From NCBI RefSeq assembly GCF_947623445.1, contig NC_135243.1:4280501-4344500 (forward strand): a DNA stretch of 64,000 nt, read 5' to 3'. The DNA is from Clavelina lepadiformis (lineage: Eukaryota; Chordata; Ascidiacea; Aplousobranchia; Clavelinidae). Under the pieces are notes generated by a model. The model was not told where the DNA came from, ran no database searches, and worked only from the letters and a program-made list of their open reading frames with translations. Both the position numbers and the translations under genes were made by a program. Below, one piece after another: positions 1-64,000 of the stretch; the first letter of the stretch is position 1; every line of letters begins with the position of its first letter.

Positions 1-914
1 GAAGAAAATTCATGCCAAACACCAATAAAAAATAAGAAAGAAAAGTGGTTGAATCAAAAGTTTATTGAGCAAATGAACATAATTATGTGCTACTGGGGTC
101 TAGGATTTAGGTTTAGAGGGTTAAGGTTTAAGCTAACAAAATCTCAAATCCAATTGAGTAAGTTAAGCGCCTTGTAGGCTGTGTTTCGTTTCACGTATGG
201 AGCTCTTGACCTGTAATAGGGCATAAGCGCCCTTAATACAACCGTTTTTGAGTAAAATTTTCATTCAATTTTTGCAAAAAAGTGTGACGTGATGGGTGAA
301 TTCTGACTGCAAATTCGGAATCAGCATAGTCAAATTGGGTAAACTCAATTAATTGTTTGAAACAAATAAAAAAAAAGTTGAAAAATGTCGCCTAGTGTAA
401 TCTATACTTGCAAGTGTAAGCCTAGAAATGCATTGCAGATAGATTAAATAGGTGAACACTTGGCTGAACTTGCACATCTGCAAACCCCAAATCTTGGCAA
501 ATCCGGCCATGAAATACAGACCGGGATATTTGTCTTTGCCCAGAAAACTGAAAATTGGCTATTTTTTGTTCAAATGCCGGCACACTAGGCTCTTTCATAA
601 AGAATTTATACTGAAACATACTGTGTTATTATACTGCCTGCATGCATTAGAAATATGTACAATGTGAATTGTGTATGTAGAAAATATTTTAGAAGTTTGA
701 TAGAAAGCCCAAAGTGCATTCTGTTTGACACTTACATCAAAGATAAGTTTGATGTACATACCTTAATGAACCCAAAAACATACAATGCCAACTGCAATCT
801 TTACAAAATCATATTGTGCTGTTTTTTGTCAAGTTATCTTGCTGCATACCTTCTTACTTTATTAAATTTTCTTTTAATTTCACCTGAATAACTGAACTAT
901 TTGTTATAATTAAG
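1..914. other. Upstream stretch, no gene seen
   Basis: I see no exon with convincing splice sites or known domain here. The short open frames at about 450-890 lack recognisable similarity. The first readable PRDM9-like exon opens in splice phase 1 right after this stretch, so it is probably intron or 5' flank of that gene. Its KRAB exon would lie further left. Confidence 0.5.
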
Positions 915-3900
915 GAATGCCACTCCCTAGCGAAACCTCACTTCGAGCTAAAATTGGCTTGCCCCCTCGCATCAAATACAACATTAAGGAAGAAGATACA
1001 GATGATGACAGTGATGAGGATTGGAAGCCTTATAAGTCAAAGCCCAAAAAACCTGGATTTACAAGTAAAACTGTTTCTTGAGAGCTTTGTTAAGGGAATT
1101 CCCACAATGCTTTGATTTAATATGATTCTCAAACTTTCAGTGGGTCGTGTATCAGTGCAATTTTTGAAGAATCATTTGATTGCTTACAAATGTATCCATA
1201 TGGTGCTTTTTACATATCATCAAAGTGGGCACCAAACGTCAAAAAACAGATGTTTGGCCCTGTAAGAATAAACGATACTAGGTGTTGGGTCAAAGCTAAT
1301 CTATATTTTAGCTACTTTTCGGTAGGGATGGGCCGATACGAACCCAAACCTGAATAAACTTGCCGAATATTGCCTTTATGGAAGATTCGGGCGAACATGA
1401 ATACCAACAATGGCGAACCCGAATACAAAATTACTTAAAAACTTACTGACTTTTGTTAAAAATGATGATCTAGTTTCCCGACAAAGGTAAACTAGAGTCA
1501 GCAGTACTTACAATGAAGGTCGTTTTCCCAACGATTTTGCTTTTTCAATTGTTTTTTAAACATTATTTTTCGAAAGAAAGCGTTTTTTTTATTGGTTACA
1601 TCATGTTACAAACAAGACTTGTCAACTTTTGGATGAAATTTAATTGTTTGGTTCTAATACGAATAGATTCGGGATTCGTTTGTGTCGACCTTCATGATAT
1701 TCGGGTTCACACGGACCCGAATAATCTTCCTCGCGGCACATCCCTACTTGACGATGTATTTCTATTGATGCTTGCTAAGGTTTTTGTAAGTTGAAGGTTA
1801 TGTTTGATGGATGGATTTGAAATTAAAATTTAATACACTTTCGATGCATGATATCCATTGCACTATGGTAACAAGTTAATCATTAAAGTTTATGTCAATG
1901 TAATTCGAATTCATGTTGAACCAAAAACCAAAGAGCTTCATACCTATCTCATGTTGTGGGTTGTAGTCTTGTGGACTGTGTGACTATAGTCTTGTATACT
2001 ATAGTATGGTCTTGTATAGTCTTGTATCTATACTTGTAGTCTTGTGGTTGACTATGCTGAGCAAATAGACATTTAACACATTTATAGATATATTTGTTGC
2101 CTATTGTGTATACTTATTGGCTAACACTGATTTTTTGTTTAGGTCTTTCAGACTTAATGAAAAGAAAGCTCTTCATTACAAAGGTTTGTCTGCGAAACAT
2201 TTATAATACAAGTTCTTATTAATTGGAATGTTATTGAAATGTAATTTATTTTTTACAAACAGAAGTGCGTCGTGGACAATGAAGATCATGATCCTAATGC
2301 ACTTAAGGGTGAAGATGTTTCGTTATTTGTGGAAAGGCGATCAGGTGGGATATAAATTTCACATAACATGTTTCATTCCTAATATTTTTAACATTATTAT
2401 ATGTTTCAGTATATTTGACTTGTATTACATTTTAGTTTATTTGTATGTAAGAAATATATGTATAACTCAACTTCGCCAAATTTTTACTGTCAAATTGCCC
2501 TTTACACGAAGCTTAATGTTTAAAACAAGGTTTGGCACTCTCTGGCTGGTGTTCTACAGCAAGGTGGTTATTCAGGGCATGCTAAGTGATTGAAGTCCTC
2601 GTCACACGAGGTCATAAGTACCCATTGCCCATTGTGTTGACGAGCCAAGTCACAAGATTACTCTTCTTACTGAAATGCTCACACTGACATGCAAGGAAAG
2701 ATTGTTCGGGCTAGTTTTAGTACGCTTACACTGCAGGCTTGATTTACAGCTCGATCAATTGTATTCTTTGTTTCTTTTATTCTCTGCCGTGCAATAATTT
2801 TTTTTGTATTTCACTTCAAGTAAGTTTTGTCCAGCATTCAGAAAAACAAAAGTTTTCACCAGAAACATTGTGTTGTTCAAAGCTATTTTTCATGGTTTTT
2901 TGTTAACATAACTTAAATGTTATAAGTTAAACATAGTATCCTAAACCAAACCTATTTAAAATATATCGGTACCTCCTTGTTATCTAAATCTAACTTCAGT
3001 TAACTCCTAAATAAGGCTACTATTCAAATCAGATTAGGTTTCTTTTACATACTATTAAGTTACTATTCAATTGATATAATACTAAACCACATTATTTTGT
3101 TATTCGAAGCCATTTGAAATTAACATTTTGTAAACAGGCACACTACGTTCAAATAATTGTCACCTCCTGGGTTTTTTTCATGTTGCTTAACCCTTTTTCA
3201 ATTTCAAATTTTGATTAGATTAGATTACTCTAAGTATCAGTATGAATAGTTTTGACTACATTAGATGAAACAAAATGGTATTATGAAGCTGTTGTTAATG
3301 GAGGATACTTTTTGCTGATTTTAGTTTAAAAAAAAAACCAGTTGAAAATATCACCATGTATTGTGCCACTTGCCGACTCGATAGCGAATCATTTGGGGTA
3401 CTAGGTTCACAGTAGTATGTGTATCCATTAAAATTTTTGCAAATACTTCTCATTAAAGGGGTTTGAGAGAAGATGAGAAATCATCTCCATGTAGGTCAAG
3501 TTGTCAAATCAAGTTGCAAAATCTGCCCTCAGTCCAGTGACCATTACCATTATCATAATTGCATGGCCGTGATTAGTTGGGGATCACGTCAATTGAACGT
3601 GAACAAATTCACCGGCGACAATTGGTCGTGGTCAACTGACCGGCAACAAATTGGCCGGCGACACAAATCGACCGCTACGCATTTTATTTTTATTTTTTAC
3701 GCAAATTAGCATTGTTGTTTATTCAAATTATATGATTTAAGTGATAATATGATTTAAGGTCAGGTGGTTCTAGGTAAATTTACGTCACGGTCAGTTGTCC
3801 CCCCGGTCAGTTGTCCCCGGTGAGTTTGTTCGCGGTCAATTTCCCACGGTTAATTGTCGTGGAACCGATTAGTTGAACCTATGTACAAGGTAGTAAGTAT

Positions 3901-6900
3901 TTTCATTTTAACGCCATTGTTTCGCCTACACTAAATAAGGAAATATATACAAGAATAGGGGCCTACTTTTTAACACCCAGGCTCAATGCAAATGGTATAT
4001 GCTTTTGGGTTCCACAAAATCAGGGTTGAAATTATAGTTTGACAGTGTTGGCGATGAGGGAATCACTGTGTCTGTCTATGCCAGATTTTGTACATAATCT
4101 TTTTATTTTCAGTTCTTCAAGTGAAAAGTAAAACTGAAAGCAATATGGAATTTGATGAAGAAAAGAATAACAAATGTGTTTCAAATTCTAAAAAAGATCC
4201 AAATGAGGTGATAAAACTACGTGTCGTTTTCTGTAAATTTAAGTGCATGCTTCGTCTCCATGGCAATGTGTAAACATATATCAGTTTTTCATCTGCATTA
4301 TTCTAAAAATTTTGGGTTACCGGTAGTTATTGACAGTATAGTTTCACAAGTCTACTTATATTTTTGAGCAGGCTAAATTGTACTTCTTATTTTCATTATT
4401 ATTATTACTATTAAGTTCTAATCTATTCTATTTAAGTTCTATTATTATTATTAGTATTAAGTTAATTCTTTATTATTAAGTACAGTAGTTAGTAGGTGCT
4501 GAGTAACAGTAATACCATAATAGTGGCCGATAGCACTAAATATGCACATTTTTACAAAACTTTCACTGCATTTTCAGACGACTGTTAGACATTCTGCAAG
4601 AAATATTTCCACAAAAAACTACTTGGAATCAAAAGTTTTGCAAGAAGATGATTTTCTTTGTAAGTATATATTAAGTTAATTGATGGTATATTTTAAATGG
4701 TACTGGTTTCGGCAAATTGAAAGTTGGTTTGTAAGTGAAAACTATCTAGCTAGTAACTCCATCTTGAACTAAGCTTCAACAGCATTCTCTGGAAATCAAT
4801 TTACGCAATAATTCTCTTCTACAGTTCATAATAAAAGTTTGATCTTTGTCGCATTTTGCAGATTGTGAAGACTGCAATGAGCTGTTAGATGAAGAATGTT
4901 CTATTCACGGTCCCTATCCTAAGGTTTCAGATACTCTTGTGAAATGGGTAAGTTAAAGTTATTGTCATGATAAAGGGTTTTAAACTGGGTTAAAACATCA
5001 TCATCGATCGCATTGCGTAGTTTTCAACCTTATTGTTTCGATGAATCCCTTTTGGTCTTTAGAAGACAAAACCTTAGAGTCTTAGACCATCACTTGTTTT
5101 TTAAATTATGTTTGTTAGCAAGATTAGTTTGTATATTTACAAACTGTTATGGCAGAAAACAGATTATGACAATATAAAAGTAACAATGGCTGTCGTATTG
5201 GGTAGTATGACACTTTATCGAAAGACACTTTATCAAACGACACTTTATCGAACGACAGTTAATCGAACGACAGTTAATGGAACGACACTTTATCGAACCG
5301 ACAGTTGATCGAACGACAAACTTTGACAATAGCTTCAAGCAAGATTTTTGCGTGTTTCTCAAACATTGAGAGTGAGACAATAAGCCATTGTGATGTGCGG
5401 CCTTTGTAATGGTGTACATTAATAAATTGTGATGTATATATCATAAAGTTGACGATTTATATTTTATATCTATATTTTATATTTGTATCAAAAAGTTGAC
5501 GATTTCGCATGGCGCCCGGCCTGCCATGCGAAATCGTCCGGCCCGCCGCTTCTTATTGAGTTTCAAACTGCAGTGTTAGCACTATTTGAAAAAATTGTGA
5601 TATTGTGACGCCGCGCCCCCGCTGTGCGGAAAACAAGCTGACCTCGAGAAGAGAACGAAACAGAATAGTTAGTAAAGTTATTGGTGCGTACATGAGTAAT
5701 ACGCTTCTGTAGCGGCCGTTGGATACTTACTGGTTTGTCGCTAGCTGGCGCCCTTTCGCGCGTGGTGATTTCCACGCTGCACGTCCGCGTTTTCACCCTT
5801 TTCGTTTTGCACTGTCTGAGCGCAGGACATCAGTTTGATTAAAGACCTGAAGTAAGAAGGTCGTGCCTTTTTTTCCTTTAATATATGAGCGAAGGTAACA
5901 GACAACGGAGTAGCAGCCTTCTGAAGCAGGAGTCAGCAACGGAACAACGTAACAGCTTTAGCCTTCGCCATACTTCAATGCGGAGAGAGCAAAATTATAT
6001 AAATATCTCAATATCTCAAAAATTACAAAATCCAACTTTATGAAACAAGCATGGACAGATTGCTGAACATTTTTTATGAAAAGTCACCAAATTTCAATTT
6101 TCTACAGCAAACAATGCAACTGTACGCCACGTTTTGCTATGACTGTGTGCGGGAGAAGCAACAGTTGATTCGATCAACTGTCGCTTTGATTAACTGTCGG
6201 TTCGATAAAGTGTCGTTCGATCAACTGTCGGTTCGATCATCTGTCGTTTCGATAATCTGTCTTTCGATTAAGTGTCGCGTCACGGTCGTATTGTGGGTCT
6301 ATCTATTTAGTTATAATATTTTTTCGTAGCAAAAGTTTTATAGTTAGAACATCCCTTGAAGCCTGACAGTAAAACGTTTTTACTGGTAAATAATGTTTCT
6401 GTTATATCTATGTTGCACATACATACTTACAGTGAATAATAACCCAGTAATAATACAATAATAATAATAACCCCAATAATAATACACGATTCCATGGTTT
6501 GTACCATTCAAAAAATAAATATTTTAACGCATAGCCTTTGGAATTTCTCATCTACTATAGTTATGTTCATACAATTTTAAGCTTGATTTGGTAGGGATTA
6601 GTGAATCGAGCAAGGCGTACTTGCCCACAAGGCGTAAGCATCGGACCATCAAATATTCGATCTGGTGGCAACGGTGCATGGGCTGACATAAATTTTTCCA
6701 AAAACTCAGTGTTTGGGCCGTACGAAGGTGTAAATATTGACAAGCATGATATGCAGAAATTGCATCTGACGTTTGAAGGCGGTTACTCATGGGAGGTTAG
6801 TGCGATGATATGAAATTATTCTGGTTCGTTTCATATGAATGAGCGCAACTTATTTTCATCATCACAAGGTAAAAAGTGACATTTTATAGTGAGGTTTGTG

Positions 6901-9015
6901 TCAACATTAAAACTTTGTGTGATTGCTAACATTGCTTTTTAATTTTGCCAGACAATCCCTATGGTTGAATGCCTTATCGATGTTTAAATAACGCAAAACA
7001 CAACCCCACATAAAGTGTTTTGTTGTCTGTCAAGATATTTTTTGTTATAAACACATAACTTTGTTGTTGAAGATTTACAGAAAGGGAAAGCTCTCACATT
7101 ACATTGATGGAGCAGATGAGAAGAAAAGTAACTGGCTTAGGTTCATTAATTGTGCAAGGTAAAATTTCTTGATTGCTTTTAAAACAAGGACAGCTAGGAA
7201 ACGCTGTGATATAGCAAAGCTAAACTTTCATTCATTATGATTAATCCACTCTAGCTTCGACTTGCTTTTAATTGACATGGTTTTTAGTTTTAGTAAAAAC
7301 AGAAAGTTTTTCACCAGTAGAAAGATTTAGTATTATGTCTTGTGTTTCATTTTTTTGTAAAATTGCTAACCATTTTGCAGAAACCAAGAAGAACAAAATG
7401 TAATCGCATATCAACACCACGGCAAAATTTATTACCGGGCGTTTAAAGAGATTTTAAGAGGAATGGAATTTCTGGTTTGGTATGGAAAGCAGTATGCTCA
7501 ACAACTGGGTATATCATCCAAGGCGATAAAGGAAGAAGGCCAGAACATTTCACACAGAAGCAAGCCCAACAGGATATGTAAGTTAAATTTGTTTGTTTTC
7601 TGTTGTGACGTAACCAATGAAACCAATATTAGGAACAACCTAAGTACGTATTGCTAAGCCCTCAAAGAACATATTTCCAAGCATGGAAACCACTGTTACT
7701 AAGCAACCATACTTTCTGCAATGATGAAATTCGTGTAATCGTGTGGATAAGCAAAATGTTACCTAATTTAAAAAACTGCCAATCAAACGTCGTATTAATA
7801 CCATCGTCACTCACTTGCAACGTTGTAAAAATGTAAGCAAACAACCGGCCTACCAAGATGCTGTGTTGGCGCTGTTAACGAGGTACTAGTTGTAGCAACT
7901 TCTAAATTGACCAGGAGATTTTGATGTAATTTCAACTTGGTGGCGCTATAGAGTTGTGATTTAGTGCAAAAAATTCGACCTCCATGTTCACCTCCAAACT
8001 GTATTGTAACTGATAATTTTATTTTATCCATAAACATTGTGATACTGTATACTACTACTTGTTCCTCTGTAATAAACCTATTTGTGACGTTACAATTGAT
8101 ACGTTCAACTGAAATTTTGGCGCATTTTGCAAGCTTCAGTTTTGAAAACTCTTTGCTGAGTGTAGCATCAGTGTCGAAGTGCTTTAGGTTTTACAGAAAG
8201 AATCAGTGAGTTTAGGCCAGCTTCTACTTAGTTACGATTTGTGCTGCTAGAATAATTAATCGGCAACTAGAACGAAATTAAACCGTGTTCATTGATTCGT
8301 TTGTAAAATTTCAGCACTTGCAGACTTTCAAGCTTGTGACAGATGCGAAAAGATCTTTTCTAACAAAGAAGCCTTGAACAGACATTTAAAGAAGAAGCAT
8401 GCGGACAGAAGTATTAAGAAACGACATCAGTGCAGGTTCTGTGATTATTCTACTGATTATGTTGGCCATCTGAGATCTCACATGTTAACACATACTGGTG
8501 AGAAGTCTTTCGTTTGTGAAACTTGCAAGAAGGCATTTAGATGGAAGAGCGCTCTACGCAGACACGAACGTACCCACACTGGTGAGAAAATGTACACTTG
8601 CGATCAATGTGGGAAGAAGTTTAATGAATCAACCACTCTACAAAGACATATCCGTACAGTTCATGAAAAACGTTTAGATTATGTTTGTTCCGTTTGTGGC
8701 GCGTCTTTTGGACGGTCAGGCCATCTTGCGACGCACATGGTGACACACACAGGTGTGCGCGCTTACAAGTGCGAGGACTGTGGTGAGAGGTTTGGGCGGG
8801 CTGGCACTCTACGAACACACCGACGCACACACACAGGGGAACGACCTTACAAGTGCGAGCAATGTCCGTCTGCTTTTATTGATTCATCGAATTTACATAG
8901 GCATGTCATCGTAAAACACACCAAGCGCTATCCTCATAGATGCTCGATCTGCGTGAAAGGTTTTCTTTCTCCAAGTCAGCTTCAGAAGCACGCAAACAAA
9001 TGTCACTCAAGTTGA
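915..9015 (+). CDS. PRDM9: PRDM9-type SET-domain zinc-finger gene (5' end missing)
   Basis: Exons: 915-1064, 2143-2183, 2263-2344, 4113-4207, 4578-4659, 4862-4947, 6595-6795, 7073-7158, 7381-7577, 8315-9015. All phases agree and give 572 residues from the first full codon. PRDM9 is a meiotic histone H3K4/K36 methyltransferase whose finger array chooses recombination hotspots. Exon 1 carries a DDDSDEDWKP motif like the sequence after the KRAB box. Exons 5-6 match the SSXRD-like tail running into DDFLYCEDC and the Cys/His knuckle ending in CSIHGP. Exons 7-9 are the SET domain (GPYEG, GGYSW, NWLRFINCAR, EEQNVIAYQ, IYYR, FLVWYG). Tyrosines equivalent to human Y276, Y341 and Y357 are present. The last exon holds eight C2H2 fingers. 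Exons 2-4 (Eb-Ed) are supported only by splice sites and phase. No KRAB exon is visible. Confidence 0.9.
1322..1747. mobile_element. Small inverted-repeat element, hAT-like
   Basis: The segment opens with GTAGGGATGGGCCG and closes with the inverse of GTAGGGATGTGCCG. That gives about 14-bp inverted ends with one mismatch around 0.4 kb without transposase coding. The flanks do not give a clean 8-bp duplication. It lies in the first visible intron of the PRDM9-like gene. Confidence 0.5.
1957..2051. repeat. TAGTCTTGT simple repeat
   Basis: Irregular repeats of TAGTCTTGT and TATAGTCTTGTAT in an intron of the PRDM9-like gene. No other feature seen. Confidence 0.6.
3580..3866. mobile_element. 287-bp element with 9-bp target duplication
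   Basis: The element is flanked by GATTAGTTG on both sides (3571-3579 and 3867-3875). Its ends are diverged inverted repeats beginning GG, with a shared CACG-CAATT-A pattern, followed by subterminal repeats of the kind CAACTGACCGG and CGGTCAGTTGTCC. It has no coding capacity. The 9-bp duplication and repeat-rich ends resemble Mutator-like (MULE) non-autonomous elements. It lies in an intron of the PRDM9-like gene. Confidence 0.65.
4375..4490. repeat. ATT-rich low-complexity tract
   Basis: ATT trinucleotide runs interrupted by TTAAGTTCTA pieces, within an intron. No other signal. Confidence 0.7.
5201..6284. mobile_element. 1.1-kb element with 15-bp repeat arrays as inverted ends
   Basis: The flanks share GTCGTATTG (5192-5200 and 6285-6293), a 9-bp target duplication. 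The left end holds about seven copies of a 15-bp unit, GACACTTTATCGAAC and variants (5209-5314). The right end holds about seven inverted copies of 15-16 bp (6163-6287). The core is GC-richer (about 5500-5830) and contains a 16-bp perfect hairpin, GACGATTTCGCATGGC at 5498-5513 pairing with 5523-5538. No transposase frame is recognised. A Mutator-like non-autonomous element carrying a foreign core is a reasonable guess. Confidence 0.7.
5498..5538. repeat. Hairpin with 16-bp perfect stem
   Basis: GACGATTTCGCATGGC at 5498-5513 is exactly complementary to 5523-5538, with a 9-base GC-rich loop. It lies inside the 5201-6284 element. Confidence 0.85.
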
Positions 9016-9228
9016 ATTATGACGCAATCGTAAGTAAATCGAAGTGTTCTAGACTAGATCTTCGACAACATGTTGTTTAAGTTTAAAACCGTTGAACTAT
9101 ACCGTTATGACGTCACACATAAGATTATTCAACACAATTTTTTTTAAATTTTCAAATAGTAACAAAGATTTGAAGTTTAAGGTTTGTTTGTTTTGTTGAC
9201 GCGAAATCTTAATTCATTGTGACGTCAT

Positions 9229-9234
9229 AATAAA
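9229..9234 (+). terminator. Polyadenylation signal after array 1
   Basis: AATAAA 214 bases past the stop of the PRDM9-like gene, overlapping a TGACGTCA palindrome. The same arrangement recurs after array 2. Confidence 0.5.
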
Positions 9235-11221
9235 GCTGTTAATTTCAATTGATGCTGCTTTGTATGAGTTTTAGTTGGAAATTGCTGCATTCTCATCAAT
9301 CTGAAAAGTACTAGCCCGTTTCTCTTCCAAATTATATTTCTGTTTTGTTGTTTTTCATTTGCGTTTTGTGTTAACGCTTGCAGCACCATCGCCACTGTTA
9401 CAATAATTCCAACTGTTAGGTGAATCCACAATGAAGTTATTTTGTTCTTGCAGTTTTTATTGTGTTTAATTATTATTTATTAATAAAAATTATCCTGGAT
9501 TAGACGAAACAATGTGAATCGAAGTTTTTAATCATCATTATTGCTTCGGATTCGGAATGCTTGTACGGAGCTGGCACCTGCAGAATTTATAGACCACAAC
9601 TATGCATCATGGGAATACATGCGTTCAAAATAATCATTTAAGTACAGTACTGTTGCGTATAATCTTTATACCCTGACTGAGGAAAATCTTTGCACAACTA
9701 TAACCAAGCAGTCATGGAATATCGGTTACAAAGCTTGCCTTTGTACAGTTACCGGTTGCCATTACCGCTCGTTCATAGCATTAAGGGATGCCAGAAATGA
9801 TCAACGTATCTTTGGCCTAATCCAATGGGATATACTGCAATTTCTGTAAAGTTTCCATAAATTACAAGATCGGATATCACTCCAGAATCAAGAAAACCAT
9901 TCCGATGCGTTTGAATTAAAATAAAACACATTTTCTTTACAATTCAACTGCAAGGTTATTTCCCGAAGCTAATACCACAAAAGTTCCATGACATGAAAAC
10001 ACTGCTGGAGATAAGGGTCCACAGATCGCCGATGAAGATGTTTTTAATAACTTGAAAAATTTGCTCCTACAAAGCAATTAATCTTAAGTCAATTTCATCG
10101 ATCTATCACACAAACAACGGAAGGGTTATAAATAATTTCGGTGGTTTTTTTTAGGCCAACAAAGCAGATTTATTCCTCTGATTTGGATTAAGATCGCCAC
10201 ATCGGTCGAGGGACCCAGTGCGCTACCGCGCTTCGGGTTTAACTGCAAATTACTCGAAAACTACCCATCGTAAAACAACAAGGTTTTACCAGTCATAACA
10301 GAAAAGTTTAGGCTTTAGGTTTGCTGCATGATACTATTGTTGTGGAAGGCACACCTCGTGCAAAACACCAAGTTTATTCCCGGCTCCGTTGGCTCTTTAT
10401 TTTTTTGACTTGCCACCTCCCGTTGATTTTTTTTCCATGCATATTACGCTGGGAATAAAATCTGGGACAGAAAAGAAAGGAGACTAAAGCAAGATGGACA
10501 CAACCCAACACAGAGATACAATAACCAATCACGAGAGAGGAAACAGTGTTTTTGTAAGAACTGCTGCGATGAAGAGAAATAACCAGCATTGGCCGCCTAT
10601 AGATCGGACTTTATCATTCTTGAGCGCAAATAAAATAAGTGATTGTCTTTGACGTCACCAAACGCAGGGGAAGGAGAATCACCCCTATAGGCAAAGCAAC
10701 GTTCATTTAATTTAATTTTTTTGTTTTTTTTTGGATTTTGCTCACTGCAAACGTCTCATTTTTAAGCAAATTATAACAGCTACAAGTATACTTTTTGTTT
10801 TTTCTTTATAATCTAACATAAAACCCTGAATTCGAACTAAAGTTATGAAATCTGAAGCCAACATCGGAAAAACAAGACCCACCAACGACCGTTTGGAAAC
10901 CCAGCTGTCCAAATCAATTTTCATGTAGATGCAACTTTTGTTGCGATCAGTCCGAAATATCCGTCGATTTACCTCATTTACTTTGCGTTCAACATTACTA
11001 GATGATTGGAATGGTAAAGGACGAAGGACAGTAATAAAGTGTTTGTGAGGAATAGAACTGTTCGTTTAGAACTGTTCATGACTATAAGATAGAAAAAAAT
11101 CCAAACCCAAGCTAAGGTTCATATACAGCACTTAAACTCGTAAAGGTAATGGTTAGATACTTTCTGCAATTTTTTTAAAGACAGTATAGCAAAATATTAC
11201 AACTTTTATTGCGAAAATTTC

Positions 11222-11614
11222 TTGCACATAATTACCATACGGACGATCCTACAAGCATTAATTGTTTTGGATCGAAAGATATGTTGCTTTATTAAGAATG
11301 AAATTGAAGTTTGGCATAGTGACGTAATAACGTCAGGAGAACGGACAAATATAAGATTTAAAGTTAATGTTCTTACAATCAACAGACTCAGACGATCTCA
11401 GATTGCAGCAGAATTGCGTTTTCTATCATTTTTTTCACATTACTCATATCATTTTATTCGTGTCCTTACCAATACAACAGACGTAGGAACATCTATTAAA
11501 CGACAACATGTCTTACTTGATAATACCAGAGCTTTTGGCTTACTGACAAATGGATTGACACGTTTCGTATTAAAATTGGTGTATTGGCAATGTTCATTTA
11601 GTGTCGGTAAGTAA
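11222..11614 (+). CDS. Conserved 130-residue frame in unit A, possible first exon
   Basis: An open frame of 130 codons, kept open in the duplicate at 19590-19982 despite substitutions. No known domain is recognised. A strong donor, GTCG followed by GTAAGT, lies at 11606/11607 and leaves the frame in phase 1, the phase of the zinc-finger exon acceptor at 15859. It could therefore be an alternative first exon for array 2, joined across the insertion at 12.7-14.4 kb. Most differences between the two copies change the residue, so it may equally be a chance frame. Confidence 0.3.
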   Translation: MHIITIRTILQALIVLDRKICCFIKNEIEVWHSDVITSGERTNIRFKVNVLTINRLRRSQIAAELRFLSFFSHYSYHFIRVLTNTTDVGTSIKRQHVLLDNTRAFGLLTNGLTRFVLKLVYWQCSFSVGK

Positions 11615-12710
11615 ATCACAACAGTATTGGTTTCTAATGCGGATATTTTCGTATAGTACGTCCGTCAACGCATTGATTAATTATATAACCTTCTAGTCGA
11701 ATCATGCTTAACTTTATTCTTCCACATTTACTTCAGCCTGGAGTAACAAGTGTGACTTGCTGTTATATTACAAAGATGTTTTTGCATTTCAATAAACAAC
11801 CTTGAGAGAAAGCGCGGGGAATCCAAACAAACAGCGATAGTTTTTAAAATCAATTTTTTGTAGTTCTTATATTGCAATGAAGTGGAAGTTATGCTGCAAC
11901 CATGTGTGTCAATCTATCTTGCTTTAGTTTTAGAAAACAAGTCAAATGTGTTTTGGTCAGGGGTGCGTGTGCGAGTGAGTTTTTCTCGATATATTTGATC
12001 TGAGCATTTCAGTTGTAAGAGACGAGTTCCAAATCGTGTTGGGAAAAAATGGCAAAAACACTAACGAGCGATATTTTGAGTAAATACAGAAGAATTAGAA
12101 GAACATACAAAATTTTTGATTGAAGACATAAAGACATACGTTAGCAAACATAAAGAATACGATGCAGAAGGTTTGGGCACATTCTATTAGAAAAGAGCAT
12201 TATTTGGAAATCATTTATCTCGGTTGGTTCGTGGATGTATTAAAATGAAAAGAGGCAGTTTCGATTTTGCCATCAGAATCTGGCAGAGTAAAATGCTTCG
12301 GCAGATAAAATTTGGACAAAATAACTTGTGGTGTTTCCAAGTATATCTTTATTACCCAAAAGCATCTTATTCTAATTCAAATATACTTACATCTATATAC
12401 GCGATATTAAAAGCCTAACTGGTGTTTCGCATTAATCGCTTTTTAGCAAATAAAAGTTGTAATAAAATTACGTAAGTAAGTACTTCAAATTTAGATTAAT
12501 AAGAGCATTTAATTTTAAACATACAGTTTGTTCGGTGAAACAGCGACATTCATGGAGATACGCACAGGAAAATGCTTTCTGCAATATATCTGGTACATTT
12601 GTAAGGACGCATGAAGCTTTGTATAGTTGGGCACATAAACCACGTAATGCTCTTAATAAACAGCTGGTAGTTTAGATGTTATCATTTCAATGAATAGATG
12701 AATAACACTG

Positions 12711-14430
12711 GTCTGCATGAAAATTTTATTTTGTATGATGCCAACGTTTTCTAGCTAATTTTGGTGCGCTGATTTCAAAAATGCCATCCTTTTTTGGCTG
12801 TCACATCAGGTTTTAAAGTTACGGTCGAAAAACCGCATTATTTTTTGCTTTTACGTTTAACTACCCACTTTTTTGTCATAAGGATATAATTTATCAAGAT
12901 AAATGTTGTTATCACAACGAGCTACGTATGTGCATCAAAGCTACGTATGTGGTACCATAAAAAACTCAAGAGCCTCCCCTTTGGCGTCCCTACGGTATGT
13001 AGGGAGCAAAAAAAAAACATCGCAATGACCGTTATTTTTGTATGGTGTCTTAAGGGGTTTAACAGAAGAAACAAATCCAATATCAAGTACCCTAATTTAA
13101 AGTCAGCATTGAGACCTGTACGACATTGTGATGAAATTCCTGTGCCGAATCCTCTAACAGAGAAACAAAGCTCCTCAGAATCTGAAAGAAGTGCAGGTGA
13201 TGGAGAGCACTATCAGGAAGGAATAAACGATGACTCTCCAAAGCTGTTTTCACAAACTCAGCTGAATGATCTCACAAGAGAGTTATATCTTTCAAAAGAA
13301 TATGCACAACTTCTAGCATCAAGATTAAAGGAAAAGAATCTTCTAGAAAAGGGAACAAGTTTTGCGTGGTTCCGCCACAGAAAGAAAAAATTTACAGAAT
13401 TTTTTAGTAAAGAAAATACTCTGGTTTTTGGAAGAATGTTCAGGGTTTAGTTGAAACATTTAGGATGTCATATTCAGCAGAACATTGGAGACTGTTTATA
13501 GATTCTTGGAAGACGAGCATGAAAGCTGTGTTGTGGTACAAATGTACAATGGGCAAACTGTGCCATCAGTACCTGTTGCACGTTTTACTGTGATGTCAGA
13601 AACGTATGAAGACATGGAAATTCTGTTGCAAATGATAAAGTACCAAGAGCATAACTGGTTGATATGTGCTGATTTAAAAGTCGTAGCTCTCATACTATAC
13701 TACACTAAATTTCCCTGTTTTCTTTATCTCTGGGACAGTAGGGCGGATACTTCCCACTTTACGCGGAAATTGTGGCCAGCAAGAGATGAGTTTCTGCCTG
13801 GATCTAAGAATGTGAAGGCACATCCTCTTGTTGCTCCAGCAAAAGGTTTTTTTACCGCCCTTGCACATCAAGTTTGAGTGCATGAAAAACTTTGTGAAAG
13901 GTATGGACAAATACGGAGAAGGATTTAGGTACTTGCAAGAAAAGTTTTTGTCTTTATCCGAAGCTAGACTGCAAGCAGGTATTTTCACTGGACCTCAAAT
14001 CAGAGAACTGTTGAAGGATGAAGATTTCGAAAAAAAAGTCTAGCTTCGGGTAAAGACTGCAAGCCTGGAAGTGGTTAAAAGCTGTTATCCAGCAGTTCCA
14101 TGGAAATAACGGAGCCTCCAATTACAAACAGCTTATTACAGATATGCTCGATGCCTTACAAAAACTTGGGGTAGAATGATCGTCAAAATGCACTTTTTAC
14201 CCTCCCACCTAGACTACTTTCCAGATAACTGTGGGACGTTAAGTGAGGAACAAGATGAACGTTTTCACCGGGAGATAATGGTGATGGAGGAACGCTATCA
14301 GGGTAAGTGAAATGTCATCATGATTGCTGACTACTGCTGGTGTCTTAAAATTGAAGACTCTACTAAACATGAGAGAAAATCAGGTAGACGCGCATTTTCA
14401 ATAAAATAGATACCGAGATAAATAGATATC
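12711..14430 (+). mobile_element. Transposon-like insertion, multi-copy invertebrate protein family
   Basis: This segment is absent from the matching place in unit B (21081-21090), so it inserted after the duplication. It encodes pieces of a protein I recognise from multi-copy uncharacterised genes of many invertebrates. Motifs are QLNDLTRELYLSKE, NWLICADLK, YTKFPCFLYLWDSRAD, LPPLHIKFECMKNFVKGMD, GPQIRELLKDE, HLDYFP and MEERYQG. Conserved acidic residues suggest a transposase-like enzyme, but I cannot name the superfamily. The coding region is clearly broken in several places. Clear terminal repeats were not resolved. Confidence 0.6.
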
Positions 14431-15858
14431 TGCTGACATTACCATTTACCGTTTAAGGTTAAACTGCAGTCGAATACCGAAGAATTATATTGCCGGTAGA
14501 AAACGTTTTTAAAATTAGACAGGTTCAGTTGCTTCAAACCTTGTCCGGCAAATGTATATTTACTGGTTTCAATTTTTTTCACATCTTGGGAAGACTTCAG
14601 TGCGGTATACAAGTTTATATTCACAAAACTGTCGTGAAATGTTGTGTGTGTCAACCTATGTTGCTTTTGTGTTGGTCAAAATGTGAAACGCGTTTCTGCC
14701 TGGGGTGCAAGTGCGGGTGTAAGTTGACTCGTTATTCGATGTGAGCAATTAAAGTTGTAACAAACGAGTTCTTGAACGTTTTGGAAAAGGTTTTAATAAA
14801 ACTTCAACAAAATAATAACATCAGGAATTTTTGAGTACATAAAGAAATAGTTTCAGAAGGTTTGTGCATATTCTATTAGAAAACGAAAAGCATTATTTGA
14901 AGATCAATTTATTGCGGTTGGTTCATGGCTTATTAAAGCAGAAAGTCTTACGCTATCACAAGAATTTTCTGCCTCAACAACCACTGACTTGTCGCAGACC
15001 TTCGCTGGTAGAATTATTATTACCTTATTGCTTGTATTACAAATTAGACCAAAATCTACGCATCTACCAAAGCAAATCTGTGTGCAAAGTTTCTCATGAC
15101 TTTTTCCAAACTTAACAAATAATTGACAATATCCAGGGTCAAATATTAATTCAGCGATAAGTATCTTAACACCAACTATACTTTACAAATACAGAAATGA
15201 TCATAACAAAAATACTCCTTTGGTGAATGAGTTTTTTTTATGTTTCCGAGTTTTGTCTGATCCATGGCAGTAAACTTCGTAGCAGGATGGATTACAATGA
15301 TTCGAAATTATTTCGTATTAAATTCATGCATTGTCATGGTGGCATTGCATTGTCGTTGTCATATTTTCAAATAAAGCATGATTTAATCCAGTTTCACATT
15401 TAAGCATAGGCTTTAACTATTTTCCACACGGAATGTCCAATACCAATTTGACTTAAAACCAGCGTTGCATTGGACGATATATTCATTTTGTGACGTCATA
15501 TTAAGTCATTATTTAAGTTATAAATAGCGCTTAATTTGTATATCGCTCAACCATTAAATAACACAAAAATACTTCTGTGGTATGTGTTTATTCAAAGACA
15601 ATTTGTAAATGATTACGAATTTTACTGTAAAATAACTTTCACATATCATAAAATCAGTCAGATCAATCAAAATTTTAAACGCTCCATTATCGTACGTTTG
15701 TCGGACTGATTTTAATATTTGTTAAGATAATCTTGTGTCGCCATTCTATAAAATGATTCACTTCTGATAATTAGATTAGCTGTCGACCCTGTGTTAGATA
15801 TTTTAGCAAAATGTTAATTTGATAACTTACTTCAAAAGTTTTGATTTATCTTTTACAG

Positions 15859-16550
15859 TTATTGAAGCTTGTGACAAATGCGAAAGCACTTTTTCTAACA
15901 ATGACGCCTTGAACCGACATAAAAAGACAAAACATCCAGACAGAAGTATCAAGAAACGACATCAATGCAAGTTCTGTGATTATTCTACGGATATTGTTGG
16001 TCATCTGAGATCTCACATGTTAACACATACTGGTGAGAAGCCTTTCGTTTGTGAAACTTGCAAAAAAGCATTTACACAGAAGATAAGTCTACGCAGCCAA
16101 GAACGTACCCACATTGGTGAGAAAATGTACACTTGCGATCAATGTGGTAAGAAATTTAATGAATCAACCCATCTACGAACACACATCCGTACAGTTCATG
16201 AAAAGCGCTTAGATTATGTTTGTTCCGTTTGTGGCGCGTCTTTTGGACGGTCAGGCGATCTTACGAAGCACATGGTGACACACACAGGTGTGCGCGCTTA
16301 CAAGTGCGAGGACTGTGGTGAGAGGTTTGGGCGGGCTGGCAATCTACGAAGACACCGACGCATACACACAGGGGGGCGACCTTACAAGTGCGAGCAATGT
16401 CCGTCTGTTTTTGCGCGGTTAGCAAATTTACGTTCGCATGTCATCGTAAAACACACCAAGCGCTATCCTCATAGATGCTCGATCTGCGAGAAAGGTTTTC
16501 TTTCTCCAGGTCGGCTTCAGAAGCACGAAAATAGTTGTCACTCAAGTTGA
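15859..16550 (+). CDS. Zinc-finger array 2 (PRDM9-derived terminal exon)
   Basis: The exon starts at a TTTTACAG acceptor in phase 1 and stops at 16550 (230 codons including stop). It encodes eight C2H2 fingers, nearly identical to array 1 except at recognition positions. Residues at -1,2,3,6 for fingers 3 to 7 are ETHT, RGDK, RGNR, RANS, SGRK, against ETTR, RGHT, RGTT, DSNR, SSQK in array 1. Finger 2 has lost its first zinc-binding His (Gln instead) and has a HIGEK linker. No short acidic first exon is seen nearby, because unit A lacks the segment that carries it in unit B. The exon could be joined to the PRDM9-like donor at 7577, to the 11222 frame, or be unused. Confidence 0.75.
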
Positions 16551-16768
16551 ATTATGACGTAATCGTAAGTAAATCCAAGTGTTCTAGACTAGACCTTCGA
16601 CAACATGGTGTTTAAGTTTTAAACCGCTGATCTAAACCGTTATGACGTCATACATAAGATTGTTCAAAACATTCGTTTTTAAATTTTGAAATACTGTACC
16701 AAGAAAGATTTGAATTTTAAGGTTAGTTTGTTTTGTTCACGCAAAATTTTAATTTATTGTGACGTCAT

Positions 16769-16774
16769 AATAAA
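16769..16774 (+). terminator. Polyadenylation signal after array 2
   Basis: AATAAA in the duplicated 3' region, overlapping a TGACGTCA palindrome exactly as after array 1. Confidence 0.5.
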
Positions 16775-18125
16775 GTTATTAAGCTCAATTGATGCTGCTT
16801 TGTGTAAGTTTCAGTTGGAAATTGCTGTATTCTCATCAATACGATAGGCACTAGCCCGTTTCTCTTCTAATTTATATTTCCATTTTGTTGTTTTTCATTT
16901 GTGTTTTGTGTTATCGCTTGCAGGGTCATCTTCATTGTTATAATCACTCTAATTGTTAGGTGAATCCTCAATGAAGTTATTTTGTTCTTGCAGTTTTTAT
17001 TGTGTTTAATTATTATTTTATTATTAATAAACATGATCCTGGATTAGACGAAATAATGTGAGTCGAAGTTTTTATTCATCATTATTGCTTCGGATTGGGA
17101 GTAGTTAGGATTCAGAATGCTTGTACGGAGCTGTCACTTGCAGAATTTATAGACCACAACTATGCATCACGGGAAAACATGCGTTCAAAATAATCATTTC
17201 ATCAATCAATCAAATAATCGTATATATATATAATCTTTATATTTTGACTGAGGAAAGTCTTTGCGCAACTTAAACCAAGCAGTGATCGAACATCGGTTAC
17301 AAAGATAGCTTTTATACAGTTGGCCGTTCGTTCTTAGCATTAGGAGTTGCCAGAAATGATAAACCTATCTTTGGCCTAATCATACGCGATATACTGCGAT
17401 TTCGTTCAAGTAGCTTTAATTTAAAAGTCGAATATCACTCAAAAATCTAGAAAACCATTGCGTTTGAGTTACAATCAACCAAATTTTTTTGCAATTCAAA
17501 TACAAGGTTATTTCCTTAAGTGAGTACCTCAAAATTTCCATGACATGAAAACTCTGCTGGAGATAAGGGTACACAGATCGCCGATGAATATGTTTTTAAT
17601 ATGTTTGCTTGAAAATTTTTATAGAAAAGTTTGCTCCTATAAAGCGTTTCATCTTACGTCAATTTCATCGATCTATCATACAGACAACGGAATGGTTGTA
17701 AAAACTTTCGGTGACGTTATAACCTATAGGCCAACAAAGTACATTTATTCCTCTGATTAGGATTATGATCACCACGTCGATCGAGGGATCCAGTGCGCTA
17801 CAGCAAGCGCTCCGAATTTAACTGCAAATTACTCGAAAACTACCCATCGTGAAACAACAAGGTTTTACCAGTCATAATAGAAAAGTTTAGGCTTTACGTT
17901 TACTGCATGATACTAATGTTGTGGAAAGCACGTCTTGTGAAAAACACCAAGTTTATTCCCGGCTCCGTTGGCTCTTTATTCCTTTGACTTGCCGGCTCCG
18001 GTTGATTTGCATTCCATACATAGGCCTATTACGCTCGGAATTAAATCTGGGACGGAAAAGAAAGGAGACCAAAGCAAGATGGACACAACCCAACACAGAG
18101 ATACAATAGCCAATCACCAGAGAGG

Positions 18126-18915
18126 TGTGGCGTTTGGATATCATCTAATTAACCAAGTTTTATAATTGACACTTTTAAAACGCGGTTTTTGCATTTTCTC
18201 TAGCTGGAATTAAGTAAATGTTTATACAAACAATTAGCGTTGCTAAGCTCCTATTTAAACATGGAATTTTAAAACCAACATATGTGACGCAGATTGAAGT
18301 TTTGAAGTACCTTGTTTTCACGGTGTATAGTTTGAGTGCATTCGATAAAATGTATAGATAAAGTAAAACGACACGTGGTGTATGCGACACGTGGTTTTAT
18401 GATAGCAATGATTGGTTCTAGTATCTTAATCAAATCGTAGTTTCAAACCAACATGTGATGTAGTAAGTGTGTCAAGTGGTTTTCTGTATTTGAATTCTTT
18501 GTGCTGTAAAGCTTAGAATAACAGGGACACATGTACACGTGGATAGAGAAGTAATTTGGAAGCGCTGATTGGTCAATACTTTAGTATAAAAAGAAATGTT
18601 TGGTTCAAATCGCTCTCTTACTCTCGTCTCTGACAAACGGATCTTGGAAATTCTCTCTTCTCTGAGTTATTTCCATTGTTCTGTAAAATTGAAGTTAGTA
18701 CTGAATTACTATGAAAGTGGGATCATGGTGTAAATATTGCTAATTCGATACAACTGATTCGGACAATATAACAACTGAACTTTATGAAATTGGTGTTGAT
18801 TTAAGAAGCAATATAGAGACAGTAAACGCAACGGAGTCAAGATAACTAGCTCGGAGTCAACAGTCAGACTTGGCTTAGGCCAGTCCAGAAACCAATCCAC
18901 CACCCCAAATCCCAT
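18126..18915. mobile_element. 790-bp insertion with 5-bp target duplication, solo-LTR-like
   Basis: Unit A shows the empty site near 10528. In unit B the insertion is bounded by AGAGG on both sides (18121-18125 and 18916-18920). It starts TGTGGCG, contains a TATA-like TATAAAAAG near 18585 and a pyrimidine-rich stretch after it. No coding region is recognised. A solo LTR of a Gypsy-type element is the best reading, but the right end (CCCAT) is not a classic CA end. It is younger than the unit duplication. Confidence 0.4.
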
Positions 18916-19589
18916 AGAGGAAACAGCGTTTTTGTAAGAACTGCGATGAACAGAAAGAGCCAGCATTGGCCGCCTAGATTGAACTTTATCATTCTTGAGC
19001 GCAAATAAAATAAGTGATTGTCCTTGAAGTCACCAAACGCCGGGGAAGCAGAATCACCCTTATAGGCAAAGCAAGGTTTACTTAATTTAATATTTTTGTT
19101 TTTTTTAGGATTTTGCTCACTGCAAACGAATCATTTTTTAAGCAAATTATAGTAGCTACAAGTCTACCATTTGTTTTTTCTTTATAATCTAACATAAAAG
19201 CCTGAATTTGGACTAAAGTTATGAAATCTGAAGCCAACATCGGAAAAACAAGACCCACCAACGACCGTTTGGAAACCTGTCTAAGTCAATTTTCCAGTGG
19301 ATGTAATTTTTGTTGCGATCAGTCCGAAATATCCGTCGATTTACCTCATTTGCTCGGCGTTGAACATTACTAGATGATTGGAATGAAAAAGGACGAAGGA
19401 CAGTAATAAAGTGTTTGTGAAGAATAGTTTAAGGTTTAGAACTGTTCGTGACTATAAAATGGAAAAAAACCCAAACCCAAGCTTTGATTCATATACAGCA
19501 CGTAAACTCGTAAAGGTAATGCTTAGATACTTTCTGCAATTTTTTTAAAGACAGTCTAGCAAAATATTACAACTTTTATTGCGAAAATC

Positions 19590-19982
19590 TTGCACACAAT
19601 TACCATACGGACGATCCTACAAGCATTGATTGTTTTAGATCGAAAGATGTGTTGCTTTATAGAGAATGAAATTGAAGTTTGGCATAGTGACGTAATAACG
19701 TCAAGAGAACGGACAAATATAAGATTTAAAGTTAATGTTCTTACAATCAACAGACTCAGACGATCTCAGATTGCAGCAGAATTGCGTTTTCTATCATTTT
19801 TTTCACATTACTCAGATTATTTTATTCGTGTCCTAACCAATACAACAGACGTAGAAGCATCTATTAAACGAAAAAATGTCTTACTTGATAATACAAGAGC
19901 TTTTGGCTTCCTGACAAATGGATTGACACGTTTCGTAATAAAATTGGTGTATTGGCAATGTTCATTTAGTGTCGGTAAGTAA
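19590..19982 (+). CDS. Conserved 130-residue frame in unit B, possible first exon
   Basis: Duplicate of the 11222-11614 frame, still open, with the same GTAAGT donor after 19974 in phase 1. It would join in frame to array 3 at 23387. No domain is recognised. It competes with the short exon at 21969-22011 as the start of the array 3 gene. Confidence 0.3.
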   Translation: MHTITIRTILQALIVLDRKMCCFIENEIEVWHSDVITSRERTNIRFKVNVLTINRLRRSQIAAELRFLSFFSHYSDYFIRVLTNTTDVEASIKRKNVLLDNTRAFGFLTNGLTRFVIKLVYWQCSFSVGK

Positions 19983-21968
19983 ATCACAACAGAATTGGTT
20001 TCTAATGCGGATATTTTCGTATGGTACGTCCGTCAACGCATTGATTAATTATATAACCTTCTAGTCGAATCATGCTTAACTTTATTCTTCCACATTTACT
20101 TCAGCCTGGAGTAACAAGTGTGACTTGCTACTATATTACAAAGATGTTGTTGTATTTCTATGTACAACCTTGAGAGAAAGCGCGGGGAATCCAAACAAAT
20201 ACAGCAACGGTTTTTAAACTAACTTTTCAAAGTTCTTATATTGCAATGAAGTGGAAGTTATGCTGCAACCATGTGTGTCAATCTATCTTGCTTTAGTTTT
20301 AGAAAACAAGTCAAATTTTTTTTCGGTCAAGGGTGCGTGTGCGAGTGAGCTTTTCTCGATATATTTGATCTGAGCATTTCAGTTGTAAGAGACGAGTTCC
20401 ATATCGTGTTGGGAAAATATTGCAAAACCATTCAACAAAGAATTAAAAAGCGATATTTTGAGAACATACAGAAGAATTAGAAGAACATACAAAAATTTTG
20501 ATTGAAGACATAAAGACATACGTTAGCAAACATAAAGAATACGATGCAGAAGGTTTGGGAACATTCTATTAGAAAAGGAAGAGCATTATTTGAAAATCGT
20601 TTCATCTCGGTTGGTTCATGGCTTGTTAAAATGAAAAGAGGCAGTTTCGATTGTAACATCAGATTTTGCAGAATAAAATGTTTCGGCAGATAAAATTTGG
20701 ACAAAATAACTTGTGGTGTTTCCAAGTAATTCTTTATAACTCAAAAAGCATCTTATTCTAATCCAAACATACTTACAGCTATATATGTGATGTCAAAAGC
20801 CTAAAACGGGTGTTTCGCATTAATCGCTTTCTAGCAAATAAAAGTGGTAATAAAATTAAGTGTGTAAGTATTTCAAATTTAGATTAATAAGAGGATTTAA
20901 TTTCAAACATACAGTTTGTTCGGTGAAACAGCGACATTCATGGAGATTCACACAGGAAAATGCTTTCTGCAATATATCTGGTACATTTGTAAGGACTCAT
21001 GAAGATTTATAGTTGGGCACATAAACCACGTAATGTTCTTAATAAACAGCTGGTAGTTTAGATGTTATCATTTCAATGAATAGATGAAATATCTGCTGAC
21101 ATTACAATTTACCATTTAAGGTTAAATTTCAGTCGACTATACCGAGTTATATTACCAGGTTATATTGCCGGTAGAAAACGTTTTCAAAATTAGACAGGTT
21201 CAGTTGCTTCAAACCTTGTCCGGCAAATGTATATTTACTGGTTTCAATTTTTTTTCACATCTTGGGAAGACTTCAGTGCGGTATACAAATTTATATCCAC
21301 AAAATTGTCGTGAAATGTTGTGTGTGTCAGCCTATGTTGCTTTTGTGTTGGTCAAAATGTGAAACGCGTTTCTGCCTGGGGTGTAAGTGCGGTTGATTCG
21401 TTATTCGATCTGAGCAATTAAAGTTGCAACAGACGAGTTCTTGAACGTTTTGGAAAAGGTGTTAATAAAACTCCAACAAAATAATAACATCAGTAATTTT
21501 TGAGTACATAAATAAATAGTTTCAGAAGGTTTGTGCATATTCTATTAGAAAACGAAAAGTATTTTTTGAAGATCAATTTATTGCGGTTGGTTCATGGGGC
21601 AGTTTCGACTGTAACATTAGAATCTTGGCAGAATAACTTGTGTACAGTGGATGATGTTGTTTCAAGTAACTTTTTACAACTGCTAAAAATGCATTTAAAT
21701 CTAAATCTATTGCAAGCATGCTTATATCTGTGTATGCGTAAATAACTGCCCTACGCGTCCTTTGGATAAGTCGATTTTACATCAATCGTAAATGGTAAAA
21801 GCATTGCATATGTCAGAAAAAAGCAACCACGCTTTAGAGGAAAACGTCAAGTGCTGACTGTTTTTTGAACTGCAGTGAATTAACAATAACTAATTGTGAA
21901 TTTTGCGAATTCTGCACAGAGTTGTTTTGATTTGTGAAAACTTTACATCTGAAACACTTCTCAACAAT

Positions 21969-23904
21969 ATGGATGAGGAAGAAAACCGTCCAAGTCACTC
22001 TCGTGGAATGGGTAAGTTTGGTTTCGATTCAAACACTATCTCGACTCCATAACATTGGTTCTCATCCTTTCAATGACTGTGGTTCCTTACAGCGACAGGC
22101 TAAATCCGTGCCCACTGCTCATCTATAAAAAGTGTAGATTGTTGATGACAAAACAATTAACTCCACTACCTCGTGCGCAGTAGACTTTCAGCTGCTACTT
22201 TTGTATACGAAGCATATGCACAAAAACGTTAGGAACTTGTTTCCGGCTTTGCCTCGTCTTTCGCTTCTTTTACATTATTGGTCATAAGTGAGGAAAGTGA
22301 TTTGATAGTGATCTATTAATCCACTTTTACCCCCGGATATCGCTTTCAGGCCCCCCAGGGAAATTATTGTGCCTAGGTTGAAAAATCCTGATCTCGAGTC
22401 TTACGCCATCAAAAGGTTTTTCTGCCTGTGCAATCACTAACTTGTTACAGACCTAAACTACAGTAAATCGTATTTTGGATTCATCTTCATTAGTCGCTCG
22501 TATAATTAGTATTATCTTATTGCTTGTATTATAAATTAAACTAAAATCTACATATCTATAAAGAAAATCTGTGTGTAAAGTTTCTCACGACTTTTTCCAA
22601 ACTTAACAAAGCATTGTTGACAATATCCAGGGTCAAATCTTAATTCAACGATAAGTATCTTAGCACCAACTATACTGTACTTTACAAATACAGAAACGGT
22701 CATAACGAAAATGCTCCTTTGGTAAATGAGTTTTTTTGGATGTTTCCAAGTTTTTGCTGATCCATGGATTTAGCTTCGTAGCAGGACGGATTACAACTTA
22801 TTATTTCTATTATTTCTTTACTATTATTTCGAACTTATTTCTTATTAAATTTATGCATTGTCGTGGTGACATTGCATTTTCATTGTCGTATTTTTAAACA
22901 AAGGACAATTTTATCCAGTTTCAAAGTTAAGCATAGATTTGAACTATTTCTTACACTAAACGTCCAATACCAGTTTGACTAAACACCAGCGTTGCATTGG
23001 ACAACTTTATTCATTATGTGAAGTCATATTAAGTCATTATTTACGTTCTAAATAGCGCTTAATTTGTATATCGCTTAACCATTAAATAACATAGCAATAC
23101 TTTTGTGGTATGTGTCAATTCAAAGACAATTTGTCAATGATTTCGAATTTTACTGTAAAATAACTTTCACATATCATAAAATCAGTCAGATCAATCAGAA
23201 TTTTAAAGCCCTCCATTATCGTACGTTTGTCGGACTATTTTTAATATTTGTTGATAATCTTGTGTCGCCATTCTATAAAATGATTCACTTCTAATAAATA
23301 CATCAGTCGTCGATCCTGTGTTACTGTGTGTATCCAAAATGCTAATTTGATACCTTACTTTAAAAGTTTTGATTTATTTTTTACAGTTATTGAAACTTGT
23401 GACAAATGCGAAAGCACTTTTTCTAACAAAGAAGCCTTGAACAGACATAAAAAGATAAAACATCCAGACAGAAGCATCAAGAAACGACATCAATGCAAGT
23501 TCTGCGAGTATTCTTCCAACTCTGCATCATCACTTCGCCGTCACATGTTCACACATACTGGCGAGAAGCCATTCGTTTGTAGAATCTGCCAGAAGGCGTT
23601 TACTAAAAAAGGCAACTTACGCACACACGAACGTACCCACACTGGTGAGAAAAACTATACTTGCGAACAATGTGGTACGAAGTTCAACTTCTCAGGCAAT
23701 CTACAAAGACACGTTAGTACCGTTCATGAAAAGCGCTTGGATTATGTTTGTGCCGTTTGTAAAGCATCATTTGGACAGTCAGGCCATCTTAAGAGGCATA
23801 TGGCGATTCACACAGATGTGCGCGCTTACTTGTGCGAGGACTGTGGTAAGAGCTTTGATCGGGTTGGCAAACTACGAAGGCACCGACTTGTACACACAGG
23901 GTAA
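21969..23904 (+). CDS. Stand-alone zinc-finger gene with array 3, truncated
   Basis: Exon 1 is 21969-22011 (ATG, 14 codons plus one base, donor GTAAGT). Exon 2 is 23387-23904. The junction gives a Val codon and an open frame. The N-terminus MDEEENRPSHSRGM is short and acidic, with no SET domain. Exon 2 encodes the leading finger and five more. Finger 1-5 residues at -1,2,3,6 are SSSR, KGNT, FGNR, QGHR, RGKR. A TAA follows HTG in the linker after finger 5, where arrays 1 and 2 have GAA or GGG codons. Remains of finger 6 continue in the same frame to about 23988. It may make a shorter DNA-binding protein or be a young pseudogene. Confidence 0.65.
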
Positions 23905-25120
23905 CGACCTTACAAGTGCCAGCAATGTTCGTCTGCTTTTGCTGGCTGTTCTCATTTGCAAACGCACGACATCAAACAAAAACTCTAAAGCACTACAATA
24001 GGAAACGAGAAACCGTAAAATTATTTATAAGGTTATGACTGATATAAACACCACATAATATCTCACTACGACTTGAGTTTTTATCTAAGTTTTAGTCTTT
24101 TGTGTACTTGTGACGTCATAAAGCTGTAGTTGTTGTTGTTTTGTGGAAAATTGATGTGAGAATTTTTAAGAGTGACAACAATATAAACCTCAAAATGCAC
24201 TTCACCATGGTGAAGTTAATCCTTTCTAAATTTTTTTTAACAAATGTTTGCAATTTTTATTGTTTTATATGCGGTTTTAATAAAATTAATGTCGTTGATT
24301 AAAGTAAAAAATTTGAAGGTCATTTCACTTTTTGTGAGATACATTACAACCGGCCCAGTATCTTAATAATACAGTTTGAACTGCCAATTGTACAGATACT
24401 TATAGAGCAGCGATGGATTTAAATTAAATTTTTTAAAGTTTTATTTTACTATGTAGTGGAAGCTATGCTGTAGCTTAACAATTACCTTATTTTGAGTTTC
24501 CGCTTAAATAAAATCATTAGAATGAAGAAAACTGTTTGAACAAATAAAGCTTTGACCATTAAAAGTAACCTAATTTTCTGGAATTCATCTAATTCCTCTT
24601 AAATGTCACACAGACCACATAGTAAATTATTACTGACGGTAAGGTAAGAGAAAGATGAAACGAAAGTTTGGAAAATAGTATGAAACACGTCGTTTCTGAC
24701 CAAGTTTAATTTAAGTTTATTTACAGCACTGTAAATTTATATTAAGAATAAGATTTTGGTTACAATTCTGTAACGTTTAACTTGAGTTAACAAGAAGCTG
24801 TGAGAGAAAGTTTCAATTTTTTTCACATCCTGGGAAGCTTTCAGTGCGGTATACAAGTTTATATTCACAAAACTGTAGTGAAATGTTCTGTGTGTCAGCC
24901 TATGTTGTTTCTGTGTTTGTCAAAATGTGAAACGCGTTTCTGCCTGCGGTGCATTTACGGGGTTGGTTTACGGCTGTAATTGAAAAAAACAGTCAATTAA
25001 GAATACCTATTTGTGCATTTTGTGAATTCTGCATAGAGTTCTGTTTTCGTTTGTGAAAACAATATGGATGATGAGGAAAATCGTCCAAGTCACTCTGGTG
25101 GAATAGATAAGTTTGGTTTT
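23387..25120 (+). repeat. Truncated third unit (C)
   Basis: Array 3 is followed by a shorter, more diverged spacer. Stretches at about 24447-24480 and 24810-24965 match unit A near 11870 and 14570-14710. The stretch 25015-25110 matches the first-exon block of unit B near 21900-22015. No other gene is seen between 23990 and 25063. Confidence 0.65.
25064..25106 (+). pseudogene. Orphan short first exon without donor
   Basis: Same 43-base length and near-identical coding (MDDEENRPSHSGGI) as the first exon at 21969-22011, but the donor reads ATAAGT instead of GTAAGT. No + strand zinc-finger exon follows it in the window. It is a relic of a further duplicated unit. Confidence 0.7.
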
Positions 25121-26539
25121 GATTACAATCTAGGGTCTAACTCTATCAGCGCGGAACTTACAACCTAAGCGATCGAACACTCGTTACAGGCTTACTTCCA
25201 CTTTTTTAAGTGAGTTGTAAAGTATGCTACCGTTAATTTGTTGTTCAATTTGCAGTTCATTTTATTTCAATTCTGTTGGTATGGTGGTCAATTTGAAATT
25301 TATTTAGGTTAAATAAAATTTTATTTAAACTTTCATTTGAAAAGAATATTCCTGGAATTTTCGAAAATTATATTTTACAAATAATTCACAACACAGTCTT
25401 TATGAAATATTTGCCTTGAATGTAATGAATATGAAAGTTTGTAACAAATATCTTTCATTGTTATTGTATTTTAGTTGATACGGTAGATAATATCACAATA
25501 GATTCGTGTGATATACATTTACTTTATTAGTCGGGCACTTTCAACTTACTTCACATTATGCTTTGTATGTTCATATTTTGAGCTGCAAAACGTTTTGTTA
25601 CGTCGCATTGATTAAAGTTATATCGCTATTACGTTATGACGTAATGACAAGGTGGTTCATTCACTTAATGCCAATTAACTCGTCAAAAAGTTATTTTAAA
25701 GCTTTTGAACAAATATACTATTCGTTAACTCATAACCCGAGGCAATGAAACCAGGGAATATTAATTATAACAATTAGTTAATAAGCTGTCATACTTTGAA
25801 GTAAGACAATGTGGTATAACAAGAAAAACTAACTCACTCCAAAATTAAGTAAAACCTGCAATATTTTCAAATACATATTCATAATTTTAAACAAAAAAAA
25901 GTATTTCTCAATTAAAAGGAAATATTTTATTGTATATTGTACAACAGCTGTAAAAATTTATTTTATTAAGACGCGAAAAATAGGAAAAACGTGTTTAACA
26001 GAAAAATATTTTCCGCGGTAAAATATTTATCTTAAAGTAACCACTTTGAAGTAAGACACTGTGGTATAACAATAAAAACTAACTGATTTAACAAAAATGA
26101 CAAATCAAAACCTAAAAATTAATAAGCGAATGCAAAAAACAATTTCAAATAAACATAGACCTATTCATCATTTAAAAAGCTTAGTAATTTCCAACTAAAA
26201 ACGGATATTTATTGTATACTTTTAAACATCAATAAAACACAATTTAATTATTTATGACGTAACAAATGGATGACAACGCGTACAAGAGAAATATGCATTT
26301 TTGTCGCAAAAAGTATAATTTGAAATCTGAATTTCGATTTCTTTACACTCCCTTTGTCACATTTTGTGTCTGAGAAGTTACCGCGGGCTTGTGAAATTTT
26401 CTCCGTGCTCTTGAGGCTTGCCAAGGGTGTTAAAATTCTGTTCGCAAATAGAACATACATGAGAAAAGCGCTGGGTGTGTTTTGACATAATGTGTAAACT
26501 TGATGGAATATTGGAAGCATATGGACATTTCTCACATCT
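25107..26539. other. Spacer at the turning point of the cluster
   Basis: AT-rich sequence with no supported gene, except for the direct repeat at about 25.79-26.24 kb. The right end (26.4-26.54 kb) holds decayed finger 6 and 7 sequence that belongs to array 4 past its stop. Confidence 0.6.
25793..26235. repeat. Two-copy direct repeat of about 250 bp
   Basis: CTTTGAAGTAAGACAATGTG near 25795 recurs near 26045 with few changes. Later parts (TATTTTATTGTATA near 25923 and TATTTATTGTATAC near 26203) also pair. No coding. Confidence 0.6.
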
Positions 26540-27623
26540 CTAAGATCGGTCTTCGGTGTGTGTTTTTTCGTGGACTTTTAAGTTGTATTCACGTGTGTAC
26601 ACTTTTCCACACTTCTCGCACTTGTAATCACGCGCACGTGTGTGTGTTTTCAAGTGCCTTGCAAGAACACTTGCTTGTGCGAACTCAGCGTTACACACCG
26701 GACATTTATGATCCAAACGCTTATCATGAGCTGTGCGAACGTGTCTTCTTAAGCTGCTTGAACTGTCGTACTTTTTGTCACATTTTTCGCAGGAGTGATT
26801 TTTCACTATTTGACTCTCGTGTACTCGAATATGACACCTTCGGAGAAACTCTTTGTTGCAAATTTCGCAAACGTAGGGCTTTTCAGCAGTAAGTGTTTCC
26901 ACATGGCGTTTGAAGGCGTCTTGTCGATTCGAAGAATAACCACAGGTCGTACATTGGTGTCGCTTCTTATCTCTCGCATCTTCATGCTGCTTTTTCGATT
27001 GTTGGCTGGAAGATTCGTCGCTGGAAATCCATTCTTCAGACTTATCACTATCTTGGTTATCTAAATAGAAAGAAATACAAAAATTTAATTTGCAAAACTG
27101 CGACCAAAGACTGTAGTTTAGAAATAACATAATGTTTATTCAATTAATTTTTTTTAATGATATCACACGAAAAAATTAACTTTTATAATAATTTGAAATA
27201 GCTTTAAAATTTTTAGCAAATCGTGTGTATACGTGCAAACAAAATAAGGTTAAAATGCTTTTCGACTTAAAACTTCTGCTCTATTTGTGAACAAAAAGTC
27301 TGTTGCTGCATAACCAAGAAAACAGTTTTGCATATTAATTATATTCTAATGAATTACTTGTATTGTCAATGTCTATTTAAAACCCTCGCGTCTATCTACT
27401 GTCAAAATTACCCAGCTCCAAACATCCTAGTCAAATAACAACAACATGTTATGCGAAATAATTTTACAGAGTAGTCCTTTAGATATTTTTTAGTGACTGC
27501 TCAGGCGATCACACAGGGAGTGTCGGTTGACTGGTATAGGGTAGAACTCAAGATATTATTGGAAACATAAACAAACTTACCAATTTCACGAGAATGACTT
27601 GGACGATTTTCTTCATCATTCAT
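26540..27623 (-). CDS. Stand-alone zinc-finger gene with array 4, degenerating
   Basis: Exon 1 is 27581-27623 (MNDEENRPSHSREI, donor GTAAGT). Exon 2 is 26540-27060. The junction makes an Asp codon, giving 187 residues. Exon 2 opens with an acidic, Ser-rich stretch (DSDKSEEW, DESSSQQ) before the fingers. Fingers 1 and 2 have each lost their second His ligand (Leu and Ile), while fingers 3-5 keep all ligands. A TAG follows HTEDRS in the linker after finger 5. Sequence for fingers 6-7 (CEKCPYAS, HVCSICEQNF) continues in the same frame beyond it. The first exon is close to that of array 3, but the fingers are more diverged. A shortened protein or a pseudogene in decay are both possible. Confidence 0.6.
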
Positions 27624-29824
27624 ATTGCTTAGAAGTGTTTCAGTTGCTAAGTTTTTACAAATAAATTTCTGAAACTGCCAAATGTATTGTTAATTCGCTG
27701 TAGCTAAAGTTAAAGTGAGCAATTGACGTTTTAGTCTATGTATAAAGTTGTAGCTTTCTGTTGCCATAGGTAATTCTGTTACCACTTGCACTGCTAAAGG
27801 AATAACTTATGTAAAACGAATTTTCTTACACAAACAGACGTACTCGTTTTTTCAGCAGCTGTAACGTAAAACTTCAAAGCAACATGTCATAAATGTATGT
27901 CGAAATGTCTGAGGTACTTATGAATTAAATTGATAGAATACTTCTAGCAAGATTTCCCACGCAAAAGAGAATCACGTCATAACCAATTTTCAGGTTTGTA
28001 GTCGTTGTACCAAACACATAAATTTAATATAAACAAATTAACAAACAAACGGAAAATGATCTTGATGCGAAAATCGCAAAAACCAACAACAGCTGGTTCC
28101 CTATGCCTTGAGATAGTTAAGTAACCCGCAGTTATTAATGCATTTGTCGATTGACGATTGACGAAGTACTTTGTTGGCTGATCACAAAACCATCTTCTGC
28201 ATTTTCCCAGCACGATTTGGTACTCGTCTGTCACACCCTGAATTGTTCAGTTGGAATAACAACAAATGCCCGCACACGGACCCCGGGCAGAAACGCGTTT
28301 CACGTTTAACCAACACAGAAGCAAGATAGGATGACAAATACTATGTTTCACAGAAGCTTTGCGAAAATAAAACTCGTAAACCGCAAAACTTTCTTATACC
28401 AAGTGATCACTAATGGAGTTGAAGCACTGCGAGCCTAAAATATGCATTGCATGTAGGCCTACCTACCAGCAACAAAACATCCAGGCGGAAGTTAAAATAT
28501 AGAGAGTATTGTCAGCATGTATTTAATCTTTAACTGATTCAGCTAATAACTTGACTAGCTTATGCTTAAAATATAGTATGTGCAACTACACAGCCTGTGA
28601 CAATTCCTATAGTATCGTCACTATTAATTGTGGCTCATTCATTTGATTTCTATGGATTCCGTCTGACACTACGTATCAATATGAAATCATTCTACCACAA
28701 TCTAAGATCCAAACCATACTTAAGATATATTAGTTTGTTCTAATTACTTCTTTACCTGGTTAAACATTTCTCGCGATTGCTTTCATGTATGATGTACTGT
28801 AGTGTAAATTAGTTGTGATGAAGAGAAGAAGGACACTTACTCACGAGATATGTATTTCATATTTGCCATTTAGTAAATTGTAGGATGTGTACTTAGATTG
28901 ATCAAATTATTGTTTTTACTGAAGGAAATTTTATCAAAACTCATTCTCCTATCGTATTATGAGTATTTATTCCAAACTTGCATTTTCTCGAACAGAAAGT
29001 CAGTTCATTCAAAATTGTGCGATATTGACATAAATCTATTCCTAGCCTCCTACTACATCTGCGCAAGGTAGTTCAAAAGATTTCCTCTTTTTACATCACT
29101 TAATTTCATTTCCTATAATATTCCTTAATTCGTTTAAATCATTATTCATTAATTCCTTCGTAATTCCTTTAATTAATTTTCGAATATACCAGTTATGTGA
29201 ACAAACTTTTGACAGCCTTATTGTTGTGCGGAAATTTAATCCTAAATGGTCATAGGCATTTACTTTTCTTGTTCACTCTCAATTCAGCCTTCACATGCAT
29301 AAAACATTTATCGTTGTTGTTAAAAATTTGTTACTTTAGTCAAGCTGGTGATTTTCATCTTAGTTGCACCTAGATGTCTTCAAGCACCTATGCGCTTCCG
29401 TACGCATCTGAGTCAGTCTGAAGAAAACTGATTTTAGTGAAAAATGACCATTTGAATCGTTTCTCCGTAAGTGTTCCAAGTTTAAAGTGAAAAAAAAGAA
29501 TATGAAAACTGCAAGTTTAAAACACCTCTGACTGTTGCGTTTTATTTAAATATTACAAAACAAAATGGAATTAACAACAACAAAAACAAACCTTTCAATA
29601 ACGAAAAATCTTTCTATATTACTTCTGTTTTGAAATTATAAAAGATAATTTTAGAACTACCCAAAAACTCTTAAAACGATAAACATTTTTAACATAATAT
29701 GACGTCACAATAAAAGTTACCTGCGTTGGTAACGTCGGTAAGTTACGAGAAACGGACTTAATTCCAGATCATTCGAAACAGAACAACCAAACACATTTAA
29801 AATAAACTTTATAACTTCCACGGG
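27624..29824. other. Intergenic, with an inverted unit fragment
   Basis: No gene is supported. At about 28265-28330 there is an inverted copy of the unit spacer (GAAACGCGTTTCTGCC, compare 14690 and 21362 on the + strand). The minus-strand part of the cluster therefore carries the same upstream sequence as the plus-strand part. The rest is AT-rich and featureless. Confidence 0.55.
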
Positions 29825-31481
29825 TCAATGATGTGTCTCCACGTGCTTCTGAAGTTCAGTTGTGGAAGCAAAACCTTTTTCACATACCGAGCATCGATAA
29901 GGGAAGTTCTGGTGTTTCATGTTAATGTGCACTCGCAAATGAGATAGTTGACTGTATACAGACGCGCATTGGTCGCATTTGTAAGTTTGTTCATCGTTAT
30001 GTGTGCGTTTGTGCTTTTGTAGATTTTCTGCACGCGTAAACCTCTTACCACATTCCTCGCACTGGAAATCGCGCGCACCTGTGTGTGACGCCATGTGTCG
30101 ATCCAAGTGTGCTTCTATCCCAAACATAATGCCACAAACCGGACATACGTAATCGAAACGCTTTTCATGAACTACACGTACGTGTCTTTTATGGCTGCCT
30201 GACTGACTAAACTTCATGCCACATTCATCGCAAATGTACATTTTCTCACCAGTATGGATACGTTCGTGTATAATTAGAGTACCCTTACGACTAAATGCCT
30301 TCTTGCAAGTTTCGCAAACGAACCGCTTCTCACCAGTATGTGATATCATGTGATCTCTCAGATCGCCAACTTCATCCGTAGAATAATCACACAACTTGCA
30401 TTGGTGTCGTTTCTTGACACTTCTATCCGGGTGTTTGCTTTTTAAATGTCTGTTGAATGCTTCGATGTTAGCAAAAACCATCCCGCATTTTCTACAGGTT
30501 TGAAAACCTATAAGAAATAAAATAAACAAGCAGCTTAACCGATAAAATATGTTATTTATAAACAGCATAAAAGTGATTACGTAATTAAATTCAATTGATT
30601 TTTATGGATTGCTCGCCTTAATAAAGAACATCTTAGAAACTATATGTAATTAGTATAACAAAAATTGATAGGTTGGCATACGTTTGCTTCTTCAAGTGTA
30701 CTGCAAAAAATCCACAATCTTGCGAAAGCTCGTGTAGAAAAACATAAAGTTAACTCTCAGAGTGCTAATTTATATCCTGATTTTTATGTTACTTTTAAAA
30801 ATTGTTCAACACGGTTCAGCCAACATCAAAGAATTAAATTTCGTTAAACGTTAATTCGTTTTTCTTGTCTTTATGGCTTTATGCTACCGGCACAAAACCG
30901 AAAAGCTTGGTTAAACTTTTTTGCTTTGGTTGGCGTTGTTATTTCCTTAACTGTTATTGTTCTACTGTTGTTTGTTTATAACATTTTTTTGCTCCTTAAC
31001 GGTTATTTCATAGCACGTACCGCAAGCTTTTCATTGCTTTATGGGCTAATTAACTGGGCGTTTGATTAATAAGTCTTGCCCAAAAATAGCTTCCATGTTA
31101 CTTTAAATTATTCTACATACTGTGGTATTGTTTTATTTCTACCTTTTTTTCCCACTTACTGCAAATATTTTGTTTCCTCTTTACAAGCAACAGTCGAAAT
31201 ACAACCGATACAACATTAGCAAAATAAATCCCGATGAAGTACAAATTTGATCTGCATGTTGTACAATTCCTACAGTTTATTTCTAGACTTACAAATAACT
31301 ATAAGTCTATAGAAATTATTCTTCAATAGAAAACTTCAAGTTAACTTTTGATCGTGACGGCATGTTCTCAAACCAGGTGATACGACGTAATTAGTGTTTT
31401 CTTGCCAAGGGTATGGAAAAGCATAGGATAAAACAGAAACTCACCCAGTTCGTCATCTTGTTGATTTTCTTTATCGCTCAT
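29825..31481 (-). CDS. Stand-alone zinc-finger gene with array 5, intact
   Basis: Exon 1 is 31445-31481 (MSDKENQQDDELG, donor GTGAGT). Exon 2 is 29825-30507. The junction gives a Gly codon and 239 residues. It has eight C2H2 fingers with all Cys and His ligands readable, and most TGEK-type linkers kept. Residues at -1,2,3,6 for fingers 1-7 are EGDD, RGTI, QGSR, IAHR, REN K, QSHV, STEK, unlike any other array here. The first finger and the DRSVKKRHQC linker match the start of the PRDM9-like array, so it derives from that exon. There is no SET or KRAB part. The likely role is a nuclear DNA-binding protein. The acidic N-terminus could be an activation or docking tail, which is inference. Confidence 0.8.
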
Positions 31482-33539
31482 ATTATTTGAAAATTTCTAC
31501 AAATTTTGATGCAAACTAAATTCCTAAATTCCTAAATTAAACACAATTTTGCCATTAATCTGCAAAATCCAGCACAAAATAATCTGCAAATGTTATTTAA
31601 TCAAATTTCAATGCGCTTCCTTGTAATGTAGGCATTTATAACAAACAACATTTCAAATAATTTTCTTTTACCCCAATTGACAGGGCTGCGTATTTTGCAA
31701 CCTTTGGAAGTCTTTCGATGCTGAATGATGTTCAAATAATCTCGTTCTTACTGCTGCCGATTTCAACTCGAACTCAAAACAAAGAAACTGGCACCGCAAG
31801 GTGCTTCAAATCCGCAATGAAATGTTGAAAAATTTTGATTTAAGACACTAGTTCGTTTTTACAGCGCATTTTTCATTATGACGTCACAAAAGCTCGTAAG
31901 CAATCCATGGCATTTTACATCAAATGCATTTGTGTGGGAAAAGACAAAACATGAGGTCACAAGAAGACAACTTGTGCATTTAACAAGAATTTGTCTCTAT
32001 TTTAGGCACAAAATATCTTGATTCTATTTTATTACTCACACGTAATAAAAACAACTATTACTGACAGAATAGAATAGGCCTACAAGAAATACAAATAGAG
32101 AGTGTTTGCAGCAAACAAATTTGTCTTCACTTCATTGATCCAACACGTTGAGAAAACTTAAAAACAAAAGGTTAAGTTAGTAATCCTGTTACTTAAAAAA
32201 GATCAATGCATGTGTTTTGTGAAAATAGAATTTATTGGAAGTTTGTTTTCATCATAAATGACAACTGTTGAATATTTTTTTAATATTAAGCTTTCTTATA
32301 GATTAGTTTTGCCTCAAAAACCTCTAGTTTGCAGCACCTGTAGTAAAATCCACTTCTACAGCACCCTCTGCTGTGGCCACAGCAGAGGCTTGAAATTTTT
32401 CATTTATGTGATGGTTTTAGCTGGATCACGATTAAACATAATTTCGACTCAGTAGGTTTATCTAGGCCTATATCCTTACCTATATCTTATCTGTATGAAA
32501 TATGGAGAAACGTGATATAAAAATCAATGCGAGGGCCCGATTGGGTGAAAATGCCGCAGTTGGATAAAACATGGAGAAAATTTCGCAATTAAAGTAATGT
32601 TCGCATTACCCTATGAGTCTTAATGTAATAATCTATAATTAAATGTAACAAAAACAAAGCAAAACTAAAAGTTCAACCATTTAATCAACATTGGTGTAAA
32701 TATCACTGCACAATAAAATAATTGTTGAGCTTATGATAGTATAAAGCAAAAAAGTTATTTTCAACCCAAGTTTTTATCTGCCTACGTTTTACATTTAATC
32801 CAGGTGACAGGTTTGAAACCAGGTTTTAATCTAGGTTGCAGGTTTACAGGTTTAACCCAGGTCACAGAAACATGAAACTGAAACTGAAACAAACTGAAAC
32901 ATTCGCTCATTAATCGAAGTTTAATTTTCACCAGATATCCATATTTCTCCTGGATATTAATGTAAACGAAGTCGAACTCTAGTTCAATTTTAATGCATTT
33001 TGTATGGTTTCTCAGCCGATTCAACGATTAGTATCAATGCCCACAATTACGCTTGCTACAGACCCGAGGACTACGAAGCATGTATCTACGAATTGTTTTA
33101 TTCATGTGCAACTTTTCACATAAAAATATACGCAAAAAAACATTGAAATAAAATTTACATATATACAAGTAAACATTTAAGTCTTTATTAGAGTTAAAAA
33201 TGATAGAACATTTCCAACATAACACGAATCAATGTTGAAACTATGACGTCATATAACATATATGCCACGAAATCATATGTAAAGCATAAGCATATTACAG
33301 AGAAGCTCATCGCTGCATTGATGATTGGTTTATGGTCAGAATTCGTTCAACGATAGTAATTTTTTAGTTTTAGTCAAATACCTTGAAATAACATTTTATG
33401 AGGTTTTCGTTTCGTGCTGAATATTTCCGTCAGGCGAGGGTGTCAATGACGCAGTTCTACTTTTAGCTTCAGTTGTTTTCGAAGTATAAATCCTTTTTTA
33501 CAGATCGTTCATCTATGACGAAAGCGCTTCGTGTGTTTT
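31482..33539. other. Intergenic
   Basis: No gene is supported. It contains a perfect palindrome at 32365-32388 and a short stretch near 32800-32870 with repeats of CAGGTTT and ACCCAGGT. Confidence 0.6.
32365..32388. repeat. Perfect 24-bp palindrome
   Basis: CCTCTGCTGTGG followed directly by its exact reverse complement CCACAGCAGAGG, with no spacer. Function unknown. Confidence 0.9.
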
Positions 33540-34027
33540 ACGATTTTAAATGCAAAAGCGATAAATCACTGAAAGCACAGAGACGTTACTCGCACTTGTA
33601 AGGTCGTTCCCAGTGTGTTATCATTGCTGCACAAGATTGCCTGCATAACAAAAGACAAACTGGACAAACATAATCTAATCGTTTTTCATGAATTGTACAA
33701 ACGTGTGTTCGTAGATTGTTTTACAAAAGAAACTATTCAGTACATTTATCGCAAGTGTACATTTTCTCACCAGTGTAGATACGCTCGTGTCTGCGTAGGT
33801 TGCACTTTTCTTTAAATGCCTTCTTGCAAGTTTCGCAAATAACAGCTTTCTCACCAGTATGTGTGAACATATGATAGCGAAATCTTGTTGTGAAATCAGA
33901 GGAATAATCACAGAACTTGCATTGATGACATTTCTTGGTACTTCTGTCCACCTGATTCTTCTTTAAATTTCTTTTTAAGGCTTCTTTGTTAGAAAAAACC
34001 TTTTCGCATCTGTCACAATCTTGAAAA
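33540..34027 (-). pseudogene. Zinc-finger array 6, decayed
   Basis: Minus-strand copy of the PRDM9-type finger exon. The leading finger (CDRCEKVFSNKEAL) has lost both His ligands (Asn and Gln). Fingers 1 and 2 are readable (CKFCDYSS, CETCKKAF), and the frame ends within finger 3 at CDKCTE. Below that, scattered matches to fingers 4-7 continue to about 33540 in shifted frames with stops. The acceptor that reads TATAG in array 5 reads ACAT here. No first exon was found upstream. Confidence 0.75.
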
Positions 34028-36001
34028 TATGTAGGAAATAAAAACGAGTAAGTAACATCGAAATAAAAAAAAACACTAAAAGTAGTTAAAACAAAAAACA
34101 AAATCAAACGGAGTCTATTTCCATTATATAACTTCACTTGTGAGATAAAAGTAATTACATCAAATGCTCCTCAAACAAAAACAGTAAGTAATGAACATAA
34201 GTTGCAGCTCATAGGTTTCATGCATTATTACGGTGTGTTTATGTGATTATAGACGCGTAAAAAAGAGTTGGTGTTAGCTATTAAAGGTTTGATTGGAGTT
34301 AGATTTAGATTGGAAGGTAGATTTTAGTTAAGTTTAGGTTATTGTGTTATAGCATTTAAGTTAGCTTAACAAGAAACTGTGAATAATAGCTTCGAATACA
34401 CGATTTTTCTCACGAAATAGTGGCAGCCAAAAAAATTATGGGTTTAAAAACGCTAGACTTGGATTAGAGGACGGACGGAAAGGTCTCCACAATACGTCGC
34501 TCAATTTTTTCGCAACATTCTCAAATGAAAGTTTCTCTCAAATTATAGGAATTTTAGGAATTATAGGGATTTATATTATAAGTTTGTATAGGAAGCATTA
34601 CTAAAACTCAAGATAAAATATGCAATTGCGCGTTTTGTCAGTTGTTTTTGTTGTTTATAGAACTTGTTCACCAGGTATATTGGTTTACAGAAATATCTAA
34701 TTCAGGAATACTAACATTTGTAACAGCACACATAAATGTTGTCAGCATAATTACTTTAAACGTTTTAATAGCAACTGAACAGTACAAGACGTGTAATATA
34801 CTTGAAGTCGACAACAACTCTACCAGACTACATCCATTCTTTCAGATTTTTCCAAACCTTGTCGTTACTTAACCTCACGTGACACAGAATTATACTGACA
34901 TTCTGACCACGCAGTGACACTGACCACAGCAACAAACAAACCAACCCTTAATCCATGAGCTGACCATCCTCACAATACTTTGATCAGCGGCAATAGCGCC
35001 TCTAAAATTTTGAACATTGCTTTTGCAAACGTTTAGCGTTATATGTCTTGACGTGAAACGCAAAACACAGCTGTCATGATGAAAGAAACCTGAATAACCT
35101 GAACTTCTATGACAACTACATTTGTTACTAAAAGATAAATTTCTATTTGAAGTAACAGAGTAACTTTGTTAAAGGGTTTGGCAACAAAGCCATCGACGTT
35201 CGCAAACAATACAACCCACACACACTGGAGGCAAAAACTTTCGTAAACGTAAACTTTCAACGAAGTTCTGCAATTTAAATCTCAAACATCATTATCTGTA
35301 TCCAGCCCAACAATGGTTGAACAGTTTGTGCTTCAAAAAATATATTTTCATCGGGCCACGCGTGTGCGCATGTTTTTTCTCCTATTGTCGAAATATTTTG
35401 TTCTTACTAAGCTCTCAATTAGCTCACTACATAGGCTAGACGACGATCATCGATATTCAACTATTTTGCAATCAGTCAAGTGAAGAGACATTTGTTGTGA
35501 ATATGCGTTTAGCCACTGCCTCTTTATAACGATAAACTAATGTGTTACTAGATTTACAACAACTTTAGCTCTGAAAGTTTTTTTAGTGAATGCCAAAATA
35601 CATGCATAAATTTATCGTACCTTTTAATAACCTCTTCGCAATGCTTACCAATACCATCAGCATAACCTTCAACCTACCATTCACCATTAACATACCAACT
35701 AAATCTAATCGGCTTGCCAGGTGTGCTATGCATTTATAGAGTTCAGCTTATTAATACCGCACACAGTTGCATCGATACAGTGAAAGAATTTACGTAGAAG
35801 GTTGTCTTTAATTTGCAGAAAAGCGACACAATAAAAAATATGCACATGATATTGAAGCAAGAAATAGGCTAGTTAAGGTACACGTAAAAGTTAATATGCT
35901 AATAACAATTATGACAAATATAATTAGACACAGAATACAGTATTTTACAGTTCAACTGTTACATTAGTTTATGCTATACATTGTATTCCGTCAATTATCG
36001 A
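34028..36001. other. Intergenic
   Basis: No supported gene. Short open frames at 34642-34872 and 35039-35260 have no recognisable domain, and no splice-consistent exon was found. Confidence 0.55.
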
Positions 36002-39000
36002 CTACTGTCCAGTTAAAATTCGTCCCCCGTCCACGTTGAGGCAAGTTCCTGTGATCATGGCTGCGTTTGACGACGCCAGGAACATGACAGCGTCAACTAC
36101 TTCTTTGGCCTCGATTAACCTCTTGCCCAGTGGATGCATTGGAGCTGCAGCTTGCATGAACTGCTCTTTGCCGGCTTCGTCCGGTACGACGTTGCGGAAC
36201 AATTCAGTGTTTAAAAAAGCGGGGCTGTAAATTATGTTTATGTCGTTAATGACGATAATGGTTTTATATATAGAAAAAGTTATTAAGAAAAGTTAAGCAA
36301 GATTATAATTAAATATGCTGCAAAATTCATTTTATGTCATAGCGCATAATGTCACCTGCAGCTTTTTTATGTCATATTTTATTCGAACGGGAAGTTTTCC
36401 GTCTTAAAGTCTCCGTTTAGAAACTGAACTTTGGGTATTATGCAGTGTTCCCTCTAAGAAAATTTTACGCTGAGCAAATATTTGATTTAGTGAGCATGAA
36501 CATTTTAATGCTGAGTTAAAATGAATTACCAACTTGATTTCCGGTATAATCATTGTAATTTAGTGTCACACACTCTACTGCTGTATTTAATCATTCCTCT
36601 CTAAATTCAGTCTTCCTTTTTTAGCTTCGTTTCCTTGAATAGACATCTCACTGGTAGGTCTGTATTTAACTTGGATAAATATTCACTCAGTTTAGAAAAT
36701 GAAATTACTGTAAATAGTAAAACCAGTCTTCAGAGTCGAAACTGGAAAATAGGCTATCTTTTGCAAGCTAAGGAATAAAGTTAGTTGCATCCACGAGTGT
36801 AGAGTGTTTGTGAAGCAAAGACAAAGGATTGTGATGTAACAAAAGGGTACTGTATGTCTGTATGCTCATGTGCATCAGCACACGGTATAAATGTGATAAG
36901 CGCAGAAGCGTTCTGTCCAAAAATACTGTTGAAGATCATTTTACTTTTAAATTTGGAAATTGCAAGTGCGCAAGAATGAGATTTTACTGCGCAAATAGTC
37001 TGGTGGTACTGCGCATTTGCTCAGTTGCGCACCTTAGAGGGAACACTGGTATTATGCTCAACTTTTCATGTATTATGGCATCAATTACATTACCGTCACC
37101 TTCCTCATTTGATGACCAAATGACCAGGTGTCACATTAAGCAAACAAAGTTTTATAATCTCTTTTCATCAACCATATACTTACTTTACGTTGTTAATTCG
37201 TATTCCTTTGTCGGCAATCGCTGAAATACAAAGCAGAATATAGCTTATATAGCTTATTAACGAGATAATTTAATAGAAAAATCAGGTGTTTTCAAACGTT
37301 TTGTTAGTTATTTTGCGTTGTTCTGCATTTTTCTTGTGAAACATTACTCCGGCTTGTCACGTTTTCAATCAGGTTAAAAGAACTTATTGGCGTTAATCGA
37401 ACACGAAGTTATGGCACGTAAAGTTACTGCTTTCTGAAAACAATTTCTACGTGAAATGTCGCCACTTTTAAACACAGTTTGCTGCAGCAACCCATCTCAA
37501 TGCTGTAAAGATTAGAAATAATAGTAAGTCTATGGAATGGCAATTACAAGTATTTTGCCAGTTTCATAATTTTGAACGATGCTTTCAGTTGACACAAACA
37601 TCTAACCGATAAAGAAACTTGTGAAAGTAAAGAAAACACATTATTATAGCATTATAGAAACTGGTGTTATCTGTTTTGTAGCACTTATTGTAACACACTA
37701 GCATAACACTTATTCGCTATTTTCAAACATGCTGACACTTACAAAGAGAGGCTGATCGCACAAAGTAATCAAGAGCTGCTTTGGTAGCGCTGTATGTGAG
37801 GCCTCCAGGTATCGTAAAGTTTTGGCTAGCCATGCTCGAGATATTAACGATGTTACCTTAAAAAGCAAATATTTTAAGGTTATGGTGCCATAGCATCGAT
37901 CACAATCAGATGAAACCTTATACAGTAGAAATAATGGTACTTTGTATTAGGGGACTATTTTCAGGGAGGGACGAAAGAAACATATGCCCCCCTCTATTCT
38001 ACCATAGATATCTTAATTGGAAATGTATTCTATAACTGTCAATGATATGTAAATCACAGGAAGTTTGTTTCCTGCAAAGTTTTTCTAGCAAACTAGGTCC
38101 TTGCTCGGTATACATTGCGGTATTACAAATTGTTTACTGTTGCTTAACCTGGCCATTATAATTTGCTAAGAACCTCAGGAGGTCTGTGTTAAAAAATAAA
38201 TTAAAACATAAGTTTCATTAATTAGTTATGAGTTTGATTTCTTATTTTTATTTTGCAATACCTTTCGTCTTTTCCAAATATGGGATGCAGAGTTCTGTGA
38301 GACGTATCGGAGCCTTCACGTTTACAGCCATCATTTCATCAAATTGGTCGTAATTTATCTGTAATATTTACAATTACATATAATCTCAATATGACAGGTC
38401 GTTTTCTTGACGTTGTATAAACAAACAATGTTTGCTCACATTTCCGATGAAAGCCAAATAGCAGGAAGCAGCATTATTTATCAAAACATCAATCCGTCCG
38501 AGTTCTTCAATAGTTTCCTTTATAATCTTATCGATTTCATTTATATTTTGGAGGTCAACGGTAAATTGCAGAACTTACATCAAAACCACAAATGAAACTT
38601 AGAAACAAAAAGTATTTTTTTGTATTCAAACTCATAAGTTGGTTTGGTGTTTGAAAAATGGCAGAATTATTTTAACAACTATAACAATCAACCAACAAAT
38701 GTTGAGTTAGGCGTAACGATGACATTGGTTTGTTAACCATTTAAACCAAATAAACTAGACAGGCCTGTTTACAAAACTAACGTTTGGTGAACCGGCGGCT
38801 TTGCACTTTTCTGCTGTTTCGTTCAACTTCATCGCATTTCTCCCAGTTACAATCAAACTTGCTCCTCGTTTCGCAAAACTTGTTGCGATTTTGGCCCCAA
38901 TGCCGCTGGACGCACCTTCAGTTGTAAAAAGATTAAATTTAATGCGCATTTAATATCATTTCATGAAGTGAATGTTATTTTGCATGGGAATATTAGTTAC

Positions 39001-39064
39001 AGTAATTACTCGAATTATGTGTCTTACCTGTTACGATCACCACTTTGCCTAAATAGTCTTCCAT
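36002..39064 (-). CDS. Short-chain dehydrogenase/reductase (classical SDR)
   Basis: Exons on the minus strand: 39028-39064, about 38778-38915, 38440-38573, 38262-38358, 37743-37856, 37184-37220, 36002-36224, giving about 259 residues, the usual SDR length. It starts MEDYLGKVVIVTG and continues ASSGIG across the first junction (Gly-rich nucleotide site). Next come LINNAA, then VNISS with the catalytic Ser, then YSATK with the Tyr-x3-Lys pair, then GIRINNVNP and DGGRILTG. The family reduces or oxidises alcohols and ketones with NAD(P)H. The substrate cannot be read from sequence. The end of exon 2 is uncertain, because the only donor in the right phase is a weak GTTTTG. There is no signal peptide, so it is probably cytosolic. 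A hAT-type element sits in the last intron. Confidence 0.85.
36443..37048. mobile_element. hAT-type non-autonomous element, 606 bp
   Basis: Inverted ends CAGTGTTCCCTCTAAG and its complement, flanked by GTATTATG on both sides (36435-36442 and 37049-37056). The 8-bp duplication fits hAT. It lies in the last intron of the SDR gene. The open frame on its plus strand is not a gene. Confidence 0.85.
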
Positions 39065-39500
39065 CTGGTTAATTCCGTTACCAATGTGTCTGTACAACTT
39101 CTGTATATGCAATTTAATGAACCTAATAACATTCACTAAAAAATTGCAATTATTAACCCGCTCCTGCCAAAAGTAAATCAGTCCTACAGTTCAAAACGCT
39201 ACAACTATTTATTTCACTGAAACCGTTGCATTGCAAATGATGGTACGAATTCATTTCAAACATCTTCTATACCCAGTATCATAATAGCGAAGTGGTGTTT
39301 TCAGCAAACTCCTGCTGTAAATGTAGCAACAACAATTCGACGCCTTATTGATACCGGATGCATGTTTGACAACAACTTCCACGTAATGTTTGAAGACATG
39401 TTAATATCTTCTATACCAGACTATACGTAATACGTATATAGGAAATACGTGATAGCTTAGGTTCATTATACGTTGCATATACCCGTTTTATTCAATACAA

Positions 39501-40011
39501 CAGGGGTGGCCAGACCTGCTTCATGCTCGAGCCGCATATCACCAATTCGAGCTTTAAAAGAGCCGCAACACAAACACAATAAAAAATACGAATTTATTCA
39601 CTCACAACGAAGTGTAGCTATTGATAAACATTAGTGCTGCGTGGTGATACTATGAGTCTCCACCTGGGCTTCACCAACTCTTTTTGCAATTATTAGTGTA
39701 ACCGTAACCGAGACTTAAAACTAGGTCAGCCCTGAGGTACAGCTTCAAACTGACAGTTTACTTAACTACAGTGTACAAGTTAGCACACTTCTGTACAATA
39801 ATGTCCTTCTTGGAGTGTAATTTGATTATTACTAACAATGAGTCCATTGTTACTACGTGTGATAGAACGCATTGTTTCATAATCTGATCAAACAACTCGT
39901 CTAGACCGGGAAAATGCATGTCTAATTCAACAATGCAAATTCATTAAAGAGCCGCAATTAAAGGCTCAAAGAGTCGCATGCGGCTCGAGAGCCGCAGTTT
40001 GGCCACCCCTG
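39501..40011. mobile_element. hAT-type non-autonomous element, 511 bp
   Basis: Ends CAGGGGTGGCCA and its complement, with an exact 8-bp duplication CAATACAA (39493-39500 and 40012-40019). It is rich in GAGCCGC motifs near both ends. No coding. Confidence 0.9.
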
Positions 40012-40019
40012 CAATACAA

Positions 40020-40964
40020 CATCAACCTAATTTAGTTCAATACTCTGTCGAAATATCTTTTCAATCCGTCCAATTTTCACCTGTAGCAGCTGTTTACTAT
40101 TAACTATATATTATTATATGTTTACTACTATATTAACTTTATTGCGAATGTTAGCTAGAGAATTAAAATATCAAAACATTAAATATAATTAACTAAATAC
40201 TACTAAGAGCCATGACATCAAAACTGGTTTTATTTAAGGCACACATTTGTTAGATCGTGGAAACGTGTTCACTCAACTATACATGTATTTGCTGCCGACT
40301 AGCTTTGACCGAAGCTTGATGTGCGGAGAGTGAAAAATGTTATATTTTTCTGGCTAAAGTTAGTTTTATAGTAAACCACAATATATTAATTAGATATGTT
40401 CTTATCACAAATCTGTCAAACAAGCTTGCATCATAATTTGAAATAAAGCTTATTTACATAAGTTTTATACACATAAGTTTTCACTTGATATTACTACAAA
40501 ACTAATCTCCAACATTTGCACTGGATATAGCGGGATGTCTTACTTCTCGTTGGTGTCCTTCACGTGTTATTTTGCACTTTTACCTCATCGGTACAGGATG
40601 AAGATTGTGGCCGAATGAACTCACTGAAGAAATACAAGTTTGATGCTAGCTAAGTTCTATCCTTTGTATTGTTGTGACTTGTGGCGGTTGAATAGACGTT
40701 AGCACGGAAAAAGCCTCAAGCAAGACAACAACTGTCGTTTTCTTTATGCAATTCACTGCACCTATGTTTTGAACGATTCCTATTGTTTTACGAATAACTT
40801 TTGCTAAATTTTGAGATGTAATTTGTAATTTGTTCAAATAAACAATAAACTAGAACCTGAGATATTATAAACAAAAGTTTTAGCCCTCTACTATTTATCC
40901 TTGTAGACTGTAGAGAGTAGCCGTTGTCGCTTTTGCATTATTCCTCGGGTGACTGGGTAATAAG
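40020..40964. other. Intergenic
   Basis: AT-rich, no supported gene or element. Confidence 0.5.
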
Positions 40965-41588
40965 TAGGGCAACCAGTTTTTTGACCTAAAAATTTTAAAT
41001 TTTGACCTTAAAATTTGCAAATTTTGACCTAAAAAGTTTATATTTTGACCTTATTTTGACCTAAAACGTTTAAATTTTGACCTTATTTTGAAAAACGCTA
41101 TACTGATAGTCTCTACACTGTCTACAGCAACTTTCTAATCTAAAGCTGCATTTAAAAATGACAAAATGCTTTTCTAGTGTTGACTTTTTTTTCGTTTCTG
41201 CGTATTAAGATTGACAACTTGCAGTTTCAAATGCAATGCTGTCACATCGTGACGTCACCAAACGCGCTGAAAAGCCTTCCCTCTCTTTGTGTCTTTGGTT
41301 CTAAGTAAAATTTGCGGGACTGGAATTGTTTGCGGTACAAGAAAAGAGAAAAACGGAAGAATAATATTACAAAATGGTTACAAAATTACAAGTTTAATAG
41401 ATTTTGACCTAAAAAAAGACCTAACGAAACAATTTGACCGTATTTTGACCTAACGTAACATTTTGACTTTATCTGACCTAATAACTTCTATACCACACGT
41501 CGTACAAAGCTGAAATTTGTTTTGTGCTTGTTTCATAGCATTCTGAGCAGGTAAAAAAATTTGACCATATTGACTTTTGGTTGCTCTA
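40965..41588. mobile_element. hAT-type element with TTTTGACCTAA repeats, 624 bp
   Basis: Ends TAGGGCAACCA and the complement of TAGAGCAACCA, flanked by GTAATAAG on both sides (40957-40964 and 41589-41596). Both ends carry repeated TTTTGACCTAA motifs. No transposase coding. Confidence 0.85.
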
Positions 41589-41640
41589 GTAATAAGTTTA
41601 TCAGTTTATTTCTTTGCCGGGGAAACGAAACCAAACAAAA

Positions 41641-41720
41641 ATCAATCAATCAATCATTTTATTTTTCGTCAAAGTCGCGGTGGGGACGAAAAATCAATCT
41701 GCAAAGCCGAAAAGGCTTAA
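41641..41720 (-). repeat. Possible LINE 3' tail
   Basis: The tandem AATC tract followed by ATTTTATTTTTCGTC reads on the minus strand as an (ATTG)n tail, typical of the 3' ends of some L2/CR1-like LINEs. No reverse transcriptase is seen. The sequence up to 42263 has no other feature. Confidence 0.35.
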
Positions 41721-42263
41721 AACGTGTTCAAGAGAAATAACGTTAATATTTGCTGGTAACAACTAGCACGGCCACTAAACCTATAATAACTAGTTAAACC
41801 CATAACACATAAGTTAAAAAGGCGAATATTAAGTAGACGGGCAGTTAAACCAACTACAGGATGGTGTACACGCATGCAGGTTTTATTAAAAACCCATCAT
41901 TATATCAGTGAAATATTAAATAAATTGAATTTATAAAAAGAATCCACCTCATATGTATTTTTGTCAAACTGATATCAAACTGCAATCAAACTTTTTACCT
42001 TTTTTTATTGAAAAAAAGCAAACAACAACGACAATCACACAAACCCGTTTTAACGTCTAATACATTAATATGTACAGCTACGTTTTATCGTAAATAATTA
42101 ATAACAAAACAGAATTTATATAGATTTTGACGCGTGGTTTTAGTCACGAATTAGAACGTTTAAAATATTTTAAACTTGCTGACAAACTACGAAATACATC
42201 TAAAGTAACAAGCAAATTCAAATTGGGATATTTTAAAAAACAGTTTTTGAAATAAATCTCTTT

Positions 42264-45200
42264 TTAAAAAATGCTTTTCTCGCAAATGGCACGATAATTT
42301 TGGTTACACCCCAAATCGTAGAAACCTTCCCTTGGCCAGATAATAATGGCACAGTCGCCATTGGTACCCTCTCCTGGACTCCAGTTTCGGTTTGATTCTA
42401 ACTCTCCATCCACCCATATCCACTCGCGTTCTTTGACCATGTCCGTCATTCCGATGTATAAGATGAGATAGGCGCTCACGGACGGACGGGGGATAGCATT
42501 GAAAATTGTTCTTCAGAAATTAAGCAGGAATTTGTATAAATTCGCTTTAACGAGCCGTTCGGTAAATAAAAGTTGAAGCACACAGGACAGAACGTATTTG
42601 TGAGTGCCATAAAAACCATAGTTTTGCTACTCTTTACAAAGTAACTGCAAATTTTCAAAAGTTGTCTTCAGAAAATGTGCAAAAACTCGAACGTTACATG
42701 CCATCATGTTGCCAGTTGTTCATAAAAATTTACAAAATTTGTCACTGATCAAAGTGATGATGATCATACAAAATATTTTTCCAAAGTTAAACGTTAGGAG
42801 CAAACTGCTTATGATCTGGTGAAACGTTTACATTTCACTGACATAAAATTGATTGTTTTACTGAATTTCTTCACATATACGGTGACAGTTTTCCATTAAG
42901 TGTCATACGTCATACGTGACGTATCCATCATGTTATACGTTTTTTGCCTTATCTTATTCCAATTACCTTCTCGTGTTCAGACTCCTCATGCCAGCCGCAG
43001 CGAGATCGCCGCCGAACTCTTGGCAAACTTCTCGACTCTTTTCCCATTTTTGTGCGGCCGAAGTAATGATGTATTGGTATCCGTTAGTTGGCGTATACCA
43101 TCCCGGGTCGGCGCTGCGTTCTGCTCACAACAATAGTGATACATTAAAACAAACCTTCCGATCTGACAATTAAACATTTTTTATCCATAAATATCACGTA
43201 TCAACAATGGCCTTCAAGTAGGTCAAATGCTGTGTCTGTTTGTGTCGGCGTGAACGTTAACTAAACGAGGTTGCATTATCACAAGCGTTACGAGGTTGCA
43301 TTATCACATTCCTTTAACTATAAAACATTCAGAATAACAACAACAACAACAGAAGGTCAAGAACTTGCCAGAAAGAGTGAAAGAACAGCAATATACATTC
43401 CCTTTTTTTTCTGGATGGTTATCAAGGTTGGGTCGATGAAGAACAGCAAAATTTCCAACGTATTCCCAGTTATTAAAAGCATCTCTGGATGATAATAACA
43501 CAAATTTACACTTGTGTATGCCTTTCAACATGCACCTAAGCAGATAGCTTGGGCAATTTTATTTCACTTTCTGTCTAACTTTTTCAATTCAACAGGGAAG
43601 CAAGTTTTTACCGAACTGGTGTCCAATGGTCGCCCGCAATGTTACCGGTGATTATTGGAGTGTATCCAAATTGAAAAATTTCTTTCCGCGTGCAGAGTTG
43701 CAAACCTTTTGTCGAGCAATATGAAGCAAATTCTTCATACGTTTTAGCATCATTTGTGAAGTAATGGGTCGCTTCTGTGAGTAAGGAGAGAATGTATTTA
43801 GATGTGTTAACGAAAACATTATGAAAGCATTCCACTAATTGTATTTTCCTTCTCCAATGTGTATCTATATGAATTGGTTAACATATTCCAGTTATCGTTG
43901 ATCGCGACTACTACTACTGGCTCCTGGCAGCTACCTTCGAACATGATCCTTTAACGAATCCAGGTTTTTGGGGTCTATACGTGTTTTTTTCGATTTTATT
44001 GCTTCTTGTATGTTGAGTTTTCTTGTTTGCGACTCTTTTTGGACTATAACCGTTGTTTGTCTATAACCGCATTTGCCGCTATTGCAAACATACAATAAGA
44101 GATATTTTTGACGCTTTATTGCTTGGAGTTTGTCATGCCCCGGTTTACTCATTACAAAAAATTAAAGGTTAAATCACTTGACTACTTTACTAAATATAAC
44201 CTTCGTTTGCTAAGTTATAGCTTGACAAAAATATAGACACAAGATTAAATCAGTGATAGCAAAGAAATAAAACAACACGATTACCATAACAATGGACTTG
44301 AAGTTGGCGGCTGCAATTTTGACTTGCATTCCATAACGGGTTGTCGCATTGTTGAAGAAATATATCGTTTTCAGTACATGTTTCTGGTGGGTAAAACTGG
44401 AAAAAAAGTGCATTTTACTTGCTCATTTATATTGGCTTTAATGGTGCATTTATTGTCTCAAATTTTAGTTTTAGCTTTTACATCACAGAAAATAATCTAA
44501 CCAGGTATTGGCGCAAGTTAAACCAATTTGGGTAACAAAGTCATTTCCCCGACTTGGGATCATTTGAACTGTGAATCGAGGAAAGACAGGTCAAGGCCTT
44601 TAACTTCAAAAAGATTTTTGACGTCAAATAATGCGTTGTATTAATTTCGTTATCATGACGTCATAACTCTCTCAAAATCAGACCGATTTGAACTTTCTTT
44701 TAGAGAAGTGTAATTTTCTAGGAAATTGTGCATTTTTTTGCCTAAAGCTCTATGGAATACTTTGCCATCACAGCAGTTATCACGTGACTCAAATACTCTT
44801 GAAGATTGACTCGAGTCAAGTCAAGTCATCGAGAAGTTCATATAAGTCATCATTCAAGTCATCATATAACTCGAGTCAAGTTATCAGTTCGAGTCATTAC
44901 AACATTGTAATCCACCAAATACAATTTCACCTGATCAGCGTAAACTGGATTTTCAACTTCATCGTCCTCCAAAATGTAGCCAAATTCGTAGCCCACTTCA
45001 TTACAAGCTCCTACCGAAGCACGACGTTTGGCATCGTCGGTCAGCGCGGGGTGCTGTGGAAAATGAAAAGGTTATGAGGTGTTTGCATAGTAATCTCCAG
45101 AAAAGCATCCTTAACTTTAGCCATCCCTTGGATTATTCTTATCGTAACAATAAATCACTTTAATCTTTTTGAAGCTTACGCTAATTTATAAGCAATCAAA

Positions 45201-48200
45201 TTGTTCCAAGTGATCCAAGTGTATATTCGGGGACTAACCCAAAATTGAAATGCACAAAATGTAAGACTTTAAGACACTATCGGGGCTAACCTGACACACT
45301 CCTTTCCACTTTGTGATACCAGGATTATCATTGTCCACGTAGATAAACACAGCACCAGCGGAGATATTCAAAAGAGCCATATTACCTGTATTTCACATTT
45401 CACGCGATACATTGTAGTGTCATATGTTATCTTAACAAAAACTTTGATGAACTGTATATACTATGCACTAGTTCCGAAAAACAACTTATAAAAAATATAC
45501 GTAGCCTGTTACAGAGATGTTCAATTATCGGACAACCGGGTTTCAAAGTTAACGTAGACCCCAATATGTTAGAATGCTTTAATGCAAGCAATGTCTTCTA
45601 ACAAGCAAGTCTATACTCTTGAAAACAGACTAAGCAAGTTTAAAAATATTAATTCTCACTTCCACATCTCGGTAAATTGATAAGCCGGGATTCGATCTCA
45701 GAACCTTCGCATACTGGCCGCAGCTTGTTGTGTAGACATTGTCTTATTCGGAACTGCCATTTCCTTCCACACTTTCGTGCTGGTGGTCTGTCAGCCCACG
45801 AAGTCCAATCTGCCCATTCTGGAAAAAAGTTTTATAATCAAGAAATATTTTCCTTTAACAACACCAGATTGCATTTATACTCACAACGCACAAACCCTTT
45901 TAAAGGATGGAGTTGTAATAGACATCAAAATATTAATAGTAAACATATTAACGCGCTAAAGAAGTATCTTCCGCGAAAAAAAAACATTAACAAGGCAAAC
46001 GAAAAAATTTGAAATTTTACTCGGAAAGATCACGGAGCAACAGTAAACGTTTCCCTTTAGGTATTGATGCTGTTCTGGATCCAAGCCCCAGGGAGGTGGG
46101 CCGTACAAATTGTTGTGCTTTTCAGCCAATCGGCCGAGTTCGCCCCCAACTTGAATCCAGTCGTTGAAGTCGTCTCTAAAGGAAAGATCAATTATATTTT
46201 CGGCTTGAGGATTCCTCATCCGAAAATGAAGTTGTGGCAAAAAAATCGGTAGTGAAAACAATTAATTAATTATCGTTTCATTATAAGTTTATTGATATTA
46301 TAGATAAAGCGAAGTTCATAAAAAAATGAAGTTTGTTCGCTGACCTTATAGGAGCCCAGCTATCACCGCCAGTTATTCCAGTTATGATGGGAATATCTTT
46401 ATGAGGAAAAATCTCCTCGTATGAGCAGAGCTGTTTGCCTTTACTTTGGCACAGTGTTGAAAAATCTTTATAGGTCTGTATGTCATTTCTGGTGTAATGT
46501 TCTGCGTCTGAAGGAAAACATGTCAAAATAAAAATTACTCCAAATTAAATCTTTCCCGACTTATCAGTTGAAGATTCAGACAGCATGCATATTCTTATAA
46601 ATATGAAAGTAACAAAAAACATCTTCACTTTTCTTGAAATGTTTCCGGTTACAGTGTTTCCGCATGTTTTTAGTGTAAACTTTTTTTACAAAATGGTTTA
46701 AGTAATAACATTTTCATGTATTCTACTGATTCATCTCTTTTTAAGTTGTCCTTCAAGACTAATGTATTTAATAAAAGGTAACCAAATGGAAAATATGAAG
46801 AAGCTCCATCACCAATGTTTCTGCATTTTTGTTCTTTTTTCCCTCACTTTTTTAATATCTCTCACTCTTACCATAGCAATAAACATTCAGCTGTTTTTGG
46901 CAATCTTTGAACTCCTTCCATCCATCATGGTTACAATTCATTAGAGACGTTTCATTGATTGCACAGGATTTAGGTTTAAGGTACAACTGAAAAAGGTACA
47001 TCAAATTAAACATAATCATGTTCTGTTTATGATTCAAGTTTACATAACGTTGTACGATAATAACAACATAACGTTGTACAATAATAGCGTCCATAAAATT
47101 ACCATTAACAATGCCTGACAAAAGGTTTGCTACTGATTACGGCTGGTGCTTCTTCGTATGCTCGTGGTTTGCTGATTGCAAATTGGTGTTGAACATTTTT
47201 TATGGCGTCATGATTTTTTAAACGCTTCACTTACTTTTGCACCCGCATGTGCTTACTTTATGGGATTGGGGTTAAGTTAGTAATTAGTTAGTATTAGTTA
47301 GTATTAGTTAGTGTGTGGTTAGTTAGTAACCATAACTTCATTTGCGGGATGTTTAGTGTATAGCCTTTTTGGTTGCAAAACATTAAGAAAGATAAATTTA
47401 AGCATTGAATATTTACCTTGGTTGTCAAAGTCTCATTAGCGTTGTCTCGTAAGATGCCAAAAGCGAAACCGATTCCTCTACAGATGGTCCTTACTATACT
47501 TTTCTTTCTAGAGCTGTCCAACTCAGGGTCCTATGACCGCGGAGTAAAAAATATAGACATAATATTATCAAGTAAATATAAAGTTCCACTACTATTTTCA
47601 AAATGATTTATAGAAAAGTTTATATGCATATACTGGTAAGGTAACAGTTACAATGAATTTTGATTGTTAAATCAGACGTTGATGATGTTATAAAGATGGA
47701 ATTTTACTAAAAGTCGTTGCATTGACTGTAATATTGATATAGGCCAAATCTGATCTTAACCTCACATACGCCCTTCCAACTTGAATTTTCTGGTATTGTG
47801 TCGTCATAAATGAAAACAAAGCCGGAAGTGATGTTCGAAAGAATGTGTGGAGCTGAAAAACTTGAACGTTAATCAAAAATATCTTCGACAAAAATCCTGC
47901 AATCGCATGCAGCAAAATCAAAGAAATAACAAGATTCTATAGAAATTTCCTTCCTATACAACAACTGATAAAGCTCTAAGATCTTTACATACTTTTGCAA
48001 GATGGCAATAAACAAGGCCTAGACGAGGTGGGGTCACCAATGCACGCATCTAACTCCAAAGACCCCTGACAAGTCCTGCTGCGTAATTGCTCACCCTTGC
48101 CGCAATTTTCTGGTGACAGGCATTCACCCCATATACCCCAGGCAGCCCATTCTGCAAATGAGACCAACTTGCATTACAATACATGCAAGTAAAGGTGAAT

Positions 48201-50143
48201 ATAAACCCACATCCGATACTGAAGAAACTTTGAATAAAAGATATAGCTTGCTGTATAAAACTGATAATAATATTTCAAAACCGTAAACACGCATAAAAAC
48301 AGAAAGCGTTGGAAGCCAGACGAAGTTTGATTGAGTTTTTACCTTTCTAGTCTTACGTTTAATGCTTACGTGGGCATGGAACATCAGCACACCTCCTCGC
48401 CTGTCTCGATTCACCTCTACACTTCCATGATTTTGCTTCGTCCTCACAGGTTCGGTTACGAACTTCAATTCCGTAACCACAAGTTGTAGTACATTGGCTC
48501 CATGCGTTCCAATGCGACCATTGCACGTGAAAATCTTAGTAAATAAATTTCAAAATTAGTTTTCTTCATGGTGGAAAATTAAAATGTATATTTATGTCAC
48601 ACAGGTTAGGGCTATTAAGTTATAGTATTTTACAGTAACCGTTTTACCTTATCGGCATTAACAAATAAAGAGGCTTGTAGGATTACTGATTTCAATAAAT
48701 GACAAATTGCAATAACAGACAAAATAGCTCACAATGCTTAAATTTTGTTGTCGTGGGCATGTAACTGTTGACAGAGGTGCGCAGTACTGCGGTACTGTTA
48801 CAGTAACCGAATTACCGTATCGCGTTACTTTTTCTTTACCGACACCGGTACTGTCTGTACTATTTGCTAAAAGTACCAAATCTCTGTACCCAATTACTTT
48901 TCTCAAAAAATTTAAGTCCGTCTCGATACTCGGTACTTTTAAAATGACTACTTCAAGGGTTTGAGAAGTATGAGTTTTAAAACTTCATTTAAAAATGAAA
49001 ACTTAGTGCCAATTTGAGCGTTTTTTGTTCTTTTATAATCAAAAGTTGTTCAATAAAATCGCATAGAGTGAGTTCAAATATTTTTTGAACTGAACTAGCC
49101 TTTACCAGGGGTCATAATATTGCCAGAAATTGCAATTGCAACAAGATCCGCTGTAAAAAATTACCGGTACCGAGTACCGAACTAATTTTTTGAAACAGAA
49201 CAAAATATCGGCACCGTTGATATATTTTTTCCCTAGTACTGGAACCGTTACTGTCGGTACTTTCAAAGCACCGACTGCGACTATCTACCTCTGAATGTTG
49301 AAATCACTATTAAAGATTTTAAACTTAAATTTACCACTCAATGAAAACTTGTTCTTCTGACACGAGTAACTCAAGACCGGATCACTCTCCTCATTCCCTT
49401 GTTTGACGTAATATGGAGAACAAACTTCGTCTTCTTTACATGATGACGTAAGACAAGGATCATTCAATGGCTTCACAGAAAAGAAAGAAAAATTGTGTGA
49501 CAAAAGTTGAAAAAATATTTAGTTTTATTGGCTGGCTATGAGTTATCTTTCACCAACTATATATATATTTTTTTCTTTTTGTCCGCTAGTTGAGGCGACA
49601 GACTTGCATCTACGCAACAGTAACCTTTTTCAATTGATAGTAATCGCGACTGTAGTAAGTTGAATCTTTCATATCAATCAGTCCTTTTATCCTGGGAACC
49701 CATTGACTTTCAAACTGGTACAAATCTTCGTCTGGAGGGTCGGAGCTCGCTCTGTCTTTTTCATTGATGTGACATTTGTAATCTTTCTCGATGTAGTTGA
49801 AGGATTTGCACCTACACACAAGAGCCTACATTGACGCATCTTATAAATTCGTTTGGAATCAAAGAACATATTGGGACTTTTGAAACTTGTCAAAGACGTT
49901 AATGACGTCATACTTCCTATCTTTAGCGCACAAAAGCGAGCAATAGTGGACGTCGTAACTCGTGGCTTTTCTATAGACGTAACCAGGAAAATATTTTCCA
50001 ACATCACTTCGATCCGCATCAGAATTGATTCTCCAGGAGTTGGTTAACATCACTGGATCCTCTTGGGATCTAACTGGGCAATTCGATGCCGCGACCACTT
50101 CCAGAATTTGCCTCAATATCAAAACCGCAAGTGCTAATCGCAT
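42264..50143 (-). CDS. Secreted mosaic protein: PAN-like, EGF-like, TSP1, SRCR, C-type lectin
   Basis: Eighteen exons: 49887-50143, 49625-49811, 49335-49470, 48370-48534, 47993-48151, 47761-47852, 47417-47521, 46872-46986, 46345-46507, 46021-46175, 45660-45818, 45291-45385, 44931-45053, 44285-44396, 43612-43774, 43369-43484, 42967-43123, 42264-42474. All phases agree, total 2670 bases, 889 residues. Residues 1-19 are a signal peptide (MRLALAVLILRQILEVVAA). About 20-110 is PAN/apple-like, 149-193 EGF-like, 194-248 and 249-301 TSP1, 302-405 SRCR-like. 406-511 is an unnamed domain, 512-564 a degenerate TSP1, 565-674 SRCR-like, 675-767 the unnamed domain again. 768-889 is a C-type lectin (GYQYI, CQEFGGDLA, WIWVDG, GDCAII, RAICEK). 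It ends right after the lectin with no membrane segment, so it is extracellular. A role in adhesion or pattern recognition is inferred. One intron (after 43369) uses a GC donor, and the exon 1 donor (GTTTCA) is weak. Confidence 0.85.
43262..43312. repeat. Short tandem duplication
   Basis: CGAGGTTGCATTATCACA occurs twice in succession within an intron of the mosaic lectin gene. Confidence 0.8.
44800..44900. repeat. Simple repeat of TCAAGTCATC type
   Basis: Repeats of GACTCGAGTCAAG and TCAAGTCATCATATAA in an intron. They keep a 129-codon plus-strand frame open by chance. Confidence 0.75.
47036..47092. repeat. ACATAACGTTGTAC tandem repeat
   Basis: Two copies of an approximately 24-base unit, in an intron of the mosaic lectin gene. 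A TTAGTTAG microsatellite follows at about 47276-47330. Confidence 0.65.
48772..49293. mobile_element. hAT-type element with GGTACTG repeats, 522 bp
   Basis: Starts CAGAGGTGCGCAGTACTGCG and ends TACCTCTG. Flanks are ACTGTTGA and AATGTTGA, an 8-bp duplication with one mismatch. The interior carries many GGTACTG and CGGTACC motifs in both orientations. It lies in the intron between the EGF-like exon and the first TSP1 exon. Confidence 0.75.
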
Positions 50144-50947
50144 ATTATACTTTGTAAATTAATGAACCTTAAACAGAAATGCTAAGAATATATAACCTCA
50201 GTTTAACTGACAGTTTTAAAATGGCAAAACCTTACAGTACCGCGACCTGAACGTTTTTGATAGTTCTCCGTTGGCGTAGGCCACAGCTATTTACTGTATA
50301 GACTATAGGCTCTAACTGCGAACTCGGTAATAACTTCACCAATCACAAATTTTCGCAAGTGTCGTTTTTATGGAAGAAAATTAATTCTACAACAAATGCT
50401 TCTCGAAATGGACTCTATGTTGTATAAACACTTTCTGTTAACTACAAATACATTTCTAGTAGGAACCAGCAATAGCCAAAACCAAGGTAATATAGCTGTC
50501 GGTCTATTAAAAATTAATGGCGTCTGTGTTTAGATAACAAAAGCTGTCTATGGTCTTCTTTGTAACTAAACCAGCATTTATCAACGCTCCGGCGAGCCAT
50601 GGAATCTATTTTAGCGCCTGTTTAAGGTGACCAAGTTCAGGACCAATAATTAAGCCTAATCTTTATTGTCGTGTTTCATGTAGCCTACAATATATCATAC
50701 AAATTCATCATTGAAATATCAGAGGCTATGCGGCTATGCCAACTATGTTGCAACGTCGCCTTCGACTTTATTTCGCTGAATTTAACTGATTTAAACTCTC
50801 ACTAAGATTAATTATATACAAAGAATAAACGAAAACAAACTTATTTTCTTTATAAAGCATGACCATACAACGATTGCATAAATAAAAAATTCTCATGATA
50901 GTTGCTAACAAAAATTTCATTGCATTTATATGAAGTCGATATCGATG
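50144..50947. other. Intergenic between GPCR and lectin genes
   Basis: An 804-bp gap between two genes on the same strand. It must hold the 3' end of the receptor gene (a minus-strand AATAAA near 50766) and the promoter of the lectin gene. The gap is too wide for a typical ascidian operon. No other element seen. Confidence 0.5.
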
Positions 50948-53900
50948 TCATACTGTCGTCTTCGTTATTCTGTCGCTCGAACCTCTCTTAGACTTCGAGT
51001 GCGACCTTACTGTGGGATCCATGAATGACATTTTGAACTTTTTCTGTAAAGACAACAGAAATATCAGGCTTCGGAGACGTTAAAATTGTTTTCCTATTAA
51101 TGGATATACTTTGTAGGCTATTCTGCTTCGATTACAAATATTATGCAAAAACAGTCTACAATTGTTCTGTTTGAAAACTCCTTGAACTATTTTTGACATT
51201 TAAATTAATTGATGTAACCTACGTATAAAAGGTAAACCCGTAAAATTATCAAAAGGTTTCATGTCCAACCTACCGTGAAACGGGTTTCTTTTACGACTCT
51301 GGAAGCGCAGAACAAAAGGAAAATGAGGAAACCTTGCAGGGAATTGCAAAGCGCAAAAATTATTTCAAACACGGAAGCGGAAACGTGAGAAGCTCCCAGG
51401 CTAAGCTGTAGCGCCACCTTGACAAAGCCAAAAAACCAAGTGATGGAAAGAAGGCTAGACAGACCCAAGGCTTGTCTTAACCGGGATTGCAGTCTGTCGG
51501 GGAAAAAAAGAAGAAATAAAGGTTTTGTTTTGACTCTTGACAATGCTATAATTGCTTGGTACAGGAACACATGAACATTCCGCGAACGTATGTTTATAAC
51601 TTGTCAAAACGACCATAAAACTTGACCCGAAGTCAAAAGGTCACTTCATGTTGTTTACTTACACATTTAAGTTGTTTCCGCAAACTTTAGGTTTTCTTGA
51701 ACGGTTCAGCTCACAAAGTATCACGATGAAAGCAAAGCAGTTGATAACCCAGCCGGCACACACCGGTACGATCAGGAAATAGACATTACTTGGATGTGAC
51801 AAGAAGCAAGTGTCCCCATTCCTAATGCATAAAATAGCTGTTAAACGCGAAAGGCGCCGTTTTGCATATAAAAATCTCATAAAGGGTATTTGAAAAAAAT
51901 TTCTTTAACCAAGTCGAACTAGATAGTCAAACACCCCACCTATAGGAATCATAGAAGGACACGTCATCTTCAGCGACGTCGACTACTCCAAACTTATAAT
52001 AAACTAAGCCGGACGTAACAATAAGCAATGCTGTTCCATAGCAAGCCGCGGTTGCTTTGGGCAGAAAGTAAGACATTTTCGCCTTAAAAACTTGTACCAG
52101 AAGCCGATACATTGCCACTGCCTCTACCACCTGCCAGCACCAGACCAATAACAAGGCGAAGTGCAAGCAAACTCCAACAGTAATGCAGAGATTCTGTTGG
52201 CAAGGAGATTAAATTTCATACTTAAAATTAATTTGAGTTTGTTAACCTTCGCTTTCCGTAAAGTCACATTAACAAGGCAAAACTACAATTTACCAAGGTG
52301 AAATGTTGCATAGAGTCGTTAATGCTGTGAAGATATTTTCATAGATTTATAAACAAACGTGGCTCATTAAACGTGCACTGTCTTAAGTCAACTTACGTCG
52401 TTTTGTGTGACAAAGTCCTTGTCGTAGATGAGCAATAACATGTAAACAGAAAGCAGTGACGTACACAAGTGCAATAGTGTCACTTGGGGTATTCCCCTCC
52501 TTAAATCCTTTGTGCAGAATCTGATATTAACGAAACGCCATTGACTTTTACCGGTTTGACGAAGTGTTATTAGCTCTCATGCTATTTACTATCTACCTGT
52601 ATATGATTGTTACGATGAGTCCTATGATCGAGAGCGATATTCCAATGTAGGATATAATGACACTAACGTCAGCATTTCGTTCTTCCTGTATGTAAAAAAC
52701 ACTGTGTTAAATGTTCTTCAACTGGTAAATAAATAAACACTGCGCGCTCATATAAGGTATAGCTGATAACTCATGTTCTATGGTCATTACGTCATTTGGG
52801 TTAAAATCCAATAAAATCCCGAAATTTGTTAAATGGTCGCAAGCGCAAGTCACTCTTGTCTGCCATCTACCGGATGATTCAATTCTTGTTTTATTGGTCA
52901 GTTGGCAGCCATCTTTGTCCCAACTTGTGGTTTTGAAGTTCCAAAATGCACAGCTGAGCAAATAAAATTACCATCAAGTTCTATTTAATATGTTATGTTG
53001 GTCATGATATATTTTATTTGACATTACAGTAATACTTTGAAATGTTGGAAAACTAAATTCAAGCAACGAAACCGTATAAAGAGTTAAACGCAACTTGCTC
53101 AGTCAGTATATAAAAATAGTAATCACTACTGATATGAAAAAGTTATTAACTAACCGATATGAAGTTTTGTGGTCCATTGTTTCGTAAGTATTGACGTCAG
53201 CAGAAATAAAGATCTTTTCTTTCGACTTAACAATGTTCCGATTAATTACGTCAGCAGATATTATGGACGACGCGAGTGTGAGATCGGAAGGAAAAAGAAA
53301 CTGTAAAAAATAACGTGAAATAGAAAATGACTTGGATAATGTTAAAAAATCCCTTAAACGCTTTAAAATTTTAGGCCAAATAAGCCGTTTCCTGCACTTA
53401 GCTTACACGTATTCAGGGTTTATAATTGCATGCAGATTGCCATAACGTGAGTTTTTTTTAATTATATAGTAACTTACGTCGTCACTGTAGCTCACGAACA
53501 CAAGTTTCTGATTCTCCTCTCCCAAATAAACAGATCTTGGTAGGAGAATTTCTGCTTGCGTCACACTATTAGTTCTTGCTCTTTGTCGCGCCTATACATC
53601 GTGGAAATATAGCTTTATTGAAATTTTAAGAAAGAAGTGCTAAGTGCAAAGTGAACCTGATTCAGTGGTAAGGCGGAAAAACATGAAACATGTAGGTTAT
53701 AAATAAACATCCCGTTTTGAAGCATATTAGTAGTCTAAACTTACACAAAATATACATGAGTGTCATACATAGCTTATACTGCGCAACTGATGGTAAGACA
53801 CAGATAATAACGATTACTGTTACCATCTATATAAATGATTGCGACCCTCACGTTTAAAAACAAATTTAACTTTTATTGTTATATACGGTACATTAGCCGC

Positions 53901-56148
53901 GAGCCAACAAAAGTCCATAACCTCGTATCCTCTGTTCTCTGCACGTGACAAGCTATAATTTCACTTCCGGGTTGGAAGGAAGTGTGGCAGGCAATTATCG
54001 CCTTATTTGACATACTACTGTATGTTCATATAATATTGACGTGACAAATATTTATGTGGTATTAGCAGATAGTTAAACAATGCGATTGCCCAGATTTGCG
54101 GTACATTTTTTTAGAGAATAATTTTTCAAAACTATGATAAAATCATTTTTATACCAACTTTGTCACACCTAAATCTGCTGGTTTTTCAGTTGTCCTGTGA
54201 AAGTCAATGACTTTTTCTAACTTTTTTGGAGGGTCATGTAAAACGTTATGACTTACTGAGCACGTGTCGATTCTTGCTTCAAGGTCACTCTGGGTGTTTC
54301 CGAATTCGTCGTGCACGAACTCTCCATCGCCTCTCGTGGTTAATTGAAAACCAATACCGGTGGTGATGTCACCATCAAATGACCTTGTTCTTTGAACTTC
54401 GTTGACCTCAGTTACGCCGACTGTGATGTCATCTCCAATGTAACCAACCAAACGGTCGGACGGATTGACCGGTACATTGCTTGCAATGAAATTGAGACCT
54501 AAATGATAAGACTGATATTTATAACGCTCATATTCAACTTGGCAACAGTAGATTTTATGGCTTATTTTCAACATACCCTGCACTAGATTCTGCTTCACTT
54601 CAATCAAAGCATCGGAATTGAGAGATAAAGCCTCCATTCTTTTCACGTTGATATAAAGAGTTCTCAAATGTCTTAACAGACCCCTGCAAAGCGCAATTTT
54701 ACGTTAACAATATTTTTTCATTCTAAGCAAATATTTTAAAGCTTAAAAAAGCCGAATGGGGAAACTAGGGGACTAGAGTTGTCGCTTCAAAGTAGCATAA
54801 AACTCACCTGAATATCTTTGAGCTGCTTCCTTCAGGTTTACTGGCGGAAAAATCGAGGTAGGATTGCAAGGCACAGAGCTCGGTATTGCTGTCACTATCA
54901 ACCAAACATTTCTCCGCACTAGGCTTTACGACACATATACCAGGGTAAGGCAATACCAGGCGCGAAGTCTGACGTAGAATACTTTTAAGATGAACAATGT
55001 CGTCCAGGTATTTGTGGACGACGGATTCACTAATCGGCATTTCGTTACATACTGCCCGTTCAAAAAACAAAGCCATATTTTGATCGCATTTCAAATGGTT
55101 TCCACTCAATTTAACAACACCGATGTCGTCTCTTGTTATCATGTTCAGAATTTCGGCTGGCATCTCAGTGAAGGAGTTGAAACTGATGTCTAAGTTTAGT
55201 AACCGATGACTGGAACTAATGTTCAAACTGGAGAGATTGTTATGACTGAGGTTTAACTTTGTAATCGCGGTAAACCCGAGGAAGGCGTCGTGATGAACTT
55301 TACTAATCCTGTTAAAGGATAGATCAAGATCCTCTAGATGACTGAGATTTGCCAGAGCATTGTGAATCAACTCAATTCGATTTCTGCTTAGAGATAATCT
55401 TTTCAACAACGGGAGTCCTTGAAAAATTCCTGTTTCGATCTCAAAGATTCGATTTTCGTTTAAAGTTAAATCTTCCAGTTTCGGAAAATTTTCTTTGTTA
55501 AAGTAAGAGGCTTGGATCCTAACCAGGTTATTCCTCGTTATTTTGAGCGACTTGAGCATAGGAAATGCTTTAAAATAATCTGGATTAATTTTTGTTAATC
55601 CGTTGTTGTTTAATACAAGTGTCTTCACGGTTTTCACAAATTGGTTGATTCCGGAGAGACTGAGGCCAGCGTTGGTCGTTGAATCTGATACTTCAAAGTA
55701 ACTCAGCCGATTCCAACGGGATGAATTGAAATTCCCAAAACAACTTTCCAAATTGTTAACCTGTAAACAAGTACAAACGAAAAATTTTAATTACCAACTA
55801 AACCTACCGTTAGTCAGAGGATAAAAACATTTCTCTCAGACGTCATACATCAATAAAATAGAATATAAGCTGTGGCTAAAAATTAAGGTGTCTTACGTTT
55901 TGCAACGTGAGTGACGTAATGTTGTATGTTCTTGCTTTGCCGCCGTCTTCAAGGAGATTTAGAGCGGTGCAGCGACAACGTACTGTGGTAGATGAACTTG
56001 TTTCACAAACTAGCTCTTGTGCCGTGTTACAGCATGCCGTAGCAATTATGTCACCGCATGATGCACACGCCAAAAAAGCTGATATAACCAGTAATAACCC
56101 TATAGATTGTAACGCCATATCTTCTAAAATGAAACAAGTTTTTCCCAA
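50948..56148 (-). CDS. Leucine-rich-repeat adhesion G-protein-coupled receptor
   Basis: Thirteen exons: 55897-56148, 54808-55760, 54577-54683, 54257-54498, 53478-53591, 53155-53300, 52791-52953, 52597-52685, 52397-52520, 51940-52193, 51663-51821, 51274-51493, 50948-51043. Phases agree. The second Met (56118) is the better start because a clean signal peptide follows, giving 962 residues. A Cys-rich N-cap is followed by about seven leucine-rich repeats (residues ~100-290, LxxLxLxxNxL pattern) and a Cys-rich cap. Then comes a GAIN-like region and a GPS motif at ~595-635 (CAFWN, DGC, CACDHLTNF) with the HL/T cleavage site intact. Seven membrane spans follow from ~655 to ~925. The tail is short and ends TKTTV, a class I PDZ ligand resembling the ETTV end of vertebrate ADGRA receptors. 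No Ig or hormone-receptor domain is seen. Confidence 0.88.
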
Positions 56149-59100
56149 TTTATAACAACCAGAAATTTGTAAAAGTTGTTACACGTCAAGCCTCTGGTGA
56201 TATAATACACTCTTTCCATCATTTTATATCAGCCTACGGTGTTTACTCACTATAGTTGGGAAACATAGAAGTGTTACTGGTGCTACCTTTCCGTCATTAT
56301 CATTAAAGCAAAGCTTACAAAACCACTTAGAACTAACGCTCTGCAAGGAGAAGGTGCTTGTTTTAAATGTAAAAGGGTCACAACACTAGTCTGTTTATTT
56401 GACTGGACAATTCTCTAAAGCGTTTGTAGCATATACTCACATTCCTTTATATTTCATGATAAGATGCGTTGTTTTTTTGCTGGTAATCTAAAACTCTTCA
56501 AATAGCCTATATCCCTGTCCCTGTCTAACTAAAAGAAAGCCATCTAGTGCCTACTATAAACTATTTAATAAAATTATTCCTATAAGTTAGTATAGACAAG
56601 AACATGGTTTCAACAGCAATCAACATCTCATGCTGACACGGCAACACATGCGCAAGCGACAACAGAAATGTGACTCCTAGCACACCCATATCTAAGTGCT
56701 GCGTTTTTTTCAAACGCGATCAATAATAATTGCAAAGACTAAGCGCTTTCCACGAACTCTACGGCCGCTTTCTACCGTCATCGAATTGCGACACAGATCA
56801 AAACAATACATGCGCCTTTTAGGCAGGATGTCAGCGTCATTTGCCCCTAATGACGTCACCCCGAACAAGAACAGCACTAATAGTTTCGAAGCTTAGAGGT
56901 CATCGAGCTACAAACTAGGAAACATATTCATTAAATAAACGAGTGGAATTAACCTCGTTAATTTTGTAAAACCCAAAAGCTTTGCGATTCTAGTACTTAA
57001 GATGATATGGGTTATTTGTGATGTCATTTCCGTTAGAGAAGGCACTTGTGTATCAACGCAAACGTATTCACCATTATCGCGTAACATTGAATGTCGATAA
57101 AAATCAATTAATTATTTTATCAGTAATTGCAATGTTTAATGGCAAAAAGATTCCACTAACATGATCATAAGATCCTATCCTTTAGGTCACCTCACGACAG
57201 ATAGGAATGTTGAGGGCAGAATACGCAACTATAAGCTATTTCGAAAAAACGTGCTTTGTGGTTACGTCAAACTACAGTTGCGTAAGCCAATAGCCTAATT
57301 TGTAGGGAAAAGGAAATGTTAAAAGTTTCCACTAATTAAACTTTTTGAGGCTCCGTAGAACTCGTAAAAATAACAGCTATCCCTAAGTTGACTCATATCT
57401 ATACATGCAAAGGTCTATCAGTTCTTTGCAAGCTGAAAAAGTTTATGGCGTTAGGTCTAGTAATTGGCAGAAATCTATTTTTCACGTAATAGCCATGTCC
57501 AAAATAGGTGCTTTAGAAAACAGTAGCCTATTTCAAAATGTGAAATCAGGCAAAATCTCAATAGTGGTTGGCTGGCATATTTACTGACAGAAAACTACTT
57601 TGAATCGTAACAATCAAAATGAATTTTGCCTTGGTGTTACCAATAACCATGGCTATGGCCTGTAATTTAAACGCTAAAAAGTTCCTCAAGAATTTCAGAG
57701 CATTTTTGTTTGCAAAAAAAGTTAACAAAAACATTGTTTGCCGATTGCTGTTGCAACCTCAGCAGACTCGTAACAACTTCTGTTATTAGTCATAGATTGA
57801 CTTTACTTCCCTTAGTAACGCTTTATGAGACTATCATTACAAAGAATATTTGCGGAACAACAAATACAGAACAAGTCTTTCTTTTTCATTCCACGTTAAA
57901 TATTGAAACTATTAAAATGATTTAATTGCTAGTTCATACTCTAAAGAATGTTACTAGATAATTAGATTGATCCCAAGTCCCGACTGCAGCCTAACTTTCT
58001 TGTACTTTACCAACGGTTGCCAGAGGTATCCAGTTACAACTAGGAATTGGATTTTGATGTTTTCGTTTGAATTCTGAATCATTTATCAGAATTTGTATCA
58101 TTGATATTCCTTACAAGTGACAAATTACTGTAGTTTAACAGTTTAGGCCTACTCAAGCCAATGTTTTGATAACCTGTGGCAGCCTATCTCAAACTATGCG
58201 TCACGACCCAAATTTGGGTTGTCTGTGCTAAGGTATACCTATTTGTCGTATCAATCGCATGTATAATATATGTTTTATTCGTAATCGACTAATGCTGTTC
58301 TTGTGACTTAATAGTAAATATTTATCAACTTTTGAGCCGTAGGCATTGTGCCAAACTGTTTTACAAAGGAGTTTGGATCTGAAATAGAATTAGTAACGCT
58401 GAACTAGCGTAACCAACAGAGTTTCTGAAACTTGTTTGCGTAAACACGTTTATTTTATCCGTCATTTGAGTACAGTATTTGGAATGCAAAAAGCAAAATT
58501 AATTCACTGAATGGTTTTGAAATATTTCATTCCTAATTTTCAGTACAGCTTTTAACACTTTAAAAAACTAAATGTAAATTACCAAGGGTAGCAGAACAAT
58601 ATTTCATGTTTGAACCAAAGCTTTGTTTATAATTGAATTTTACAAGATGTCTACAAAAATATACGTCATAATGACGAAATTAATCAAGTTGTGGCCACCT
58701 TCATCAACAATTCACAATTGTTTGTCACTTGTCAGTGAACCAATAGACGGTCAAAAGCAAGAGCTCAAAGACATTCTCAGAAGAAAGAAAATTAGGAATA
58801 ATTTTTTGAACTCGGGGTTAATGTGATTCGTTTTTTCGATTGCTTCTCAGATGGATATTTTTTGACAGTTTATAGAGAGCATGTTGTTTATTGTAGGAGA
58901 CCTAGAAGTACAACTAGGCTAGACCGTAATTGGTTATTACTTATTAGGCTGGCCTAGCATCGTAATTTTCTCAAAGCACAATTAATGGTGGAAACGAAAC
59001 GATACGACAGCGAGAGGCTAGTCTCTTATAAAAAGCTGAGATATAGGTTTGGCTATAATTCTATGTTTATTGATATGTCATTAATCAGCGTTCAAGCAAC

Positions 59101-59245
59101 TATCTTTGCCTGTGTTTTTTGTTGTTTGGTATAAATTGGGAGGAAAGTGTAAAATTTCGGTGTGCACATTGATCAGTCTCTTGTGTACATGTGCCTCACT
59201 TCAAACTATTTGAATGACTATGACTGTATGGGCTATTATAGTGTC
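56149..59245. other. Intergenic
   Basis: No supported gene. Frames at 56696-56896, 57405-57587 and 57710-57925 show no domain and no splice-consistent partners. TGACGTCA occurs near 56850. Confidence 0.5.
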
Positions 59246-59465
59246 ATGACGGCTCAGTAGCCGAGTTGTTTGAGCGCTGGACTTGCAACAAATGTGGCCT
59301 GTGTTCCGTGTTCGATAACCATGGCAAGTTGAGCTAGGCCTATACCGTTGTAATGCCCTTGGACAAAGCATCAACGACACTTGATCTTGTTCAGTGAATC
59401 TGGTGGACAGTTCCAAATTCGTGCAATATTATATAAAAACTCAAAAGAAAGAATGAAATAAAATA
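59246..59465 (+). repeat. tRNA-derived SINE
   Basis: The head resembles a Leu/Ser-type tRNA. A box A-like TAGCCGAGTTGTTTGAGCG lies near 59258 and a box B-like GTGTTCGATAACC near 59308. An unrelated body and an A-rich tail (GAAAGAATGAAATAAAATA) follow. No functional tRNA cloverleaf can be folded with confidence, and a clear target duplication was not found. Confidence 0.65.
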
Positions 59466-60345
59466 GGTGTGACAATCGAAACTTGCACAAAGGGTAGCTT
59501 TGTAACCGGGGCTCCAGCAATGAGCAATTGTCACCAGGTTTAAGTCTGAAGAAAAAGGTTGTCTTACCATAGTGAATAGAATGGAAGCTGCGCCCTAGAG
59601 ATTTTTAAAGACTGTGTTTATGGTGCACCGGAATATCTCATTTCTTAGTGTCCAAAATAAGGAGCAGATAGACTTAATGTTTAGGCTAGTCTTCATTGCA
59701 GGCCCAGAAATGCAATTAGTGCACCATTTTCCACCCAGTGCATACACCCCAATTTTTTCCGTTCTTCACCTCCAAGTTCTCGTCAAAAAGTACCATGCTT
59801 TTCAGCCTGGCCATACCATATAGGACTGTGGGCAGTTCAAATACATAAACTTTAAGGTTTGTTATTTTTGCCTACTCGCACACCCACACTCACACTCACA
59901 CAGTTTGTCATCTTTTGTTGCATGGTGCAAGCAAGGTCTTGCTGAAAACCGGCCATGCTCTGTAGTCCAGTTGTGGGAGAAAAGCCTCAACTCCTCTAAA
60001 AACAGCAAACTCACCAATCTAGTAGGCACTTATGACTAATCACTCCTTTCTAGGTTATGCTCAAGAAGTAGAAATTATGATAAATCTGTTTAATTTTAAT
60101 ACAATGAGATATTGCAAATGAAATTCCCTTTTTTGATTATTAAATATATAGTATAGTCAACCCAAGGTATTTATCAGCAGGCGGTTTTAGTGTAGATTGT
60201 ATATATAGATATATATCTAGAAACTAACCTAACGCACGATAAAAACTTCTTACAGGCCTATAGGCAACGTAACATATTTCACCAGTTATCTGTAATTTGG
60301 AATCAATTTTACACAAAGCGGATTTTAAATTAAAAGATTTAAAGA
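59466..60345. other. Intergenic, upstream of SYF2
   Basis: Contains a CACACTCA repeat near 59875-59900 and a TATATAGATATATATC self-complementary stretch near 60200. The SYF2 promoter and 5' UTR must lie in the right part. No gene seen. Confidence 0.45.
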
Positions 60346-61770
60346 ATGGAAGAACCAACATCTTCAACAGAAGATGTGAACCAACTTGCAAATGAAGGTG
60401 AAAGCTCATCTACGACATCCAGCAATACAAAGCAGATGTCGGGTGCAGATAAACATAAGGAGAGGTTAGATAAGCTAAAAGCGTTGAAAATGCGAAGATT
60501 TGAATCGAAGAAACTGAATCGTGCCGAAGTTGTGGAAGAAGACAGAAAAGGGAAATTACCAAAGAATTGGGAAAATCGACAGCAACGAGCAGAATATAAA
60601 CTGAACGAAATCGAGCAACGGAAAACTTGTGACGAAAATGGCATCGACTATGACCGAGAGAAATTGCTCCACGTCAGCGCCTCCGAAGCGGAAAGACTGG
60701 ATGGTATAAAACGAAGAAAGAAGGACCCTGACCTAGGCTTTTCAAGTAATTCTGCTGTAGCTTTGTTATATATATATGTTCGTTATCCTTTAAATAAGAG
60801 ATCAGACTATGTTGGATATATTATGTCGAAAAGTGTATATTTGTATGTACATGAAATTTAAATGATCATTGCCTGCATCATTTCTGTGGTTATGAATTTG
60901 GTACATATAGTTTCACTTTTAATGATCACATATGATTCTTCAAAAATCTTAAACGTAACTTTTTCATTTGCAAACTAACTGGCTTCAGCTGTCTCTAACA
61001 GTTACTGCTAACATGGTCTACATCAGCGTGGTCCAACTTCTTTTCATCGCGGGCCAAAATCTGAAATTTTTTTATCTTGCGGGCCAATGTTTTTAAATTA
61101 GAACTGAAGAACAATGTGACATTGATATTAGAACTGAAAAAAGTTCTCTTTTTTATTAAAACTGAAATTAGAATAGTTGAAAATTTAGCTGATAAAATTT
61201 AAATGCTGATCAATGTGACATCTGCGGTCGAGGTTCTTCCTCGACAATAGCGACTATCAAAGCTGACTATCAGTTCGCGGACCAAAAAATCGGTGCTCGC
61301 GGGCCAACTTTGGCCCGCGGGCCTGCAGTTGGACCACGCTGGTCTACATCTACAAAGCATGTATCTATTTTCATGACAGTGCAAATAATTTAATAAATCA
61401 TTCTTCATTAGCGTTTGAAGCAGCTGGAGCCCGTAATTATCAAAAGATAACGAAGCAAATCCAGCCGGACATGGAGGATTACAATCGTCGTAAGGATGAG
61501 ATGGGGGAGGAATTGTTCTATGCCGGACTGAACACGCTACTCCCTGGGAAAATAAAAGACACAAAGCAGGGAATTGACAAAATGGTCAATGACCTGCTTG
61601 ATAGAAAGGCGAAGAAGAAACCTTTCAGCAGAAGACGCGTTTATGATGAATCAAAAGATGTTGATTACATCAATGAAAGTAACGCCAGGCACAACAAGAG
61701 GCTGGAAAGGTTTTATGGAAAGTACACAGCAGAAATCAAACAGAACTTGGAACGAGGTACAGCGGTTTAA
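60346..61770 (+). CDS. SYF2: Pre-mRNA-splicing factor SYF2
   Basis: Exons 60346-60745 and 61412-61770 (junction TCA A / CG TTT) give 252 residues, close to human SYF2 at 243. SYF2 is a spliceosome component of the Prp19/NTC-associated set. The N-terminus is Ser/Thr- and Glu-rich. Residues ~35-125 are highly charged and helical (KHKERLDKLKALKMRR, LPKNWENRQQRAEYKL). The C-terminal half has KQIQPDMEDYNRR, SRRRVYDESKDVDYINE and the hallmark FYGKYTAEIKQNLERG end. The start is the first ATG after an in-frame upstream stretch without coding look. AATAAA lies 99 bases past the stop. A 318-bp hAT-type element sits in the single intron. It is a single-copy type housekeeping gene. Confidence 0.96.
61024..61341. 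mobile_element. hAT-type non-autonomous element, 318 bp
   Basis: Ends CAGCGTGGTCCAACT and its complement, flanked by GTCTACAT on both sides (61016-61023 and 61342-61349). It contains GCGGGCCAA motifs near both ends. It lies inside the SYF2 intron. Confidence 0.92.
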
Positions 61771-61868
61771 TTTCCATTTTCTATCTCACGGAAGTGGTAT
61801 GGACCTTGTGCAACAGCTGAGTTTGAAGAACCTATTTTGCTACCATGTACCTTTCAATTTCTAACCGA

Positions 61869-61874
61869 AATAAA
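61869..61874 (+). terminator. Polyadenylation signal of SYF2
   Basis: AATAAA 99 bases after the SYF2 stop codon. Confidence 0.6.
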
Positions 61875-63644
61875 GTTGTAAATTACTAATTACTTCTTAC
61901 TTATGTTTTTTGCTTAGAATTGCTTTGTAGGTATGTACATAATTTATGTGTATGTATCTCTGTAGTTCTTACATGGTAATGTCTTTGCTCGTATTCTGTA
62001 TGCATAGTTGTACAGTTGTATATACACATACATACAGGCGATGTTACTCACTCTAAGTGGTTAAATTCTCGTTGAACGTTTTCAATTTGCCAGTGTTTTG
62101 CTATTTTATTATTTTTTTGTTCATCTTTCGTTCATGTGATTTTGTTTGACATACCGTAATCATATTGATGATATAAATCTCCTAAAAATTGTTGGAAAGG
62201 CATACATCCTGTATTTTTATTTCTAATCATTCAGTGCTGACTGTGCCATCAGAAAAATGGCTTTGACAACCAGTGCAGTCCTTGCATTCATGTTGCATCT
62301 ACATTATTGCGTTTAATGTCGTATCTATACAGCATATATCATACAACTTTAAACGATTTGACAATGTTTACATTTTGTCAGTTTAAATTTTGGTTTCACC
62401 ATTACATTAGAAATAACTTCGGTATATGTCAACACAACAAGCTGGTTTGTTGAGGTCACCACTCATCACCATTTTTTGGTGTTTGTAATTCCCTTGAACA
62501 AGGGCTTTTTTAAACTTTGCTTTGCAACATAGGCCATCTCATCCCAGCAATTGCTGCTTTCGCAAACGTTGTTTAATGGATTTGCTGGATCTACTATGAT
62601 GGGTCTGTAAATATAAACCAACAAGTCATGGAACAGTGGTATTGCTAAAGTGTCATGTGATCTTTGTCATTTTTAAGAAATCGTTTACGCACATTTCTGA
62701 ACATTTTGATAATTCATGTCTTGCTTTTTGCTTTCGTTTCACGCGTTCTTATTCACACTCACAATGGACTGTTTGTTTTTATTATTCTTGGTATATTCTT
62801 TCTTACCTTGGAGCTTGAAGAGTCTCCTTCAACCATTTACAATGCCGTGAGTAATTCTCGAACCAGACTACACACAAGTTTTCATACTTTGTCAGCACCT
62901 TGAACACTGCGGCAAGTCCGTGGGTCAACTAGAGACAAAAAGGTTTTAGAATATACCCACGTTTAAAAGTTACAAGGTTAAGTGGTCGCTTTATTTTCGA
63001 ACCGAATGCTGTTGTTCAGCAGCATTTGTTTTATATCTTATTATGCAAATGATGATTCAAAAATACAATCTTTTGCTTACGCTGAATCTTATGGGTTTTC
63101 CATGCTTCTCCCAGGTATAAATGGTTATCAGTTCCAGCGTGTAGGAATTTGGCATGCGCCGGTAACTGCAAAAAGTCCGACATAACATGTGTCAACGTCG
63201 AAAGTGTACAAGGAAACTTCGGATCAAATGCAATCACAATGACAGTGCAGTATATGAGAGCTCGTAAACGGTTGCCAATGATATAATAATGGTAATTGCT
63301 TGCAGTAAAAATATTGGTATTTACCGCTGCACTTAAAAGAGCCGTATATACTAAAATTTTGCGATTGCCAGGATTTTGTTAGACGTTATACGGAAAGGTT
63401 AAGAAAGCGTATTAGACAAATCAGACGCCATGACGTTAGTGTTGTTTATTAGTGTGGGAGTTTTTCTAGAAAATGGAGTGTTAAAAACGTTCAAGTCAGA
63501 TGTTTAAGTTAGCCTGAATTGTACCTGAACATCGATAAAATTTGACTTTTTTGGTCCAAAATCGCAGTCTTGGTCTTAACCGTTTTATTGTAAGACTTAG
63601 AGATACATCATTCTATTGGAATTTCATGAAAGAATAGCCTAAGA
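61875..63644. other. Intergenic
   Basis: No supported gene. Frames at 62636-62903 and 62982-63185 lack recognisable domains. The sequence is AT-rich without clear repeats. Confidence 0.5.
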
Positions 63645-63985
63645 CAGGGGCGGGCAACTTCTTCGGTCGGCGGGCCTGATATGAGAAAATGAAGTACTTG
63701 GCGGGCCGGATTCCTGAATAGATTGAAACGCAGCTTTGTCTTATTAATGTTCATGGTCGAAAATGTTTGCTCATAAATGTATGTAGACCCGAACAGAACA
63801 AGTAGATTTATGGCCATCTTTCTCAGGTTGGCAAACTTGGACTTATTCAGTGACGCAATACAGGGATTGCGGCAGAATGTGGCCGCAGGCCACATTATCA
63901 TGTAAGACCGGAAACTGTCTGCGGGCCGCTCAAAATCCCGTCGCGGGCCGGATCCGGCCCGCGGGCCGTATGTTGCCCACCCCTG
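63645..63985 (-). mobile_element. hAT element, internally deleted, with transposase tail remnant
   Basis: Ends CAGGGGCGGGCAAC and the complement of CAGGGGTGGGCAAC, flanked by GCCTAAGA on both sides (63637-63644 and 63986-63993). The minus strand still encodes part of the hAT C-terminal dimerisation domain (LFGSTYIYEQTFSTMNINK). This shows directly that the small elements of this type come from a hAT transposon by internal deletion. Confidence 0.9.
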
Positions 63986-64000
63986 GCCTAAGACATACTG

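Follow-up and report, generated by a model that had tools for sequence, protein, structure and literature searches.

Divergence at DNA-contact residues between tandem zinc-finger arrays beside a PRDM9-like PR/SET domain in Clavelina lepadiformis

We analyzed a 64,000-nucleotide stretch of the Clavelina lepadiformis genome (NC_135243.1, positions 4,280,501 to 4,344,500; hereafter the window) that holds six C2H2 zinc-finger (ZF) arrays. Arrays 1–3 share one orientation on the forward strand and have open frames with no ATG before finger 2. Array 1 (8315..9015) is a ZF exon of eight fingers with a phase-1 acceptor, and array 2 (15859..16550) is its tandem copy, also with eight fingers and a phase-1 acceptor, in which finger 3 lacks its first zinc-binding His. 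Polyadenylation-like hexamers (AATAAA or ATTAAA) lie ~215 bases past the stop in both (at 9229 and 16769, respectively). Array 3 (23387..23973, its exon start placed by analogy with array 2) has six fingers and then ends at an in-frame stop within the linker that would lead into finger 7. On the reverse strand, array 4 (29828..30505) is open with eight fingers, array 5 (33488..34042) is a broken relative with stops and deletions, and array 6 (26443..26897) is broken and more distantly related. Pfam matches for the open reading frames at 12890–13877 fell below the cut-off. Three further searches were uninformative: a phage collection and a guessed splice-context pattern gave no match, and a linker pattern matched 7 times against 6 times for its control.

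By sequence similarity, the exons that precede array 1 code for a PR/SET domain of PRDM9 type. On the forward strand, exon A (6592..6795, 5′ boundary approximate) contains FGPYEG, exon B (7073..7158) reads YRKGKLSHYIDG...NWLRFINCAR, and exon C (7381..7577) contains KIYYR and VWYG and ends at a phase-1 GT donor (7578). In a ranking by sequence score, restricted to solved structures and made with no phylogeny, the domain best matches PRDM9 (4c1q, 3.1e-32), followed by PRDM14 (1.2e-23), PRDM4 (2e-20), and PRDM11 (3.3e-20). Tyrosines aligned to Y276 (FGPYEG, exon A), Y341 (YYR), and Y357 (VWYG, both exon C) of human PRDM9 are all kept, in a register inferred from a common offset and with the catalytic numbering given in Baker et al. 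(2017). The first PR exon has at least 13 copies in a cluster, among the matches listed, and among 14 exon-C copies read only array 1's gene is shown with all three tyrosines (exon A of L007 was not read). Exon A is constrained relative to seven other copies (omega 0.22–0.53), while one exon-A pair (L033–L034) has omega 1.28, such that constraint is not seen in every PR copy. No KRAB domain was found in the three forward-strand frames of positions 1–8321 or genome-wide, and no SSXRD was found; the positive controls for both also gave no match.

Array 1 starts after a 737-base gap beyond exon C with fitting splice phases, and would be spliced to the PR exons. It is also the only one of the six arrays with a PR/SET domain nearby, among the PR matches listed. 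The three forward-strand frames of 9001–15860 contain no PR domain for array 2, no PR exon lies near array 2 among the at least 25 and at least 38 genome-wide PR matches listed, and none of the genome-wide matches listed lies near array 4. The stretches separating arrays 1, 2, and 3 yielded no further PR exon. Conceivably, arrays 1–3 are alternative terminal exons, a single PR/SET module (6592–7577) being spliced in phase 1 to a chosen array; one enzyme would then have several DNA addresses selected to diverge. We regard this as clearly unlikely. Orientation and splice phase are what suggest such alternative use.

Arrays 1 and 2 represent separate loci or exons rather than alleles, and site patterns identify them as tandem copies, one or the other of which is recombinant. 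In finger 1 and the sequence before it, array 2 resembles array 3; from finger 2 on, it resembles array 1. In finger 1, arrays 2 and 3 share 13 sites, arrays 1 and 2 share one, and arrays 1 and 3 share three; the corresponding numbers for fingers 2–6 are 14, 76, and 15. The switch falls at 8435..8442 (forward strand, array 1 coordinates), with array 2 mostly matching array 3 to its left and array 1 to its right. This separate history of finger 1 was absent from the first-pass annotation, which had correctly described fingers within one array as not near-identical: the best finger pair inside array 1 has 59% nucleotide identity. Concerted evolution, or mammal-like homogenization inside the array, is rejected, since array 1 fingers average 44% alike.

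Divergence between arrays 1 and 2 is concentrated at DNA-contact residues. Both arrays are open over 227 codons, are equal in length, and align without gaps. Across fingers 3–7, 24/142 residues differ, slightly more than the 22 first counted, as do 13/20 contacts (11 had been claimed) and 19/40 positions of the helix stretch from −2 to 6 (16 had been claimed; contact versus other residues, P = 1.2e-7, Fisher's exact test). Across fingers 2–8, 28 contact codons (of 194) hold 26/55 nucleotide differences, an enrichment matched by 0/20,000 shuffles. In the same fingers, nonsynonymous divergence at contacts (23/62.9 sites) exceeds that of the 3′ flank (194/1506; P = 3e-6), backbone synonymous divergence (10/89.8) agrees with the flank, and backbone nonsynonymous divergence is far below it (11/324; P = 4e-8). 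A pairwise codon model comparing contact with other codons, the check proposed alongside the original claim, places contacts above 1 and above the rest in fingers 2–8 (omega 5.8 versus ~0.5, P = 3e-6) and likewise in fingers 3–7 (omega 8.5 versus ~0.5, P = 1e-6). Over all eight fingers, the NG86 estimate at contacts is 0.44/0.19, or ~2.3, with only 23.9 synonymous sites. Contact divergence remains above the flank when finger 3, with its lost zinc ligand in array 2, is dropped (P = 0.0008) or when finger 7, the densest cluster, is dropped (P = 0.0001), and weakens to P = 0.024 when both are dropped. Positive selection on specificity between these tandem arrays is thus real.

Array 2 could instead be a decaying copy whose changes mostly reflect loss of constraint. 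Consistent with this, no PR exon was found near it among the matches listed, Gln (CAA, codon 78, 16098–16100) replaces the zinc-binding His of finger 3, array 3 is truncated, and arrays 5 and 6 are broken. However, neutral change would hit all positions at the flank rate, which the low backbone nonsynonymous divergence contradicts; the frame is intact, with 0 indels in 681 exon bases against 12 events in 1594 flank columns; and contact change still exceeds the flank without finger 3. Decay as the main cause is therefore very unlikely. The His-to-Gln replacement went unmentioned in the earlier reading. Array 2 also has derived changes in its scaffold (codons 83, 166, and 170); together with the lost ligand, these mean that relaxed constraint could account for some of its divergence.

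Alternatively, short gene conversion could have pasted helix blocks from other fingers with little selection. In the finger-7 helix the arrays differ by a dense cluster of multi-nucleotide change flanked by identical stretches, a poor fit to independent point changes, and fingers 5–8 have fewer synonymous differences than fingers 2–4 (P = 0.014, uncorrected). Yet the array 2 finger-7 helix has no second genome-wide match within 3/24 bases, that of array 1 has one (three mismatches, C7), no more than a reversed-pattern control, and in the sequence compared neither the finger-7 nor the finger-3 helices have a donor closer than 7/24 mismatches. With no donor found in these comparisons, a templated helix swap is rejected, and helix pasting in general appears most improbable. 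Support for a recent conversion tract over fingers 5–8 is weak (P = 0.014 and 0.028, uncorrected), and we do not claim one.

The contact-divergence signature is not specific to PRDM9. Contact dN exceeds backbone dS in 56/58 pairs of this genome's poly-ZF paralogs that lack a PR domain (the exceptions, below 1, are L019–L029 and L013–L023), drawn with an identity filter of 0.78–0.99 from 19 loci (L012–L030) that score highest against array 1 among those outside the C4 group; these pairs share sequences, near-identical loci (L014/L015 and L027/L028) count some pairs double, and finger register between loci is not proved. The codon model gave P < 0.05 in 3/5 hand-picked control pairs. In PR-cluster pairs, contact dN exceeds backbone dS in 4/7, one barely (0.541 versus 0.536). 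Among the PR-cluster arrays tested, the contact effect is significant in the three pairs of arrays 1–3 (pairs 1–3 and 2–3, fingers 2–6: omega 2.6, P about 0.008), and the three pairs of L006/L007/L011 show no significant effect (omega 0.6–1.2). The strong signal comes from one recent pair. Of the interpretation first proposed, contact selection stands, and the PRDM9-type PR/SET domain before array 1 agrees with it, but its value as a PRDM9 hallmark is not supported; contact change is a genuine sign of selection for new targets, yet common to many ZF duplicates of this genome.

We consider it probable that arrays 1 and 2, the first of them in a PRDM9-like gene, arose by tandem duplication and recombination, with the scaffold under purifying selection and the contacts under positive selection. 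The sequence itself shows the PR exons, the duplication, the mosaic structure, scaffold constraint, and contact dN above the neutral rate. Array 1 would be spliced to the PR exons, as the last, ZF-bearing exon of a PR/SET-ZF gene resembling PRDM9. Array 2 goes back to duplication of the exon and its 3′ flank, the copies having recombined near the finger 1–2 border. Purifying selection would since have preserved the finger scaffolds, and positive selection would have exchanged the residues that touch the bases, such that the arrays, if array 2 is expressed, are predicted to bind different DNA.

A meiotic driver is not required, because ordinary poly-ZF duplicates of the genome show the same pattern. 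Two candidate drivers are compatible with this duplication and selection history. Selection to recognize transposable elements, an idea put forward for KRAB-ZF and fish FiNZ-ZF genes, is somewhat unlikely: the rest of the genome holds many poly-ZF loci, those compared show this contact pattern too, and Wells et al. (2023) argue this case for metazoan ZNFs, but array 1 is preceded by a domain of PR/SET methyltransferase type that has the catalytic tyrosines, and the searches gave no KRAB match (nor did their controls). A PRDM9-style meiotic hotspot race, in which the gene directs recombination, hotspots erode, and new specificities are favored, is rather unlikely. The complete tyrosine set before array 1 and, among the PR-cluster arrays tested, the restriction of significant contact selection to arrays 1–3 would fit it. 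Against it stand the shared signature of non-PR pairs, the missing KRAB and SSXRD matches (though their controls also gave none), and the within-array share of diversity at −1, 3, and 6, which is 0.187 in array 1 versus 0.28–0.42 in the 19 non-PR loci; Oliver et al. (2009) also saw no rapid ZF evolution in tunicates. A meiotic PRDM9 role is possible, but unproven.

Comparison with known systems places the locus between several models. In Drosophila lola and mod(mdg4), one N-terminal module is followed by several possible ZF terminal exons. The locus would share this choice if arrays 1–3 are alternative exons, although here alternative use is suggested by orientation and splice phase only. Like PRDM9 of mammals, salmonids, and Nematostella, array 1's gene combines a PR/SET domain, nearest to that of PRDM9 and retaining the three tyrosines, with a C2H2 array in a later exon and with contact residues under positive selection. 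Unlike PRDM9, it has no KRAB or SSXRD that we could find (controls gave no match), its fingers are not near-identical (a mammalian trait not found in all PRDM9), change lies between neighboring arrays, and the gene sits in a tandem PR cluster in which most copies have altered tyrosine motifs. Baker et al. (2017) describe fast-evolving ZFs in the complete orthologs of vertebrates and none in the partial orthologs of fish. Should this gene prove a functional relative of PRDM9, it would exemplify contact-residue selection at a PR/SET-ZF gene with no KRAB or SSXRD found; such selection alone is not evidence that a gene targets recombination, given that PR-less poly-ZF duplicates of this genome carry it as well. 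Poly-ZF expansions such as KRAB-ZF differ in carrying KRAB, SCAN, or BTB in place of the PR/SET methyltransferase-type domain, which here only array 1 of six has nearby, among the matches listed. They nonetheless share tandem duplication, conserved scaffolds, and contacts driven apart among recent paralogs, a pattern that Emerson and Thomas (2009) describe for vertebrate poly-ZF expansions at large. The recent tandem paralogs of this locus, with contact dN above dS on a conserved scaffold, behave as lineage-specific poly-ZF expansions do.

Arrays 1 and 2 (8315–9015 and 15859–16550, both on the + strand) each encode eight C2H2 fingers in an open reading frame and align without gaps across 227 codons; in finger 3 of array 2, glutamine replaces the first zinc histidine. 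The first-pass annotation had proposed that the two arrays differ mainly at DNA-contact residues, counting 22 differences in fingers 3–7, 11 at contacts and 16 in the helix, and a recount upholds this with slightly higher values: 24/142 residues differ overall, 13/20 at contacts (positions -1, 2, 3, and 6) and 19/40 in the helix stretch (-2 to 6). Across fingers 2–8, 16/28 contact residues have changed versus 16/166 non-contact residues, and 26 of the 55 nucleotide differences fall in contact codons, a concentration that exceeds chance (reached by 0/20,000 shuffles preserving codon position).

Selection on these residues is well supported. Differences in the 3′ flank (194/1,506 sites) and at backbone synonymous sites of fingers 2–8 (10/89.8) agree, giving two concordant estimates of the neutral rate. 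Contact nonsynonymous sites in the same fingers exceed the flank (23/62.9; P = 3e-6), backbone nonsynonymous sites lie below it (11/324; P = 4e-8), and nonsynonymous:synonymous counts differ between contacts and backbone (P = 0.009). With contacts designated in advance, a pairwise codon model yields the elevated dN/dS expected of contact codons under the first-pass reading, with omega of 5.8 at contacts and 0.51 elsewhere for fingers 2–8 (P = 3e-6) and 8.5 and 0.47 for fingers 3–7 (P = 1e-6); when all eight fingers are counted, contacts have a plain NG86 ratio of 0.44/0.19. The contact excess persists without finger 3 (P = 0.0008), finger 7 (P = 0.0001), or both (P = 0.024). Separately, the finger-7 helices (8872–8901 and 16407–16436) carry a dense cluster of multi-nucleotide changes, with identical adjacent codons on either side; a donor search of the assembly at ≤3/24 mismatched bases returned only one chance-level, unexamined match.

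Array 1 is preceded by three PR/SET exons on the + strand (A, ending at 6795; B, 7073–7158; C, 7381–7577). Among solved structures their domain is closest to PRDM9 (3e-32), then PRDM14 (1e-23), and in the alignment it has a tyrosine opposite each of Y276, Y341, and Y357 of human PRDM9, the residues that the accessible part of Baker et al. (2017) names. Searches run without a positive control gave no match for KRAB (three + frames of 1–8321, and genome-wide) or SSXRD (those frames among others). In the 209 Mb genome (95 contigs), where the window covers 4280501–4344500 of contig C4, the array 1 PR domain has at least 38 matches, all those listed lying on contig C4 at 4.19–4.44 Mb, a cluster that holds at least 13 copies of the PRDM9-like first exon; the Pfam PR model has at least 25, with 24 of those listed in the cluster and one on C2. 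Among 14 exon-C copies read, all three tyrosines are shown only for array 1: nine of the other 13 carry F or H where Y341 aligns, a further three carry F where Y276 aligns, and the last (L007) has no reading at the latter position. Several PR copies in the cluster have short or no recognizable zinc-finger arrays in the stretches examined. The zf-CW domain has three genome matches, on C7 (L041 and L042) and C1, any of which might belong to a gene like ZCWPW1/2, a PRDM9 partner in vertebrates.

For the PR domain, as judged by sequence score against solved structures, the link to PRDM9 is real, but PRDM9 is not needed to explain the contact signature that the first-pass annotation had attributed to it. 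Among 19 non-PR poly-zinc-finger loci, the best-scoring matches to array 1 outside the C4 group, contact dN exceeds backbone dS in 56/58 non-independent pairs within the identity filter, with the highest values at positions -1, 3, and 6; such contact divergence therefore looks general among duplicated poly-zinc-finger genes of this genome. In the PR cluster, array pairs 1–2, 1–3, and 2–3 each show a significant signal, and the three pairs among L006, L007, and L011 do not. The mammalian within-array signature is absent: by a Baker-like statistic, positions -1, 3, and 6 account for a share of 0.187 of the diversity among the fingers of array 1 and 0.17–0.19 in the nine C4-group arrays scored, which include one on C4 far from the cluster (L005), versus 0.28–0.42 in the 19 other loci.

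Homology between arrays 1 and 2 starts at the exon start and extends into the 3′ flank, while upstream of the exon array 2 matches array 3. In finger 1, arrays 2 and 3 agree at 13 sites, 1 and 2 at 1, and 1 and 3 at 3; in fingers 2–6 the corresponding counts are 14, 76, and 15, with the switch at 8435–8442. This site agreement indicates that one of the two, array 1 or array 2, arose by recombination. No PR match lies between or near arrays 2–6 among the genome matches listed, or in the three + frames of 9001–15860. The array 1 and array 2 exons start in phase 1, the phase of the exon C donor, and the open frames of arrays 1–3 have no ATG upstream of finger 2, so a single gene could use these arrays as alternative terminal exons, in which case arrays 2 and 3 would share the PR module that precedes array 1.

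Elsewhere in the window, a ~1.7 kb insert (12703–14425) is missing from the other tandem unit (junction 21088/21089) and contains two ORFs (12890–13450 and 13464–13877) that have no Pfam match above cut-off. It resembles a mobile element, and ATAGAT close to both ends is a possible target duplication. An insert of ~0.8 kb (18126–18915) with AGAGG at each end is confined to the second unit. Neighbors comprise a short-chain dehydrogenase-like exon (36002–36289, - strand), a leucine-rich-repeat coding stretch (54804–55787, - strand), and a SYF2-like splicing factor exon (60343–60858, + strand; match just under cut-off).

Literature coverage, which left out most subscription journals, returned nothing on ascidian or tunicate PRDM9 or zinc fingers, and no title or abstract opening found names such a PRDM9-like cluster. 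Going by the accessible parts of these sources, only two PRDM genes were found in Ciona intestinalis (Fumasoni et al. 2007), and Prdm9 is reported to be under positive selection in Nematostella, with no such selection reported in tunicates including Ciona (Oliver et al. 2009). Contact divergence was seen in vertebrates but not in fly or mosquito by Emerson and Thomas (2009), whose Table 2 does not include Ciona; as far as the accessible text of that study goes, the poly-zinc-finger pattern of the Clavelina lepadiformis genome agrees with its vertebrate result.
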